Below, piece by piece: positions 1 to 64,000 of a stretch of 64,000 nt of DNA. The stretch covers positions 1 to 64,000 of the forward strand of contig CAIQOO010000235.1 of NCBI GenBank assembly GCA_903873485.1, in the 5' to 3' direction. Below the pieces are notes generated by a model, which had not been told where the DNA came from, made no database searches, and worked only from the letters and a program-made list of their open reading frames with translations. Position 1 is the first letter of the stretch. Every line of letters begins with the position of its first letter. Made by a program: the position numbers and the translations under genes. The DNA is from an uncultured beta proteobacterium. Lineage in GTDB: Bacteria; Pseudomonadota; Gammaproteobacteria; Burkholderiales; Burkholderiaceae_C.

Positions 1-3000
1 ATGGCGTATCTGTTGCCGGACTGCCTGGAGGGGCTGATCGATGTTCGCCCATTTCAGCAAATCGCAGAAAAATTGCTCGCTCCAGACATCAACCACGACC
101 CCGATTTCATCGCCGCTTATGCCGAGCATTGCCTGCTGTGTAGCCAATTTGAGCAGGCGCTTGCATTGCAGGGCAGCCACCAGCCGGTGCTAAAAAGCAT
201 TGTTTTGCTGCTCACGGGCGATCTGCCAGGGGCCATCGCCGGGTTTGAAGAGGCGCTGGTGCATCTGCGCGGCAGCAGCGGCAAACGCAAAGCCGTGCTG
301 ACCGGCCTGGGCGGCAACATGCACATCCTGGCGCTGCTGCGCAGTGGCGATGCCAAGCTGAAAACCAAAGCCCAAAGCTACCTCGAACTGGCCATGCGCA
401 TCCCGCATCCCCGCGAGTCGGGCTTAAGTTGCCTGAACTATTTGAACGTAGTGCAAACCGGCGTGCAGCCCATCACCGACCAAAGTCGTGGCTTGGCAAC
501 CAAAGATCCGCTGACACGCCTGTTTGCCCACCTGGTGGATCACTGGCTGGGCGCACCGGCCTCTGAATTAAAGACCCTGCTGCTGCGCGAGCTGTTCCTG
601 AAAAGCGAGGCAGCCGGGTTTGAGTTCATCGCCGTACAGGCCGCCGAACTGCTGAGCCGCACCAGCGAGCAACTGCCCAGCGGCGATGATGCCGCCCTGC
701 TGGCGCGCGCCACGGCCCTGCGGCAAAAGCTGGGGCTGGTGGTGATGGCCGACTGGTTTGAGCGGCAAGAACCCTGGCAGCGCCAACTCGCCGCATTGGC
801 CAAGCTGAGCACGGCCAGCAGCAGTGCCGATGCCGGGCCGCAGGCCCGCCTGGTTTGGGAGTTGCACCTGACTAAAACTGATGCGGTGCTGTCACCGCGC
901 GAGCAAAAGCGCAAAGGCCGCGAGGGCTGGACTGGTGGCCGGGCGGTAGCACTCAAGCGTTTGCGGGAAGAGGTCGGGACGATGGACTTTCTGACCGCGC
1001 AAGACCGCAAGGTGTGCGACCTGATCAAGCACGAACCTTACAACTATTACGGCGGTGCCGAATACAGCCTGGACAACCAAGCCGCCCTGGTACATCTGAT
1101 CGGCCATCCGCTGGTGTTCTGGCAAAACCCGCCCGGAGTCCGGGTCGAGATTTTGCCCGGTGTGCCTGAACTGGAGATCAAGAAAACCGCCTCCAATACG
1201 CTTACCCTGCGCCTGCAGCCGCCGCTGGACAAGCCGGAACAGCGGGTGCTGATCAGCCAGGAAACCCCGACCCGGCTGCGCGTCACCAAGGTCACCCCCG
1301 AGCACCGGCAGATTGCCGCCATTCTGGGCAAATCGCTCAAGGTGCCGGCGCGCGCCAAGGATCAGGTGCTTGATGCCATTCGCGCCATCTCGTCGCTGAT
1401 CACGGTGCAGTCCGACATTGACATGCTGCCCACCAATGCCGAACAGGTCGAGGCCGACAGTCGGCTGCATGTGCATCTGATGCCGCACGGCGACGGCCTG
1501 CGGATCACACTGCTGGTGCGCCCGTTTGCCAGCGCCGGCCCGTATTACGCGCCCGGTGCCGGGTCGGAAAGCGTGATTGCCGAAATCAATGGCAAGCCGC
1601 TACAGGCCCGGCGCAGTCTGAAGCAAGAAAAAATTGCGGCCACCGCGCTGGTAGCCAACTGCCCGGCGCTGCGCGATGCCAGCGAGGCCCACGGCGAGCG
1701 GGTGATTGACGAGCCTGAGACTTGCCTGGAATTGCTGCTGCAATTGCAGGCGCAGGGCGAAGCGGTGCTGCTGGCCTGGCCTGAAGGCCAAAAGTTCAAG
1801 GTCAGCCGCGAACTCGGCGGCAAGGGTTTTAGCCTGTCGATCAAGCGCAACCTCGACTGGTTTGCCGTCAGCGGCGAGTTGCAGGTCGATGACGGGGAGG
1901 TGATTGACCTGCTCAAACTGCTGGCGCTGACCGCTGGCGGGCATGGCCGCTTTATCCACCTGGGCGACAACCAGTTTCTGGCGCTGACCGACGAGTTTCG
2001 CCGCCGGCTCAATGAGTTGCGGGCGTTTTCTGACCCGCAGGGCGACGGCGTGCGCGTGCATCGGCTGGCCGCCGGCGTGCTGCAAGACCTGGCCGACGAA
2101 GCCGGCAAGGTCAAAAGCGACAAACACTGGAAAGAGCATCTGGCGCGCCTGGGCGAACTCGATGCCCTCACCCCGGTGCTGCCCGCCACCTTGCAGGCCG
2201 ACTTGCGCGACTATCAGTTGAGCGGCTTCAACTGGCTGTGCCGCCTGGCGCATTGGGGTGTCGGTGCTTGTCTGGCCGACGACATGGGGCTGGGCAAAAC
2301 CTTGCAGGCATTAGCGTTGCTGCTGGATCGTGCCCCGCAAGGCCCGGCGCTGGTGGTGGCACCAACCTCGGTGTGCATGAACTGGATCGGCGAAATCGCG
2401 CGCTTTGCCCCGACCCTGAACGTGATTTTGTTTGGCAGCGGCGACCGCCAGCAGACCCTTACCGACCTCAAGCCGTTTGACCTGGTGGTGGCCAGCTATG
2501 GCCTGCTGCAGCAGGAAACCGAACTGTTTACCGCAGTCCAATGGCACAGCATCGTGCTCGATGAGGCGCAGGCCATCAAAAACCACGCCACCAAACGCTC
2601 GCAGGCGGCAATGGCGCTGCAAGGCGATTTCAGAATGATCTGCTCGGGCACGCCGCTGGAAAACCATCTGGGCGAGCTGTGGAACCTGTTTCGCTTTATC
2701 AACCCCGGACTGCTTGGCTCGCTGGAGCATTTCAACGAACGCTATGCCGGGCCAATCGAGCGGCAACAAGATGCTGGCGCACGCAACCGGCTGCGCAAGC
2801 TGATCGCGCCCTTCATGCTGCGCCGCACCAAGTCGCAGGTGCTGTCCGAACTGCCCTCGCGCACCGAAATTTTGCGCCAGGTGGAACTCTCGAAAGAGGA
2901 AGCCGCCCTGTACGAAGCGCTGCGCCGCGAAGCCCTTGAGCGCCTTGCCGACACCGGGGCACAAGCCGGTCAGCGCAACATCCAAATCCTCGCCGAGATC

Positions 3001-3603
3001 ATGAAGCTGCGCCGCGCCTGCTGCAATCCGCAACTGGTGGCCCCGGCATTGGGACTGCCCAGCAGCAAGCTGGCGGCCTTTGGCGAACTGCTCGACGAAC
3101 TGCTGGAAAACCGGCACAAGGCACTGGTATTCAGCCAGTTTGTCGATCACCTGAGCCTGATCCGCAACGAGCTTGATGCACGCGGCGTGCGTTACCAATA
3201 CCTCGACGGCTCCACCCCAATGCAGGAGCGGGCGGTGCGCGTCAAGGCGTTTCAGGCTGGCGACGGCGATGTGTTCTTGATCAGCCTGAAAGCCGGCGGC
3301 ACCGGGCTGAACCTGACCGCTGCCGATTACGTCATCCACATGGACCCATGGTGGAACCCTGCGGTAGAAGACCAGGCTAGCGACCGCGCCCACCGCATCG
3401 GCCAGACCCGCCCGGTCACCATCTACCGGCTGGTAGCACAAGGCACCATCGAGGAAAAAATCGTTGACCTGCACAAAACCAAACGTGCCTTAGCCGACAG
3501 CCTGCTCGAAGGCAGCGACCTGGCAGCCAAGATGACAGCCGACGATATGCTGGCCCTGTTGCAGGAGGAATGGCGGGCTGAGGCCGGGCAGGATACTGCT
3601 TGA
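1..3603 (+). CDS. SNF2/RapA-type DEAD-box helicase, probably 5'-truncated by the window
   Basis: The C-terminal ~500 residues are a SNF2-family ATPase, a class of DNA translocases that remodel protein-DNA complexes. Visible motifs are Walker A DDMGLGKT (about residue 760), motif Ia VVAPTSVCMNW, a DEAQ box in VLDEAQAIKN, SGTPLENHLGELW, and the second RecA lobe with LVFSQFVDH, LISLKAGGTGLNLTAADYV and the arginine-finger motif DQASDRAHRIGQ. The first ~700 residues have no motif I recognise; some bacterial SNF2 proteins have long poorly conserved N-termini. The reading frame is open from base 1. An ATG sits exactly at the window edge, so no ribosome-binding site can be judged and the true start may lie upstream. 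The stop is followed directly by a copy of the dispersed repeat. The helicase call is firm; the biological role is unknown. Confidence 0.9.
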   Translation: MAYLLPDCLEGLIDVRPFQQIAEKLLAPDINHDPDFIAAYAEHCLLCSQFEQALALQGSHQPVLKSIVLLLTGDLPGAIAGFEEALVHLRGSSGKRKAVLTGLGGNMHILALLRSGDAKLKTKAQSYLELAMRIPHPRESGLSCLNYLNVVQTGVQPITDQSRGLATKDPLTRLFAHLVDHWLGAPASELKTLLLRELFLKSEAAGFEFIAVQAAELLSRTSEQLPSGDDAALLARATALRQKLGLVVMADWFERQEPWQRQLAALAKLSTASSSADAGPQARLVWELHLTKTDAVLSPREQKRKGREGWTGGRAVALKRLREEVGTMDFLTAQDRKVCDLIKHEPYNYYGGAEYSLDNQAALVHLIGHPLVFWQNPPGVRVEILPGVPELEIKKTASNTLTLRLQPPLDKPEQRVLISQETPTRLRVTKVTPEHRQIAAILGKSLKVPARAKDQVLDAIRAISSLITVQSDIDMLPTNAEQVEADSRLHVHLMPHGDGLRITLLVRPFASAGPYYAPGAGSESVIAEINGKPLQARRSLKQEKIAATALVANCPALRDASEAHGERVIDEPETCLELLLQLQAQGEAVLLAWPEGQKFKVSRELGGKGFSLSIKRNLDWFAVSGELQVDDGEVIDLLKLLALTAGGHGRFIHLGDNQFLALTDEFRRRLNELRAFSDPQGDGVRVHRLAAGVLQDLADEAGKVKSDKHWKEHLARLGELDALTPVLPATLQADLRDYQLSGFNWLCRLAHWGVGACLADDMGLGKTLQALALLLDRAPQGPALVVAPTSVCMNWIGEIARFAPTLNVILFGSGDRQQTLTDLKPFDLVVASYGLLQQETELFTAVQWHSIVLDEAQAIKNHATKRSQAAMALQGDFRMICSGTPLENHLGELWNLFRFINPGLLGSLEHFNERYAGPIERQQDAGARNRLRKLIAPFMLRRTKSQVLSELPSRTEILRQVELSKEEAALYEALRREALERLADTGAQAGQRNIQILAEIMKLRRACCNPQLVAPALGLPSSKLAAFGELLDELLENRHKALVFSQFVDHLSLIRNELDARGVRYQYLDGSTPMQERAVRVKAFQAGDGDVFLISLKAGGTGLNLTAADYVIHMDPWWNPAVEDQASDRAHRIGQTRPVTIYRLVAQGTIEEKIVDLHKTKRALADSLLEGSDLAAKMTADDMLALLQEEWRAEAGQDTA

Positions 3604-3681
3604 GCTTTAAAACGCTATTTATGTTATAGCTGCTTGCGCAATAGGGACGGGGGCTGGAGGGCTAAAAGGCTTGCAACTTTG
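3602..3681 (+). repeat. Dispersed ~60-80 bp repeat, copy A
   Basis: It begins at the helicase stop codon. Its core reads CGCTATTTATGTTATAGC, followed by GCGCAATAGGG and GGGCTGGAGGGC. By hand alignment it matches copy B (4363-4442) at roughly 68 of 80 positions, and shares the shorter GCTAT...ATAGCT...GCGC...AGGG.CT core with six other copies in the window. Together with copy B it brackets the toxin-antitoxin genes. Confidence 0.75.
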
Positions 3682-3863
3682 GGGGACGCGGCGCTGACCG
3701 GGTGCCGAGGCGGTGTGGATGTAGGGGGTGGGTGTGTCATCTGCGCCAGATGCTGATGCCAGCGAATGAAAAAAGCATTTGGCAGATTGTCAGCCTGCTT
3801 TGTTTCAAAGTTATAGTGACTGCAAACAAGTACCTTGTGAGAATTATTTACGGAGTAACAATC

Positions 3864-4064
3864 ATGATGATCACTCAAGAACTTAAAAATACTGTTGAAA
3901 ATCTTCCCCCTGATGAGCTTTTGCAATTTTCAGAATGGTTTGAAGAGTTTATGGCCGACCAATGGGATAAAAAAATTGAAACGGATATTTTGGCGGGCCG
4001 TTTGGACACAGTTGGCAAAATTGCCGACAATGAATTTATCACTGGCCGGGCAAAGCCCCTGTGA
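3864..4064 (+). CDS. Putative antitoxin of a type II toxin-antitoxin pair
   Basis: This 66-residue acidic protein starts MMITQELKNTVENL and has a helical LPPDELLQFSEWFEEFMADQW segment shared by small partner proteins encoded before RelE/ParE-like toxins. The start at 3864 is chosen because CGGAG lies 8 bases upstream; the frame stays open further upstream without ribosome-binding support. The stop overlaps the next start by four bases (GTGA), the usual coupling for toxin-antitoxin pairs. No DNA-binding fold (ribbon-helix-helix, HTH or AbrB) is obvious, so autoregulation cannot be read from sequence. Base composition is richer in A/T than the flanking genes, consistent with mobility. The antitoxin role rests on position and length. 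Confidence 0.6.
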   Translation: MMITQELKNTVENLPPDELLQFSEWFEEFMADQWDKKIETDILAGRLDTVGKIADNEFITGRAKPL

Positions 4065-4321
4065 ATAATCACTTTGCGACATCTGATTTTTGGTTTTATT
4101 ACCGGCAGATCCCCGAAGACATCCGTAATTTAGCTGATAAAAACTTTGAATTGCTTCGCGAAAATCAGCGTCATCCGTCTTTGCGTTTGAAAAAGGTTGG
4201 TGTTTTTTGGTCTGTTCGTATTGGACTTCGCTATCGTGCGTTAGCAAAAGAACGAACGGAGGGGCTTGTGTGGTTTTGGATAGGTTCACATGACGCTTAT
4301 GGAGAACTTATTAATTTTTAA
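4061..4321 (+). CDS. RelE/ParE-superfamily toxin
   Basis: The 86-residue protein starts with GTG and overlaps the upstream gene by four bases. The pattern FYYRQIPEDIRNLADKNFEL, RHPSLRLKKVG, FWSVRIGLRYRALA and FWIGSHDAYGEL matches the RelE/ParE-like fold: two N-terminal helices, then strands carrying basic residues, ending in a strand with a conserved His/Tyr region. Members either cleave mRNA at the ribosome (RelE type) or poison gyrase (ParE type); sequence alone does not decide between them here. A perfect 6-bp hairpin (GCGAGC/GCTCGC, 4336-4350) follows the stop, then copy B of the dispersed repeat. Confidence 0.75.
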   Translation: MNNHFATSDFWFYYRQIPEDIRNLADKNFELLRENQRHPSLRLKKVGVFWSVRIGLRYRALAKERTEGLVWFWIGSHDAYGELINF

Positions 4322-4362
4322 AAATGTCAAATGGGGCGAGCTGCGCTCGCACCAAATCGTTT

Positions 4363-4442
4363 GAGCTTTGATATGCTATTTATTATGTAGCTACCTACGC
4401 AATAGGGACGGGGGCTAGAGGGCTAAAAAGCTTGTAACTTTG
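4363..4442 (+). repeat. Dispersed repeat, copy B
   Basis: It lies in the same orientation as copy A and is about 85% identical over 80 bases, including the shared block CAATAGGGACGGGGGCT. The A-B pair places the ~680-bp toxin-antitoxin stretch between direct repeats. Confidence 0.75.
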
Positions 4443-4506
4443 CGGGTGGCGGCACTGGCTTGACGACCAACACGGCAGTTGCGCTTCTGGCATCCCGAAA
4501 CAGCCA

Positions 4507-5898
4507 TCACGGCAGCGGCGGCACGGCAGCCAGCGACTTGAGCAGGGCTTTGAATTCGGGCGACTCCAGCAAAATGCTGCGGCCCGCTGCAATCAGGCGG
4601 CTGACATCGTCCTGGGGCAGCGAAAACGCCGTCGGTATCTGCAACAACAAGCGGCGCCCCAGCAGTTCTGGCGCATCGCGCAGGTTGACATTGACCAGAT
4701 GGATTTGCGCGTCTGCGGCAAACGGGTCATCCGCTTGGGCATCGGCTAAGCGCAACTCGCGCCGCCAGGCTTGCGTGGTGTCGCTGAGCAGGCCCAGCGT
4801 TTCCTGGGTGGCACGGGCGCCGGTGCCAAACAGCAGCGCGTCGATTACCTGCATCGTGCTGGGCACCCAGTCGCTGGCATCAATACGCTCGGACGGGTCA
4901 CGCTCGGCATTGACAGCAATGATCACCAGCTTGTGGATCTTGGTACTGGCGCTGCGGCGCACGCTGTCGCGCAGGCTGCCATCGGCTCGCGACCGGTCGA
5001 GCAGGCTGCGCAGCCCCAGGTTGTCGGCCAGCCCGCCATCGACCAGATGAATATAGGGGCGCAGGCCGGCATCCAGGTAAGAGCGCTGGCTGTCTTGCAG
5101 CAGCCGCACCCGGTAGTCGCCCGGCCCCGCGTTTTTGCGGCTGACGCCGGGCTGCCGACAGCCATTGCTGTAATTTTTAAGCGTCATCGGGCTGAGCGCC
5201 AGCGGCACCGCCGACGACGCGGCCACGGCAAACGACAGCGGCACGCTGCCAAGGTCCGAGCAGATCAGCGAAAACTGGTGCCAGGTGAACTCAAAGCTCG
5301 AACCCAGGGTGAGGTCGGTGGCCGACACCAGCAGGCGCGGCTGGCCGGGGCGATCGACCAGGTCGCCAAAGGTCTTGCCCTGAAACAGCTCATTGAGTCG
5401 CCGCTCCAGCAAATGGGTGCGGCCAAACCAGGGTGAAGACAAATCGAACAAATTGGCTGGCCTGAGCATGTTGCCAATCAGGTTGTCCTGGAAATTCTGA
5501 CGCAGAAATTGTTGCTCAAACGCCGGAAAAGTTTGCTTGCCAAAGGCCGCGTAATACGCCGCCATGATGCTGCCCCCCGACACGCCGCTGATGACATCAA
5601 GCTCATCGATCAGGCTGATGTCACGGCCCTGCCAGCGCAGGCGCGTCTGCTGCAGGGCATCGAGCACGCCATAGGCAAAGGCAGCAGCACGTGCGCCGCC
5701 GCCCGACATGCTGACAAACATCAGCAGCGAACGGTCTGCCACCTCGGGCACCTCCGCCACTGCCAGCGCCCGGCTGCGCTCTGGCAGCAGCATCGGCTGG
5801 TTTTGCCACGGTCGCACGGTAGAGCAAGCCGCCAGCAGCGCCAGCAGCAGTGCGAACAGGCCGCGCAGGCCGCTATGAAAAAGATCAGGCGGGCGCAT
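4507..5898 (-). CDS. Patatin-like phospholipase, lipoprotein
   Basis: The 463-residue protein is a patatin-fold serine acyl hydrolase, a family that removes fatty acids from phospholipids or other lipids using a Ser-Asp dyad. Visible are the glycine-rich oxyanion loop SGGGARAAAFAYG, the nucleophile elbow GVSGGS and the catalytic Asp in LVDGGLADNLG. The N-terminus has a hydrophobic stretch ending LLAAC, a lipobox, so it is probably tethered to the outer membrane. The ATG at 5898 follows AGGGG at good spacing; a TTG at 5916 is the alternative. It is the last gene of a minus-strand run after the rhodanese, whose stop lies 29 bases upstream. Substrate unknown. Confidence 0.85.
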   Translation of the reverse strand: MRPPDLFHSGLRGLFALLLALLAACSTVRPWQNQPMLLPERSRALAVAEVPEVADRSLLMFVSMSGGGARAAAFAYGVLDALQQTRLRWQGRDISLIDELDVISGVSGGSIMAAYYAAFGKQTFPAFEQQFLRQNFQDNLIGNMLRPANLFDLSSPWFGRTHLLERRLNELFQGKTFGDLVDRPGQPRLLVSATDLTLGSSFEFTWHQFSLICSDLGSVPLSFAVAASSAVPLALSPMTLKNYSNGCRQPGVSRKNAGPGDYRVRLLQDSQRSYLDAGLRPYIHLVDGGLADNLGLRSLLDRSRADGSLRDSVRRSASTKIHKLVIIAVNAERDPSERIDASDWVPSTMQVIDALLFGTGARATQETLGLLSDTTQAWRRELRLADAQADDPFAADAQIHLVNVNLRDAPELLGRRLLLQIPTAFSLPQDDVSRLIAAGRSILLESPEFKALLKSLAAVPPLP

Positions 5899-5927
5899 CG
5901 AATCCCCTGGCTGCAAGTGTGCCGGGC

Positions 5928-6353
5928 TTAGCCCTTGCCGTGGCGGCGCGCCTGGTGCGCTTGCATGGTTTCAACTGGCGCGCCTTGCTTGACCCACGCA
6001 GCAAAGCCGCCGTCGATATGGGCGACATTGCGCATGCCCATGTCTTGCAGCGCCCGGGCCGCTAAGGCACTGCGCCAGCCAGCGCCGCAAAACAGCACAA
6101 ACTCCTTGCTGTCGTCGCCAAACACCGGCTTGAAATAGGGCGAATCGGGATCGACCCAAAATTCCAGCATGCCGCGTGGCGCGTTGAAGCAACCCGGCAC
6201 GGTGCCCTCGCGCTCAAGCTCGCGCACATCACGGATATCGACGAGCTGCATGCTGCCGTCATCCATGCGGGCCTTGACCTGATCGACCGAATAGGTCGTG
6301 ACCTGCGCCATGGCCTCATCGACGAGTGTCCGAAAACCTTTGGTAACTGCCAT
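5928..6353 (-). CDS. Rhodanese-like sulfurtransferase domain protein
   Basis: This 141-residue single-domain rhodanese has LVDIRDVRELEREGTVPGC near residue 38 and the active-site loop FCGAGWRSA with the sulfur-carrying Cys near residue 89, followed by DMGMRNVAHIDGGFAAW. Such proteins move sulfane sulfur between thiols. The start at 6353 is chosen over longer frames because GGAG precedes it and the family alignment begins here. It follows the MBL-fold hydrolase by 67 bases on the same strand. Rhodanese plus MBL-fold neighbours often handle persulfides (ETHE1-like), but this MBL protein is not clearly a persulfide dioxygenase, so the shared pathway is inference. Confidence 0.88.
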   Translation of the reverse strand: MAVTKGFRTLVDEAMAQVTTYSVDQVKARMDDGSMQLVDIRDVRELEREGTVPGCFNAPRGMLEFWVDPDSPYFKPVFGDDSKEFVLFCGAGWRSALAARALQDMGMRNVAHIDGGFAAWVKQGAPVETMQAHQARRHGKG

Positions 6354-6420
6354 TGAATGTCTCCTTGTCAAAGCCTGATTTTCACCTGCGCCAGCAACAG
6401 CGGCAGCAACAGCACTTGCG

Positions 6421-7362
6421 TTAGGCGTTGTGCAGTACGCCGTCGTGCCAGGTGGCGGCGCCAGCGCGCACCAGCTCTTGCACCAGTTGCTCCAGCCCTT
6501 GCGCGAACGGCAGATCGGCAAACAGCCGCGCGAACATGGCATCCAGGTAGCGGGTGCCGTGCGCCCAGGCCAGTAGCTCGGCGCGCGCCATCTGCCGGGC
6601 TTCGAGCAGCTTGAACTTGAGCATGACTTTGGCGGCATATTGAACATGGCGCTGCGGGTCGCGCAGAAAACCGTCAAGCCGCTGGCGCGCCACCGCCAGG
6701 GCTTGTGCAACGTCGGCAAATGGCCGGCCATGCCCTGGGATCACCATCAGCGGCTGCAGGTTTTCAATCAAATCGAGCGTGTCCGAGACTTCGTCAAACG
6801 CATCATCACCGTCGAGTTCCGGAAACACCACGCCAAAACCCCGCTCCCACAGCGCGTCTGCCGACACCAGGGTGCGGCTGACCGGCTCAAACAGAATCAC
6901 CGAATGCGGGTCGTGGCCAGGGGCGGCGTGAATTTGCCAGGGCAGGTCGCCCAGCCGCAGTTCGGTGCCGGGCTGCAATACTGCGTCAAACCGAAATTGC
7001 GGGCAGCTTTGCCCGGTCGGGGTGTAGCTTAGCGCGGTCGGGTTCCAGTGGCTGACATGCTGCGACAAGCCGGGTGGTATCCATGTTTGCAGCCTAGGGC
7101 AAGCGGCTTGCAGCGCGGCATTGCCGCCACAGTGGTCGCTGTGCAAATGGGTGTTGAGCAGCAGCGTAAGCGGCTTGCCCTGCAAGGTGGCATCAATCAG
7201 CGCCAGGGTTTGCGGTGCGTGCAGACAATAACCGCTGTCGATCAGGGCGGCATTGTCAGCGCCCTGAATCAGGATGTTGTTGGAAGACAGCCAGCCGCGC
7301 TCCAGCACGGTGAGGCCAACTGGCAGCGCTGGTGCGCAGGGGGGCAGGGCAGTGTGCGGCAT
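6421..7362 (-). CDS. MBL-fold metallo-hydrolase
   Basis: The 313-residue protein carries the binuclear-metal motif THLHSDHCGG (HxHxDH) near residue 72, a second ligand His in AAPGHDPHSV, the Asp in LVSADALWERGFG, and a late GHGRPF. The 200-residue core is followed by a ~100-residue helical C-terminal extension, as in the glyoxalase II/LACTB2-like branch, so thioester or phosphoester hydrolysis is possible. It sits 40 bases after the MFS exporter gene and 67 bases before the rhodanese, all on the minus strand, suggesting one transcript. Substrate not predictable. Confidence 0.85.
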   Translation of the reverse strand: MPHTALPPCAPALPVGLTVLERGWLSSNNILIQGADNAALIDSGYCLHAPQTLALIDATLQGKPLTLLLNTHLHSDHCGGNAALQAACPRLQTWIPPGLSQHVSHWNPTALSYTPTGQSCPQFRFDAVLQPGTELRLGDLPWQIHAAPGHDPHSVILFEPVSRTLVSADALWERGFGVVFPELDGDDAFDEVSDTLDLIENLQPLMVIPGHGRPFADVAQALAVARQRLDGFLRDPQRHVQYAAKVMLKFKLLEARQMARAELLAWAHGTRYLDAMFARLFADLPFAQGLEQLVQELVRAGAATWHDGVLHNA

Positions 7363-7402
7363 TGGCGAGTCCAGGGTGACAGGGGGTCAATCGAGGCCAG
7401 GC

Positions 7403-8641
7403 TCAGGGCAGCGGATGATCAATCACCCGTCCAATCTCGGGCCAGCGCAGGTGCAATCCAATCCAGGCCAGCAGCCCGACAGAGAGCATGATGATCGAAG
7501 CCAGCGCCAGCCCGACGGTGGAATGCATCACCATGGGTGCCACCGCGCCAGCGACCAAACCGTTGGCCGTCGAGGCAATAAAGGCCTGCAGGCTAGATGC
7601 CATGCCACGCCGCTGCGGGTGCAGGTCCAGCACCAGCAGCGTCACCACCGGCACCATCATGGCCCAGCCAAAGGCAAAAACCGCAATCGGCAACAAGGCC
7701 CACGACACATGCGCGGTGAACAGCAGATTGGCCAGCAGATTGATGCCGGCAATGCTGATCATGATCAAAAAACCGTAGCGGATTTGCTTTTTGGGTGGCA
7801 ACCGGCCCGCCATGCGCCCGCTGACCCAGGCACCACCCATGATGCCGCTGATGACCAGCACAAAAAACCAGAAAAACTGTGTCGGCGCCAGCGCCAGATG
7901 CTGGCCCAGAAAAACCGGTGCCGACAGCACATACAAAAACATGCCGTTAAACGGAATGCCGCTGGCCAGCGACAGCAGAAAAAAACGCGGATCGCGCCCA
8001 AGTTGCCAGTAACCCTGCATCAAATTGCTGAACTTGAGTGACTGCCGCTGCGTCACGTGCAGGGTTTCGGGCAGCAGCCGGTAGTTGGCGGCCCACAACA
8101 GCAGACCCACCCCGGTCAAGAACCAGAACACGCTGTGCCAGCCCAGGTGCGCATACAGCAGGCCACCGATCATCGGCGCCACGGCAGGTGCCACACCAAA
8201 ATAGATGGTGATCTGGCTCATCACCCGCTGGGCCTGGGCCGGTGCAAACATGTCGCGCACCACCGCGCGCGACACCACAATGCCGGCACCCGTGGTCAGG
8301 CCCTGCACAGCGCGGAAAAACACCAGTTGTCCGATGGTTTGCGACAGCGCACAACCCATCGAGGCCAGCGTGAACGCCGCCAGTCCCCACAGCACCACCG
8401 GCCGGCGCCCGACGCTGTCAGACAACGCACCATGAAACAGACTCATGAAGGCAAAGCCAAACAGGTAGGCCGACAGCGTTTGCTGCATCTGCACCGGGGT
8501 CGCATCGAGAGACACGGCAATGCCGGAAAACGCCGGAATGTAGGTGTCGATCGAAAATGGCCCGAGCATGCCCAGCGTGGCCAGCAACACCGCCAGTGCC
8601 CAGGCTGGCGCGCGCCAAAGATGATGTGCGTCAGGATTCAT
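7403..8641 (-). CDS. Bcr/CflA-family MFS multidrug exporter
   Basis: The 412-residue membrane protein has about twelve hydrophobic segments. It opens with the Bcr/CflA signature LGPFSIDTYIPAF in the first helix and carries the MFS motif A-like SDSVGRRPVVLWG after helix 2 and RAVQGLTTGAGIVVSRAVVRD in the helix 4 region, typical of proton-antiport drug exporters such as Bcr. The start MNPDAHH at 8641 is preferred; an in-frame extension of 40 residues upstream lacks family similarity. It is first in the probable operon MFS-MBL-rhodanese-patatin and is divergent from the c-di-GMP gene at 8935 across a ~290-base gap in which I see no clear regulatory motif. Confidence 0.88.
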   Translation of the reverse strand: MNPDAHHLWRAPAWALAVLLATLGMLGPFSIDTYIPAFSGIAVSLDATPVQMQQTLSAYLFGFAFMSLFHGALSDSVGRRPVVLWGLAAFTLASMGCALSQTIGQLVFFRAVQGLTTGAGIVVSRAVVRDMFAPAQAQRVMSQITIYFGVAPAVAPMIGGLLYAHLGWHSVFWFLTGVGLLLWAANYRLLPETLHVTQRQSLKFSNLMQGYWQLGRDPRFFLLSLASGIPFNGMFLYVLSAPVFLGQHLALAPTQFFWFFVLVISGIMGGAWVSGRMAGRLPPKKQIRYGFLIMISIAGINLLANLLFTAHVSWALLPIAVFAFGWAMMVPVVTLLVLDLHPQRRGMASSLQAFIASTANGLVAGAVAPMVMHSTVGLALASIIMLSVGLLAWIGLHLRWPEIGRVIDHPLP

Positions 8642-8934
8642 GATCGCCCGGCAAAAATGGACAGCAAGTGCACGGTTTTCGGCAGGGCATAAAGCATGGC
8701 AGACAGGCACCTTGTATTTTGTAAAACCCGGAGTTTGCCTGATCGGACACAAAGCTGCCAAGCCTGTAATTGGTGGCCATCAGCGGCCATCGGCGCCACG
8801 CTGCCCAATTTGTCCAGTGGCCTGGCCAGAAAGGCCGCGTGACTGCCGCAAGTCAACCGCCGGGCGGCGTTTGCAAAGCATAATGATCGGGCTGCAACAT
8901 CCCCGCAATGTTCAGTCCACTCGTTGGAGACATC

Positions 8935-11421
8935 TTGAAATTATCAAAAAATATACTCGACGCACTGAGCCTGCCGGCCTTTATTGTCGATACCCAGCAC
9001 CAGGTGGTCGCCTGGAATTCGCCGTGCGAGTTGTTGACCGGTGTCACGGCCAGCCAGGTCATCGGCACCCGGGATCACTGGAAAGCTTTTTACGAAGCTC
9101 CCAGGCCCTGCCTGGCCGATCTGGTGCTCGACCGGCTGCAAGACGAGGCCGCAAGCTATTACAGTCGACAGGAAAAAACCGAATTTGCCAGCGACGGGCA
9201 CAAGGCCGAAGGCTGGTTTGACCAGCTCAACGGCCGGCGGCGTTACCTGACCTTTGAGGCTAAACCGCTGTTCGATGGCGACTTGGTCATTGGGGCCATC
9301 GAAGTGCTGCAAGACATCACGCGTCACCAGCAAGCCGAAGAGCAACTGAAACTGTCCGCCAGTGTGTTCGAGAACACCTCGGAGGGCATCATCATTACCG
9401 GGGCTGACAACCTCACCATCTCGGTCAACAAGGCGCTCGAAGGTCTGACCGGTTTTCGCGCCGACGAAATCCTCGGCAAGAATCCCAAGCTGTTTGCCTC
9501 CAGACGCCACCCCGACAGCTTTTACCGCAAGATGTGGATCACCCTCAAAGACATCGGCCAGTGGCAGGGCGAGATCTGGAACCGCAAGAAGACCGGCGAG
9601 GAGTACCTGGTACGCGCCTACATCAGCGCCGTGAAAACCGGCTCGGTTGTCAGCAATTACATTGGTTTGCTGACCGACATCACCGATGCCAATCAGGCGA
9701 TGGAAAAAATGGAACACATGGCGCATCACGACTTCCTGACCGGCTTGCCCAATCGCAGCCTGCTGGAAGACCGCCTGTTACAGGCGTTGGCGCGTGCGGC
9801 GCGCAACAACTCCCGCTTCGCCGTGATGTTCATTGACCTCGACAAGTTCAAGTCGGTCAATGACACCCTCGGCCACGATGTTGGCGATTTGTTGCTCAAG
9901 GAAGTGGCCAGGCGGGTGCAGGAGAGTCTGCGGGCCACCGATACCGTGTCGCGCCAGGGCGGCGACGAGTTTGTGCTGCTGCTGGAGGACTTCACTGACG
10001 AAACCGATATCACCCATGCCGCCCGGAATCTGCTGGCCTCGATTGGCCGAAACTGCCAGTTCCACGGCCACAACATCAGCATCACCCCTTCCATCGGCAT
10101 CAGCCTGTACCCGAATGACGGGGTCAGCGTGGCCGATTTGCTCAAGCATGCCGATGCCGCCATGTACCACGCCAAAAACCAGGGGCGCAACAATTTCCAG
10201 TTTTTCACCGAGCGCATCAACGCCCGGGCACTTGAAACACTGATGGTTGAAAACGGACTGCGCCGGGCGATTCCCGATGGCTTGCTGCTGCATTACCAGC
10301 CGCAACTCTGCCTAGTCAGCAAGAGCGTGCATGGTGCCGAGGCTTTGGTGCGCTGGCAACACCCGGAACTGGGGCTGATCAGCCCGGCGCGGTTCATTCC
10401 GATCGCCGAAGAATCCGGCCTGATTTGCGAGATCGGCGAGTGGGTGCTGAAGGAGGCCTGCCGCGTCATGCGCAACACCGGCATCAATATGTCGGTCAAC
10501 CTGTCACCGCTGCAACTCACCCAATGCGACATTGTTGCCAAGGTAACCGAAGCACTCGACGGCATGGCGGGCTACCGGTTGACGCTGGAAATCACCGAAA
10601 GTGCCTTCATCAACGACTTTGAAGCCACCAAGGTGACCCTGCTGGCCTTGAAGAATATTGGCATCAATCTGTCACTGGACGATTTTGGCACCGGTTACTC
10701 GTCGCTGTCGTACCTGTACCAACTGCCGTTTGATTACCTCAAAATCGACCAGTCCTTCATCAGCGAGCCAAAGAACCGCCCGATCGTGCTGGCCATCATC
10801 GAAATGGCCAACAAGCTCAACATCATGACCGTGGCCGAAGGTGTCGAAACACCAGAGCAAATGGCCTTTCTTGAAGCCAGTGGCTGCGATGTGATTCAGG
10901 GCTACTATTTCGCCCGCCCGCTGCCGCTGTCGGCCTTGACCAGTTTTGCCGAAAACCCGCCGTACCGGGTTTCCGCCAAGCCCCGCATCAAAAAACTCGC
11001 GGTCGAAGATCACAACCCCCTGCTGGCCTGGTCATTCACCTACGAAACCGGCCATGCCGAGATCGATGCCCAGCACAAGGAACTGGTCCACATCCTTAAC
11101 CTGTTTGACACCAGCAGCCCATCGGGCGGCGACCGGACTGAAGCAAGAAAAGTGATGAAGGCATTGATCGAGTATGTGAAAACTCATTTTTCTTTCGAGG
11201 AAAGTCTGATGCTTGCGCATGGCTATCCCGACACCGGAGCGCATCAAGCGCAACATTTGAGGCTGGTCGAAGCACTGGCGAGCTACGACTTGCAGATCAT
11301 GTCCAACCCGCAGCTCAACCTGCAACAACTGCTTTCATCCTTGCACACCTGGCTGCTGCATCACATCCTGGCCAGCGACAAGCGGCTCGGAGATTTTTTG
11401 CATAAACGCGGGGTAGATTAG
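8935..11421 (+). CDS. PAS-PAS-GGDEF-EAL-hemerythrin signalling protein
   Basis: The 828-residue cytoplasmic protein has no membrane segment. Domains in order: PAS (about 10-125), PAS (135-260), GGDEF (265-425, intact GGDEF and inhibitory-site RATD five residues before it), EAL (430-690, with [23 protein letters not shown] and AEGVETPEQ), and a C-terminal bacteriohemerythrin (700-828). The hemerythrin ligands are all present: His in DAQHKEL (about 714), HFSFEE, HQAQH and HHILASD. It should make and/or break c-di-GMP, with the di-iron site sensing O2 or redox state. I prefer the TTG at 8935, five bases after GGAG; the upstream ATG at 8908 has no ribosome-binding site. Confidence 0.88.
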   Translation: MKLSKNILDALSLPAFIVDTQHQVVAWNSPCELLTGVTASQVIGTRDHWKAFYEAPRPCLADLVLDRLQDEAASYYSRQEKTEFASDGHKAEGWFDQLNGRRRYLTFEAKPLFDGDLVIGAIEVLQDITRHQQAEEQLKLSASVFENTSEGIIITGADNLTISVNKALEGLTGFRADEILGKNPKLFASRRHPDSFYRKMWITLKDIGQWQGEIWNRKKTGEEYLVRAYISAVKTGSVVSNYIGLLTDITDANQAMEKMEHMAHHDFLTGLPNRSLLEDRLLQALARAARNNSRFAVMFIDLDKFKSVNDTLGHDVGDLLLKEVARRVQESLRATDTVSRQGGDEFVLLLEDFTDETDITHAARNLLASIGRNCQFHGHNISITPSIGISLYPNDGVSVADLLKHADAAMYHAKNQGRNNFQFFTERINARALETLMVENGLRRAIPDGLLLHYQPQLCLVSKSVHGAEALVRWQHPELGLISPARFIPIAEESGLICEIGEWVLKEACRVMRNTGINMSVNLSPLQLTQCDIVAKVTEALDGMAGYRLTLEITESAFINDFEATKVTLLALKNIGINLSLDDFGTGYSSLSYLYQLPFDYLKIDQSFISEPKNRPIVLAIIEMANKLNIMTVAEGVETPEQMAFLEASGCDVIQGYYFARPLPLSALTSFAENPPYRVSAKPRIKKLAVEDHNPLLAWSFTYETGHAEIDAQHKELVHILNLFDTSSPSGGDRTEARKVMKALIEYVKTHFSFEESLMLAHGYPDTGAHQAQHLRLVEALASYDLQIMSNPQLNLQQLLSSLHTWLLHHILASDKRLGDFLHKRGVD

Positions 11422-11451
11422 CGCGAAACGCACCCATTAACTTGCAACACC

Positions 11452-11523
11452 CCCGTTCGTGCTGAGCTTGTCGAAGCACCGTCTCGGTAAAAAGGCCCTT
11501 CGACCAAGCTCAGGGCGAACGGG
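11452..11523. repeat. REP-like imperfect palindrome between convergent genes
   Basis: The left arm (11452-11480) contains CTGAGCTTGTCGAAG and the right arm (11494-11523) contains CTTCGACCAAGCTCAG, flanked by CCCGTTCG and CGAACGGG. The arms pair with a few mismatches around a 13-base loop. This GAGCTTGTCGAAG palindrome is a known type of widespread bacterial intergenic repeat. It sits between two convergent gene ends (11421 and 11665), where it could act as a bidirectional transcription end. Confidence 0.8.
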
Positions 11524-11558
11524 CGTATTTGGGCGAGCGGACGTATTTGGGCGAACGG
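11513..11558 (+). repeat. 18-bp tandem repeat, ~2.5 units
   Basis: The units GGGCGAACGGGCGTATTT (11513-11530) and GGGCGAGCGGACGTATTT (11531-11548) abut, followed by a partial third unit GGGCGAACGG. The first unit shares its start with the right arm of the preceding palindrome. Confidence 0.75.
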
Positions 11559-11664
11559 TTTCGTCATTCGGGCTGGCCGACAGGCCATGCAATTAAGTCA
11601 AAAGGCGCAGCCGTCGGTGCCTGGCTGCGGTAGCGGAACGTTTGATATGCCCGGCAGTCCGGTT

Positions 11665-13902
11665 TTAGGCTGCCTTGGCAGGTGTTACGGCCAACACCTT
11701 TTTGGCTACCGCTTTTCTCGTCGGCGTTTTGGCGGCAACCGTGCTGGCTGGGGATGATACTTCGGCTGCGACCGCTAGCGGCAGGGATTTGGCACCGGTC
11801 TTGCGCGCAGGTGCTTTTGCCGGGGCCGGTTTTTTGGCAGCCACCTGGCTTGCCTTGGCCGACTTGCCGCCTTTCCAGGTCAGGCGAGCCTTTTTAGCGA
11901 GTTTCACCACCTTGGCAATGTCTTCGTCGGTAAAGACACCGTTGACCCCGGAAATGGCGGCCAGCTTCATGCCATGCTTGCGACCGAGCTTGTAGATTTC
12001 CTTGACCTTTTCCCACTCGGTGTCGCGCCCGACGGTGAACACTTCAAAACGACCTTCGAGCGCCAGCACAATGGTTTCGGCTAGGCAGGCGTAAATCACA
12101 TTGGGCGGCAGGCCAATGCTCTTCATGCCGTGGACTTCGGTCGGCAACTCGATCTCGCCGGATTCGATCACCAGCACATCCGGACGTTTGGCGACATCTT
12201 TGGCGGGCAGATCGAGCGGACGCGCCACGTCGGTAATGACGCAACCTGGCTTGACCCGGGTGATGTCCAGAACCGACTTGCCGGCGCCCGAGGTGCTGGT
12301 GACGATCATGTCCATGTCGGCCAGCAACTCGTCGTAATCGATCGAGCACACCACGTTGGCATCGGGTGTGTCTTTGAGGATCGATTTTTTCAGTTCTTCG
12401 AGCTTTCGCATGTCGCGCCCGGCAATCACCACTTCTTCAAAGGCCATCGCCAGCAGGCGGGCGCTGACCGAGCCAATTGAGCCGCTGGCACCAATCACCA
12501 TGCTTTTGGCCGCGACTTTTTTGTTTTTTTGGTTGATGTCCACCAGACCCATGCGGCGCATCGCGTCGGTGGCAGCCCACAGGGCACCGGAGGCCGAATA
12601 GCTGTTGCCGGTGGTGATTGGCAGCCGCGAGCGGCGCGCCACGGTGATGCCGGCATCACCCACCACTTTGGTAAACGCACCCAGGCCCATGATCTGGGCA
12701 CCCATTTTTTCGGCGATCTTGGCGGCATGCAGCAAGCGCCGATAGGTGAATTCCGGGCTGCGCGCCAGCATTTCTTTTGGCGTACCACCGACCGAGATCA
12801 GCCAGCCTTCGGCCTCGGCACCGGTCGGAGAAATGATGTTGTCCATCTTGCAATAGACCATCGGCGGCATGTGGGCCGCCAGGGTTTCCACCCGGTCCAT
12901 GACAAATTTGGGAGTGGCCTTGGGAATTGGAAAGCCATCCTTGATGTAATCCTGGCTCAGCGGGTGAATCACAAAGGCAAAGCGGCGGATGTTGCGAAAG
13001 CTGCCGGTGGGGTGCAGCAGACGCGGCTTGATGTCGAGTTCGGTCAGGATTTCATTGAAATCATCGTCCGACACCTCTTCTACCGGTCGCTCCAGCACCG
13101 CCAGAATCATCGCCTCCAGCGTGCTGATCGACACCACCTGCTCAAACAGCTTGGGTGATACATCAATCACCAGGTTGACCTTGCAGGCGGTAAAGAAAGC
13201 CAGGCGCTCATCGTCAATGGCCGCCGTGATCAGGGTCTTGCCCGCCAGATTGCTGGCGTTGCCGACCGCCTTGATCTCGGCAAAAGTGCCAACGATGACA
13301 TGCGACTTGGCCACCACGCCAGCGACCCGCTTGTTCTTGAACTGGGTCAGTGACGACTCCAGCATCGCGCCGCTCTTGCCCGACAGCATCCATTCGCTGC
13401 CTTTGGCAAAGACCTCAAGCTGCTCCAGCGATGTCAGCATGGCCGGGGTGCCGGTCTGAAACAGCGCATCGGCAAAACTCAGATTTTGGGTGTAGTCGGA
13501 CATGGCCACCGCCATGTCATAGTTGCGCATGCCCGAGAGGAACAACACCAGGTTGTTGTTGAAATAATGCCCCAGTTCTTTTTGCACATGACGCACCGCG
13601 CGCACCTGCAGCAAGCGGCGCAGCGTGGCCCCGGTGGTCACCGGCACCCGGGTCACCACATTGAGCAGGTGCTGGGTTTCCTTGTTGACCACGGTGCGCA
13701 AGCCCACATGGCAATGGTCAGTGACCTCGCCTAGGCCAATTGCATCGGCGCTGGCCTGGTGGCGGCGCATCAGGTCCCAGGCTTTGCCAGAATCCTGGTC
13801 GGCACCGAGTCGGCGAACCCTGAAGTTCTGCCCCAAAAAACTGGTTTTGAACTCGAAATCCTTGTTGGATGAGCCCATGGTGACGGTGACAACGTTTTTC
13901 AT
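11665..13902 (-). CDS. Acyl-ACP reductase-like NAD(P)-dependent protein with unique N-terminal half and Lys/Ala-rich tail
   Basis: 745 residues. From about residue 390 onward it parallels cyanobacterial long-chain acyl-ACP reductase (AAR): GLGAFTKVV, ITTGNSYSA, the Rossmann motif VIGASGSIGS (about 470), DVARPLD, and YACLAETIVLALEGRFE followed by GRKHGMKLA. The Cys of ACLAE (about 606) aligns with the AAR cysteine that forms the acyl thioester. Residues 1-330 match nothing I recognise. The last ~70 residues are a Lys/Ala/Pro tail (KKPAPAKAPARK) like histone-H1- or phasin-type tails. Its ATG overlaps the stop of the alcohol dehydrogenase gene (ATGA), so the two are co-translated. Inferred role: reduction of an acyl thioester to aldehyde for the partner dehydrogenase. 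It could be mistaken for a shikimate dehydrogenase because of the shared nucleotide-binding fold. Confidence 0.7.
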   Translation of the reverse strand: MKNVVTVTMGSSNKDFEFKTSFLGQNFRVRRLGADQDSGKAWDLMRRHQASADAIGLGEVTDHCHVGLRTVVNKETQHLLNVVTRVPVTTGATLRRLLQVRAVRHVQKELGHYFNNNLVLFLSGMRNYDMAVAMSDYTQNLSFADALFQTGTPAMLTSLEQLEVFAKGSEWMLSGKSGAMLESSLTQFKNKRVAGVVAKSHVIVGTFAEIKAVGNASNLAGKTLITAAIDDERLAFFTACKVNLVIDVSPKLFEQVVSISTLEAMILAVLERPVEEVSDDDFNEILTELDIKPRLLHPTGSFRNIRRFAFVIHPLSQDYIKDGFPIPKATPKFVMDRVETLAAHMPPMVYCKMDNIISPTGAEAEGWLISVGGTPKEMLARSPEFTYRRLLHAAKIAEKMGAQIMGLGAFTKVVGDAGITVARRSRLPITTGNSYSASGALWAATDAMRRMGLVDINQKNKKVAAKSMVIGASGSIGSVSARLLAMAFEEVVIAGRDMRKLEELKKSILKDTPDANVVCSIDYDELLADMDMIVTSTSGAGKSVLDITRVKPGCVITDVARPLDLPAKDVAKRPDVLVIESGEIELPTEVHGMKSIGLPPNVIYACLAETIVLALEGRFEVFTVGRDTEWEKVKEIYKLGRKHGMKLAAISGVNGVFTDEDIAKVVKLAKKARLTWKGGKSAKASQVAAKKPAPAKAPARKTGAKSLPLAVAAEVSSPASTVAAKTPTRKAVAKKVLAVTPAKAA

Positions 13903-15179
13903 TTTGCGGCTGCTCCTTTGGTTGATTTTTTGCTTCGGCGCTTGGCCGGTTTGGTCTGGGGAAGTGCCAGCCGAATCAGGTCTTCGCATTCCTGTTGCGA
14001 CATGTAACGCGGCACTGGGTAACCGGTATGCGCCTCGTGGCAGGCCGCTTTGGCCAGCGCGGGGATGTCGGCCTGTTGCAAGGCTTCCAGGGTGGTGGGG
14101 ATACCCAGATCGGCATTGAGCTGGTCCACTGCGTCCAGAAATTTTTGCGCCAGCAGATCGGTCGGTTCATCTGGTGTGCCGACCCGGGCACTGACTGCCA
14201 GCAGCGCCAGCCGATCGGTGATGGCGGGGCTGGAGAATTTGAGCACCAGCGGCAGCATGATGGCATTGGCCAGGCCGTGCGGGGTGTGGTAAAGCCCGCC
14301 GAACTGGTGCGCAATGGCGTGTACATAACCGACATTGGCGCGGGTGAAGGCAAAACCGGCATAGGTGGAGGCCAGCGCCATCTTCTCGCGCGCTTCGAGG
14401 TTCTTGCCATCACGGTAAGCAATGCGCAGATTCTCGAAAATCAGCCCGACCGCTGACAGGGCCATGCCGTTTGAATAATCGGTGGTCCAGTGGCCGACAA
14501 AGGCCTCAATCGCGTGGGTCAAGGCGTCAATGCCGGTGGCGGCGGTGATGTGCGGCGGCAGGCCGGTCATCAGCAGCGGATCGAGTGCCGCCATTTTCGG
14601 CACCATGCGCGGGTCCACGATGACCAGTTTTTTGTGGTTGTCGGGGTCGGAGATGACGGCCGCTACCGTGACTTCGGAGCCGGTGCCGGCCGTGGTGGGC
14701 ACGGCATAGATTTTGATGGGGGTGCGCAGGCCCTTTAAATAACCGGCCAGTTGGCGCAACGGCTTGGGGTTGGCAATGGCCACCGCAATGGCCTTGGACG
14801 CGTCCATGCTGGAGCCGCCGCCAAAGGCGACGATGGCATCGCAGTGGTTGGCCTGGTAAAACGCAATGCCCTTTTCGATCAGCGGAATCGGCGCATCTGG
14901 GGTGATTTCGTCAAACACCACAAACTCGGCACCGCCCGCAGTCAGGGCATCGGTCAGGCCCTTGAGCAGGCCCAGCTTGGCGATGATGCTGTCGGTGACG
15001 ATCAGAATCTTGCTGTGGCCAAATCCGGCAATCGCCTGCCCCAGGCGAGCGCTGGAGCCAGGACCTACCAGCAAGGTGGGTTGCGGAATGGGAATGAAAC
15101 GGGTGAATAACCCGGCTGTGCGCATGAGGGCACCAAGACCGGTGGCAACCAGCGTGTTGCGGGTGGCGTTGCTTATCAA
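13899..15179 (-). CDS. Iron-containing (group III) alcohol dehydrogenase
   Basis: The 426-residue protein shows the group III Fe-ADH signatures: GGGSSMDASKAIAV for NAD(P) binding, TAGTGSEVT, the metal-site region TGIDALTHAIEAFVG, and HAIAHQFGGLYHTPHGLANA with the remaining His ligands. These enzymes interconvert aldehydes and alcohols with Fe2+ or Zn2+. A ~40-residue N-terminal extension precedes the usual family start. It is the promoter-proximal gene of a two-gene unit with the AAR-like protein, the stop and start overlapping by four bases. The Lys/Arg-rich C-terminal end (KPAKRRSKKSTKGAAAK) echoes the basic tail of its partner. Physiological substrate unknown; the partner suggests a medium- or long-chain aldehyde. 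Confidence 0.88.
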   Translation of the reverse strand: MISNATRNTLVATGLGALMRTAGLFTRFIPIPQPTLLVGPGSSARLGQAIAGFGHSKILIVTDSIIAKLGLLKGLTDALTAGGAEFVVFDEITPDAPIPLIEKGIAFYQANHCDAIVAFGGGSSMDASKAIAVAIANPKPLRQLAGYLKGLRTPIKIYAVPTTAGTGSEVTVAAVISDPDNHKKLVIVDPRMVPKMAALDPLLMTGLPPHITAATGIDALTHAIEAFVGHWTTDYSNGMALSAVGLIFENLRIAYRDGKNLEAREKMALASTYAGFAFTRANVGYVHAIAHQFGGLYHTPHGLANAIMLPLVLKFSSPAITDRLALLAVSARVGTPDEPTDLLAQKFLDAVDQLNADLGIPTTLEALQQADIPALAKAACHEAHTGYPVPRYMSQQECEDLIRLALPQTKPAKRRSKKSTKGAAAK

Positions 15180-15348
15180 GTCATGTCTCCTGACAAATGA
15201 GGAAAAATCAGCCCTCTAGTATGCCCTTGCGCAGCCCTGTTTGGCGCGCTGCTGCAGCACGGAGTTACCCTGATACAGGGTCGAAGTCCGGCCTGGCCGC
15301 CAGACACGCGCCCAAGGTTAATGAGCGAACGCGCCGCCGTAGCAGCCA

Positions 15349-15414
15349 AAAATGCTATAAATAAAATAGCTATCAGCGCTTTACCCATAAGGGATGGAGC
15401 CATATTTTGATCAA
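15349..15414 (+). repeat. Dispersed repeat, copy C
   Basis: It contains ATGCTATAAATAAAATAGC and TATCAGCGCTTTACCCATAA. It lies between the start of the alcohol dehydrogenase gene and the end of the cytochrome b561 gene, both on the minus strand. Confidence 0.75.
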
Positions 15415-15472
15415 TTTCCAGGTGACCAGTCAGGCACCGATCGGTGCTGCTTGCCAGATGACTTGCCGGCGG

Positions 15473-16018
15473 TCAGGCGATCAACCGCATGCGCAGCAGG
15501 GTGTTGTCGCGCTTGACATAGTGGTGAAACAAGGCGGCAGCGGCATGACCACCAATCAGGAAATAGCCGATTGTGCCGACCGCTTCATGAATCTCCTTGA
15601 TCTGGCTGGCCAGCGCTTTGTCAGGTGCGATCAGGGCCGGGAGTTCCAGCCCAAAGAACGGTATCGGCTTGCCCGCTGCGCTAAGCAGCAGCCAGCCAGC
15701 CAGCGGCATGCCGATCATGATGGCGTAAAGCGCCAGGTGACCAAGTTGGGCGACATGTTCTTGCCAGCGTGCGGGCGCAGGCTCAATGCCGGGAACCGGG
15801 TGTTTGACGCGCATCAGCAAGCGCACCCAGACCAGTGCAAACATCAACAACCCCAGCATGAAATGCAGGCTTTTCAGCGCCTCGCGCGGCGTGCTGCCTT
15901 TGTCAAACAACTCACGCAGGTTGATGCTGGCGTACACCGCCACAAACAAAAGCAGCATCAGCCAATGCAGGGCGACTGATGACAGGTGATAGCGAGCCGC
16001 TGTATTTTTCAAAATCAT
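15473..16018 (-). CDS. Cytochrome b561-family membrane protein
   Basis: The 181-residue protein has four hydrophobic helices and paired haem-ligand His positions: ALHWLMLLLF (helix 1), SLHFMLGLLMF (helix 2), and EIHEAVGTIGYFLIGGHAAAALFHHYV (the last region, read in two parts). Bacterial b561 proteins are di-haem quinol oxidoreductases in the inner membrane, some being superoxide:ubiquinone oxidoreductases. The start MILKNTAARYH fits family starts; an 18-residue upstream extension in frame is unlikely to be translated. It stands alone, divergent from the RNase gene. Confidence 0.88.
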   Translation of the reverse strand: MILKNTAARYHLSSVALHWLMLLLFVAVYASINLRELFDKGSTPREALKSLHFMLGLLMFALVWVRLLMRVKHPVPGIEPAPARWQEHVAQLGHLALYAIMIGMPLAGWLLLSAAGKPIPFFGLELPALIAPDKALASQIKEIHEAVGTIGYFLIGGHAAAALFHHYVKRDNTLLRMRLIA

Positions 16019-16304
16019 TTTCAAATCCGAGTGTTGTGAAGTGCAAAACTGTATAAAACCTGGATTAACCAAGCCTTAACACCCGGCCTGGTCCGCTGTG
16101 CGGTAGGCCTCGCACCCTTTCCGTTGCGATCTTCCAACAGGGCAGCTAGCAGGGCTTGTCAGCCGTTGGCTGGGGGTCATGATCGCCTTTTCAAGCATAA
16201 AAGCCCGTCTGACATCCACCTGGCGGTCAATTCCCATGATTGCCACGGCACATTGATTCATGACAAACTTGCATTTTTCTGTCAAATCACCGACACTTGC
16301 GCCC
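16019..16304. other. Intergenic region between cytochrome b561 and the RNase gene
   Basis: This divergent spacer of about 290 bases precedes a promoter candidate at 16305. I see no convincing gene, RNA structure or repeat in it; the short open frames lack ribosome-binding sites. Confidence 0.5.
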
Positions 16305-16333
16305 TTGAAAGTTCGGGTTTACCCGCGTATTTT
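16305..16333 (+). promoter_or_regulatory. Candidate sigma-70 promoter with internal dyad before the RNase gene
   Basis: TTGAAA (16305-16310) and TATTTT (16328-16333) are separated by 17 bases. The spacer contains the perfect dyad CGGGTTTACCCG (16314-16325), a possible operator. The leader to the ATG at 16348 would be very short. Confidence 0.35.
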
Positions 16334-16347
16334 TGGAAACACTTGCG

Positions 16348-16740
16348 ATGCCAAAATTTAGAAATGTCAAGTTGGTGCTCACTGGCATGTGTTTGACCAC
16401 AGCGATGCTGTTGGGTGTGGCCCAAGCCAGAACACCGCTTCAGGTTGATGTGCAAAGCACCGTCGGGCTGGGTGAATTACCCAAACAAGGCGTGCAGACT
16501 TACGCCCTGATTCATCAGGGCGGACCCTTTGCCAGCGAAAAAGATGGCACCGTATTTGGCAACCGGGAGCGCTTGCTGCCAGCGCAAAAACGCGGTTATT
16601 ACCATGAATACACGGTACCGACGCCGGGCCTGAAACACCGGGGCGTGAAAAGAATCGTGTGCGGTGGCCAGTCCAGGCTGCCCGATATTTGTTATTACAC
16701 GGCCGATCATTATGCGAGCTTTCGCAAGATCGTCCCCTGA
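16348..16740 (+). CDS. Secreted barnase-type guanyl-specific ribonuclease
   Basis: The 130-residue protein begins with a signal peptide (MPKFRNVK, hydrophobic core, cleavage likely after AQA near residue 27), so it acts outside the cytoplasm. The mature part matches the microbial RNase family (barnase, RNase Sa): GGPFASEKDGTVFGNRERLL, GYYHEYTVPTPG, KRIVCGG and YYTADHYASF. The catalytic set Glu87, Arg102 and His121 is present. Cys105 and Cys115 could form a disulfide. The ATG at 16348 is preferred to an upstream TTG at 16333. A barstar-family inhibitor gene follows 38 bases downstream, as expected to protect the producing cell. Confidence 0.88.
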   Translation: MPKFRNVKLVLTGMCLTTAMLLGVAQARTPLQVDVQSTVGLGELPKQGVQTYALIHQGGPFASEKDGTVFGNRERLLPAQKRGYYHEYTVPTPGLKHRGVKRIVCGGQSRLPDICYYTADHYASFRKIVP

Positions 16741-16778
16741 GTGTGAATCGTTGTTTTTTTGATTGATAGAAGAGAGAA

Positions 16779-17231
16779 ATGAATATGCCACTTGACCAAG
16801 CAACCCTTAGCGCACCGCCGCTGGGCTCAGCCGATTTGCCGCTGCGCGGAATCCGCCCCAACATCGTTCAGTCGATTCGGGCTTTTCGCGTGCAGGAATT
16901 GCAGGATGCCGCCCAAAAGCTGGGGCACCATTTTTTGTACGCCAACCTGGCTCAAGCCCAAACCAAGCAAGACATTCTGGACATGATTGGCCAGCAATTC
17001 ATGCTGTCGGTTCCAGTCGGCAAGAATTTTGATTCTCTTTATGACAGCATCACCGATCCGGTGCACAAATCAGGCCCGCAGCCAGGTTTTGTGGCGGTTC
17101 TGGAACATGTTCCGGCCAACGCCAAATTTGACAAGGAAGCGCGCGAGCAATTGCTTGATATCTTCCGGGATGCTGCCGACTATTGGGGTGACCGAAAAAT
17201 ACCCTTCAGATGTTTCTATTCTTTTCCGTAG
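16779..17231 (+). CDS. Barstar-family ribonuclease inhibitor
   Basis: The 150-residue cytoplasmic protein matches barstar, which plugs the active site of barnase-type RNases. The recognisable part is ANLAQAQTKQDILDMIGQQF, then the conserved GKNFDSLYDSITDP, followed by GFVAVLEHVPANAKF and a C-terminal helix-strand DIFRDAADYWG. It has ~45 extra N-terminal residues compared with the ~90-residue Bacillus barstar, common in proteobacterial members. A purine-rich AGAGAGAA precedes the start. Immunity function is inferred from family and from adjacency to the RNase. Confidence 0.87.
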   Translation: MNMPLDQATLSAPPLGSADLPLRGIRPNIVQSIRAFRVQELQDAAQKLGHHFLYANLAQAQTKQDILDMIGQQFMLSVPVGKNFDSLYDSITDPVHKSGPQPGFVAVLEHVPANAKFDKEAREQLLDIFRDAADYWGDRKIPFRCFYSFP

Positions 17232-17264
17232 CCCGTTCTGCACACACCAGCCAAGCAGAACGGG
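17232..17264 (+). terminator. Perfect 10-bp hairpin after the barstar gene
   Basis: CCCGTTCTGC (17232-17241) and GCAGAACGGG (17255-17264) flank a 13-base loop, starting one base after the stop codon. There is no T-run, so it is a transcript-end or RNA-stability structure rather than a classical terminator. Confidence 0.45.
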
Positions 17265-17426
17265 CGAACGAGGCTAATGGAACACATCGCGGCGCATCCG
17301 GCCACATCGAATTGCTGACGGAAAACGGCGAAAAAATGCCAACCGACAAGTTGCTCGATATTTCACCGCAGGCACTGCGCATGAGCAGTCCTTTCAACGC
17401 CGGCTACTGGATGACGGCTTAATTCA

Positions 17427-18260
17427 TCAGGGCAGACTTTTTTTTTCGGTGTCTTGCCCCACTGCGGCCAGCGCAACGTATTCCTCAACCGGGACCTCTT
17501 CAGCGCGGCGCTGCAGGTCAAAGCTGCCGCTGAAATTTTTTGCTTCAAGCCAGCGGCCCAGGGTGTGGCGCAACAGTTTGCGCCGCTGGCTGAATGCCAC
17601 CTGCACCAGCTCGCTGAGCAGATGCACATCAAGTGCTGCCGGGTCGGTGCGCGGCACCATCCGCACCACGGCACTGTCAACCCGGGGCGGCGGCACGAAG
17701 CTCTGGGGCGGCACAAACAACACACTGTCCATCGCATAGCGCCACTGCAACATCACGCTCAGGCGCCCATAGGCTGCGGTGGATGGATGTGCCACCATGC
17801 GGTCAATGACTTCTTTTTGCAACATGAAGTGCTGGTCTTCAATCACCGTCACAAACTGCAGCAAGTGAAACAGGATGGGCGTCGAGATGTTGTAGGGCAG
17901 GTTGCCCGCCACTCTGATTTTCATCGCACCCAAGGCACGCGCCACCTGGGCAAAATCCACTTTCAGCACATCCGATTCAATCACCGACAACTGCTCGTGA
18001 CGGCGCAGGCGTTGCGCCAGGTCACGGTCGAGTTCGATCACCGTCAGGGCACCCAGACGCTCTGCCAGTGGCTGCGTCAATGCCGCCAGACCCGGGCCAA
18101 TTTCAACCATGGCCTGACCCGGCCTGGGATCAATCAAATCGACAATGGCCGCAATGATGCTGCCATCGGCCAGAAAATGCTGGCCAAAACGCTTGCGTGG
18201 AATATGCCGAGCCAGTTTCAAGGCCAGGCTCTCAAAGCGGCGGCTCGCGAATTTCGACAT
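17427..18260 (-). CDS. rsmA: 16S rRNA (adenine1518-N6/adenine1519-N6)-dimethyltransferase
   Basis: This is KsgA/RsmA, 277 residues, which dimethylates two adjacent adenosines in the 3' hairpin of 16S rRNA using S-adenosylmethionine during 30S maturation. Signatures are [11 protein letters not shown] at the N-terminus, the SAM motif [25 protein letters not shown], and the catalytic NLPYNIS. The start MSKFASRRF at 18260 gives a 29-base overlap with the 3' end of surA, so the two are translationally linked. It is the third gene of lptD-surA-rsmA; pdxA, which often lies between surA and rsmA in gammaproteobacteria, is absent here. Confidence 0.95.
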
Positions 18261-19590
18261 ACGCACGGCCCCGAATATCCTGTGCCCACGCCCGGTAGGC
18301 ATCACCGAGTTTCTTTTCGCGCAGCATGGTGCGCACAGCCTCGCGCTGCTGCTCCGGGTTCAGCGTTGCCTTGCGCCGCTCTTCCAGCGCAATCAGGTGA
18401 ACACCAAACCGCGACAGCACCGGGTCGCTGATCTCGCCCGGGGCCAGCCGGTTCATGGCATCTTCAAACTCGGGGACAAACATGCCGGGGTTGGCCCAGC
18501 CCAGGTCGCCGCCCCTGGCCGCACTGCCGTCCTGCGAATGCTCGCGGGCCAGGCTGGCAAAGTCGGCTTGCCGGGCGAGTACGCGTTTTTTGAAATCTGC
18601 CAGTTTCTGACGTGCCTCCAACTCGCTCAGGCGTGGCCCCGGCACCAGCAAAATGTGGCGCGCCCGACTTTGCGTCACCGCCATGGTGGGCGCATTGGTG
18701 TTGAGTTTTTCCACCACCTTGAGCACATGAAATCCGGCTGGCGAGCGCACCAGCGCGGCCACATCACCAACACCGAGCTGCTGCGTGGCCTGCACGAACA
18801 GTTCCGGGTAACGGCTGGCAGGACGCAGCCCCAACTGGCCACCGTTGGCCACATCCGAGGCTTGCGAAAACTCGCGCACCAGTGCGGCAAAGTCGGCGCC
18901 TGCCTTTGCCCGCTCCAGCGCCCGCTGTGCCCGGCTGCGCAGCGCCTCCACCTGGGCTGGCGTAGCGGACTCTGGCACCGCCACCAGAATATGCGCCAGA
19001 TTGAGTTGCATGGCGTTCGCCTCTGGCACCGACTGCTGCTGTGCCTGGTATTGCGCCACCTCCAGGTCGCTGACCCGCACCCGCGACTCGACATCGCGCT
19101 CGCGCAGCCGCTGCAACAAAATCTGGTCAGCCAGCTCGGCGCGAAATTCCTTCACCGTCTGGCCCTCGCGCACCACCCGGCGGCGCAGTTCGGCCAGATC
19201 AAGCTGGTTTTGCAGGGCAATCGATTGTTCGGCCTGGTCAATCGCCGATTCCTCTGCCCGCAAGCCGGTGTCACGCGCAAACTGCAATTGCGCCTTGCGG
19301 TTGATCAGGTTCTCCAGCACCTCGGCGGCCAGTGCCTGCAGATCGGGCTGTGGCCGGTTTTGCTGGGCAAACTGCTGCAGGGTTCGGGCCATTTCCAGGC
19401 GCACCTGGTTGTTGGTGACAGGCTCCGAGTTGACCACCGCGACAATGAAATCGGCCGGTGTCGGCGCGTCAACCGCTGCGCTGCCAGTGACCGGCGGTTT
19501 GCCCGGCGGGCGCAAACCCTGCGGCTGGGCCGGCATCGCCGCAACCAGCATCAAGGCGGCCAGGGTCAATGTTTTCAGACGGTAAGTCAT
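18232..19590 (-). CDS. surA: Periplasmic chaperone/peptidyl-prolyl isomerase SurA
   Basis: The 452-residue protein has a signal peptide (hydrophobic core ending near AQPQ), a SurA N-terminal chaperone domain (about 45-200), and two parvulin PPIase domains. The second is the better conserved: [62 protein letters not shown]. It escorts unfolded porins and LptD to the Bam complex, so its place between lptD and rsmA makes sense. The ATG at 19590 is used; a TTG at 19599 that would overlap the lptD stop is an alternative. Confidence 0.95.
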
Positions 19591-19595
19591 GGTGT

Positions 19596-21980
19596 TCAAT
19601 CGTAGTTGCTGAATCGGCTTGGTGCAGCGGCAGGCTCACGCAAGTATTGGTAGTTGGGAATGTTGTCTTTGAGGGATTTGAGCGGATTCACGCCGAGCCG
19701 GGAAAAGCCGACAAATTCAAGCTGGAACATGATGCGCTGGGTTGCGGTAATGGTGCTGGTTTGCAGCCGCTCCCACACCATGCGGCCCAGCCAGCAGCCG
19801 GCATCGTACTCAAAACCAAGCACCGAATCGACCAGTTTGCTGTCGTTCATGCTGTAGTTCAGCCGCCCCACGCTGTACCAGCGACCCTCGCCCAGGCCTT
19901 GGCCCGCGCCACGGTATTGCCCGCGATCACCCCATAAATCGCTGACCGGCCACTGCCAGCCCAGATCGAGTTGCTCGCTGGCATCGCGCTGGTAGCGGTA
20001 AGCCACACTCAGCGTGCGGTAGCTGCCCGGGTTGTAGCGCGCGCCCAGGGTGGAGCGCACCGACTGCTCGGTGTTCGGGTTGAACTGCACGGTGCCGTCA
20101 AAACTCCAGCGTGGATCCCAGTTGATGCTGCCACCGAGCAGCAGGTCGCTGATGCGGTCAAGCACCGGCGCGCCGCCCGGCAGGGTGACTTTCTGATCCT
20201 GGAAGCGCAGCCGCTGCGCCACCCCGACGCGCGCCACTTCGGCACCAGTGGCCTGGCTTAAAAACCGGCTGGTCACCCCAATCGTGAGCAAATTGCTGTC
20301 TGAAATGCGGTCGTTGCCAACAAACGCGTTTTCGGAATAAATGGTGGACAAATTGAAATCATTGGCGCCCGAGTCGTAATTGGGCAGCAAGCTCTGGTCA
20401 TGGTAGGGCGTATTGACATAAAACGCCCGTGGTTCGAGCGTCTGGCGCAAATCGCGGCCAAACATCTGCATGTCGCGCTCGAACACCAGGCCACTGTCGA
20501 TGCTCAGTGTTGGCAGCACCCGCGTGAACTGGCTTTCGCCATTGGCCAGTGGCGCATCAAACTGGTAGTTGCTGGCATGAAGCTGCAGCCTTGGCGTGAC
20601 AAATCCGGCCGCCGACTGCCAGGGGCGGCTCACCTGCAGCAGCCCAAACATGCGCCGCGCATTGGGCTGGCCGGTCAGGCTGGCATCTGATTCAAACCGG
20701 GTGAAGTCGGCATCTGCCGACAAATTCAAGCCACCCAGGTCATCGCGCACATAGCGGGTTGCCACCTGCGGCAGCCGGTCGTATGGCGGAATGATGGGGG
20801 CACCGATATCTTGCAAGGTCTGCCATTTCAGCGTGCGCACGGTGCTCGAAAACAGCCCGTTGCGCCAGGCCAGCGTGGCATCGTTGGCCAGCAGGCGCTG
20901 CGTCAGCGAGCCATTGGTGCGGGTGAAGTCGCGCCAGTAGTTGTCGTCGCTGACCCGGTTCAGGCTCAGGTTCAGCGCGATGCCCTGGTCGCTCCAGCCA
21001 CTGGCAAAACTTGCCTGATGGTTCAGGTTCAGGCCCCAGCGACCGGCATCGCTCAGGGTATCGACCGGCATCCAATCGAGCCGCACCGCGCCGGTATAAG
21101 TTGGCTCCAGGTAGCGCAATTCACCGCCCAGATTGAGGCCGCGCTTGCTCATCAGCGTGGGCGTGAAGGTGGCATCGCGGTTGGGCGCAATGTTCCAGTA
21201 GTAGGGCTGCGAAAACTCGGTGCCATTGACGTTGTCAAGCCCAATGGTCGGCGGCAGGAAGCCCGACTTGCGCTGGTCGCTCAGCGGAAAGCTCAGGTAA
21301 GGAATCGGCAACAGCGGCACGCCTTTGAAACTCAGCAGGGCACCCCGGGCCGTGCCGGTGTCTTCTTCGTTGTCGATGCTGATGCTGGTGGCCTTGAGAA
21401 TCCAGTCCGGCAGCCAGTCGGCCCCGGGCAAACGCTGGCAAGTGGTAAAGCTGGCGTTGTAAATCACGGCCCGCTGGTCATCCAGAAAATCAACCCGATC
21501 TGCCTGACCGTGCGCTTGGTTTCTTAGAAAATGATAAGTCGGCTGGCTGAAAAAACCCTCAAACGCATCGACTTGCAGTTCCAGCAACGGGCCTTCATAG
21601 ACATTGCCGGCACGGTTGATGCGCACATGGCCGCGCGCTTTGGCCAGATCGGTGGGTTGGTCATATTCCAGCCGGTCGGCCTTGATGACCAGGTCGCCCT
21701 TGCGCAGCATGGCCCGGCCATCAATGACGGTTTCCCGGTCTGAGCGACCGGTGATGCGGTCACCGGTGACAAAAATCGGCAAAGCCGGGCGTACTGCAGG
21801 GTCAATACGTTCTTGCAACACCGCACTGTCCTTGAGCGGCACGGTACTGCTGGTGTTCTGCTGGGCCTGCCCGGCCAGCGGCAACAGCAACACACCGACC
21901 GTCCGGAAAGCCGACCAGCATGACCAAGCCGGGAAAACTCTGATGGCAGCAGCAGCGTCAAGCTTGGTCAAAAAGCGCAT
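19596..21980 (-). CDS. lptD: LPS-assembly outer-membrane protein LptD
   Basis: The 794-residue protein begins with a signal sequence (ending around GQAQQN). An OstA/LptA-like beta-jellyroll follows (VTGDRITGRSD, DLVIKADRLEYDQPTDLAKARGHVRI), then the LptD beta-barrel with FSQPYYWNIAPNRDATFTPTLMSKRG and GLNLGGELRYL. With LptE it inserts lipopolysaccharide into the outer leaflet. The C-terminal motif FQLEFVGFSRLGVNP is typical. It leads the operon lptD-surA-rsmA and is divergent from amgK with 86 bases between starts, so both promoters must lie there. Confidence 0.95.
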   Translation of the reverse strand: MRFLTKLDAAAAIRVFPAWSCWSAFRTVGVLLLPLAGQAQQNTSSTVPLKDSAVLQERIDPAVRPALPIFVTGDRITGRSDRETVIDGRAMLRKGDLVIKADRLEYDQPTDLAKARGHVRINRAGNVYEGPLLELQVDAFEGFFSQPTYHFLRNQAHGQADRVDFLDDQRAVIYNASFTTCQRLPGADWLPDWILKATSISIDNEEDTGTARGALLSFKGVPLLPIPYLSFPLSDQRKSGFLPPTIGLDNVNGTEFSQPYYWNIAPNRDATFTPTLMSKRGLNLGGELRYLEPTYTGAVRLDWMPVDTLSDAGRWGLNLNHQASFASGWSDQGIALNLSLNRVSDDNYWRDFTRTNGSLTQRLLANDATLAWRNGLFSSTVRTLKWQTLQDIGAPIIPPYDRLPQVATRYVRDDLGGLNLSADADFTRFESDASLTGQPNARRMFGLLQVSRPWQSAAGFVTPRLQLHASNYQFDAPLANGESQFTRVLPTLSIDSGLVFERDMQMFGRDLRQTLEPRAFYVNTPYHDQSLLPNYDSGANDFNLSTIYSENAFVGNDRISDSNLLTIGVTSRFLSQATGAEVARVGVAQRLRFQDQKVTLPGGAPVLDRISDLLLGGSINWDPRWSFDGTVQFNPNTEQSVRSTLGARYNPGSYRTLSVAYRYQRDASEQLDLGWQWPVSDLWGDRGQYRGAGQGLGEGRWYSVGRLNYSMNDSKLVDSVLGFEYDAGCWLGRMVWERLQTSTITATQRIMFQLEFVGFSRLGVNPLKSLKDNIPNYQYLREPAAAPSRFSNYD

Positions 21981-22066
21981 GGGACAGGTGGGATGGCGAA
22001 CCTATGGGGAAGATGGACAACGGGCCAGGCCCGGCCTGGCGACCGGGTTTGTAGAATGGATTATCC

Positions 22067-23152
22067 ATGAGCCAAGCCCCCACACCCCAATTTCCCTTGA
22101 TGCCAGACATTGCCTGGCCTGATTCCGCCCGTGCCGCGCAATTCGGCGCCTGGCTGGCGCAGACCGCGCCGCCCCACGCACTGCACCCCGGCACGCTCAG
22201 GCTGGCCAGCGCCGACGCCAGCTTCAGGCGTTATTTCCGCATTGATTCAGGCAACGGCAGCCGCATCATCATGGATGCACCGCCGCAGCAGGAAAACTGC
22301 CAGCCGTTTGTCAAGGTGGCCCAGTTGATGGCTGCATCCGGGGTGCTGGCCCCCAAGGTGCTGGCCTGGGATCAGGCACAGGGTTTCATGCTGCTGACCG
22401 ATCTGGGTGACCAAACCATGCTGCAGGTCATCGACTTGCACAATGCCAGTGCCAACCTGCCGCTGTACCTGCAGGCGGTGGATGCACTGCTGGCCTGGCA
22501 ACTGGCCTCGCAACCCGATGTGTTGCCGCCCTATGATGAAGCGCTGCTGCGCCGCGAACTTGAACTGTTTCCCGAGTGGTACCTTGGGCGGCACAAGGGG
22601 CTGACAGTGGCTGGCGAGATGCGCCAGACGCTGGACCAGGCCTTTGGCCAGATCATCGCCAGCAACCTGGCGCAACCCAGCGTTTATGTGCACCGTGATT
22701 TCATGCCGCGCAACCTGATGAAGTCAAAAAATCCCGGCGACGCTGTGGGCGTGCTGGACTTTCAGGACGCAGTCTATGGCCCGATCACCTATGACATCGC
22801 CAGCCTGATGCGCGATGCGTTTTTGAGCTGGGACGAAAGCTTTTGCCTCGATGTCACGGTGCGCTACTGGCAGCAGGCACGCCAGGCCGGGCTGCCGGTG
22901 GGCGATGACTTTGGCGAGTTTTACCGGGGTGTGGAATGGATGGGCTTGCAGCGGCATCTGAAAGTGGCCGGCATTTTTGCCCGCCTGACGCTGCGTGACG
23001 GCAAGCAGCAGTACCTGGCCGACACGCCGCGCTTCATCGGCTACATCCGCGCTACCTGCGAGCGCTACCGCGAACTCAAGCCGCTGCTGCGGCTGGTGGA
23101 CCAAGCCGAAGGCATCGCGGTCGGCAGCGGCTACGCCTTTGGCCGGATTTGA
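22067..23152 (+). CDS. amgK: Anomeric N-acetylmuramate/N-acetylglucosamine kinase-like phosphotransferase
   Basis: The 361-residue APH-fold kinase shows ASADASFRRYFRI (the phosphate-binding loop of this group), a catalytic HRDFMPRNLM with Asp, and VLDFQDAVYGPITYDIASL with the metal-binding Asp. AmgK phosphorylates MurNAc and GlcNAc at C1 in a cell-wall recycling route that bypasses de novo UDP-MurNAc synthesis and causes fosfomycin tolerance. Its divergent position next to lptD is the usual proteobacterial context. The partner uridylyltransferase gene murU, normally directly downstream, is not in the window; a dispersed repeat and an unrelated A/T-rich gene follow instead. Assignment to AmgK rather than another APH is good but not certain. 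Confidence 0.82.
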   Translation: MSQAPTPQFPLMPDIAWPDSARAAQFGAWLAQTAPPHALHPGTLRLASADASFRRYFRIDSGNGSRIIMDAPPQQENCQPFVKVAQLMAASGVLAPKVLAWDQAQGFMLLTDLGDQTMLQVIDLHNASANLPLYLQAVDALLAWQLASQPDVLPPYDEALLRRELELFPEWYLGRHKGLTVAGEMRQTLDQAFGQIIASNLAQPSVYVHRDFMPRNLMKSKNPGDAVGVLDFQDAVYGPITYDIASLMRDAFLSWDESFCLDVTVRYWQQARQAGLPVGDDFGEFYRGVEWMGLQRHLKVAGIFARLTLRDGKQQYLADTPRFIGYIRATCERYRELKPLLRLVDQAEGIAVGSGYAFGRI

Positions 23153-23500
23153 CCTGCATGGCAGCGCAAATTCGCTTCAACTGCACCGGGCACCCTTCAG
23201 TGCCACTGCTTGCCAAATTCTCCCTGTCGAACGCGGGGGACCCCTGTTTTTATGATCAAATTGGCCTCCAGACCTTATGGGACAAGCGCAAGCAGCTATG
23301 TTTTTTGTAGTAACCAAGGCATTTCGTCAGATTCCTGCGGGCCGGTCTTTGCAAGGGCTGGAGTCCTGTTTTGCCGATAAGATCAACGCCGCCGGATCAA
23401 CCGGAGCAATGCAGTTCTGTCCAAAGCCTTGCATGCTGGATTTAACTCAATTCAACACTTGGGTCGTGCCAAGTTTGATACCAATAAACTGGAGATGAAC
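23153..23500. other. Intergenic region after amgK
   Basis: About 350 bases without a gene I can support. It holds dispersed repeat copy D (23251-23315) and the ribosome-binding site GGAG at 23491-23494 for the next gene. The rest shows no clear structure. murU would be expected here by synteny. Confidence 0.55.
23251..23315 (-). repeat. Dispersed repeat, copy D
   Basis: Inverse orientation: the complement reads CATAGCTGCTTGCGCTTGTC and CCATAAGGTCTGGAGGCC, with ends ACTACAAAAAACATAGC and ATTTGATCATA, matching copy C in order and spacing. It lies ~100 bases after the amgK stop. Confidence 0.75.
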
Positions 23501-25699
23501 ATGAATATGGAAAAATTGATTGAATTAATGAATAAAATTGAAAATCCAGGCACGTTTTCGGTCGGGGGTCAATTAAGTTCCCTGTCGCCTGGGCTTAAAG
23601 TCAAGGGCTTTGGCATGGTTTCCTTGCCGATCATGCCGGTGCAAGCGCAGATGCTGATTCAACTCGGCGATCAAGCTCCTTATGGCCGAGGCGAGGATAC
23701 GCTGGTTGACACGCAGGTGCGCAAAGTCTGGCAAATTTCGGCTGAGAATTTTGAGATAAGCAACGCGGAATGGCTGGAAGCTTTTCAGAAGTCAATTGAC
23801 AAAATGGGAAAGCAACTGGGCCTGGAAGGCTGCAAAATCAATTTTGAACCCTATAAGTTGCTGGTTTATGAAAAGGATTCATTTTTTATTTCACACCGCG
23901 ATACCGAAAAAATTCCAAACATGTTTGCCACGCTGGTGATCAATCTGCCGTCAACCCATCAGGGTGGGGATTTGATTGTCAGCCACGGCGGGGAAAGTAA
24001 AACCTATTCGTCTGAAAATAATGATGGCCTGCATCCTGACTTTGTGGTTTTTTATGCCGATTGTTATCACGAGGTCAAACCGGTGACTGATGGATATCGT
24101 ATTTGCCTGATCTACAATTTGGCGATTGCCGATCGAAAACAGCAGCCAAGCCTGACCCAACAAGTCAAGCTGGGCGAGAAGGTAAGCCAATTCATTCAGC
24201 AATGGAAACAGGATCCGCAAGAAAAACCGATATTGACTTATTTGCTGGACCATGCGTATTCAGAAAAAAATATTTGCATGGATAATCTTAAAAATGGGGA
24301 TTTTTCCAAGGCTTCTGTGCTGCTCGATGCTGCCGAAAAAAGTGACTGCCAGGCTTATCTGTGCTTGGTGACTTATTATAGAAGCAGTTATGGCGATGTG
24401 TCTTATGGACATAACCGTTATCATAAGTATGATTATGACGATGACGATGCGGATGAAAGCAGTTTCGAAGAATGTGATGTCAGTGAAGAAGAAATTTATG
24501 CTAATTCCTTTTCAACGCCAAAAGGCGAAAACACCACCATTGAAAAGATAAGCCTCGAAGAAGAGGATCTGCTTGCCCGCATTCCCTTGTTGGAGGGAGA
24601 AGGGCGGGAGTGCAGCATTTCCGAGGCAACCGGCAATGAAGGTGCCACGAAAGACCTTTGGTACCATCGTGGCGCGGTGATCATCTGGTCGCCTGATGAT
24701 ATTTTTGAAGTGATTGAAAAAACCCACGGACGTTATAAAGCGGTCTTTTTCAAGAATTGCATTCAGAAAAATAAGCTGTCTGCTGTCAATCGAAAAAAAA
24801 TCGCTCAGTTGGCCAGCACGATTATTGATCAATTGCCCCGTGAAGATATCTCCGATGAGCTGATTGTTCTGGGAGATATTGAACTGTTCAAGAAATTGCT
24901 GCATCGGCAAATGAAGGGGTATGGTTTTGAGAATGTTGACAAGCATGTATTTTTGAAAATTGCCGATTATTGTGGCTGGCAAACGATTGAGCCGGAAGTC
25001 CAGCCCTATTTAACCCAGCAACGTGATGCCATCAAATGGCTGAATGCCTTGTTATTCCTCGAAAATCTTTCTGGGGAAGGTCGGGCGATGGTAAAAAAAT
25101 GGACGCTGGCGCTGTTGCAATCCAGTCAAGAAACCCGTTCACTGCCAAAGGACATCACGACTGTCATTGAAATGGTCGCCTTGCTGAATCTCGATGCCCA
25201 TGCTGATGCCATGATGGCACTATTGTCAGAAGAAAAACATCCCTTTTTCAACCTGAATATCTATGGACCTGCATTGCTGAAGGCCATGGACCATTTGCGC
25301 GGCCATCAGTACAATGCCGCGATCATGAACAAGTTTGTTGCACAGGCTTGTCAATGGATTAAAAATGATTTTCCTGAAGCGCCAAAAAAACCCGAGAGTC
25401 AATCTCGCGAGGGCCGCTTGAAGTGCAGTTGTTCATTTTGCAAGCAAGTCAATCAGTTTTTGCCTGATGCAGAAAAGAAAGAAATCATTTTTCACAAGAC
25501 TTTAAAAAGAAACTTGATGCATATTGAAAGTGAAATTGCAAATAGTGGTGTCGATCTTGCCATTTCCATCGTTAAGGTGGCCCCCAGTTTTGATGGCATT
25601 TGCACCAAGAATCAAAAGAGCCACAATGCAAAACTGCAATCCTATAATGCCGCGCAAAAAATGCTGCAAGATTTGCAGACTGGCATGGATGCCGGGTAG
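23501..25699 (+). CDS. Large 2OG-Fe(II) oxygenase-domain protein, unknown role
   Basis: The 732-residue protein has a prolyl-4-hydroxylase-type double-stranded beta-helix core (about 95-215). The Fe ligands appear as FFISHRDTEK (His132, Asp134) and CYHEVKPVTDGYRICLIYNL (His190, with Arg200 for 2-oxoglutarate), separated by MFATLVINLPSTHQGGDL. Residues 215-732 match nothing I know. They include a very acidic linker (DYDDDDADESSFEE, about 315-335) and, near 642-647, a CSCSFC cluster that could bind metal, followed by DGICTKNQKSH. The start at 23501 is set by GGAG six bases upstream. The gene is visibly richer in A/T than its neighbours, suggesting horizontal acquisition. Such long proteins are known mostly from fungi and scattered bacteria; the substrate is unknown. 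Confidence 0.7.
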   Translation: MNMEKLIELMNKIENPGTFSVGGQLSSLSPGLKVKGFGMVSLPIMPVQAQMLIQLGDQAPYGRGEDTLVDTQVRKVWQISAENFEISNAEWLEAFQKSIDKMGKQLGLEGCKINFEPYKLLVYEKDSFFISHRDTEKIPNMFATLVINLPSTHQGGDLIVSHGGESKTYSSENNDGLHPDFVVFYADCYHEVKPVTDGYRICLIYNLAIADRKQQPSLTQQVKLGEKVSQFIQQWKQDPQEKPILTYLLDHAYSEKNICMDNLKNGDFSKASVLLDAAEKSDCQAYLCLVTYYRSSYGDVSYGHNRYHKYDYDDDDADESSFEECDVSEEEIYANSFSTPKGENTTIEKISLEEEDLLARIPLLEGEGRECSISEATGNEGATKDLWYHRGAVIIWSPDDIFEVIEKTHGRYKAVFFKNCIQKNKLSAVNRKKIAQLASTIIDQLPREDISDELIVLGDIELFKKLLHRQMKGYGFENVDKHVFLKIADYCGWQTIEPEVQPYLTQQRDAIKWLNALLFLENLSGEGRAMVKKWTLALLQSSQETRSLPKDITTVIEMVALLNLDAHADAMMALLSEEKHPFFNLNIYGPALLKAMDHLRGHQYNAAIMNKFVAQACQWIKNDFPEAPKKPESQSREGRLKCSCSFCKQVNQFLPDAEKKEIIFHKTLKRNLMHIESEIANSGVDLAISIVKVAPSFDGICTKNQKSHNAKLQSYNAAQKMLQDLQTGMDAG

Positions 25700-25823
25700 C
25701 TTGCTCCATTCAAGACAGCTTCTGTCATGCAAAAAATATGCCCTGTTTCAGGCCGTCCGCCCATGCAAGCCTGGTGCAAGGCGGCTGGTGCTGAATTGGC
25801 GCTTTCTGATTCTGTGTCACGCC

Positions 25824-27644
25824 ATGCCAAACGCCTTCAATTTCTCGGCATCTCCCTTTGATTGTTTGAACTCCACCGAGCAGCGGCTGGTGCGCAACAG
25901 CGTGGATGTGGCCTACTTTCCCAAGGGCGCAACGATTCTGGACATCGGTGCTGCACCAACCCACTTGTTTGTCATCATCAAGGGGTATGTCACCCAGCTC
26001 GATGGCAACGAAGTGCTGACCACCTACGTGCCCGATGACTGCTTTGACGGGCGCGGGCTGGTGGCCGGCAAGGTCAGCAGCCGTTTTGTGGCGGTTGAAG
26101 AGGTGGTGGCCTACCAGTTGGCCAAACAGGCAGTCAGCGACCTGATTGCCTCCAACGCGACCTTTGGTGCGTTGTTGTTTTCTGATCTGGGCAACAAGCT
26201 CCACGCTCTGTCGGACCGGCAAAACCAGCACCAGATGCAGTCGCTGACCATGGCCCGAGCGGACCAGGCGTTTTTGCGGCCAGTGCATTTTGTGGACTAC
26301 GCTACCGACATCCTGACTGTGGTGAAAATATTTCGCCAGCACCGAACATCAAGTGTGCTGGTGCGTGATGCCGCTTCGAAGCCGCCCCGGCTTGGCATAT
26401 TTACTGCCACCGCCTTGCAGCGGGCGATTCTGGATGGTCGGCCACTTGATCAATTGGCGGTCGGCGAGCTGAGCACCTTTACCCTGATCGAGGTGCGCCC
26501 GTCAGACCAGCTCGGCGATGTCATGGCGGTGATGCTGCGGCACCGGGTACACCGGGTGGTGGTGGCTGAAAAAGGCGACATCATCGGCATCCTTGAAGCC
26601 CTCGACATGTTCAGCTTTTTGGCCAACCATTCGCATCTGATCACCGAACAGATCGAAGAGGCCCCCGATTTGAAAGGCCTGAGTCAGGCGGCCGCCCAAA
26701 TCACCCGCATGATTGCCTTGCTGCACCGCGGTGGCACCCGCGTCAGCCTGATCGCCAAACTGGTGCAGCAGCTCAATGCACGTTTGTTCGAACGCGCCTG
26801 GCGGCTGATTGCGCCGGCCGATCTGGTGGCCAACAGTTGCCTGTTTGTCATGGGCAGCGAAGGGCGCGGCGAGCAGTTGCTCAAGACCGACCAGGACAAC
26901 GGCCTGATCCTGCGCGACGACTACCAGCCACCGACCGACCTGGCGGCGATTTGCCAGCGTTTTTCGGGCGCGTTGCGCGACTTTGGTTACCCCGACTGCC
27001 CCGGCGGCATCATGGTCAGCAACCCCGACTGGCGCAAGCGCCTGAGCGAGTTTGGCCAGATGACGCGCCTGTGGCTGCTGCAGCCCGACCCCGACAGCTT
27101 GATGAAGCTGGCCATCTTCATGGATGCCCACACCGTCTGTGGCGATGAAAGCCTGCTCGAAAACCTGCGCAGTGGCCTGATGCGCATCGGCACCGACAAC
27201 GACCCGATGCTGGCGCGTTTTGCCAGCGCCATCGACACCTTTGGCAGCAGCAGCGGCTGGTGGAACCGGCTGCTGGGCCTTGACAGCGCGGAGCGGCTGA
27301 ATTTGAAAAAGGAAGGCATTTTTCCGCTGGTGCACGGCATCCGCAGCCTGGCGCTGGCGCACCAGATCATGGCCACCAGCACCGTGGCACGCATCGAAGC
27401 GCTGGTGGCAGTTGGCAAGCTGCCCGCCGAACTGGGCGCCGACCTGGCCGACAGCCTGCATTTTTTCATGGGCCTGAAGTTGCAGGCCGGGTTGGCCGAG
27501 ATTGATACCGGTCGACCGGTATCGGGGGCGATTGATGTGGCGCGCCTGAGCAGCCTGGACCGCGACTTGCTCAAGGACACCTTGGGTATCGTGAAAAAAC
27601 TGCGCATTTTGCTGCACCTCCGGTTCCGGCTGGACATCCTCTGA
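25824..27644 (+). CDS. cNMP-binding/CBS-pair/DUF294 putative nucleotidyltransferase
   Basis: The 606-residue cytoplasmic protein has a Crp-like cyclic-nucleotide-binding fold (about 10-130; PTHLFVIIKGYVTQLDG), a tandem CBS pair (about 150-275; VVVAEKGDIIGILEALDMF), then a DUF294 nucleotidyltransferase-like domain with GSEGRGEQLLKTDQDNGLI (about 350; GS...D.D motif) and the DUF294 C-terminal helical domain. This architecture resembles bacterial GlnD-like regulators that may modify partner proteins in response to adenylates. A longer in-frame extension overlaps the previous gene and is rejected; MPNAFNFSAS at 25824 is the family start. It shares a TGATG junction with the exonuclease-like gene and lies upstream of the acetate symporter. 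Confidence 0.82.
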   Translation: MPNAFNFSASPFDCLNSTEQRLVRNSVDVAYFPKGATILDIGAAPTHLFVIIKGYVTQLDGNEVLTTYVPDDCFDGRGLVAGKVSSRFVAVEEVVAYQLAKQAVSDLIASNATFGALLFSDLGNKLHALSDRQNQHQMQSLTMARADQAFLRPVHFVDYATDILTVVKIFRQHRTSSVLVRDAASKPPRLGIFTATALQRAILDGRPLDQLAVGELSTFTLIEVRPSDQLGDVMAVMLRHRVHRVVVAEKGDIIGILEALDMFSFLANHSHLITEQIEEAPDLKGLSQAAAQITRMIALLHRGGTRVSLIAKLVQQLNARLFERAWRLIAPADLVANSCLFVMGSEGRGEQLLKTDQDNGLILRDDYQPPTDLAAICQRFSGALRDFGYPDCPGGIMVSNPDWRKRLSEFGQMTRLWLLQPDPDSLMKLAIFMDAHTVCGDESLLENLRSGLMRIGTDNDPMLARFASAIDTFGSSSGWWNRLLGLDSAERLNLKKEGIFPLVHGIRSLALAHQIMATSTVARIEALVAVGKLPAELGADLADSLHFFMGLKLQAGLAEIDTGRPVSGAIDVARLSSLDRDLLKDTLGIVKKLRILLHLRFRLDIL

Positions 27645-28303
27645 TGGCCAGTCTGTTGTCATCCAAACCCTGGCTGCAGGCGATCAAGCGCAGGTGGCAG
27701 ATTTACCGCCTGGCAGACCCGGCTTTTCGCTTCATGTTCGAGTCGGCACCGCCCAACGAATGGGTGACGCTGGACTGTCACACCACCGGAATGGACTTGC
27801 TTGAGGACGAGATCATCTCGATCGAGGCGGTGCGCATCACTGGCAACCGCATCATGACCAGCGAACGGCTGGAGTTGCTGGTGCGCCCGCAGCGCGCGGT
27901 GTCTGCCGAGAGTGTGCGCATTCACCATCTGCGCGAGCAGGATCTGGCAGACGGGCTGCCGGCCGATGAGGCGATGAAACGTCTGATGCACTTTGTTGGC
28001 AGCCGTCCGCTGGTAGGGTATTACCTGGAGTTTGACCTTGCCATGCTGAACCGCGCCATCCGGCCGCTGCTGCGCATTGAACTGCCACAGCCCGCCATTG
28101 AGGTTTCCGGCCTGTATTACGACTACAAAATGGGGCAACAGCCATCGCACCGGCAACATGGTGTTCCGATCATTGATCTTCACTTTGCCAGCATGATGGA
28201 TGACCTGGAACTGCCGCTTGATGTGCATCACGAGGCACTGAGCGAGGCGGTGCGGGCGGCGCTGGCGTTTGTCAAGCTGCGCCAGTTGCGGGGCGAGGCA
28301 TGA
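27644..28303 (+). CDS. DnaQ-like 3'-5' exonuclease-fold protein with altered catalytic residues
   Basis: 219 residues. The RNase H-like exonuclease fold is seen in VTLDCHTTGMDLLEDEIIS (motif I), VGYYLEFDLAMLNR (motif II) and HHEALSEAVRAALAFVK (motif III). In the DEDDh family motif I is DxE and motif III HxAxxD; here they read Asp44-Cys-His46 and His196...Glu201, so two of the four metal-binding acids are changed. It may be inactive or use a modified site. Its ATG overlaps the stop of the cNMP/CBS gene (TGATG). The same pairing with a DUF294 protein upstream of actP occurs in other betaproteobacteria as far as I know, suggesting a regulatory rather than repair role. Confidence 0.75.
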   Translation: MASLLSSKPWLQAIKRRWQIYRLADPAFRFMFESAPPNEWVTLDCHTTGMDLLEDEIISIEAVRITGNRIMTSERLELLVRPQRAVSAESVRIHHLREQDLADGLPADEAMKRLMHFVGSRPLVGYYLEFDLAMLNRAIRPLLRIELPQPAIEVSGLYYDYKMGQQPSHRQHGVPIIDLHFASMMDDLELPLDVHHEALSEAVRAALAFVKLRQLRGEA

Positions 28304-28444
28304 AGCTAAGCTTGCCAAATATAAAAAGCCATAGGGATTGCTACCTGTGTAAAAGCCACAACGCGGCAGCGCAAATGTTGGCATCTTGAACCGGAGGTAG
28401 CCATTTGATCTGAAAACGAAAATAAACTGCAACCGGTTTTTTGG

Positions 28445-28461
28445 GCGGCTGTTTTAGCCGC
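28445..28461 (+). promoter_or_regulatory. Small hairpin in the leader of the DUF485-actP unit
   Basis: GCGGCT and AGCCGC pair around a GTTTT loop, 31 bases before the ATG of the DUF485 gene. No T-run follows. The 188-base spacer holds nothing else I can name except AAGGA before the start. Confidence 0.3.
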
Positions 28462-28491
28462 GATGTCAAATTTTAAAAAAAGGATTACGCC

Positions 28492-28812
28492 ATGAGTGGT
28501 GAAATGTATGAGTCGATGCGGGTCAATCCGAAGTTCCAGGAGCTGGTCGAAAAGCGCGGGCGGTTTGCCTGGACGCTGGCGACGATTGTGCTGGTGTTGT
28601 TTTACGGTTTCGTGCTGATGGTCGCTTTCAGCCCGGCCACTCTGGGCAAGCCGCTCAGTGAAGGCGGGATGTTGACGGTGGGGGTGGCCGTTGAACTTTC
28701 CCTGTTCATTTTCTTTTGGGTGCTGTCGTTTGTTTATGTGAAGCGCGCCAATGGCGAATTTGACAACCTGACACAAGAGATCATCAAGCAAGCCCGAAAG
28801 GACAACAAATAA
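28492..28812 (+). CDS. DUF485 (YjcH-like) inner-membrane protein
   Basis: The 106-residue protein has two hydrophobic helices ([18 protein letters not shown] and a second around [19 protein letters not shown]) and the DUF485 pattern [21 protein letters not shown] at the N-terminus. The family is almost always encoded directly before the acetate symporter actP, and here the stop and the actP start overlap in TAATG. It probably supports assembly or activity of the symporter; no enzymatic role is known. AAGGA precedes the start. Confidence 0.88.
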
Positions 28813-30485
28813 TGCGCCGCCTTACTCACTTTATCAGCGCCCTGGGGCTGCTTGCCCTGTGCGCCATGGCCTTTGCCGGCCCGCCAGTTGAAGGTGCCCT
28901 CGAAAAACAGGCCACCAACTGGCATGCCATCATCATGTTCTGCATCTTTGTGGCGCTGAGCATGGGCATCACCTACTGGGCTTCCAACCGCACCAAGTCC
29001 ACCTCTGACTTCTATACCGCTGGCGGTGGCATTACGGGCAGGCAAAATGGTCTGGCAATTGCCGGCGACTACATGTCGGCTGCCACCCTGCTGGGCCTGA
29101 CCGCGCTGGTCTATGGCAGCGGCTTTGACGGCTACCTCTATATGCTGGCCTTCTTTGCCGGCTGGCCGATCATCTTGTTTTTGATGGCCGAGCGGTTGCG
29201 CAACCTGGGCCGCTTTACTTTCTCCGACATCACCGCCTTTCGGCTTGATGAAGGCAAGGTGCGCACCATGGCGGCGATTTCTTCGCTGACGGTGGTTTGC
29301 TTTTACCTGATCGCCCAGATGGTTGGTGCCGGGCAGTTGATCCGGCTGCTGTTTGGCCTGGACTACAACATCGCCATTTTCGGCGTCGGCATTTTGATGA
29401 TGGTCTATGTCACCTTTGGCGGCATGGTCGCCACCACTTGGGTGCAAATCATCAAGGCCTGCATGTTGCTCGCCGGTGGCACGCTGGCGATGATGTTGGC
29501 CTTTAGCCAGTTCGGCTTTTCGTTCACCACCCTGATGGAGAAGGCCACTGCCGTGCATAAGCTTGGCTTCAAGCTGATGACCCCCGGCAGCCTGCTGGCT
29601 GACCCGGTCAACGCCATTTCACTGGGCCTGGGCCTGATGTTTGGTACCGCCGGCCTGCCGCACATCCTGATGCGCTTTTTCACCGTGACCGATGCCAAGG
29701 AAGCACGCAAGTCGGTGCTGTATGCGTCGGGCATCGTGGCCTACTTCTTCAATGTGATCTTTTTGATGGGTCTTTGCGCCATCATCATCGTTGGCCAGAA
29801 TCCGTCTTACTTTGAAGGCGGCGTGATTGGCGGCAAGCTGATTGGCGGCGGCAACATGGTCGCCATGCACCTGGCGCAGGCCGTCGGCGGCAACATGCTG
29901 CTCGGCTTTATGGCGGCGGTGGCTTTTGCGACGATTCTGGCGGTGGTGTCGGGCCTGGCGCTGGCCGGTGCTTCGGCGATTTCGCACGACCTCTATGCCC
30001 GCGTCATCAAGAAGGGCAAGGCCACCGAAGCTTCTGAAATCCGCGTTTCCAGAATGGCCACCATTGGCCTGGGCTTTGTCGCCATTATTCTGGGCATCGC
30101 TTTCGAGAAGCAGAACGTCGCCTTCATGGTCGGCTTAGCCTTTGGCGTGGCGGCTGCCGCCAACTTCCCGGTGCTGGTGCTGTCGATGTTCTGGAAGGGC
30201 CTGACCACCCGTGGCGCGCTGTTTGGCGGCTATGGCGGGCTGGTATCGGCGGTCGCCTTTGTGGTGCTGTCCAAGTCGGTGTGGGTGGATGTGCTGGGCA
30301 ACAAGCTCGCTGTCTTCCCGTACTCGCAGCCAGCCCTGTTTGCCATGCCGATAGCCTTCTTGCTGGCCTACATCTTCTCGACGAGTGATTCAAGCGCCCG
30401 GGCCAAGCTCGAAATTGATGCCTTTGATGACCAATATGTGCGTGGTCAGACCGGCTTTGGCTCGTCAGGAGCCAGCAAGCACTGA
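28812..30485 (+). CDS. actP: Cation/acetate symporter ActP
   Basis: The 557-residue solute:sodium symporter carries a cleavable-looking N-terminal signal ([13 protein letters not shown]), as ActP proteins do, and about thirteen membrane helices. Landmarks are [60 protein letters not shown] and [20 protein letters not shown]. It imports acetate and other short carboxylates such as propionate or glycolate. The propionyl-CoA synthetase gene 15 kb away could use its substrate. The upstream cNMP/CBS/nucleotidyltransferase and exonuclease-like genes may regulate uptake (inference). A strong terminator follows. Confidence 0.92.
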
Positions 30486-30503
30486 GCCTGCGCTGCTCGT
30501 TTC

Positions 30504-30539
30504 AAAGCCCTGGCGGGTTGCCCCGCCAGGGCTTTTTTT
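30504..30539 (+). terminator. Rho-independent terminator after actP
   Basis: AGCCCTGGCGGG (30506-30517) pairs perfectly with CCCGCCAGGGCT (30522-30533) around a 4-base loop, followed by a run of seven T. It ends the DUF485-actP unit just before a convergent gene. Confidence 0.93.
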
Positions 30540-30574
30540 ATCGGCAGCACCAAGCGGGTCTGAACCCGGATGTG

Positions 30575-33500
30575 TCAGTTTTCCAGCAGCCGCTCAAACT
30601 CGGCCAGTGGCACCGGGCGGCTAAACAGATAACCCTGGTAGGTCTTGCAGCCATGCTGGCGCAGAAAGTCCAGTTGGGCCTGGGTTTCCACGCCTTCGGC
30701 GATCACGTTCATGCCCAGCGTGTTGCCCATGGTGATGATGGTCTGGACGATGGCTGCGTCATTCGGGTCGGCGCTGATGTCGCGCACAAACGACTGGTCG
30801 ATCTTGAGCTGGTCCAGCGGCAGGCGCTTCAGATAGGCCAGCGACGAGTAGCCGGTGCCAAAGTCATCCATTGAAAAGGTCAAGCCGAGTGACTTGAGCT
30901 GGTGCATTTTTTCGATGGTGTCGGCCACATTGTGGATGACGATGCTCTCGGTCAGCTCCAGCTTCAGGCGGCTTGGGTCGATGCCGCTTTGCTCGACGAT
31001 GTGTTTTGTCATGGCGACAAAATCGTCTTGCCGGAACTGGCGCGCGCTGACATTCACCGCCAGCTTCAGGTCGCGGCTGACCGGGTGTTTTTCCCATTCT
31101 TTGAGCTGCGCGCAGGCGGTTTCCAGCACCCAGGCACCAATCGGCAAAATCAGCCCGGATTCTTCGGCCAGCCCGATGAACTGCAGCGGCGACACCAGCC
31201 CACGCTGCGGGTGCTGCCAGCGAATAAGAGCTTCGGCGCTGAGCACTTTGCCGCTGGCATCGACCTGTGGCTGGTAATAAAGCTGGAGTTCATGGCCCGG
31301 CAAGGCATGGCGCATCTCGGCCTCGAGCTTGATGCGCTGCTCCAGTGCGGCCTGCATGGCCGGGTCAAAAAAGCGCACCGTGTTGCGGCCCTCGGCTTTG
31401 GCGCGGTACATCGCGGTGTCGGCACGCTTGAGGATTTCTTCGGCGTTGTCGGATGGATCCTGGTAGGTGGCTACGCCAATGCTGGCCTGGCTGTGGTACT
31501 CGATCAGACCAAGCTGGTAGGTCTCGCGCAAGCTTTGCAGGATTTTTTCGGCCACCAGCTCGGCGCGCGATGCTGCCTCGTTCAGTTCCGGCCCCAGGTC
31601 TTCGAGGATGATGATGAATTCGTCACCGCCCTGGTGTGCCAGGCTGTCCTGGTCGCGCACACAATTTTTCAGGCGGCGCGCCACTTCAATCAGCAGCAGG
31701 TCGCCCGCTTCATGGCCCTCGGTGTCGTTGAGCAGCTTGAAGTTGTCCAGGTCAATCAGCAGCACGGCACCACAACTCTTGCGCCGGGCGCTGAGTGCTA
31801 CCGCCCGGTGCAGCCGGTCAAGCAGCAGGCGGCGGTTGGGCAACTGGGTCAGCGGATCAAAAAAAGCCAGGCTGTGGATTTTGGCCTGCGCCTCCTTGAG
31901 CGGCGAGATGTCGGTGAAGGTGGAAACAAAGTGGCTGATCTGGCTGGCCGAGTCGAGGATCGGCGAGATCGTCATCCATTGCGAAAAATCGGTGCCATCC
32001 TTGCGGCGATTGATGATTTCGCCCTTCCATTGGCCGTGGCGCGCCAGGTTCTCGCGCATCACCACAAAAAGCGAATCATCCTGGTGCGGTGAGTTCAGCA
32101 GCGACGGCTTGTGGCCGATGGCTTCTTCGGCGGTAAAACCGGTCAGCGCGGTAAATGCCGGGTTGACCCGCACGATGGTGTCTTGCATGTCGGTCACCAT
32201 CATGCCCTCCTGGGTATTCTCGAACACGGCAGCGGCTTGTTGCAACAGGCTTTCAGCGTGTTTGCGCTGGCTGATGTCACGGATAAAGACAAAGTGACGA
32301 TCCTGCTCGGCCCAGTAGTTGGCGCTGACTTCGGCATCCCACAGTTCGCCGTTTTTGCGCCGATGGCGGGTTTCAAACAAGTCGCTGCCGGTTGATTTGA
32401 TGCGCTGACTGCGGCGTTCGACGACCTCCGGCGATTCTTCTGCATCCAGATCAAAGATATACATGCCCAGCAATTCTTCGCGCGAATAGCCTGACATGGC
32501 AGCATAGGCGTTGTTCACCTCCAGCAATTGGCCCTGCATGTCAGTAATCCAGAAGCCGTCGAGTGCGGTGGCCAGAATCGCCTGGTAGGTCTGATTGCTG
32601 GCTTTGATCTCGATTTGCGCCAGATGGTGCGCCGTGATGTCGCGGCTGATGCCCAGGATGCCAATCGCCTCGCCTTGGGCAATGTTGAACGGTGTCTTGA
32701 TCGTTTGCAGCAGTGCCTGATGGCCATCGGGATAACTCACCCATTCTTCGTTCTGGCGCATTTCGCCACTTTGCAGCATTTTTTGGTCCTGCTCGCGAAA
32801 GAAGCTGGCGGTCTTGGTGTCAAAAAAATCAAAATCGGTCTTGCCAATCTGTTCGTGCTCGGCGCGCCCGGCAAAAGCTTCAAATGCCTTGTTGCAGCCA
32901 AGGTAATGGCCGCTGGTGTTCTTGAAAAAGATCAGGTCAGGAATGCTGTCGATGACCCGGCGCAGCAAGGCTTTTTCGCGTGCCAGTGCCATTTCTGCCA
33001 GTTGGCGCTCGGTGATGTCGAGCATCATCACGCCAAACTGGCCGGGGCGTGTGCAAAATGCGCTGACATCAAAGTATTTGTTCAGGGCGGCGCTGTAGCT
33101 TTCAAACATGGCAGCCTCGCCGGTCAGGGCCACATGTCCATAGCGCTCGATCCACACCGGCTCGGTTGTCGGCAACACCTCCAGCACCCGTTTGCCAATC
33201 AGGTTGTCGGCGCGCAGGCCGGTCATGGCTTCAAAAGCCGGGTTCACCGCCACAAAGCGGTAGTCAACTGGTGTGCCCGCCTCATTGCAAATGATGTCAT
33301 GCACCGCAAAACCGCTGCGCATCTCGGTAAACAGGGTGCGAAAGTCGGCTTCACTTTTGGCCAGTTTTTCCCGCTCGGCCACCAGTGTGTCGAGCATGCT
33401 GTTGAACTGGCTGACCAGGCTTCTGAATTCTCTGACCGGGCTGATTGACGCAAGCGCAATGCGGTGTTGCAGGTCACCGTCGCTGACCGCTTGCGTCACG

Positions 33501-34605
33501 GCAACACCGATCTGCAGCGGGCGCACCAGATAGCGTCGTGCCAGCCACAGCAGCAGCAGTGTGAACAGCAGGGTGCCGCCAGCCAAGAAAGAAGCCTGGC
33601 GGCGGGCTTGCACCATGTCAGCCTGCATGGCTGCGGTTGGAATACCCACCGAGACCACCCAGCGGGTACCCTCGACCGGCACCACGGCGTACAAGCGCGC
33701 GATGCCATCGGCTTGCGATGTGGCCTGAAAAAAGCCCAGGCGCTGCTTGACTGCCTGGCTTGCCTGGGGAAAACCGCTGCGGTTCACGCCGACCCATTGG
33801 CCCGGGTCGCGTGATCGCGCCAGGATTACGCCATCGTCGTCAAATACCGTGCTGATGGTGTCTTTGGGCCAGTGGCTCAAGCTGCTTTCATTGAACGGGC
33901 TCAGCCGCGCCAGATCAATCCAGGCGGCAATGTGACCTTGCACGCTGCCGCTGTTGTCCAACAGGGGCAAGCTTTGGGGCAGTACCCAAAGACCCGACAG
34001 AAAGCTTTTTTGCGCCCGCCCGAGCCGAAACTGTGGCGATCCGGCGGGATAAGCCGCACTGAGTGGCGCTGTCAGTGCCGGGCGATTGGCCACTGTGCCT
34101 AGGAGGCTGTCGGACTTGAGTGGGCAACCTATTGATTCCAAACAACTTTTCATATTATGAAATATTGAAATATCTTTATAAATCAACGACTTAGTGATCA
34201 AGTCCGACAGCCTCCTAGCGCACTGCACACCAGCTTGCCATCGGTGGTGGTGGTGGTCAGCGCAGTAAACGCCGGGTGCGATTGATGGTAGTCGCCAAAT
34301 ACCGGATCGCAGCGCGTGATGTCAAGCGCGCGAACATTGGCGCGCGCCGCCAATGTGCTCAAAAACTGCTGCGTGTCACCGAGCTGACTCTCCAGCGCAT
34401 GGGCTGCAATCTGGGCCAGATTCATGGCAGCCGATTCGCTGCGCGCCACAATCCGCTGGTTCTCATCTTGCAGTTGCGTCAGCAAAAAAAACAGCAAAGG
34501 CAGCAACAGCAACAGTGACAAAGTGGCAAGAACAGTGCCAATCGGCCAGCCGGTGGAGCCAGCGTTGCGGCCGGTGCTGCGGTTCAGGTTCATGGTGGTG
34601 GTCAT
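30575..34605 (-). pseudogene. Membrane Cache-HAMP-PAS(x4)-GGDEF-EAL protein, split by a ~112-bp insertion
   Basis: The N-terminal piece starts at 34605 (MTTTMNLNR), with a membrane helix and half a periplasmic sensor domain. It runs into the insertion at 34218 and stops after CSALGGCRT. The frame resumes at [12 protein letters not shown] with the rest of the sensor, a second membrane helix, HAMP, four PAS domains, GGDEF (intact, RDQD inhibitory site) and EAL ([23 protein letters not shown]). Removing 116 bases (element plus one CTAG) leaves exactly 1305 codons, so the insertion alone breaks the gene. Its ATG overlaps the upstream diguanylate cyclase stop (ATGA). The large C-terminal piece could still be made from an in-frame ATG inside the element (34153), but would lack the first membrane anchor. 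Confidence 0.85.
34099..34218. mobile_element. MITE-like element with CTAG target duplication
   Basis: The ends are CTAGGAGGCTGTCGGACTTG (from 34099) and its exact complement ending at 34218. The matching terminal repeats run to 21 bases including the CTAG. The interior (~75 bases) is A/T-rich and has no coding capacity. CTAG flanks both ends (34099-34102 and 34215-34218); the uninterrupted gene would contain it once. Non-autonomous elements moved by IS5-family (YTAR duplication) or IS630-type (TA within CTAG) transposases fit; no transposase is in the window. Confidence 0.85.
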
Positions 34606-37600
34606 ACGGTGTGGTGGTTGTCGCCATGAAAGCGCACCCGGTTGCGGCCAGCATCCTTGGCATGGTACATGGCAGCATCGGCCCATTTCAGAATGTCAAT
34701 CTGGCTGCTGTGGTGGTTGACAAACAGCGCCACGCCCAGGCTGGCCGAGCAGTGATGTTTGATCGTCCTGTCAGGCAAGCCTTCATGCAAGACGGTCAAA
34801 AGATAGGGTTCAGCCAGCACCAGCCGGATTTTTTCGGCAATGGCGCTGGCCTGCTGCCTTGATTCGGCGCGGTCGGTTCCCAGCTCGCCAAGCATCACGA
34901 CAAACTCGTCGCCACCGATGCGCACCACGCTGTCCATTTCGCGCACACAGGCTTTCAACCTGTGCGCCACCTCAATCAGCAGCAGGTCACCGGTTTCATG
35001 ACCGTGTGTGTCATTGAGCGGCTTGAAATTGTCCAGGTCAAGGAACATCAGGGCCGCATAACGGCCGGTGCGAGCGCTGCTGGCCATGGTCTGGGTCAGC
35101 CGATCATTGAGCAGCCGGCGATTCGGCAGTTGCGTCAGCGGGTCAATAAAGGCCAGTTGGCGCACCTGGTCTTCCATCATTTTGCGCTCGGTCAGGTCAA
35201 TGTCGAGGCAAAAAAGCTCCAGCGGTCCGGCCACCGGATGCAGCAGCGCGTGGCTGGAAAAAACCGGCACGGCCGCGCCGTCTTTGGCTTTAAGCAGCAA
35301 CTCGCCCGCCGGTATCGCCTGCCCGGTTGCCAGCATTTGCGCCATACCGGCTGCTACGCCGTCGCGCATGACGGCGGGAATGATCAGGTCCAGCAGATTG
35401 CTGCCCAGCGCTTCTTCGGCACTGTAGCCATAGAGCTTTTCTGCCGCCTTGTTCCAGAAGGTCACGGTGCCATCCATGGCATAGCCCTGCACCGCCACAC
35501 CGGCAATGTCTTCCATGGTTGAGCGAAAGCGTGCTTCGCTGACGCGCAGTTTCTGCGTTGTCAGGTGCTTTTCGATGGCGATGCTGGCCAGTCTGGCAGA
35601 TTGCTCCATCAGCGCCACATCAGCGGGCTCGGGCGATTGCGCATCCGGGTGGTAAATGGCAAAGCTGCCGATGACACGCCCATTGGCCGCGCAAATCGGC
35701 TGCGCCCAGCAACAACCCAGCCTGGCCCTGGCTGCGAGGTGCTTGAAGGCATCCCAATACGGATGCGTGGCGATGTCTTCCACCACAACACGCCGACCGG
35801 TAACGGCCGCTGTGCCGCAACAGCCGACACCCGGACCAATTTCAAGGCCATCGAAGGCTGCAGTGAAGAAATCTGGCAGGCTCGGGGCAATACCCCGCTC
35901 CAGGTGACGACCATCGTGGCTGATCAAGAAAATGCTGCACCGGGTGTTGAGTTGCAGTTGCTCAACACCGCTGACCAGTGCTTCAAGAATAAGCGCCAGC
36001 GGCAGATCGCTGGCCACCAGCTCAAGGATGTGGTTGCGGTGCTGCTCGTGCCGGGCGGCCTGTTTGAAGTCGGTGATGTCGGTGTGGGTAATGACGGCAC
36101 CCTCGGGCTTGCCTTCACCCAGTGGCACCACCGTCATCGAAAACCAGCGCAACTTATGTGGCGAATTGCAGGGGTATTCAAGGCTGAAGCGCGCCATGTC
36201 ACCGTCTAACACGGCCTGGATGCCGTGGTGTGCCGCAACCGCTTCCGGGTTTTGTGCCTCGGGGGTGGTCACGCATGCGGCCAGGTAGTTGCTGCCGATG
36301 CCAATATGCGGCGCGGCCAAGCCGGTGCTGTTGTCTTGCAAAAAGCGTTGCCAGTTATTGTTGACCGCCAGAATGATGCCTTGGGCATCGACCACGGCGA
36401 TTTCAGCGGGGAGGGAATTGAGTACCGTGCTTTTGAAAGCTTGGCTTTTCTTGAGTGCCGTTTCAGCCCGCATGTGCTCGCTGATGTCGATAAAGGAACA
36501 CAGCACCTGCTGCAGGCTGCCGTCCGGGTTGAACTGGGGTTTGGCGGTCACTTGCAGCCAGACGCGGTCTTGCGTGCCGGGCCGAAACACCCCCATCACC
36601 ACGTTTTCAACCGGCAAACCGGTGGCTATTGCTTGTGGCACCGGATGGGTTTCCCCCGGGAACGGCGAGCCGTCCGCGTGGATGACGTTCCAGCTCGCAT
36701 CGAGTGAGGTTTTGCCCAGCAACTGGTCTTCGCTCAGGCCCAGCAACTTCAACGCCAGCGGGTTGCACATCAGAATTTCGGACGTGGGCGACTGAATCAG
36801 CACCCCGGCTTGCAAGTCGAGCACCAACTGGCGGTAATGCCGGGCACTCTCGGCCAGGGCGGTTTCGCGCTCGGCTAAGGTTTGCAGCAGGCGGTTGAAG
36901 CCGCCGACCAACTCGCCGATTTCGTCTGGGCGTTGAATCGGCAGCGCTGGTGGCACCCGATCACCCTCGGCGAGCGTTGCCAGCGTCCTGGCGGTGGCCA
37001 GCATCGGTGCCAGTTGGTGGCGCAGCAGCCACCAGGTCAGGGCACCGGCCAGCAGCGTCAGGGCCAGCGTGATCAGCAGCAGGCGTTGCTGCAGGGCGCG
37101 GATGGGGGCAAAGGCTTCTTCGGTCGGCAGTACCGCCGCCACAATCCATCCCACATCGGGCATCCCTTTGTTCGATACCAGCACCTCGACCTTGCGCGGG
37201 TTGACCAGAACGGCTGACCCGTCAAAGCCGTTGATAGACCGGTCAAGCGTCGCGTTAAAACCGGGTGGTGGCAGTTGCTCCATGACACGAAACTTGTCGG
37301 TGGCCGCAACGATCAGGCGTTGCCGGGGTGCCACCAGCAAGTAACCGCCGGTTTGGCCATAACGGTTGGCAAACACATTGTCCAGAAAGCTCGGCCGGCC
37401 CAGGTCAATCACACCCGACAGGGCACCGATGACCTGGCCCTGGGCGTTGCGAATCGGTGCCGTCAGGCCAAACACCGGGGCACGCAGCTTTTTACCCAGC
37501 ACCACCTCGCTGATCGTCGTTTTGGCCTCTTTCAGCGCGGTCGCCACAGCCGGGATGTCAAGGTAATTCAAACCGACCCGGTCCGCTGTGCGGGGTACTT

Positions 37601-37958
37601 CGGCGATCGCGGTGCCGTCCACCCCGTACGCCAGCACGCCAAAATTGAACAAGTCTGCCAGCGTGAGGTTTTGCTCCAGCAGCGCCTGCATCGCAGCCGG
37701 CCCGGCGCTCTGGGCTTGAGCGGCTGCGTTTGCCACCTTTTCGAGCGCCTTCAGGCGCATCTCAAAGTTGTGGTTGACCTGTGCCGCAACCAGTGAAACG
37801 GTGGCAAACTGCTGCTGCCCAAGCACTTGTTCCAGGTCCTGGCGCAACATGCGGGAAGCAAAATAAGACAGCAACCACAGGCTGGTCAGAAAAATCACCA
37901 GCGTGAATAAAGTCACCCGGCTTTTGAGGGACAGTCGCTGGAAAAAGCTTTGGGGCAT
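34602..37958 (-). CDS. Membrane Cache-HAMP-PAS-PAS-GAF-PAS-GGDEF diguanylate cyclase
   Basis: The 1118-residue protein has membrane helices near 15-35 and 290-312 enclosing a periplasmic double-Cache domain (motifs LADLFNFGVLAYG, GLTAPIRNAQGQVIGALSGV). HAMP follows, then PAS (about 375-500), PAS (515-640), GAF (655-805; VGCCGTAAVTGRRVVVEDIA), PAS (820-940) and GGDEF (950-1110; LDLDNFKPLNDTHGHETGD, IGGDEF). The inhibitory-site REMD lies five residues before GGDEF, so the enzyme should synthesise c-di-GMP under product control. There is no EAL domain. Its stop overlaps the ATG of the following split GGDEF-EAL gene, implying the pair formerly worked as cyclase and dual enzyme with similar sensor inputs. 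Confidence 0.88.
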   Translation of the reverse strand: MPQSFFQRLSLKSRVTLFTLVIFLTSLWLLSYFASRMLRQDLEQVLGQQQFATVSLVAAQVNHNFEMRLKALEKVANAAAQAQSAGPAAMQALLEQNLTLADLFNFGVLAYGVDGTAIAEVPRTADRVGLNYLDIPAVATALKEAKTTISEVVLGKKLRAPVFGLTAPIRNAQGQVIGALSGVIDLGRPSFLDNVFANRYGQTGGYLLVAPRQRLIVAATDKFRVMEQLPPPGFNATLDRSINGFDGSAVLVNPRKVEVLVSNKGMPDVGWIVAAVLPTEEAFAPIRALQQRLLLITLALTLLAGALTWWLLRHQLAPMLATARTLATLAEGDRVPPALPIQRPDEIGELVGGFNRLLQTLAERETALAESARHYRQLVLDLQAGVLIQSPTSEILMCNPLALKLLGLSEDQLLGKTSLDASWNVIHADGSPFPGETHPVPQAIATGLPVENVVMGVFRPGTQDRVWLQVTAKPQFNPDGSLQQVLCSFIDISEHMRAETALKKSQAFKSTVLNSLPAEIAVVDAQGIILAVNNNWQRFLQDNSTGLAAPHIGIGSNYLAACVTTPEAQNPEAVAAHHGIQAVLDGDMARFSLEYPCNSPHKLRWFSMTVVPLGEGKPEGAVITHTDITDFKQAARHEQHRNHILELVASDLPLALILEALVSGVEQLQLNTRCSIFLISHDGRHLERGIAPSLPDFFTAAFDGLEIGPGVGCCGTAAVTGRRVVVEDIATHPYWDAFKHLAARARLGCCWAQPICAANGRVIGSFAIYHPDAQSPEPADVALMEQSARLASIAIEKHLTTQKLRVSEARFRSTMEDIAGVAVQGYAMDGTVTFWNKAAEKLYGYSAEEALGSNLLDLIIPAVMRDGVAAGMAQMLATGQAIPAGELLLKAKDGAAVPVFSSHALLHPVAGPLELFCLDIDLTERKMMEDQVRQLAFIDPLTQLPNRRLLNDRLTQTMASSARTGRYAALMFLDLDNFKPLNDTHGHETGDLLLIEVAHRLKACVREMDSVVRIGGDEFVVMLGELGTDRAESRQQASAIAEKIRLVLAEPYLLTVLHEGLPDRTIKHHCSASLGVALFVNHHSSQIDILKWADAAMYHAKDAGRNRVRFHGDNHHTV

Positions 37959-38148
37959 GAAAGGAGGTTGGTTGATTCAAGCCGCAAGCTGCATGGAAAG
38001 TCTGGCGGGTGGGGTGAACTGCAACCGGCTTGTTGAAGGTGTGTGAAAGCGTTTTTTTTCTCGGCATTCAACTTTAGCACCAAGCTGGCAGCGCGTCATT
38101 CAAAATATGCAGTGCCGAGCCGCTCAAGCCGGTGCTGAGCGACACCAG

Positions 38149-38205
38149 AGTGCTACAAAATGAATAGCTATCAGCGCACTAGCAGCAAGGGCTAGAGGCT
38201 GATTT
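38149..38205 (+). repeat. Dispersed repeat, copy E
   Basis: It reads TGCTACAAAATGAATAGC, TATCAGCGCACTAGCAGCAA and GGGCTAGAGGCTGATT. It lies just past the stop of the haem-sensing cyclase gene and is nearest in sequence to copies F and G. Confidence 0.75.
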
Positions 38206-38208
38206 GGC

Positions 38209-40071
38209 TTAATAATCTTTGGTATCGGCCCACATGCTGGGCTTGAAGCGGATGACCCGGTTGCGGCCCTGTTCCTTGGCCTGGTAGAGCGCGATATCGG
38301 CAAATTTGACCGCTTGCCAGAAGGTCTCGCTGTCAGTTGGAAAATCCGAGATACCGATCGAAATGGTCTTGCACAGCTCGATGCCACCGACCTTGACCTT
38401 GAGACTTTCAACCGCCACACGGATGTTTTCCGCCACCCGGTCGGCCACTTCACCGGTGCTGTCGATCAGGATGATCAGGAATTCCTCACCACCATAACGA
38501 ATCACCAGGTCCGAGGAGCGAACCGATTGTTTGAGCACAGTTGACAAGGCTTTCAGCACCGCGTCACCGGCATCGTGGCCATGGGTGTCGTTGACCATTT
38601 TGAAGTAATCCAGGTCCAGCATCAGGATGGCGACACTGGTGCTCTTGCGCTGCACGCCGGCCACCAGGGTTTCGACATATTCTTCGAGAAAGCGGCGGTT
38701 GTGCAGGCCGGTCATGGGGTCTTGCAGTGTCGAGTCGCGCAGGCTTTCCATCAGGCGTTTGGTTTCCAGCACTGGCGCGGCTTCGCGCAGATAGACGTTG
38801 ATGAACGGTGCCTTGTCTTGCAGGCTTTGCCGCTCGGCCGGGCTGGCCAGCAACTGCACCACGCTGCCCACCATGCCCGACTGCATCACCGGGAAACAAA
38901 TATGCCGGCGATCACCCAGTTCGGCGGGCGGCAAAAAGCAGTTGCACAGGTCTGCATGCATCACGCCATCAACCAGGTGACCGGTGCGGCGCACCCGGCA
39001 GGCTTCAGGGCGTATCAGAATCTGTGGATCACACCAGCGGCAACTGTCGGTCACTTCGCCATCCACCAAAATCGGCTTCATCTGCTTTTTGTTGGCGCTG
39101 ACTTCGTAAATCGAGAACTCGCCAAGCCCGAATTCGTTTTTCAGGGTGTTGGACAGGCGTCGGTAAATCTCGGTTTTGGATTCATCCTCTTCAATCGCCT
39201 GCTTGAAGTGGGCGGCTTTGCTAAGGCCTTCAACCATGTCGATGGTCGCCGTCAGCAGGTTTTCGCCCGGTGCGGGGGTACGTTCGGTCAGGCGGGCAAC
39301 ATGGCTGCCGATGCGGTTCAGCCCCTTGTCCAAAAAGTCCAGCAGGCGGTTCATGTCGGTGGCAATCTGCCCAATCTCATCGTTGGTGCGTTTCTCGACA
39401 TGAGCCTGAAAGTCGCCCCGCAGCGCGCGCTGCACCGCCTCTTCAACCGCGCCGGCGGTGTCCGAGATCGGGCGCAGCAGGCGATGCAGCAAAAAGATCA
39501 TCAACAAAGAAAAAAGCATGACGGCACCGGCGGTGCCAGCCACGGTGAACAAGGCTTTCTCTCTCAGGGCATCAACCGACATGCTCATGCTGACCGCCCC
39601 GAGCACCGCGCCTTCCTCAACCAGATGGCATTGCATGCAGTTGGGCGTGCCGCTGGCGGTGGCAATATAGGGAATGGTGCCCCGAAAAATGGCTTCATCC
39701 CCACTGGTCAGCAGTTCAAACCGCGCCTTGCCCTCGCGGAACATGGCGAGTTCGACCGCATCGGCGACGGACTCGACCGCCAGGCCCTTGCCAAATTGCT
39801 TGACGACTTGTTCCGAGCGAACCACGCGCGCCGATTTGAGACCCTGAATCTCGACCAGACGCTGCAAAAAACGCTCGCGTTTGTCGATCACGCCGTTGAT
39901 CATCGATTCGGTCAGGTGCACCCGGACAATCTCGCCCGCCGTGCGAATATGCTCGGTCGCCGAGGTGATGGAAAAGCCGCGCAAGGCAAACAGGCTGATC
40001 GCAATCAGCACCAGCAGCAGTCCGGTGGCCATGCCGACAAAAAACAGGATGACTTTGGCGTTGAGATTCAC
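38209..40071 (-). CDS. Periplasmic c-haem sensor diguanylate cyclase
   Basis: The 620-residue protein has a membrane helix (about 7-30), a periplasmic domain with the covalent haem motif CMQCH (145-149) in a Tll0287/DUF3365-like context (TPNCMQCHLVEEGAVLGAVS), a second helix (174-197), HAMP (198-250) and a cytosolic region. That region contains an unusual Cys-rich stretch, CRWCDPQILIRPEACRVRR then DLCNCF (about 353-390), before the GGDEF domain (455-615). The active site is GGEEF with the inhibitory-site RSSD. It probably couples periplasmic redox state or a small gas to c-di-GMP. The Cys-rich stretch may be a second metal or redox site (inference). Confidence 0.85.
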   Translation of the reverse strand: MNLNAKVILFFVGMATGLLLVLIAISLFALRGFSITSATEHIRTAGEIVRVHLTESMINGVIDKRERFLQRLVEIQGLKSARVVRSEQVVKQFGKGLAVESVADAVELAMFREGKARFELLTSGDEAIFRGTIPYIATASGTPNCMQCHLVEEGAVLGAVSMSMSVDALREKALFTVAGTAGAVMLFSLLMIFLLHRLLRPISDTAGAVEEAVQRALRGDFQAHVEKRTNDEIGQIATDMNRLLDFLDKGLNRIGSHVARLTERTPAPGENLLTATIDMVEGLSKAAHFKQAIEEDESKTEIYRRLSNTLKNEFGLGEFSIYEVSANKKQMKPILVDGEVTDSCRWCDPQILIRPEACRVRRTGHLVDGVMHADLCNCFLPPAELGDRRHICFPVMQSGMVGSVVQLLASPAERQSLQDKAPFINVYLREAAPVLETKRLMESLRDSTLQDPMTGLHNRRFLEEYVETLVAGVQRKSTSVAILMLDLDYFKMVNDTHGHDAGDAVLKALSTVLKQSVRSSDLVIRYGGEEFLIILIDSTGEVADRVAENIRVAVESLKVKVGGIELCKTISIGISDFPTDSETFWQAVKFADIALYQAKEQGRNRVIRFKPSMWADTKDY

Positions 40072-40151
40072 GTCAGTGCCGGTCGGCTGACCGTAACTGA
40101 TGTGGGCTGAACAGACAGGTCAGGTGACATCAGCCAATGCCCAAGCGGGTG

Positions 40152-40733
40152 TCAGCGCTGCGCCGTGGGCGATGTTGGCAAGGGCTTGAGTTCAGCGCCG
40201 AGTGCCTGAACCCGGCGGGCACCGTCAAATTTGCCGCTCCAGTAAGTCTCGCCCATGCTCTCAACCCGCACATGGGCACCCGGCTTGGGTGAATGAACGA
40301 ACTGCCCGTCACCGATGTAGATGCCGACATGGCTGAATGCCCGGCGCATGGTGTTGAAGAAAACCAGGTCGCCCGGGCGAAGTTCGGTTTTGTCGATCTG
40401 CTGGGTGGCAGCCGCTTGCTGCTCGGCCTTTCGCGGCAGGATCAAACCGACGGTCTGCTCGTACATGGCCTTGACAAAGCCGCTGCAATCAAAACCGGAT
40501 TCGGTCGAATTGCCGCCACGCCGGTAGGGAACACCGAGCACCGCCAGCGCATTGAAAACCAGCTCGGTGGCCCGGCTGGTGACGGTGTGGCGAACCTGGT
40601 CAATTTGCGACAGCAGGCCACGGTCGTCAAGAAAGCGGTTCATGTCATCATGGTCACCTGGTGGTGTGGCGTGTACTGCGCCAGCAAGCAAAAGGGCTAT
40701 TGGCAAGATGGAGAGACAGCGGAAAAATTGCAT
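40152..40733 (-). CDS. NlpC/P60-family cell-wall hydrolase
   Basis: The 193-residue protein has a signal peptide (hydrophobic core ending GAVHA) and an NlpC/P60 cysteine peptidase domain: the nucleophile in SGFDCSGFVKAMYEQ, the first His in FSHVGIYIGDGQFVHS and LRPGDLVFFNT between them. These enzymes cut stem peptides in peptidoglycan in the periplasm. The residues preceding the domain (about 30-60) have no recognisable wall-binding fold. It is divergent from the isochorismatase-like gene, with ~170 bases between starts. Confidence 0.9.
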   Translation of the reverse strand: MQFFRCLSILPIALLLAGAVHATPPGDHDDMNRFLDDRGLLSQIDQVRHTVTSRATELVFNALAVLGVPYRRGGNSTESGFDCSGFVKAMYEQTVGLILPRKAEQQAAATQQIDKTELRPGDLVFFNTMRRAFSHVGIYIGDGQFVHSPKPGAHVRVESMGETYWSGKFDGARRVQALGAELKPLPTSPTAQR

Positions 40734-40907
40734 CGGGCGAGTTTAGTCGTTTTCATTTCAGAAAAAAAATGCAATCAGGCAAACATTCGGGGCTGACCGG
40801 GATTGTCAGAGGCACCCTGTTGCCGGGTTTTGCGGCAGCCAAACGGTGCATCCTGCGGTTTAATCATGGGTCTTGCAACCCCTTTTTTTATTGAATGAAA
40901 ACCTGCC

Positions 40908-41510
40908 ATGCTGCTTGATGCCCAATTGTCCCAACTGATCCTGGTGGACTATCAGCCGCGCCTGATGTCTGCCATTTTTGAGGCCGAAATGGTGCTGGCC
41001 AATGCCGGCCGGCTCGCGCAAATCGCGCGGCTGATGCAGGTGCCGGTCATCGGCACCGAACAAAATCCATCCAGACTGGGCGAAAACCCGCCCGAAATCA
41101 AGGCACTGTGCCAGCGCACACTGGCAAAAATGCAGTTCAGCGGCGTTGAAGAAGGCCTGGGCGAATGGCTGCGCCCGCCGGTCAAGCCACCGGCAGGCAA
41201 TGCGCGCAGCCTGCCCAAGCATCTGCAAAAGCCGTCCAACACACCGGTCGAGCGCAACAGCATTGTGGTGGCCGGGTGCGAGGCCCATGTGTGCTTGCTG
41301 CAAACCGCGCTGCAACTGCTGGAAGACGAGTTTGATGTCTGGGTGGTGACCGATGCCTGCAGTTCGCGCACCGAGCGCAACCGTGATGCCGCCTTTGATC
41401 GCCTCGCCAGTGCTGGTGTCGAGCTGGTGACGACCGAGATGGTGGCGTTTGAGTGGCTGCGCAGCGCCGAACACGCCCAGTTCAAGGCCGTGCAATTACT
41501 CATCAAATAG
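40908..41510 (+). CDS. Isochorismatase-family cysteine hydrolase
   Basis: The 200-residue protein has the Asp-Lys-Cys triad region of the family: LILVDYQPRLM (catalytic Asp), a Lys in LAKMQFSG, and the nucleophile in VVAGCEAHVCLLQTALQLL. It resembles the YcaC/hydrolase branch rather than true isochorismatases, so amide or ester hydrolysis of a small metabolite is likely. No siderophore or nicotinate genes are nearby to suggest a substrate. The stop is followed at once by a dispersed repeat and a gene remnant. Confidence 0.85.
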   Translation: MLLDAQLSQLILVDYQPRLMSAIFEAEMVLANAGRLAQIARLMQVPVIGTEQNPSRLGENPPEIKALCQRTLAKMQFSGVEEGLGEWLRPPVKPPAGNARSLPKHLQKPSNTPVERNSIVVAGCEAHVCLLQTALQLLEDEFDVWVVTDACSSRTERNRDAAFDRLASAGVELVTTEMVAFEWLRSAEHAQFKAVQLLIK

Positions 41511-41563
41511 TGCTCTAGCCCTTTGGCAGCAAGCGCTGATAGCTATCTAGTTAATAGCATTTC
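41511..41563 (-). repeat. Dispersed repeat, copy F
   Basis: The complement reads ATGCTATTAACTAGATAGC, TATCAGCGCTTGCTGCC and AAGGGCTAGAGC. It starts directly after the isochorismatase-like stop codon, and its far end forms the last codons of the LolD-like remnant. Confidence 0.75.
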
Positions 41564-41629
41564 GCCATCCAGAATCTGAATCTTGCGTGAGCAGCGCGCG
41601 GCCAGCGCTTGGTTGTGGGTGACGATCAG
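41543..41629 (-). pseudogene. 3' remnant of a LolD-like ABC-transporter ATPase
   Basis: Reading the minus strand from 41629 gives LIVTHNQALAARCSRKI then QILDGEMLLTR and a stop at 41543. This is the typical C-terminal end of LolD/MacB-type ATPases: the H-loop 'VTHN' and the final 'DG' turn. Upstream of 41629 the similarity ends abruptly in A/T-rich sequence, so about 200 residues are missing. It is a deletion scar, not a functional gene; the rest of the transporter is not in the window. Confidence 0.72.
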
Positions 41630-41682
41630 GCCGATTCAAATTCAAATTAAAGTGATGGTCTGCGATCCTGCAATGACAGCGA

Positions 41683-41711
41683 TTGGCGCAAAATCGGGAT
41701 CGTGATATTTG
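41683..41711 (+). promoter_or_regulatory. Candidate sigma-70 promoter for the solute-binding protein gene
   Basis: TTGGCG (41683-41688) and TATTTG (41706-41711) are separated by 17 bases, 35 bases before the ATG at 41746. Confidence 0.35.
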
Positions 41712-41745
41712 TCTAAATAACACCAACCAATGAAAGAACGAATGT

Positions 41746-42639
41746 ATGAAGATGCTTAAAAAATCCTGTTTGCTGATGGGCGCGATGGTGCTGGCGGCGG
41801 TCGTGTCAGCGGTCAATGCCGCTGATCTCAAGGACATTCAGGCGCGCGGCGAATTGCGCCATTTGGGCATCAAATATGCCAATTTTGTGACCGGTTCTGG
41901 CGATGGTTTCGATGTCGAATTGACGCAGGGCTTCGCCAAACATATCGGCGTGAAATACACCCTGGTCTATTCGGACTTTTACAACGTCATCCGCGACGTG
42001 TTGGGCAAGGACGTGGTGCGCAAGGGGGCCGAGGTGACGCTGACCGGTGACTTTCCGGTCAAGGGCGACATGATCGCCACCGGCTTTACGATGCTGCCCT
42101 GGCGTGAAGCGGTGCTGCTTTATTCCAAACCCACCTTCCCGTCCCAGGTGCTGCTGGTGGCACGCGCCGACTCCAGCTTCACGCCGATCAAGGGCAGCAA
42201 GGATTTGCCCAAGGACATCCTGGAAACCAAGGCCATGATTGGCAAAAACAGCCTGCTGGTGATGGAGCGCACCTGCCTGGACCCGGCCAACTATGCCCTA
42301 AAGGGTGTTGGCATCGACCTGAAATCCTATACAAAAAATACCAACCTTAATGAAATGGTGCCGGCCCTGCTCAACAAGGAAGCCGAGCTGACTCTGCTGG
42401 ACGTGCCCGATGCGATTCTTGACTTGAAAAAGTGGGCCGGCAAAATCAAGGTGATTGGCCCGATTTCAGAGCATCAGGACCTGGCCGCCGCCTTTCCCAA
42501 GGATGCCCCCGAATTGCGCAAGTCGTTCGACGAGTATTTGGTCAAGGCCAAGGCTGATGGCAGCTACGACAAACTGGTGGACAAATACTATCCCGGCATT
42601 CGCCGCTACTTCCCTGAGTTTTTTGCCAGAAAGAACTAA
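41746..42639 (+). CDS. Periplasmic solute-binding protein, family 3
   Basis: The 297-residue protein has a signal peptide (MKMLKKSCLLMGAMVLAAVV, cleavage near VNA-ADL) and the family-3 binding fold: GELRHLGIKYANFVTG, DGFDVELTQGFAKHIGV and IATGFTMLPWREAVLLYSKP. Family 3 binds amino acids or similar small polar ligands. No ABC permease or ATPase gene is adjacent; the next gene, 36 bases on, is a hybrid histidine kinase. This suggests that it presents a ligand to the kinase, or reports to it, instead of feeding a transporter. Ligand unknown. Confidence 0.83.
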   Translation: MKMLKKSCLLMGAMVLAAVVSAVNAADLKDIQARGELRHLGIKYANFVTGSGDGFDVELTQGFAKHIGVKYTLVYSDFYNVIRDVLGKDVVRKGAEVTLTGDFPVKGDMIATGFTMLPWREAVLLYSKPTFPSQVLLVARADSSFTPIKGSKDLPKDILETKAMIGKNSLLVMERTCLDPANYALKGVGIDLKSYTKNTNLNEMVPALLNKEAELTLLDVPDAILDLKKWAGKIKVIGPISEHQDLAAAFPKDAPELRKSFDEYLVKAKADGSYDKLVDKYYPGIRRYFPEFFARKN

Positions 42640-42675
42640 CACCAAGGTGTTTGGTAGCGGGCAGATTTGATCTCA

Positions 42676-45600
42676 ATGGGATTGTTCGGACGGGTCGTGT
42701 TGCGCTGGCCAATGGTGCTGGCCGCTGCCTTTTGTTTATACACGCTGGTGCTGTTGTGGAATGTTTTCGGCGCCCAGGCGTTGTTGCGTTCTTCGACTGA
42801 TGCCCGGCTGGTGTCTGACGGCCACCGAAGGGCAGCCGCCATCGGCGATTTTCTGCAAGAGCGCCGCAATGAAACCGTCGATTTGTCAGAAAGCCGTGAG
42901 ATCGAGGACTATCTGATCAACAAGGCATTGGGCATGTCGCTGCAATACGGCCTGATTGCCAACCTGGACGCGATCGATCAGCGGATTCGGCGCAAGCAGG
43001 CGCAAAAAGTCATCCGGGGAACGCCACTGTTCAGTGACATCGCCTATTTCGATGAAAACGGCGAGCCGCTTTCGACACCCTCTGCCAGCGGCGATGCCCG
43101 GGTTGCCCTGCCGGAGGGCTTCAGGCAGGCCGCCCAATTGCGGATCGATCCGAAAAAGCAACTCATTGTGGCCAGCGCCCCGGTGGTTTACAAGGGGGTT
43201 TACAGCGGCGTGGTGGTGACCACCGGTGATCTGGTCAAGCTGGCCCATTTGCTGATGGCCAGCAGCAACACCGATGCCACCGACAAATACCAGGAACTGC
43301 TGATCTCACCAGATGGCCTGGCGCTTGCCGCCAGCGCCAGTCAGCTCGGCGTTGGCCGGGACTGGGTTCAGGAACTGATGCAGCAGCCAGAGGATGCGCT
43401 GTTGCCGATGTCGCGTTTTACGCACGCCCCGGCCAACGCGCCAAACACGCTGGTGCTGCGCAGCGTCGTGCCCGGTGTGCCACTTTCTCTGGTGACGGTG
43501 ATCGACTTGGATACGGTGTACGGCCAGACCAGTTCCAACACTTTTTTGTATTCCCTGAGCGTTTTCCCGTTTTTGCTGTTGCTGGCGGCCATGGCGTTTG
43601 ATCGGCAGCGCCGACGCAGCCTGCAATTGCAGGTTGACAATTCAGCCCTCGCAGAAGAGGTGGCCCGGCGCGAAGCACTGGAGCAGGAACTGCGAAACAA
43701 CAACGCCCAACTCGGGCAGTTGACCTGCCAATTGCAGATCAGCGTCGAGCGCGCTGAGCATGCCAGCCGGGCCAAGTCTGATTTTCTGGCTACCATGAGC
43801 CATGAAATCCGCACCCCCATGAATGGGGTCATCGGCATGACCGATCTGGCCCTCGATACCGAACTGACCGAGGAACAGCGCGGTTACCTGAGCACTGTCA
43901 AATCGTCGGCCGATGGCCTGCTGACCATCATCAACGACATTCTTGATTTCTCCAAGATGGAGGCCGGCAAGATGGCCATGGAGAACATCAGCTTTGATTT
44001 GCATAGCCTGGTCACGGCAGTGATGAAACCCCTGTCGGTGCGCGCCCAGGAGCGCAATCTTGAACTGATTTGCGATGTGTTGCCCGATGTGCCACGACAG
44101 GTGGCGGGCGATCCGGGCCGGCTGCGGCAAATTTTGATCAACCTGCTCAACAATGCCATCAAGTTCACCGAACAAGGCGAAGTTGAGTTGCGCGTTATGG
44201 TCCATGCCGCACCGGGTGTGCCCATCGCGCTTGAATTCAGTGTCCGCGATACCGGCATTGGCATCCCGGAAGAAAGCCAGAAGCTCATCTTTGATGCCTT
44301 TACCCAGGAAGACACCTCCACCACCCGCCGCTTTGGCGGCACCGGGCTGGGGCTGACCATTTCAAGCCGGATCGCCGGATTGATGGGTGGGCGCATCTGG
44401 GTCGAGAGCACGCCGGGCCAGGGCAGCACCTTTCATGTCTTGCTGCCGTTTGCACCGGCCAGCAGCGAATATCTGCCAGCCCCATTGCAGGATTTGCGTG
44501 GCACACGGGTCTTGCTGGTTGAAGACAATGCCGTCAATCGGCAGGTGCTGGGGCGAATGCTACAGCGTTGGGGCGTGCTGGTTACCGATGCTGTCTCTGG
44601 TGCGCAAGCGCTGCAAATTCTGGCGACCACAACAGCGCCGGAGTTTGAGCTGCTGTTGACCGATTTTCAGATGCCGGGCATGGATGGATTTGAGCTGGTC
44701 ACCCAGATCAGGCAGGATCAGCGGTTCGAGCACCTCAAAATCCTCTTGCTGTCCTCGGCCGCCAGCCCTGGCCAGGGTGCCCAGTGTCGGGCGCTTGGCA
44801 TTGATGCCTACCTGACCAAACCGGTGGCACTGCATGAACTCGAACAGGCGCTGCAAACGCTGCTTGCCCGCCCCGACGCGGAAAAACCCGGCCAGCCCAA
44901 AGCCCCGGCATTGGTCACACGCCACACCCTGCAAGAGAACCGTGTTGCGCTAAAAATACTGGTGGCTGAAGACAATTTGGTGAATCAAAAGCTGATTGCC
45001 ACCCTTTTGCAAAAGTGGGGGCACACGGCGGTGATCTCCAACAACGGCCAGGAGGCGCTGGACTGGCTGGCAGGCGACACCTGTGACCTGATTCTGATGG
45101 ATATGCAAATGCCGGTGCTGGGCGGGCTGGATGCGACCCGCCAGATTCGACTGCGTGAAGCCGCCAACCCCGGCTTGCGCAAGACCCCGATTTATGCACT
45201 GACGGCCGCCGCCCTGGCCGACGAGCAGGAAGCCGGACTGCAAGCCGGTGTTGACGGTTACCTGACCAAGCCGATTGATAAAAAGCGGCTCCAGGAAATA
45301 CTGAGCCAACAACGCGCTGCCGAGGTTCCGCCACAAGCCGTCAGCGAGCCACTTGGTTTTGATTACGCAAACGCCCTGGCGGAATGCGATGCTGACATTC
45401 TGGAAATCATTGGTCAGGACTTCCTGCAGACGGCGCCTGGGGAATTGGTGGCGATCGAAGAGGCCATCAACGCCGCCAATTGGCCGCTGCTGGAGCGACT
45501 CGCCCATACCCAGAAAGGCATCATCTGCAACTTTGGCGCCCACACCCTTGAGCACTTGCTGGCCGAACTGGAACAAAGCTCGCGGGCCTGCGCTTTGCCC

Positions 45601-45696
45601 TCCGCCCGGCTGCTGCAGGATTTGCAGCGCGAATGGCGCAATTTGTGTACATCACTCGAAAGTTATCTGGCGCAAAAAGTCAACATCATGTCCTGA
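42676..45696 (+). CDS. Hybrid sensor histidine kinase with two receiver domains and HPt
   Basis: 1006 residues. A membrane helix (about 8-28), a ~260-residue periplasmic sensor and a second helix (about 285-305) are followed by a coiled-coil linker. Then come HisKA with the phospho-His in [13 protein letters not shown] (His376), HATPase ([19 protein letters not shown]), receiver 1 (Asp663 in [12 protein letters not shown]), receiver 2 (Asp809 in [13 protein letters not shown]) and a C-terminal HPt domain (His944 in [10 protein letters not shown]). This is the BarA/EvgS-type phosphorelay layout. No DNA-binding response regulator lies next to it. The ATG at 42676 is used; a TTG at 42667 is possible. 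It directly follows the solute-binding protein gene. Confidence 0.88.
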
Positions 45697-45786
45697 AGGC
45701 AGGCATCCGGGCACAGCCGTTTGAATCGCACCCGTCTGGCGGACAAGCGGCGTATCAGGGTCAACCCTTGGGTTAAATAAAGTCAG

Positions 45787-45829
45787 GAAACCGCAAGCTG
45801 ATTGTTCATAATTGCGGTTTCATTTTTTT
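45787..45829 (+). terminator. Rho-independent terminator just before prpE
   Basis: GAAACCGCAA (45787-45796) pairs with TTGCGGTTTC (45812-45821) around a 15-base loop, followed by A and seven T. It ends the kinase transcript, but lies only 20 bases before the prpE start codon. Confidence 0.85.
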
Positions 45830-45849
45830 ACAACAAACGGAGACATTCA

Positions 45850-47748
45850 ATGACCAGTTATGCCGATTTTCACCAACGTTCCCTGACCGATCGCGACGGT
45901 TTTTGGGCCGAGCAAGCCCAGTTGGTGGACTGGAAAGTTCAGCCGCAGCAGATTTGCGACTACAGCAACCCGCCGTTTGCCAAATGGTTTGTCGGCGGTG
46001 TGACCAATTTGTGCCACAACGCGGTGGATCGGCATCTGAAAGACCGGGCTGACCAAGCTGCGCTGATTTATGTTTCAACCGAAACCAATGTGGAAAAGGT
46101 TTATTCATTCCGCGAACTGCACGCCGAGGTGCAGCGCATGGCGGCCGTGCTGAAGGACCTGGGCGTCAAAAAAGGCGACCGCGTGCTGGTCTATATGCCG
46201 ATGGTGGCCGAGGCCGCTTTTGCCATGCTGGCCTGCACCCGCATCGGCGCCATCCACTCGGTGGTGTTCGGCGGCTTTGCATCCGGCTCGCTGGCTTCGC
46301 GCATCGAAGACGCAGAGCCGCGCGTCATCATCAGTTCGGACGCCGGTTCGCGCGGTGGCAAGCCGGTGGCTTACAAGCCGCTGCTTGACGAAGCGATTCG
46401 GCTGTCAAGCTACAAGCCAGAGGCGGTGCTGCTGATTGACCGTGGCATGGTTCCGATGGAACTGGTGGCCGGGCGCGACCATCTGTGGGGTCCACTGCGC
46501 GAAAAGAACCTTGATACGCTGGTCGAATGCGAATGGGTCGAATCCACTCACACCAGCTACACGCTCTACACCAGCGGCACCACCGGCAAGCCCAAAGGCG
46601 TGCAGCGTGACACCGGTGGCTACTGCGTCGCGCTGGCCGCCAGCATGAAGCACATTTATGCCGGCAATGCCGGTGAAACCTATTTCTCGACCAGCGACAT
46701 CGGCTGGGTGGTCGGCCACAGCTACATCATCTATGGCCCGCTGATTGCCGGCATGGCAACCATTTTGTACGAAGGCCTGCCAACCCGCCCGGATGGCGGC
46801 ATCTGGTGGAGCCTGGTCGAAAAGTACAAGGTCACGGTGATGTTCAGCGCACCGACGGCGGTGCGCGTGCTCAAAAAGCAAGACCCGGCCCTGCTGAAAA
46901 AGTACGACCTGTCGAGCCTGCGTGCGCTGTTTCTGGCCGGCGAGCCGCTTGATGAGCCGACCGCCCAGTGGATCAGTGACGGCCTGGGCAAGCCGATCAT
47001 CGACAACTACTGGCAGACCGAAACCGGCTGGCCGATCTTGTCGCTGTGCAATGGGGTTGAACAGGCCAAGAGCAAGTTTGGCTCGCCCGGCAAGGCCGTC
47101 TATGGCTACGATGTCAAGCTGCTTGATGACCAGACCGGTGCCGAACTGATTGGCCCGAATCAAAAAGGCGTGGTGGTGGTGGAAGGCCCGCTGCCTCCGG
47201 GCTGCATGCAAACCGTGTGGCGCGGTGATGACCGTTTTGTCAGCACCTACTGGACGACCGTGCCCGGCAAGATGGTCTATAGCACTTTTGACTGGGGCAT
47301 TCGCGATGCCGACGGTTACTACTTCATTTTGGGCCGCACCGATGACGTGATCAACGTCGCCGGTCACCGCCTGGGCACACGCGAGATCGAGGAAAGCATC
47401 TCGGCACACCCGAATGTCTCCGAAGTCGCCGTGGTTGGCGTGGCAGATCAGCTCAAAGGCCAGGTTGCCATGGCGTTTGCCGTGGTCAAGGATGCCAGTC
47501 TGGTCACCGATGATGCCAGTGCCGCCAAGCTTGAGGCCGAAATCATGAAGATGGTTGATAAAGACCTGGGTGCCGTGGCGCGGCCAGCCCGGGTGCGTTT
47601 TGTCACCGTGCTGCCGAAAACCCGCAGCGGCAAATTGCTGCGCCGCGCCGTGCAAGCCATTTGCGAAGGGCGCGATCCGGGCGACCTGACCACCATGGAT
47701 GACCCGGCAGCGTTGCAGCAGATCAAGGATCTGGTGACTGCCGGATAA
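45850..47748 (+). CDS. prpE: Propionate--CoA ligase
   Basis: The 632-residue acyl-adenylating enzyme activates propionate (and to some degree acetate) with ATP and CoA. Visible are the P-loop TLYTSGTTGKPKGVQRDTGG, the A5-type motif NYWQTETGWPI, DVINVAGHRLGTREIE and the catalytic Lys near the C-terminus in KTRSGKLLRR. Its N-terminus (NPPFAKWFVGG, TNLCHNAVDRHL) is closer to PrpE than to Acs, but acetate preference cannot be excluded. GGAG precedes the ATG at 45850. No methylcitrate-cycle genes are in the window. The propionyl-CoA product would enter metabolism alongside the 2-oxoglutarate dehydrogenase encoded next. Confidence 0.88.
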   Translation: MTSYADFHQRSLTDRDGFWAEQAQLVDWKVQPQQICDYSNPPFAKWFVGGVTNLCHNAVDRHLKDRADQAALIYVSTETNVEKVYSFRELHAEVQRMAAVLKDLGVKKGDRVLVYMPMVAEAAFAMLACTRIGAIHSVVFGGFASGSLASRIEDAEPRVIISSDAGSRGGKPVAYKPLLDEAIRLSSYKPEAVLLIDRGMVPMELVAGRDHLWGPLREKNLDTLVECEWVESTHTSYTLYTSGTTGKPKGVQRDTGGYCVALAASMKHIYAGNAGETYFSTSDIGWVVGHSYIIYGPLIAGMATILYEGLPTRPDGGIWWSLVEKYKVTVMFSAPTAVRVLKKQDPALLKKYDLSSLRALFLAGEPLDEPTAQWISDGLGKPIIDNYWQTETGWPILSLCNGVEQAKSKFGSPGKAVYGYDVKLLDDQTGAELIGPNQKGVVVVEGPLPPGCMQTVWRGDDRFVSTYWTTVPGKMVYSTFDWGIRDADGYYFILGRTDDVINVAGHRLGTREIEESISAHPNVSEVAVVGVADQLKGQVAMAFAVVKDASLVTDDASAAKLEAEIMKMVDKDLGAVARPARVRFVTVLPKTRSGKLLRRAVQAICEGRDPGDLTTMDDPAALQQIKDLVTAG

Positions 47749-47774
47749 GCACTTCTGCACACTTGTGCCATGTA

Positions 47775-47806
47775 AGAATTGTGCCGTTTTTGAATGGCAC
47801 AATTCT
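47775..47806. promoter_or_regulatory. Perfect 11-bp dyad upstream of sucA
   Basis: AGAATTGTGCC and GGCACAATTCT flank ten bases. No T-run follows, so it looks more like an operator or RNA stem than a terminator. It lies 26 bases after the prpE stop and ~130 bases before the sucA start. Confidence 0.5.
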
Positions 47807-47936
47807 GGCTTGAATCAGGCCCCTTCCAACGCCACAGACGCATCCGCCAAACGGTCAAGCCGTGACGCGGGAGGTTAATCAACCATCAGCTTTAACCAGC
47901 AGAAGTTTCCTCAAGGGAAACGAAAGTCAGCGAAAC

Positions 47937-50804
47937 ATGATTGAGACCCACACGGTTTATCAAGCCTACCAGGCCAATACTTACCTTTTTGGTGGGAATG
48001 CCCCGTATGTCGAAGAGATGTACGAAAACTACCTGGCCAACCCAGGCAGCGTGCCAGACACCTGGCGAGAATATTTTGATGCCTTGCAGCATGTGCCCGC
48101 GCCAGACGGCACCGATGCCAGAGATGTGCCGCACCAGCCAGTGATTGACGCTTTTGCGCAGCGCGCCAAAGCCGGTGGCACCAAGGTGGTGGTGGCCAGT
48201 GTGGATGTTGAAATGGGCCGCAAGCGCACTGCCGCCCAGCAGTTGATTGCCGCCTACCGAAATATCGGTGCCAGTTGGGCTGATCTGGACCCGTTGAAGC
48301 GCACCGAGCGCCCGGTGATGCCAGATCTGGATCCGGCTTTTTACGGCTTTACCGATGCCGACTGGGAAACTGTATTTGACACCAGCAACACTTTTTTCGG
48401 CAAGAACAGCATGCCGCTGCGCGAGTTGCTCAACGCTTTGCGCGAGACCTATTGCGGCAGCATCGGTGCCGAGTACATGTACCTGACCGATCAGACACAG
48501 AAACGCTGGTGGGAGCAGAAGCTCGAAAGTGTTCGCAGCAAGCCCAATTTTGATGCCCGGCAGAAACGGCATATTCTGGATCGACTGACTGCCGCCGAGG
48601 GTCTGGAGCGCTTTTTGCACACCAAATACGTCGGCCAGAAACGTTTTTCACTGGAAGGCGGCGAGAGTTTCATTGCCGCCATGGACGAGTTGATCCAGCA
48701 GGCTGGCAGCAAAGGCGTGCAGGAAATCGTCATCGGCATGGCGCACCGTGGCCGCCTCAATGTGCTGGTCAATACCTTGGGCAAAATGCCTGCCGACCTG
48801 TTTGCCGAGTTTGACCACACCGCCCCCGAAGACCTGCCTTCAGGGGATGTGAAGTACCACCAAGGCTTTAGCTCGGATGTCACCACCCCTGGTGGCCCGG
48901 TGCATCTGAGTCTGGCGTTTAACCCGTCGCACCTTGAAATTGTCAACCCGGTGGTCGAAGGCTCGGTGCGCGCCCGCATGGATCGCCGGGCCGATCCGAC
49001 CGGCCGGCAGGTACTGCCGGTGCTGGTGCATGGCGATGCCGCCTTTGCCGGTCAGGGTGTCAACCAGGAAACCCTGGCGCTGGCGCAAACCCGTGGCTAC
49101 ACCACGGCCGGCACGGTGCACATCATCATCAACAACCAGATCGGCTTTACCACCTCGGATCCGCGCGACTACCGCTCTACCCTGTACTGCACCGACATTG
49201 TCAAGGGGGTTGAAGCCCCGGTGATGCATGTCAACGGCGACGACCCGGAAGCCGTGGTGATGGCGACGCAATGGGCGCTGGACTACCGCATGGAGTTCCG
49301 CAAGGATGTGGTGCTCGACATCATCTGTTTTCGCAAGCTCGGCCACAACGAGCAAGACACCCCGGCGCTGACCCAGCCGTTGATGTACAAGAAGATTGCG
49401 GCCCACCCCGGCACCCGCAAGCTCTACGCCGAAAAGCTGGCGGCACAGGGTATGGGTGCCGACTTGGGCGAGCAGATGGCCAAGGCTTATCGCAGCGCCA
49501 TGGACGCCGGCAAGCACACGTCAGACCCGGTGCTGACCAGTTTCAAGAGCAAATACGCGGTTGACTGGGTGCCATTTTTGGGCAAGAAGTGGACCGATGC
49601 TGGCGACACTGCCATCCCGATGGCCGAGTGGAGGCGACTCGCCGAGAAGATCACCACCGTGCCCGACAGCATCACGCCCCATTCGCTGGTGAAAAAAGTC
49701 TATGCCGACCGTGCCGCGATGGGGCGCGGCGATCTTCCGGTCGATTGGGGCATGGGCGAGCACATGGCTTTTGCCTCGCTGGTGGCCAGTGGTTATCCAG
49801 TGCGCCTGTCGGGCGAAGACTGCGGACGCGGCACCTTTACCCATCGGCACGCCGTGATTCATGACCAGAATCGTGAAAAGTGGGATGTTGGCACCTATAT
49901 TCCGCTGCAAAACGCGGCGGAAAACCAGGCCCCGTTTGTGGTCATCGACTCCATCCTGTCCGAAGAAGCGGTGCTGGGTTTTGAATACGGCTATGCGTCG
50001 AACGATCCCAACACGCTGGTGATCTGGGAAGCCCAGTTTGGCGACTTTGCCAATGGTGCCCAGGTGGTGATTGACCAGTTCATTGCCTCCGGCGAAGTCA
50101 AGTGGGGCCGTGTTAACGGCATCACCCTGATGCTGCCGCATGGCTACGAAGGCCAGGGGCCGGAGCACTCGTCGGCGCGGGTCGAGCGTTTCATGCAGTT
50201 GGCGGCGGACACCAACATGCAGTTGGTGCAGCCGACCACGGCCAGCCAGATTTTCCACGTACTGCGCCGTCAGATGGTGCGCCACCTGCGCAAACCGCTG
50301 GTGATTTTCACGCCAAAATCGCTGCTGCGCCACAAGGATGCGGCATCCCCGGTGTCTGAATTCACCCAGGGCAGCTTTCAGACCATCATTCCTGAGCACA
50401 AGGCAGTCAGCGCCGACAAGATCAAGCGCGTGGTGGCTTGCTCGGGCAAGGTTTTCTACGATCTTTCAAAGAAACGGGAAGAAAAGGGCTTTGACGACGT
50501 GGCGATTTTGCGCGTTGAGCAGCTTTATCCTTTTCCGCACAAGGCGTTTGCCACTGAAATCAAAAAATACCCCAACGCGACGGAAGTGGTGTGGACGCAA
50601 GATGAGCCGCAAAACCAGGGGGCCTGGTTTTTTGTCCAGCACTACATCCACGAGAACATGCTTGACGGGCAAAAACTGGGGTATTCCGGCCGGGCCGCAT
50701 CCGCGTCACCCGCAGCGGGCTATTCGCACTTGCACCAGGAGCAACAAAAGGCGCTGGTTGAAGGCGCTTTTGGCAAGCTCAAAGGCTTTATCCTGACCAA
50801 GTAA
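47937..50804 (+). CDS. sucA: 2-oxoglutarate dehydrogenase E1 component
   Basis: The 955-residue thiamine-diphosphate enzyme decarboxylates 2-oxoglutarate and passes the succinyl group to lipoyl-E2 in the TCA cycle. The N-terminal E2-binding helix is present ([27 protein letters not shown], seen in two parts). Further motifs are [19 protein letters not shown], the ThDP region [15 protein letters not shown] and [12 protein letters not shown], and C-terminal [20 protein letters not shown]. The start [12 protein letters not shown] is chosen as the family start; a longer frame upstream is not supported. It is followed by sucB, a tandem-repeat spacer, lpdA and zapE in the order usual for betaproteobacteria. 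Confidence 0.95.
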
Positions 50805-50896
50805 CGGCAACAAGCGCTCCAGCCAGACCGTTCAAGACGGGCAGCGCGCCCCGTCTGCTGAACTCCCCCTCAAGAATACATTTTGAAAGAATTGAC

Positions 50897-52144
50897 ATGG
50901 CACTCGTAGAAGTCAAAGTCCCGCAGCTCTCGGAGTCAATCGCCGAAGCCACGCTGTTGCAATGGAAGAAAAAGGTCGGCCAGGCCGTCGCGGCGGATGA
51001 AATCCTGATTGAAGTCGAAACCGACAAGGTGGTGATGGAAGTGCCGGCGCCGGCTGCCGGCGTGATTGTCGAAATTGTGCAGCCCGATGGCAGCACCGTC
51101 GCCGCCGAACAACTGATCGCCCGCATCGACACCGAAGGACAGGTCGGCGCAGTGGCGGCACCTGCTGCGGCCACCGCACCGGCAGCGGTGGCGCAGGCTG
51201 CTGCCGCCAACTCGAAAGTCGCTGTGGCGATGCCGGCGGCGGCCAAGCTGATGGCCGACAACAAGCTGGCAGCCGGCTCGGTGGCCGGCACCGGCAAGGA
51301 TGGCCGTGTCACCAAAGGTGATGTTCTGGGTGTTTTAGCTGCTCCAAAAAATATAGCTGCTCCCGCAATTCCAGCAAGGGCTGCAGCCGTTTTATTGCCT
51401 CAGGTGGCAGCACCGGTCAGCCGCCTGGCAGACGATTTGACCGGACGCCCCGAGCAGCGGGTGCCGATGAGCCGGTTGCGTGCCCGGGTGGCCGAGCGTC
51501 TGCTGCAGTCGCAATCCACCAATGCGATTCTGACCACCTTCAATGAAGTCAACATGGCACCGGTGATGGAGATGCGCAAGCGTTTCCAGGACAAATTTGA
51601 AAAAGAGCATGGCGTGAAAATCGGCTTCATGAGCTTTTTTGTCAAGGCAGCAGTTCATGCCCTGAAAAAGTTCCCGGTGCTCAATGCCTCGGTTGACGGC
51701 AACGACATCGTCTATCACGGCTACTTTGACATCGGCATTGCGGTGGGCTCGCCACGTGGCCTGGTGGTGCCGATTTTGCGCAACGCCGACCAGATGAGCT
51801 TTGCCGATATCGAGAAAAAAATTGCCGAGTACGGCGCCAAGGCGCGCGACGGCAAGATGAGCATGGAAGAAATGACCGGTGGCACCTTCTCGATCAGCAA
51901 TGGCGGCACCTTTGGCTCGATGATGTCCACCCCCATCATCAACCCGCCGCAAAGCGCCATTTTGGGCATTCATGCCACCAAGGACCGGGCCATGGTAGAA
52001 AACGGCCAAGTCGTGGTGCGCCCGATGAACTACCTGGCCATGTCGTATGACCACCGCATCATCGACGGCCGCGAAGCCGTGCTCGGCCTGGTAGCCATGA
52101 AGGAAGCGCTGGAAGACCCGTCGCGCCTGCTGTTTGATATCTGA
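50897..52144 (+). CDS. sucB: Dihydrolipoyllysine-residue succinyltransferase (E2)
   Basis: The 415-residue core of the 2-oxoglutarate dehydrogenase complex has one lipoyl domain (residues 1-76, with the lipoyl Lys in [10 protein letters not shown]), an Ala-rich linker and a peripheral-subunit-binding domain (about 110-145; [27 protein letters not shown]). A second linker leads to the catalytic domain (190-415) with SYDHRIIDG (His386, Asp390). The second linker (residues ~147-166) is encoded by a copy of the dispersed repeat, read in frame as [19 protein letters not shown]. Linkers tolerate such change, so the enzyme is expected to be functional. Confidence 0.95.
51336..51394 (+). repeat. Dispersed repeat, copy G, inside sucB
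   Basis: It contains GCTCCAAAAAATATAGCTGC, CCAGCAAGGGCTGCAGCC and a trailing GTTTTATTGCC, in the order and spacing of copy E. The copy is diverged but recognisable, stop-free in the sucB frame, and lies in the inter-domain linker. Confidence 0.6.
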
Positions 52145-52146
52145 AA

Positions 52147-52405
52147 CCTTGTGGGACAGACCAATTTTGCTGAGCGAAGCGAAGATCATTGCTCTGTCCC
52201 CAACATTTCGTCGGATGTCGGATGTTTGCCTTGTGGGACAGACCAATTTTGCTGAGCGAAGCGAAGATCATTGCTCTGTCCCCAACATTTTGTCGGATGT
52301 CGGATGTTTGCCTTGTGGGACAGACCAATTTTGCTGAGCGAAGCGAAGAAAATTGCTCTGTCCCCAACATTTCGTCGGATGTCGGATGTTTGCCTTGTGG
52401 GGCAG
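52147..52405 (+). repeat. 82-bp tandem repeat, three full units plus a partial fourth
   Basis: The units start at 52147, 52229 and 52311 with CCTTGTGGGACAGACCAATT and end TCGGATGTCGGATGTTTG; a fourth breaks off at ~52405. They are nearly identical (differences only at TTTCG/TTTTG and GATCATTG/GAAAATTG). Each unit holds an inverted repeat GGGACAGA...TCTGTCCC, extended by CAAT/ATTG, so the transcript could form three successive hairpins. It fills most of the 349-base spacer between sucB and lpdA. Confidence 0.93.
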
Positions 52406-52493
52406 CGTCCGGCAAGTTGCCGCCAGTCGCTGGGTGGGCGCTGACTGGGGCTGGCTTGAACCCGAACCGGTTCATGTTTTTAGAAAGTAACAA

Positions 52494-53921
52494 ATGAGCA
52501 AGCAGTTTGATGTGATCGTCATCGGTGGTGGCCCCGGCGGCTATGTTGCCGCCATTCGTGCCGCCCAGCTTGGCAAAAGTGTGGCCTGCATTGATGAGTG
52601 GAAAAACAGCCTGGGTGGCCCGGCGCCGGGTGGCACCTGCACCAATGTCGGGTGTATTCCTTCCAAGGCCTTGTTGCAGTCGAGCGAGCACTATGAACAG
52701 GCCAGCCACCACTTTGCTGATCATGGCATTGCGGTCAAGGGTTTGAGCATGGATGTCGCCAAAATGGTGGCGCGCAAGGACAACGTGGTCAAGCAGAACA
52801 ACGATGGCATCTTGTATCTGTTCAAAAAGAACAAGGTCAGCTTCTTTCATGGCCGGGCGTCGTTTGTCAAGGCCGCAGCGGTCGGCTACGAGATCAAGGT
52901 GACCGGTGCGGCCGAGGAGTCACTCACCGGCGGGCAGATCATTGTGGCAACCGGCTCCAGCGCGCGTGCGTTGCCGGGCACGCCCTTCGATGAGCACCAT
53001 ATCCTGTCCAACGACGGGGCCTTGCGTTTGACGGCAGTGCCAAAAAAACTCGGCCTGATCGGCTCGGGGGTGATCGGGCTGGAAATGGGGTCAGTCTGGC
53101 GGCGCCTGGGTTCCGAGGTCACCCTTCTGGAAGGTTTGCCAACCTTTCTGGGTGCCGTCGATGAGCAAATCGCCAAGGAAGCCAAAAAAGCGTTTGACAA
53201 ACAGGGTCTCAAGATCGAACTCGGTGTTCAGGTCGGCGACATCAAGACGGATAAAAAGGGTGTCAGCATCGCCTACAGCAATGCCAGGGGCGAAGCCCAG
53301 ACCTTGCAGGTTGACAAGCTGATCATCTCGATTGGCCGGGTTGCCAACACCACTGGCTTGAATGCCGAAGCGGTCGGCCTGTTGCTTGACGAGCGTGGTG
53401 CGATTGTGGTCGATGACGACTGCAAGACCAATCTGCCGGGTGTCTGGGCGGTCGGCGACGTGGTGCGCGGCCCGATGCTGGCGCACAAGGCAGAAGAAGA
53501 AGGGGTGGCGGTGGCCGAGCGCATCGCCGGCCAGCACCCGCACGTCAATTTCAACACCGTGCCCTGGGTTATCTACACCAATCCCGAGATAGCCTGGGTC
53601 GGCCAGACCGAGCAGCAACTCAAGGCTGCCGGACGCGCTTACAAGGCCGGCACTTTTCCGTTTCTGGCCAATGGCCGGGCGCGTGCCTTGGGCGACACCA
53701 CCGGCATGGTCAAGATGCTTGCCGATGCCCAAAGCGATGAAATTCTGGGTGTTCACATTGTTGGCCCGATGGCCAGTGAGCTGATCGCCGAATGCGTGAT
53801 GGCGATGGAGTTTCGTGCCAGCAGCGAGGACATTGCGCGCATTTGCCATGCGCACCCGAGTTTGAGCGAGTCCACCAAGGAGGCCGCACTGGCGGTTGCC
53901 AAGCGCACCCTGAATTTCTAG
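52494..53921 (+). CDS. lpdA: Dihydrolipoyl dehydrogenase (E3)
   Basis: The 475-residue flavoprotein reoxidises dihydrolipoamide and passes electrons to NAD. Features are the FAD-binding VIGGGPGGYVAAIRAAQLG, the redox disulfide GGTCTNVGCIPSKALL, the NAD-binding GLIGSGVIGLEMGSVWRRLG, VWAVGDVVRGPMLAHKAEEE, and the interface His-Glu pair in CHAHPSLSE. It completes the 2-oxoglutarate dehydrogenase set. Distance from sucB is unusually long because of the tandem repeat. The 3' end is followed by dispersed repeat copy H and then zapE. Confidence 0.96.
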   Translation: MSKQFDVIVIGGGPGGYVAAIRAAQLGKSVACIDEWKNSLGGPAPGGTCTNVGCIPSKALLQSSEHYEQASHHFADHGIAVKGLSMDVAKMVARKDNVVKQNNDGILYLFKKNKVSFFHGRASFVKAAAVGYEIKVTGAAEESLTGGQIIVATGSSARALPGTPFDEHHILSNDGALRLTAVPKKLGLIGSGVIGLEMGSVWRRLGSEVTLLEGLPTFLGAVDEQIAKEAKKAFDKQGLKIELGVQVGDIKTDKKGVSIAYSNARGEAQTLQVDKLIISIGRVANTTGLNAEAVGLLLDERGAIVVDDDCKTNLPGVWAVGDVVRGPMLAHKAEEEGVAVAERIAGQHPHVNFNTVPWVIYTNPEIAWVGQTEQQLKAAGRAYKAGTFPFLANGRARALGDTTGMVKMLADAQSDEILGVHIVGPMASELIAECVMAMEFRASSEDIARICHAHPSLSESTKEAALAVAKRTLNF

Positions 53922-53926
53922 TTTTA

Positions 53927-53987
53927 TATGTGAAAAAGGCTTCCAGCCCTTATGGGATAAGCGCTGGTAGCTATACTAATAATAGTG
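53927..53987 (-). repeat. Dispersed repeat, copy H
   Basis: The complement reads ACTATTATTAGTATAGCTAC, CAGCGCTTATCCCATAAGGG and CTGGAAGCC. It spans nearly the whole lpdA-zapE spacer, ending ~14 bases before the zapE start. Confidence 0.78.
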
Positions 53988-54000
53988 ATTGGCGACCTTT

Positions 54001-55098
54001 GTGACTGTCAAGAAAAACTACCAGGCTGAGCTGACCGCGCGTGGCTACACCGCCGACCCGGCGCAATTGAATGCCGTGCAGGCGCTCAACTCTTGCGCGC
54101 GCGAGTGGGCGAAGTTCAAGGAAAAACGCTCCAACGCGCTCAAGAAGCTGATCAATCGTCTGCCGGTGCCGCGCGGCGTTTACATGTACGGCGGGGTAGG
54201 GCGGGGAAAGAGCTTTTTGATGGACTGTTTTTTCAACGCGGTGCCGCTCAAGCGCAAAACCCGTCTGCATTTTCACGAGTTCATGCGCGAGGTGCATCGG
54301 GAGCTTGCCAAAATGCAAGGGACTGAGAACCCGCTTGATCTGCTGGCGAAACGCATCTCGAAAAAATACCGCCTGATTTGTTTTGACGAGTTCCATGTCT
54401 CCGATGTCACCGATGCGATGATCCTGCACCGCCTGCTCACCGCCCTGTTTGACAACGGCGTCGGTTTTGTCACCACGTCCAACTTCAAGCCCGACGACCT
54501 CTATCCCAACGGCTTGCACCGCGTGCGCATCCTGCCGGCGATTGAACTGCTCAAGTCCCGGCTTGAAGTAATCAATGTTGACAATGGCACCGATTACCGT
54601 GGCCGCACACTCCAGCAGCTCCAGCTTTACCACACCCCCCTGGGTGAACTTGCCGATGCGGCCATGCTCGATGCCTTTGATCGCCTGGCAGAAACCCACG
54701 ACGAAGACCCGGTCTTGCATATTGAGGCCCGGAAAATTACTGCCAAACGCAAGGCCGGCGGGCTGGTCTGGTTTGACTTCAAGTCGCTGTGCGGCGGGCC
54801 ACGCTCGCAAAACGACTACCTTGAAATTGCCACCCAGTTTCATACCGTGCTGCTCAGCGATGTGCCCCAGATGCCACCGCGCATGTCATCCGAGGCGCGG
54901 CGCTTTACCTGGCTGGTGGATGTGTTGTACGACCGCCGGGTCAAGCTGATCATGTCGGCCGCCGTACCGGCAGAACAGTTGTACACCGAAGGCCTGATGT
55001 CCAACGAATTTGCCCGCACCGTGTCGCGCCTGAGCGAAATGCAGACCATCGAATTTTTGGAACTGGAGCGACGTGAAGTGGATACCCGGCTGACCTGA
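54001..55098 (+). CDS. zapE: Cell-division ATPase ZapE (AFG1 family)
   Basis: The 365-residue AAA-type ATPase has Walker A GGVGRGKSFLMD, followed by HFHEFMREVHREL, Walker B LICFDEFHVSDVTDAMIL, and the sensor region TTSNFKPDDLYPNGLHR, all AFG1 signatures. In E. coli ZapE associates with the Z-ring; its mitochondrial relative supports respiratory-complex turnover. The GTG at 54001 is used; a TTG twelve bases upstream falls at the end of the repeat. Position after lpdA is conserved in betaproteobacteria. Ribosome-binding sequence is weak because the repeat occupies the spacer. Confidence 0.92.
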   Translation: MTVKKNYQAELTARGYTADPAQLNAVQALNSCAREWAKFKEKRSNALKKLINRLPVPRGVYMYGGVGRGKSFLMDCFFNAVPLKRKTRLHFHEFMREVHRELAKMQGTENPLDLLAKRISKKYRLICFDEFHVSDVTDAMILHRLLTALFDNGVGFVTTSNFKPDDLYPNGLHRVRILPAIELLKSRLEVINVDNGTDYRGRTLQQLQLYHTPLGELADAAMLDAFDRLAETHDEDPVLHIEARKITAKRKAGGLVWFDFKSLCGGPRSQNDYLEIATQFHTVLLSDVPQMPPRMSSEARRFTWLVDVLYDRRVKLIMSAAVPAEQLYTEGLMSNEFARTVSRLSEMQTIEFLELERREVDTRLT

Positions 55099-55177
55099 TG
55101 TCGGCAGCAACCGGGTCTGTGTTCGCAGTTCGGGCGGCTGCCCAGGTGGCTGCAGGCGCAGTCGTTAACGTGAAATG

Positions 55178-55214
55178 ACTTTCATGTTCGGGGGTCGATG
55201 GGGTCCATGAAAGT
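55178..55214. terminator. Weak inverted repeat between convergent zapE and the PP2C gene
   Basis: ACTTTCATG and CATGAAAGT flank a 19-base loop at the end of the minus-strand phosphatase gene. There is no T-run in either direction. The rest of the 115-base spacer shows nothing. Confidence 0.3.
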
Positions 55215-55999
55215 TAAGCCGGTTTTTCCGCCTGGACATCTGCCAGTGGCTCAATTTTCACCACGGCCAGGGACAAATTGTCGCCCCCACCCTTGGCTCG
55301 GCTGCGCGCCTTTTCAATCAGAAACTCGCTGGCATCTCTGGCCGACAGGGTGGCCAGCACCGAGCCGAGTTCCATCTCGTTGAAATAGTGCCAGACACCA
55401 TCACTGCAAACCAGCAAGGTGTCGCCCGGAGTCAGTTTGGGTATGAAGTCAACATCCAGCGGCGGCTCTTTTTCGGTGCCCAGGCAACCCATCAAAATAT
55501 TGGAACGCGGGTGAAAGTTGGCTTGCTCGGCGGTCAGCTCCCCCTGGTTGACCAGCGTCTGGACGTAAGAATGATCCAGCGTGCGCTTGACCAGTTGCCG
55601 GTCATGAAAGAAATAAATCCGCGAGTCGCCGGCATGCGCCCAGTGGCAGCTTCCGTCCGGATTGATTAAAAAAGTGGCAACCGTGCTGTGCGGTTCTTCT
55701 TCAGAGGAAATCGCCGTGAGCTTGATGACGGTGTGGGCTTCGAGTGCCAATTGCCTGAGTGTTTCCACCGGGTCGTCTGATCCGGGTGCGTAGCGTTCAA
55801 ACAGTTGCCGGGCGGTCAGCATGACCTGGTCAGAGGCCTTGCGGCCACCGCTTCGACCACCCATGCCGTCTGCCAGTATCGCCATCAGGCAGCCTTTGGC
55901 ACGCGGATGCATCAGCAAGGCGACCTGGTCTTGCTGGTAGTCCCGGTCGCCCTTGTGAATACCGGTGGCGGCCGTGAGTCGGTAACCCTTGGCAGTCAT
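55214..55999 (-). CDS. PP2C-family serine/threonine phosphatase
   Basis: The 261-residue soluble protein has the PP2C metal-site motifs in order: GDRDYQQDQV (start of the fold), ILADGMGGRSGGRKAS, THSTV-like HSTVATFLI, WAHAGDSRIYFFHD, LLVCSDGVW and GGGDNLSLAVVK. It dephosphorylates Ser/Thr residues with Mn2+ or Mg2+. The start MTAKGYRLTAATG at 55999 is preceded by GGTGAG; a longer frame running back over bamD is rejected. The gene begins four bases after the bamD stop, so it is co-transcribed with that essential gene. No partner kinase is visible nearby. Confidence 0.9.
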   Translation of the reverse strand: MTAKGYRLTAATGIHKGDRDYQQDQVALLMHPRAKGCLMAILADGMGGRSGGRKASDQVMLTARQLFERYAPGSDDPVETLRQLALEAHTVIKLTAISSEEEPHSTVATFLINPDGSCHWAHAGDSRIYFFHDRQLVKRTLDHSYVQTLVNQGELTAEQANFHPRSNILMGCLGTEKEPPLDVDFIPKLTPGDTLLVCSDGVWHYFNEMELGSVLATLSARDASEFLIEKARSRAKGGGDNLSLAVVKIEPLADVQAEKPA

Positions 56000-56003
56000 G
56001 CAC

Positions 56004-56810
56004 TCACCAAAGTTTCCACCAGGGTTGTGTTCTGGCCTTGAAACCCTGGGTAAGGTACGGGGTTTTGGGATAGTTTTTCTCCAGAATGCGCATGGCATCG
56101 TCGCGCATCTGGGGCATGTTCAGGGCATCGTAAGACTTGATCATGATGAACAGGGCTTCTTCAAGCGCCGGGACACCCTGGAATTCGCTGATGGCGGTCT
56201 GTGCCCGGTTGATGGCCGCTAGGTAGGCGCCCCGTTCAAAATAATACCGCGCCACATGAACCTCGGATTGCGCCAGCGAATTCACCACATAATTCATACG
56301 TTCCCGGGCATCTGGGGTGTAACGAGAGTCCGGATAACGCGCCACCAGTTCCTTGAAAGCGTCAAATGACTCTTTGGCCGCCTTTTGGTCGCGCTCGGAC
56401 AAGTCTTGCTGGGTGACCGCAGAAAACAAGCCAAGATCGTCGTTGAAATTGACAATGCCCTTGAGATACAGGGCGTAATCCAGCGCCGGGCTGGCCGGGT
56501 GCAGCTTCATGAAGCGGTCAAGCGTGGCAACCGCCTGAATCGGATCGCCGTTTTTGTAATGCGCATAGGCCTTGTCGATTTGCGCCTGCTGAGCCAGCGG
56601 TGTTCCGGCAGCGCGGCCTTCGAGCTTGTCAAACAGCGTGATCGCCTTGTCGTAGGCCCCAGCGCCGAGTTCGTCTTTGGCCTCGGCATAAATCTTGTTG
56701 GGACTCCAGCCAGATGTCGGATCGGCTGGGGTGGATGTACAGGCAGCCAACAACAAAACACCCGCCGCCGACACCAGGCGAAAGACCGTTGATAATTTGT
56801 GACCGGGCAT
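56004..56810 (-). CDS. bamD: Outer-membrane assembly lipoprotein BamD
   Basis: The 268-residue lipoprotein (lipobox LLAAC, Cys near 24) consists of TPR repeats beginning WSPNKIYAEAKDELGAGAYD, continuing YDKAITLFDKLEGR and LDYALYLKGIVNFND, ending YPKTPYLTQGFKAR. It is the essential partner of BamA in inserting beta-barrel proteins, including LptD, whose gene is also in this window. A good promoter candidate lies just upstream on the minus strand. It is divergent from rluD, as in many betaproteobacteria. Confidence 0.95.
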   Translation of the reverse strand: MPGHKLSTVFRLVSAAGVLLLAACTSTPADPTSGWSPNKIYAEAKDELGAGAYDKAITLFDKLEGRAAGTPLAQQAQIDKAYAHYKNGDPIQAVATLDRFMKLHPASPALDYALYLKGIVNFNDDLGLFSAVTQQDLSERDQKAAKESFDAFKELVARYPDSRYTPDARERMNYVVNSLAQSEVHVARYYFERGAYLAAINRAQTAISEFQGVPALEEALFIMIKSYDALNMPQMRDDAMRILEKNYPKTPYLTQGFKARTQPWWKLW

Positions 56811-56824
56811 GGAGGATATCTTTC

Positions 56825-57832
56825 TTGAGCAATACCAAACAAATTATATCGATCACCCCTGCTTTAGTGGACTGCGATGCGGTCGAAATGGCCGATAGCG
56901 AGTTTGAGCGGCGCGATCTGGTGTTTGGCCCGTGCCATCACAACCAGCGGATTGACCGCGTGCTGGTTGATCTGGTTCCCGAGTTTTCCCGCAGCTATTT
57001 GCAGCAGTTGATTGACACAGGCGGTGTCTGGGTGAATGGTAAAGTGGTGGACAAGGCTTCTTTGCGGGTCAAGCTGGCTGATCGCGGCAGCATTGAACTC
57101 AGGCCAACACCGCAAAGCCAATCGTTCAAGGCGGAGCAGATGGCGCTGGACCTGGTGTTTCAGGATGAGCATTTGCTGGTGATCAACAAGCCTGCCGGAT
57201 TGGTGGTGCATCCGGCGCCAGGCAACTGGAGTGGCACTTTGATGAATGGACTGCTGGGTTTTGACCCTTTGGCGTTCACGCTGCCGCGGGCTGGCATTGT
57301 TCACCGGCTTGACAAAGACACCAGTGGGTTGATGGTGGTTGCCCGCACGCGCTCGGTGATGGACGCGCTGGTACGCGCCATCGCCGCAAGAGATGTCAGG
57401 CGCCAGTACCTGGCCCTGGCACACGGTGCCTGGCGAGGTTCAAGGCTGCGGCAGGTTGACTCGCCCATTGGTCGGGATCCTGCCAATCGATTGCGAATGG
57501 CCGTGGTCGATTTGGCACTGCATGGCGGCAAGCTGGCTGTGACAGATTTTGCCTGCCTGGCCGATTTTGAGCGGGGTTGCCTAGTTGAATGTACCTTGCA
57601 CACCGGCAGAACCCATCAGATCAGGGTCCACATGGCTTCGATTTTGCATCCGCTGGTGGCCGATCCGCTCTACGGTGGCGCCCCGGCTGCGGGCATGCAG
57701 CGCCAGGCACTGCATGCTTTCAAGCTGGCTTTTGTCCATCCCGTGACGTTGGCACCGATGGCTTTTGGCGCGCCGATTCCGGCGGATATGCTGTCGGCCC
57801 TGGCCCAGTGGGGCCTCAAGTACAATGCATGA
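56825..57832 (+). CDS. rluD: 23S rRNA pseudouridine(1911/1915/1917) synthase
   Basis: The 335-residue enzyme has an S4 RNA-binding domain (RIDRVLVDLVPEFSRSYLQQ, GGVWVNGKVV) and the RluA-family catalytic core with DLVFQDEHLLVINKPAGLVV and the active-site Asp in HRLDKDTSGLMVVART, then HTGRTHQIRVHM. It modifies helix 69 of 23S rRNA. I place the start at the TTG at 56825 because GGAGG lies nine bases upstream. The ATG at 56888 has no ribosome-binding site but leaves room for the bamD promoter; this choice is uncertain. Confidence 0.9.
   Translation: MSNTKQIISITPALVDCDAVEMADSEFERRDLVFGPCHHNQRIDRVLVDLVPEFSRSYLQQLIDTGGVWVNGKVVDKASLRVKLADRGSIELRPTPQSQSFKAEQMALDLVFQDEHLLVINKPAGLVVHPAPGNWSGTLMNGLLGFDPLAFTLPRAGIVHRLDKDTSGLMVVARTRSVMDALVRAIAARDVRRQYLALAHGAWRGSRLRQVDSPIGRDPANRLRMAVVDLALHGGKLAVTDFACLADFERGCLVECTLHTGRTHQIRVHMASILHPLVADPLYGGAPAAGMQRQALHAFKLAFVHPVTLAPMAFGAPIPADMLSALAQWGLKYNA
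56843..56871 (-). promoter_or_regulatory. Candidate sigma-70 promoter of bamD
   Basis: On the minus strand TATAAT (56848-56843) is a perfect -10 and TCCACT (56871-56866) a weak -35, with a 17-base spacer. Transcription would start ~26 bases before the bamD ATG. The site overlaps the 5' end of rluD if the TTG start of that gene is used. Confidence 0.45.
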
Positions 57833-57960
57833 GTTTTTTTGACCGGCGCACCAGCCGGGTTTCATACATGTCACCGGGTTCGCCATCCCGGTCGTGACCA
57901 TGTTGTTGACAAGCTTGTTCGTTTGACGCCAACGGTGTCTTTTTCGGAAATAGACCAATC

Positions 57961-58551
57961 ATGAACACCTTGGATGCCAAGCGCATCCTGGAAACCGCGT
58001 TGATATGTTCGTCGCAGCCATTGTGTTTGCGCGACATGCGTGTGCTGCTCGACGATGCCTTGAATCCAGATTCGATCAGGCGGGTGTTGTCAGAATTGCA
58101 GAAAGACTGGTCCCAACGCGGCATCGAACTGGTTGCTCTGGCCGGTGGCTGGCGTTTTCAGAGCCGCCCCGAGATGCGCTTGCACCTTGATCGCCTGCAT
58201 CCTGAAAAACCGCCCCGGTATTCCCGTGCCACGCTGGAGACGTTGGCCATCATCGCCTACAAACAGCCAGTGACACGCGGCGATGTCGAAAACATCCGTG
58301 GTGTGGCGGTGAATTCGGTCACGCTCAAACAACTGGAAGATCGGAACTGGATAGAGATCGTCGGTCATCGTGATACCGTTGGCCGCCCGGCGCTGTTTGC
58401 CACAACCCGGCAATTTCTGGATGACCTTGGCTTGATTTCTTTGGATCAACTGCCGCTGCTGGAGTCGCCCGCTGATCCATGGACTGCTGTCGAACTTGAT
58501 TTGGGTGGCGCCACGGTGGACTTGTCGCGCAACCCCAAGACCAATTTTTAG
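57961..58551 (+). CDS. scpB: Segregation and condensation protein B
   Basis: The 196-residue winged-helix protein is the ScpB subunit that bridges ScpA and SMC in the bacterial condensin. The family signature is [30 protein letters not shown], seen here in two parts, followed by [20 protein letters not shown] and [17 protein letters not shown]. The first winged helix is at residues 5-75. It follows rluD by 128 bases and precedes rluB by nine bases, the usual scpB-rluB pairing. scpA is not adjacent. Confidence 0.93.
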
Positions 58552-58560
58552 GATATGAAC

Positions 58561-59703
58561 ATGAGCGATAACCTGACCGGGTCTGAGGCGCAAATTGACG
58601 GAGACATACGCTTTGAAGATGTTGTTTCAGGGCAATTTGATGCCGAGGAAAGCAAGCCTGAGAGTTCACCACAAAAGCGGGTGCTGCAGCCACAACCTGA
58701 TTCGCCCAAATTGCACAAGGTACTGGCCCAGGCCGGCATGGGGTCACGGCTGGAGATGGAGCAACTGATCGTGGCGGGGCGAATTACCGTCAACAATGAA
58801 CCGGCGCACATTGGCCAGCGTGTGCAATATGGTGACCACGTCAAAGTCAATGGCAAACCGATTCGCCTTCGTGTAGCACCGCCACCGGCGCGCGTGATTG
58901 CCTATCACAAGCCTGCCGGAGAGGTGGTCAGCCATGATGATCCACAAAATCGCCCAACTGTTTTTCGCAAGCTGCCCAAACTTTTTCAGGGCAAGTGGCA
59001 GTCGGTGGGGCGTCTTGACCTCAACACCGAAGGTTTGTTGCTGTTTACCAGCTCGGGTGAGTTGGCCAACAATTTGATGCATCCCCGTTTTGGGCTGGAG
59101 CGGGAATATGCGGTACGCGTGCTGGGCGCGCTGAACCAGGACGAAAAGAGCAGGCTCCTTCAAGGCGTGCAACTTGATGATGGTTTGGCCCAGTTTGGCA
59201 CTATCGAGGAAGGCGGCGGCGAGGGTGCCAACTGCTGGTATCGGGTCACTATTTCAGAGGGACGCAATCGCGAGGTGCGGCGCATGCTGGAGGCGATCGG
59301 CCATGCGGTCAGTCGGCTGATCCGCATCCGTTATGGCGCCATGGTGTTGCCGCGTGGCTTGAAGCGTGGTGCCTGGATGGAACTTGATGAGGCAGATATT
59401 CGCTCACTGACCCGTGCAGCGAATTTGCCGATCTCCCAACATCAGGCTGGCAAACACCAATTGCCGCAGTCGCCACGAGCCATCCGGGGTTCTGGCAAGC
59501 CAATGGCAGGCCGAGTGCCGGGCGCGCGCATTCCATCATCGCGAACCGGCGAGTCAACCGCCAGCCAGCCAGATCCGATGAAAACGTCGCTGGGTTATAT
59601 TGGTGCAGACAGTTTCTCGCGGCAGCGGCAAGAGGCTGGCAAGAAACACGGTGCTGGCTCTGGTTCATCGGGTGCGCGTCGCATACCTGGCAGAGGCCGC
59701 TGA
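58561..59703 (+). CDS. rluB: 23S rRNA pseudouridine(2605) synthase
   Basis: The 380-residue RsuA-family enzyme has an acidic ~50-residue N-terminal extension, an S4 domain (KLHKVLAQAGMGSRLEMEQL), VIAYHKPAGEVVSHDD, the catalytic Asp in VGRLDLNTEGLLLFTSSGEL, and SEGRNREVRRMLEAIGH. A low-complexity basic tail (about 305-380; RAIRGSGKP, GAGSGSSGARRIPGRGR) extends past the core, common in betaproteobacterial RluB and probably RNA-binding. AGGA at the scpB stop serves as ribosome-binding site for the ATG at 58561, so the two genes are coupled. Confidence 0.92.
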   Translation: MSDNLTGSEAQIDGDIRFEDVVSGQFDAEESKPESSPQKRVLQPQPDSPKLHKVLAQAGMGSRLEMEQLIVAGRITVNNEPAHIGQRVQYGDHVKVNGKPIRLRVAPPPARVIAYHKPAGEVVSHDDPQNRPTVFRKLPKLFQGKWQSVGRLDLNTEGLLLFTSSGELANNLMHPRFGLEREYAVRVLGALNQDEKSRLLQGVQLDDGLAQFGTIEEGGGEGANCWYRVTISEGRNREVRRMLEAIGHAVSRLIRIRYGAMVLPRGLKRGAWMELDEADIRSLTRAANLPISQHQAGKHQLPQSPRAIRGSGKPMAGRVPGARIPSSRTGESTASQPDPMKTSLGYIGADSFSRQRQEAGKKHGAGSGSSGARRIPGRGR

Positions 59704-59757
59704 TTCAATTGGCCGCTGGTACTTGAAATGCACCATGTTGGTCACATTTTCAGTGGG

Positions 59758-59784
59758 TTCACAAGCAAAGGTTCAGGGTAAAAT
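59758..59784 (+). promoter_or_regulatory. Candidate promoter for ndk
   Basis: TTCACA (59758-59763) and TAAAAT (59779-59784) are 15 bases apart, 51 bases before the ndk ATG. The short spacer makes it tentative. Confidence 0.3.
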
Positions 59785-59835
59785 TGCGGGCTTTGGCCGT
59801 GGCGTCAAAAATTCATTGTTGCTTAAGGAAAAAAC

Positions 59836-60261
59836 ATGACTATCGAAAAAACTCTCTCAATCATCAAGCCTGATGCAGTTGCAAAAAACGTCATTGGGAA
59901 AATCTATGCGCGCTTTGAGGCTGCTGGCCTGAAGGTGATCGCCGCCAAGATGGTGCATTTGTCGCGTGGCGATGCCGAGGCCTTTTATGCGGTTCACAAG
60001 GCCCGTCCTTTTTTCAAGGATCTGGTCGATTTCATGATCTCTGGCCCGATCATGATTCAGGCGCTCGAAGGCGAAAACGCGATTTTGAAAAATCGTGAAC
60101 TAATGGGTGCGACTGACCCGAAGAAGGCAGAGCCCGGCACGATTCGCGCTGATTTTGCCGACAGCATCGATGCCAATGCGGTTCATGGCTCCGACGCTGC
60201 CGAAACCGCCGCAGTCGAGATAGCGTTCTTTTTCCCGGGCATGAACGTCTATTCACGCTAA
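59836..60261 (+). CDS. ndk: Nucleoside diphosphate kinase
   Basis: The 141-residue enzyme equilibrates the gamma phosphate among (d)NTPs through a phospho-histidine. Signatures are [53 protein letters not shown] and the active-site [20 protein letters not shown] (His near 117). AAGGAAAAAAC precedes the start. It opens the conserved run ndk-rlmN-pilW-rodZ-ispG, with only nine bases to rlmN. Confidence 0.97.
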
Positions 60262-60270
60262 CACTGTTGT

Positions 60271-61419
60271 ATGACGGTCAACCTGCTCGACTACGAGCGC
60301 GAGAGCTTGGCCGTTTTTTGCGAGGGGCTGGGGGAAAAGCGATTTCGTGCCACCCAACTGTTTCGCTGGATTCACCAAAAGGGTGCTCGAGAATTTGATG
60401 AGATGACAGATTTGGCCAGGTCCCTGCGCGAAAAGCTCAAGGTTCGGGCGTATGTCAAGCCGCTTGATGTCGTTTCACGGCATGTTTCATCGGATGGCAC
60501 CACAAAATGGCTGTTTGATGTGGGTGACGGCAATGCGGTGGAGACCGTGTACATCCCGGAGCACGACCGTGGCACGCTCTGTGTGTCGTCTCAGGCGGGT
60601 TGCGCGGTTGGTTGCCGGTTTTGTTCGACGGGCCATCAAGGGTTCAGCCGAAATTTGAAAGCTGGCGAAATCATTGCGCAACTTTGGTTTGCCGAGCATT
60701 TTTTGCGCCAGCAAACGGGCCGTGACGAGCGGGTCATTTCCAATGTCGTGATGATGGGCATGGGCGAGCCGCTGCAAAACTACACAGAATTGATCCCTGC
60801 ATTGCAAGCGATGCTCGATGATCATGGCTATGGGCTGTCCCGCAGACGGGTTACCGTGTCCACTTCGGGTGTTGTTCCCATGATTGATCGCTTGGGAGCA
60901 GATTGTCCGGTGGCTTTGGCGGTATCGCTGCACGCGCCCAATGACAGCTTGCGGGATCAGCTTGTTCCCTTGAATATCAAATACCCGCTGGAACAGTTAT
61001 TTTCGGCCTGCGTCCGTTACCTTGATCATGCGCCGCGCGATTTCATCACCTTCGAGTATTGCATGCTTGCGGGTGTCAACGATCAGATTGAGCATGCACG
61101 CGAAATCGTCGGCCTGGTCAGCCGGCACGGTGGCGGCAAAACGTGGTGCAAGTTCAATTTGATTCCATTTAATCCTTTTCCTGCATCTGGATTACAACGT
61201 TCCGGGCCAGATCAGATCGCCGTATTTGCGAAAATTCTTTGTGATGCTGGCATCACGACGACTTTGCGAAAGACACGCGGTGATGACATTGATGCGGCTT
61301 GCGGCCAATTGGCAGGTGATGTCAAGGACCGGACCCGGGTGGTCGAGCGGATGGCGCGTCAGCGCACAGTGATGTTTCAGCCAATGCGTCCATTTAATGA
61401 CAAGACAGAAAAGGTCTAG
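60271..61419 (+). CDS. rlmN: 23S rRNA (adenine2503-C2)/tRNA (adenine37-C2)-methyltransferase
   Basis: The 382-residue radical-SAM methyltransferase has the cluster motif [11 protein letters not shown] (CxxxCxxC), the N-terminal accessory domain ([20 protein letters not shown]), [25 protein letters not shown] and the C-terminal substrate Cys region [18 protein letters not shown]. It methylates A2503 of 23S rRNA and A37 of some tRNAs. It lies within the conserved run between ndk and pilW, three bases before the latter. Confidence 0.96.
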
Positions 61420-61422
61420 GCC

Positions 61423-62259
61423 ATGAACGAGACCCTCCTTCACAAGCTTTCAATGAAATTCCTTACATTCTGGTGTGTTGTATTCCTGTTGGGTGCCGCC
61501 GCATTGTCCGGTTGTGCCCACAAGGCAGATGTGGCAGGCGCAACTGCCGGGCGAGGTGAAATGGTGACAGAGTCCGATGAGTCGGGGGAACGTAAGCGTG
61601 CTCGTATTCGAATCGAGTTGGCGCTTGGCTATTTTGAACAGGGCAAACCCACCATTGCGCTCGATGAAATCAAGCAGGCGATCATCGCCGACCCCACTTT
61701 TGCAGATGCCTACAGTTTGCGCGGCCTGATTTACATGCGATTGAACGACTATGCCATTGCGGAGGAGAGTTTTAACAAGGCCTTGTCGATTAATCCCAAA
61801 GGTTCTGACGTGCTGCACAACCTTGGCTGGCTCAAGTGTCAGCAAGCTGATTACGCCCAGGCATTCGCTCTTTTTGCGCGCGCATTGGCTGATCCGCAGT
61901 ACGGTGAAAGAGCCAAGACATTCAGGGCGTTGGGCTTATGCCAGGAGCGTGATGGCAAGCTGGGCGAGGCCGAGTCAAGCTTGCTCAAATCGTACGAGTA
62001 CGATGCCGCCAACCCGGTGACCGGTTACAACCTGGCCAATATTCTCTACAAAAAAAGGGACTATTTGCGCGCACAGTTTTACATTCGCCGTTTGAACAAC
62101 AGCGAGCTTGCGAACGCCGAGTCGCTTTGGCTAGGCATCAAGGTCGAAAAACGCTTGTCCAATCTGGATGCGCTAGCGCAGCTTGCCACCCAGTTGGAAA
62201 AGCGATTTCCCCAGTCTCCAGAGACGGCACTGTATCGCCGGGGAGCTTTTGATGAGTGA
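61423..62259 (+). CDS. pilW: Type IV pilus biogenesis/stability lipoprotein PilW
   Basis: The 278-residue protein has a lipoprotein signal (hydrophobic core ending ALSGC; Cys near 31) and TPR repeats: RIELALGYFEQGKPTIAL, AYSLRGLIYMRLNDYAIA, VLHNLGWLKCQQADYAQA and TGYNLANILYKKRDYLRA. PilW/PilF is the pilotin that brings the PilQ secretin to the outer membrane. It lies three bases after rlmN and overlaps rodZ by eight bases. MKFLTF at 61453 is an alternative start giving a more typical signal length. Other pilus genes are not in the window. Confidence 0.9.
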   Translation: MNETLLHKLSMKFLTFWCVVFLLGAAALSGCAHKADVAGATAGRGEMVTESDESGERKRARIRIELALGYFEQGKPTIALDEIKQAIIADPTFADAYSLRGLIYMRLNDYAIAEESFNKALSINPKGSDVLHNLGWLKCQQADYAQAFALFARALADPQYGERAKTFRALGLCQERDGKLGEAESSLLKSYEYDAANPVTGYNLANILYKKRDYLRAQFYIRRLNNSELANAESLWLGIKVEKRLSNLDALAQLATQLEKRFPQSPETALYRRGAFDE

Positions 62260-63175
62260 GGTACCTGATAAAGATGTCACGCTGCATCCGGCCCCGATGA
62301 CGGCAAGCACCGGGGCTGGTGCCTTGCTGCGAGCCGCACGCGAGGCACAGGGTTTGCACATCACGGCGCTGGCGGTTACTTTGAAAGTTCCTGTCAATAA
62401 ACTCGAAGCACTTGAGGCTGACAGGTTCGATCTTCTGCCTGACATTGTCTTTGTTCGGGCGCTGGCATTGAGCGTGTGCCGAATCTTGAAGATTGATGCT
62501 GCACCCGTGATGCTTGGCTTGCCGCAATTGCAGACCCCACGGATTAAAACGGATGAGTCGGGGTTGAATACTTCCTTCAAGCCAGACCGTGGGGGCTTGA
62601 TCAGTGCAAGAATGACACAGTTCTTGAATCCCGCAGGCATTGTGGTGCTGGTTTTATTGGTGGCAATTGTGGTTGTTTTTTTATGGCCAGCCAAACCATC
62701 GGAAGATGACGCGTTGGTGACTGGCAATCGGGCTGGACCGGAACCTGTGCTGGCATCATCTCAAGCCGAAGTTCCTGTCGAAAGCGGTCCGGTAAAGCTG
62801 TCGCCATTGACGATTACCGAGCCGGTCAGATTGGCTGAAAATGCCACTTCACATGCTGGTGCAGTCAGTGCCGCTGCTGTCTCAATGGCCGCACCCCATG
62901 ATTCGGCCACCAGTTTTCCGGCAGTGGCACCATTGCAGCCGCCGGTTCTTGGCTTGCAAGCGCGTGGAGAGTCCTGGGTTGAGGTGATTGATGCAAATGG
63001 TGCTGCGCAACTTCGCAAGGTCGTCGCTGATGGTGAACGGTTTCAGTTATCAGGTGTGTTGCCGCTTTCTGTTGTGGTGGGACGTGCTGATATGGTTTCG
63101 GTATCCATTCGTGGCCAGCCTTTTGATCTGGCTGCGGTTTCCAAAGACAATGTTGCGCGATTTGAGGTGAAGTAA
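62252..63175 (+). CDS. rodZ: RodZ-like membrane-anchored HTH cytoskeletal protein
   Basis: 307 residues. A cytoplasmic helix-turn-helix ([20 protein letters not shown], then [12 protein letters not shown]; about 18-80) is followed by one membrane helix (about 128-148; [17 protein letters not shown]). A Pro/Ala/Ser-rich periplasmic linker leads to a C-terminal DUF4115 domain (about 230-307; [38 protein letters not shown]). RodZ links MreB filaments to the wall-elongation machinery in rods. GGGAG lies seven bases before the start, which overlaps the pilW end. Its stop overlaps the ispG start (TAATG). Confidence 0.9.
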
Positions 63176-64000
63176 TGCAGACATCACAACCCGTGGCTTC
63201 GGCTTGTCCGCTGCCTGGAAAGTCGCGCCAGGCAAGGGTTGTCTGGGGCGATCGTGTGCTCACGGTTGGCGGCGGCGCGCCGGTGCGTGTTCAATCCATG
63301 ACCAACTCGGATACCGTAGATGTCATCGGTACCGCAATTCAGGTCAAGCAACTGGCTTTGGCCGGATCGGAGATGGTTCGGCTGACCGTCAACACGCCCG
63401 AAGCCGCACAGGCGGTGGCGCTGATTCGGGAGCAGCTTGATCGCATGGGCATTGACGTGCCGTTGATTGGCGATTTTCATTACAACGGTCATCGTTTGCT
63501 GACCGATTTTCCACAGTGCGCGCAAGCGCTGTCCAAATACCGAATCAACCCAGGCAATGTTGGCAAGGGTGACAAGCACGACGTGCAGTTCGGCTTGATG
63601 ATCGAAGCCGCCCTGCGTTGGGACAAGCCGATCCGCATCGGTGTCAACTGGGGCAGTCTGGATCAAGAGTTGCTTGCTGACTTGATGGATCAAAACAACC
63701 GCAGAGTCACGCCATGGAATGCCAGATCGGTCATGTACGAGGCCTTGATATCGTCTGCCATCGAGTCCGCTGGACGGGCGGTTGAAATGGGCATGGACCC
63801 GAACCAGATTATTCTGTCGTGCAAGGTCAGCGGGGTTCAGGATTTGATCTCGGTCTATCGCGAACTGGCCAAGCGCTGTGATTACGCCTTGCATTTGGGG
63901 CTGACAGAGGCAGGCATGGGTGTCAAGGGTGCTGTGGCTTCGGCTGCCGCAATATCGATTTTGCTGCAGGAAGGTATTGGTGACACGATTCGGGTGTCTC
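63175..64000 (+). CDS. ispG: 4-hydroxy-3-methylbut-2-enyl diphosphate synthase (flavodoxin), 3' end beyond window
   Basis: The first 275 residues of IspG (GcpE) are present; the frame is still open at the window end. It catalyses the penultimate step of the MEP isoprenoid pathway with a [4Fe-4S] cluster. Readable signatures are [73 protein letters not shown] and [16 protein letters not shown]. The cluster cysteines lie in the missing C-terminal part. The start ATG overlaps the rodZ stop in TAATG. Confidence 0.95.

Follow-up and report, generated by a model that had tools for sequence, protein, structure and literature searches.

The window, a stretch of 64,000 nucleotides from the genome of an uncultured beta proteobacterium, carries on its reverse strand two overlapping genes. 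One encodes an Fe-type alcohol dehydrogenase (ADH) of group III, the other a reductase related to cyanobacterial acyl-ACP reductase (AAR). The features of the locus are the following:

13899..15179, reverse strand: group III Fe-type ADH, 426 aa, TTG start; proposed fatty-aldehyde reductase
11665..13902, reverse strand: AAR-type acyl-thioester reductase with a putative degenerate N-terminal copy, 745 aa
13899..13902, reverse strand: ATGA, four-base overlap of the ADH stop and the reductase start
13003..13902, reverse strand: reductase residues 1-300, probable degenerate AAR-like copy
11869..13002, reverse strand: reductase residues about 301-678, catalytic AAR-type thioester reductase domain
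12472..12492, reverse strand: GASGSIG dinucleotide loop, codons 471-477 (AAR 162-168)
12085..12087, reverse strand: Cys606 codon (AAR Cys294), within ACLAET
11668..11868, reverse strand: reductase residues 679-745, Lys/Ala/Pro-rich basic tail

The four-base overlap claimed by the first-pass annotation is present, positions 13899-13902 being common to the ADH gene and the gene of the 745-residue reductase, and the ATGA suggests that the two may be translationally coupled. Both the TTG start of the ADH and the ATG start of the reductase at 13902 are preceded by AGGAG; the 774-residue version of the reductase given by the ORF program merely begins at an earlier in-frame ATG. A second ADH/reductase pair occurs elsewhere in this genome, on a different contig, with a reductase that is 54% identical and with the two genes arranged head to head.

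The ADH contains the domains PF00465 (7e-48) and PF25137 (2.6e-48), and its residues D218, H222, H287 and H301, which we take by comparison with FucO to be the Asp/His metal ligands, are invariant in an alignment of seven ADH rows, in which one gene is represented twice. These domains and residues agree with its earlier identification as an alcohol dehydrogenase of group III. The protein has an extra N-terminal stretch (GLGALM..AG..TRFIPIPQP) and a Lys/Ala-rich C-terminal tail. Such tails recur in both families: they are basic and Ala/Pro/Lys-rich in all 34 ADH ORFs (of 73) in which a tail could be located, and Lys/Ala/Pro-rich and basic in 72 of the 74 reductase ORFs (of 77) with a locatable tail.

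The two halves of the reductase

The second half of the reductase had been likened to AAR because of TTGN, a glycine loop and the cysteine in ACLAE, and our analyses bear this out. In phmmer searches of the PDB, residues ~345-651 matched cyanobacterial AAR (6jzq, E 6e-15) and PigE (4ppm, E 2e-27). The phmmer alignment with AAR, which has 28% identity over 290 positions, places 471-GASGSIG-477 opposite 162-GATGDIG-168 and Cys606 opposite Cys294. Cys606, the GASGSIG glycines and TTGN are conserved among the relatives; of the 60 rows aligned, 59 have a cysteine at the position of Cys606 and the other is truncated. The NCBIfam profiles AcACP_reductase (TIGR04058; 3e-20, 72.8 bits) and PigE (NF053554; 1.9e-55, 188.6 bits) were both matched with scores that fall far short of the curated cut-offs (449.7 and 850 bits, respectively), and the PigE match covers positions 40-363 of the 837 of that profile. 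PF07993 (NAD_binding_4, Marinobacter-type FAR) is absent from the Pfam matches of the reductase at E<=1. A profile comparison with eight AAR-like proteins that have no N-terminal half gave a probability of 100 and an E of 4.5e-48. Judged from its sequence, the resemblance of the reductase to AAR is real and not due to chance.

The structure predicted for residues 1-680 (pLDDT 87.8, pTM 0.85) was built from 60 rows, an earlier model made from 11 sequences (pLDDT 62.8) having been discarded. Its best PDB match in Foldseek is AAR 6jzu (E 3.6e-20, prob 1.00, TM 0.81 by target length, rmsd 4.0); the predicted fold is thus AAR-like, with the cysteine at the aligned place, and the idea of an AAR-type reductase withstands this comparison. 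No assignment of the family to another reaction was found in the searches made. Tyr247 and Met279 of the AAR acyl tunnel are not kept, being replaced in the 28%-identity alignment by Arg561 and His591.

The N-terminal half had been regarded as unknown. Residues 1-300 gave nothing above noise against Pfam, NCBIfam and the PDB. We interpret this half as a probable degenerate duplicate of the AAR domain, devoid of the cysteine and the NAD loop. Its comparison with the AAR domain scored above all 60 shuffles, with an hhalign probability that is only modest, and it contains neither a conserved cysteine at the catalytic place nor a GxxGxxG motif. It might act as a structural or partner-binding half. 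No credible stand-alone copy was found in 398 genomes of the phylum, where the search returned the fusions of three genomes and 16 weak partial matches with E values of 0.003 or worse. A possible resemblance of residues 1-300 to Firmicutes proteins annotated as 'quinate 5-dehydrogenase' was set aside and carries no weight here; an approximate consensus of these, used as a tblastn query, found nothing in plasmids. The absence of catalytic residues from the N-terminal half could be taken to mean that the whole reductase is inactive or regulatory and that the ADH alone matters. We consider this very improbable, since the C-terminal half is the better conserved one (mean column identity of 78%, versus 62% for the N-terminal half, in the same 16 proteins) and its catalytic landmarks are kept.

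Gene neighbourhoods and the link to wax-ester synthase

For the neighbourhood counts, 80 reductase loci were kept, and the ADH gene lies beside the reductase gene in 72 of the 74 that have at least 1.4 kb of upstream sequence. The fusion was also sought in three genome samples. At E<=0.001, 19 of 399 genomes of the order matched, seven of which have fusions (G000, G194, G230, G344, G373, G399 and G431); the other 12 matches, which were dropped, extend over no more than portions of the C-terminal half or of the tail. In a sample of 60 genomes, 17 matched and 15 were counted as fusions, all of them within the genus; among these, the fusions of G002, G008 and G020 are visible solely as pieces at contig ends, that of G008 for residues 494-700 alone. 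In the phylum sample, 19 of 398 genomes matched, with three fusions. The module is patchily distributed across Beta- and Gammaproteobacteria, and it also occurs in MAGs labelled Acidobacteriota.

A gene for wax-ester synthase (WS/DGAT) with the HHxxxDG motif is present in the examined flanks of 27 of the 80 loci, in three arrangements. In 15 it adjoins the reductase gene on the same strand, in the order (ADH-)reductase-WS/DGAT; in two it adjoins it convergently; and in ten it lies ~3-4 kb away in a larger cluster, which also contains genes for a phasin, a TetR protein, a ~270-aa protein and an a/b hydrolase (ten loci each), a patatin and a GMC oxidoreductase (nine each) and an aldehyde dehydrogenase (seven). 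The examined flanks of the other 53 loci, some of them short, contain no WS/DGAT gene. Besides the window's genome, all 25 fusion-bearing genomes tested encode a WS/DGAT; this set is not random, as it comprises 17 genomes hand-picked from the 53 loci without a local WS/DGAT and eight from the order and phylum samples, and it shares six genomes with the order-sample fusion set. Within the order sample, WS/DGAT was found in all seven fusion genomes versus 55 of the 399 genomes overall (P 7e-7, or 0.001 by genus), and 48 of those 55 have no fusion. At the level of the genus, having any WS/DGAT at all fails to distinguish fusion genomes (15/15) from the others (17/21; P 0.12); with WS/DGAT matches at E<1e-45, a threshold picked post hoc, the counts are 13/15 versus 7/21 (P 0.002). 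It should be noted that some WS/DGATs make mainly triacylglycerol.

There is no WS/DGAT gene on the window's own contig. Elsewhere in this genome, contig C80 carries a phasin-patatin-TetR-270aa-WS/DGAT series that is 45-81% identical to the genes of loci L081 and L066, and contig C96 carries another WS/DGAT gene. As to other sources of fatty alcohol, no strong FAR-type match (PF07993) was found in the window's genome, whereas such a match is present in 13 of the 15 fusion genomes of the genus and in 13 of the 26 of a further set. Thus, the module is often not the sole fatty-alcohol source, although PF07993 is a loose FAR marker, as E. coli also matches at the same threshold. A LuxC-type acyl reductase was rejected as a candidate: its family gave one weak match (3.4e-5) in the window's genome and also matched in 9 of 14 control genomes.

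Could the pair serve another end? One alternative is that its alcohol or aldehyde is destined for an ether lipid, a PHA-related side chain, a pigment or an aromatic alcohol, the linkage to wax synthase being secondary. PigE and TamH, which are reductases of the same type, do serve pyrrole natural products, the phasin neighbours would also fit PHA granules, and none of the genes identified around the pair in the window points to lipid storage. Against this, WS/DGAT is the recurring partner besides the ADH, in three placements and in every further genome tested, and a blastp search (E<=1e-5) of the flanks examined at the 80 loci detected no relative of the PigE-type aminotransferase. We therefore regard this alternative as quite unlikely, and a prodigiosin- or tambjamine-type role was discarded. 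Likewise, the proposal that the pair turns an acyl thioester into a 'fatty or aromatic' alcohol is supported in its main part by the fold, the cysteine, the ADH pairing and the WS/DGAT linkage but not in its aromatic part, for which no identified neighbour speaks; the genomic context favours a fatty alcohol, for wax ester.

A second alternative is that the pair runs in the opposite direction: fatty alcohols released when wax or alkanes are degraded would be oxidized to aldehyde and then to acyl-CoA, and the reductase would be an acylating aldehyde dehydrogenase. Fe-type ADHs are reversible, and the L081-like clusters contain, besides lipase-like genes, those for a GMC oxidoreductase and an aldehyde dehydrogenase, all of them possible breakdown genes. 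Those clusters, however, already have an apparent oxidative branch in the two enzymes last named, the 15 one-strand loci are plain (ADH-)reductase-WS/DGAT, and AAR and PigE, the closest characterised relatives, work reductively. The oxidative direction thus seems unlikely.

A putative fatty-alcohol module

An AAR-type fold with its catalytic cysteine, an ADH that almost always accompanies the reductase and a WS/DGAT that is repeatedly linked to it together suggest a route from acyl thioester via aldehyde to alcohol, and we think it likely that the pair is a fatty-alcohol module for the synthesis of wax ester as a storage lipid. Cys606 of the reductase would accept a long-chain acyl group, donated by acyl-ACP or acyl-CoA, and the resulting thioester would be reduced by NAD(P)H, in the manner of AAR, to yield a fatty aldehyde; the adjoining ADH would convert the aldehyde to fatty alcohol, which WS/DGAT would join to a second acyl-CoA. 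The substrates, cofactor, direction, product and aldehyde hand-over in this scheme, like the roles given to the N-terminal half and the tails, are those that we infer.

The module resembles cyanobacterial AAR (TIGR04058; 6JZQ/6JZU/6JZY/6JZZ), an enzyme of alkane production in cyanobacteria, in predicted fold, catalytic cysteine and dinucleotide loop, and also in its two-enzyme logic, in which a partner consumes the aldehyde (ADO in cyanobacteria, the Fe-type ADH here). AAR, however, has ~341 residues, versus the 745 of the reductase with its putative degenerate copy. The N-terminal thioester reductase domain of PigE (prodigiosin), the closest curated family by score, has the same cysteine and is of the same reductase type, but PigE acts on a 3-acetyloctanoyl thioester and combines this domain with a class III aminotransferase, whereas the present reductase contains none and is a different fusion. 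The C-terminal domain of PtTamH (tambjamine) is an AAR-type reductase proposed to free carrier-bound acyl groups as aldehydes; unlike our reductase, PtTamH is a transaminase fusion with an amine as its product. It is reported that no product was obtained with purified PigE, nor with PtTamH from C12-CoA, and that PtTamH acts in a cascade with PtTamA. The carmabin-pathway TAD (9E4S/9E4U) has an AAR-like fold (Foldseek E ~1e-17 to the reductase model) but belongs, to judge by its PDB titles, to a natural-product assembly pathway. Fatty alcohol or aldehyde for bacterial wax esters is known to be supplied by FARs of the Maqu_2507 type in Marinobacter and by Acr1 in Acinetobacter, which share the proposed role beside WS/DGAT; they are SDR-type families and not members of the AAR family, FAR converting acyl-CoA to alcohol by one enzyme and Acr1 converting acyl-CoA to aldehyde.

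More tentatively, the module may represent an undescribed bacterial wax-ester pathway, a possibility to which we give less than even weight. A pseudo-dimeric AAR, in which a catalytic AAR domain and a decayed one share a polypeptide, would pass its aldehyde directly to a dedicated Fe-type ADH, as has been proposed for AAR and ADO, and the Lys/Ala-rich tails together with phasin would hold both enzymes at the lipid granule.

These results provide a testable function for a protein family that the searched libraries leave unnamed, and describe an AAR-type reductase with what may be its own aldehyde reductase. In Acinetobacter equipped with cyanobacterial AAR, much aldehyde and little wax were obtained, for which inefficient flux to the aldehyde reductase was held responsible (PMC5806253). 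If our proposal is correct, an AAR-based two-enzyme route would join the few known bacterial fatty-alcohol routes for wax, and it would supply the AAR-linked aldehyde reductase that is seemingly missing from engineered AAR wax routes. The duplicated, half-decayed reductase would constitute a new AAR architecture.

The AAR-type reductase and its partner gene

The gene pair that we analyzed is encoded as follows.

15179-13899, minus strand: alcohol dehydrogenase (ADH), 426 aa, TTG start, AGGAG motif 5' of the start
13902-11665, minus strand: reductase, 745 aa, AGGAG motif 5' of the start

The first-pass annotation had proposed that an alcohol dehydrogenase gene overlaps a reductase-like gene by four bases. 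Both points were borne out: the first protein is an Fe-type ADH, and the overlap in the window sequence is ATGA. The annotation had also likened the second protein to cyanobacterial acyl-ACP reductase (AAR), including the GASGSIG motif and the cysteine that bears the acyl group in AAR, and this likeness too was confirmed. Residues ~345-651 match PigE (2e-27) and cyanobacterial AAR (6e-15) in the PDB; in the alignment to AAR, Cys606 corresponds to Cys294 and GASGSIG (471-477) to GATGDIG (162-168), whereas the AAR tunnel residues Tyr247 and Met279 are replaced by Arg561 and His591 (AAR residues according to excerpts of PMC7089970). The catalytic cysteine is kept in 59 of 60 aligned rows (52 fusions of this build and eight AAR-like proteins without this N-terminal half), the remaining row being incomplete there. 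Pfam recognized the Rossmann part only (Shikimate_DH, 7.6e-7; Sacchrp_dh_NADP, 1.9e-5), and the NCBIfam matches to PigE (1.9e-55) and AcACP_reductase (3e-20) were far under their cut-offs. The comparison of a predicted structure with AAR, which the annotation had suggested, gave the same picture: modelled with AlphaFold (pLDDT 87.8, pTM 0.85), residues 1-680 best match AAR 6jzu (E 3.6e-20; TM 0.81, normalized by target length; rmsd 4.0 across 362 columns), followed by further AAR chains and carmabin TAD. A stand-alone AAR-like frame of ~390 aa is present at L147 (1003-2172, plus strand), a locus from another class of the same phylum.

The genes around the pair in the window give little indication of its function. 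By Pfam and NCBIfam, a cytochrome b561 gene lies upstream and a convergent PAS-GGDEF-EAL-hemerythrin gene downstream; the intergenic region between the convergent genes (11480-11600) contains, by eye, repeated CGCTCGCCCAAATACG-like units. The window holds four large GGDEF genes of cyclic-di-GMP signalling (8908-11421, 30575-34228, 34602-37958 and 38209-40071), two with EAL and one of those two with a C-terminal hemerythrin domain. It also holds, next to the housekeeping gene ksgA, a small ribonuclease gene (16333-16740, plus strand; PF00545, 7.4e-23) and, after it, the gene of a barstar-type inhibitor (16779-17231, plus strand; PF01337, 2.3e-21).

Origin of the N-terminal half

The first-pass annotation had called the N-terminal half unknown. 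This stands insofar as residues 1-300 have no sequence match in Pfam, NCBIfam or PDB, and a profile of them, run against 398 genomes of the phylum, retrieved the fusions present in three; its other 16 matches were all weak and partial. However, AAR landmarks recur in order within it: PVTTG (87-91) mirrors PITTG (428-432), and the stretch 258-272 corresponds to CLAETIVLALEG. In hhalign comparisons, the 52 N-terminal halves scored 34.8 against the 60-row AAR-like profile (60 column shuffles, at most 22.7) and 30.5, with 210 columns colinear, against the eight AAR-like proteins outside the family (60 shuffles, at most 24.4); reversed profiles gave 12.9 and 15.0, and the unrelated ADH 15.5. The probabilities that hhalign assigned, 28% and 11%, were modest (single-comparison E 6e-4 and 0.003), smaller alignments gave 1.4% and 13%, only the core 50-113 aligned confidently, and global alignment found no AAR likeness. 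Among the 52 rows, GxxGxxG is absent and the catalytic place has no conserved cysteine; the sole frequent one (position 240, 27 rows) lies away from it. Judged from sequence, the N-terminal half is probably a decayed duplicate of the AAR-type domain.

Linkage to alcohol dehydrogenase and wax-ester synthase

Scanning one genome per species yielded 509 relatives among 586 candidate stretches, of which the best 80 were studied. These come from Rhodoferax, Inhella, Comamonas badia, Variovorax PCZ-1, Dechloromonas, Sulfuritalea, Rubrivivax, Thioalkalivibrio XN8, other Gammaproteobacteria and two MAGs labelled Acidobacteria and Thermoanaerobaculia. Among these 80, an ADH gene was present in 72 of the 74 whose upstream flank spans 1.4 kb or more and was not found in the other two (L107, L115); it lies upstream on the same strand in 67 of the 80, is divergent in five and is irregularly placed in L105. 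The other copy in the window genome belongs to a second subfamily; there, all 17 loci showing both genes have the ADH divergent. The linkage thus persists through a change of orientation, which argues for a shared function. L105, from the uncultured 'Acidobacteria' MAG, carries the reductase twice (75% and 55% identity to that of the window); the copies lie on opposite strands, close to one ADH and to a wax-ester synthase (WS/DGAT).

A WS/DGAT gene with HHxxxDG was found within the flanks examined in 27 of these best 80 loci: adjacent to the reductase and co-oriented with it in 15 (e.g. L078 of Comamonas badia and L112 of Thioalkalivibrio), directly convergent in two (L066, L069) and within a Rhodocyclales cluster in ten. 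Where at least 5.4 kb was available on both sides, the count was 19 of 43; we estimate the chance expectation at about 1%, given 2-3 such genes per 4-5 Mb genome. The Rhodocyclales order is aldehyde dehydrogenase, a/b hydrolase, GMC oxidoreductase, ADH, reductase, phasin, patatin, TetR, a ~270-aa protein (TPR matches below cut-off) and WS/DGAT; it is a composite, not all genes being seen in each of the ten copies. Cluster genes were recognized by BLAST to the Pfam-scanned L081 and L066 examples and, in the case of WS/DGAT, to PF03007 hits. At L081 (435-13418) and nine similar loci, genes for wax synthesis sit close to others possibly involved in breakdown (lipase-like, GMC oxidoreductase, aldehyde dehydrogenase), to phasin and to a TetR regulator; this compact cluster looks like a whole storage-wax gene set.

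The association extends to whole genomes. WS/DGAT occurs in 55 of 399 genomes of the window's order, including all seven with the fusion (P 7e-7; counted by genus, with four of 159 genera having the fusion, P 0.001), and in all 25 fusion genomes tested (17 picked for having no local WS/DGAT and eight from broader searches, six being shared with the order sample). Exclusivity is disfavoured: 48 of the 55 WS/DGAT genomes have no fusion, and within the genus a strong match to the fatty acyl reductase (FAR) type (PF07993) occurs in 13 of the 15 fusion genomes. At E<=1e-25, this match is absent from 13 of 26 fusion genomes, including the window's, although it is a loose marker, since E. coli matches too at that threshold.

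A possible route to wax esters

Among reductases of related type, PigE has been reported to reduce thioesters besides transaminating, its lysates being active while product was absent with purified PigE (PMC8341465). According to excerpts of PMC9594044, PtTamH formed no amine when given C12-CoA, whichever cofactor was used, and a cascade of PtTamH and PtTamA from fatty acid to amine was reported. The wax route of A. baylyi relies on Acr1 together with an aldehyde reductase that is uncharacterised (PMC5806253). Wax-ester clusters of sediment Betaproteobacteria carry Maqu_2507-like FARs, ACBP and phasin, the consulted portion of that paper making no mention of an AAR-like reductase (PMC10351704). 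Among the papers listed by searches of the open-licence literature, we found none that places an AAR-type reductase in a naturally occurring wax-ester pathway; the novelty is provisional, because subscription papers fall mostly outside this search.

The mechanism we propose is based on the predicted fold, the residues, the pairing and the linkage. The acyl group would be transferred to Cys606 and reduced there by hydride from NAD(P)H; the aldehyde would then be released and reduced by the ADH, and WS/DGAT would esterify the alcohol. A basic Lys/Ala-rich C-terminal tail is present in 72 of 74 reductase ORFs and in 34 of 34 ADH ORFs (of 73) with a locatable tail; a conserved extra N-terminal stretch of the ADH shows weak amphipathicity at best (P 0.02, 0.05 and 0.63 against shuffles in three frames). 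As a guess, these elements might anchor the enzymes at lipid granules.

The window genome has a second ADH-reductase pair (contig C148), a phasin-patatin-TetR-270-aa-WS/DGAT cluster (contig C80; genes 45-81% identical to their L081 and L066 counterparts) and a further WS/DGAT (contig C96). This genome thus encodes, spread over separate contigs, candidates for every step that would lead from an acyl thioester to a wax ester.
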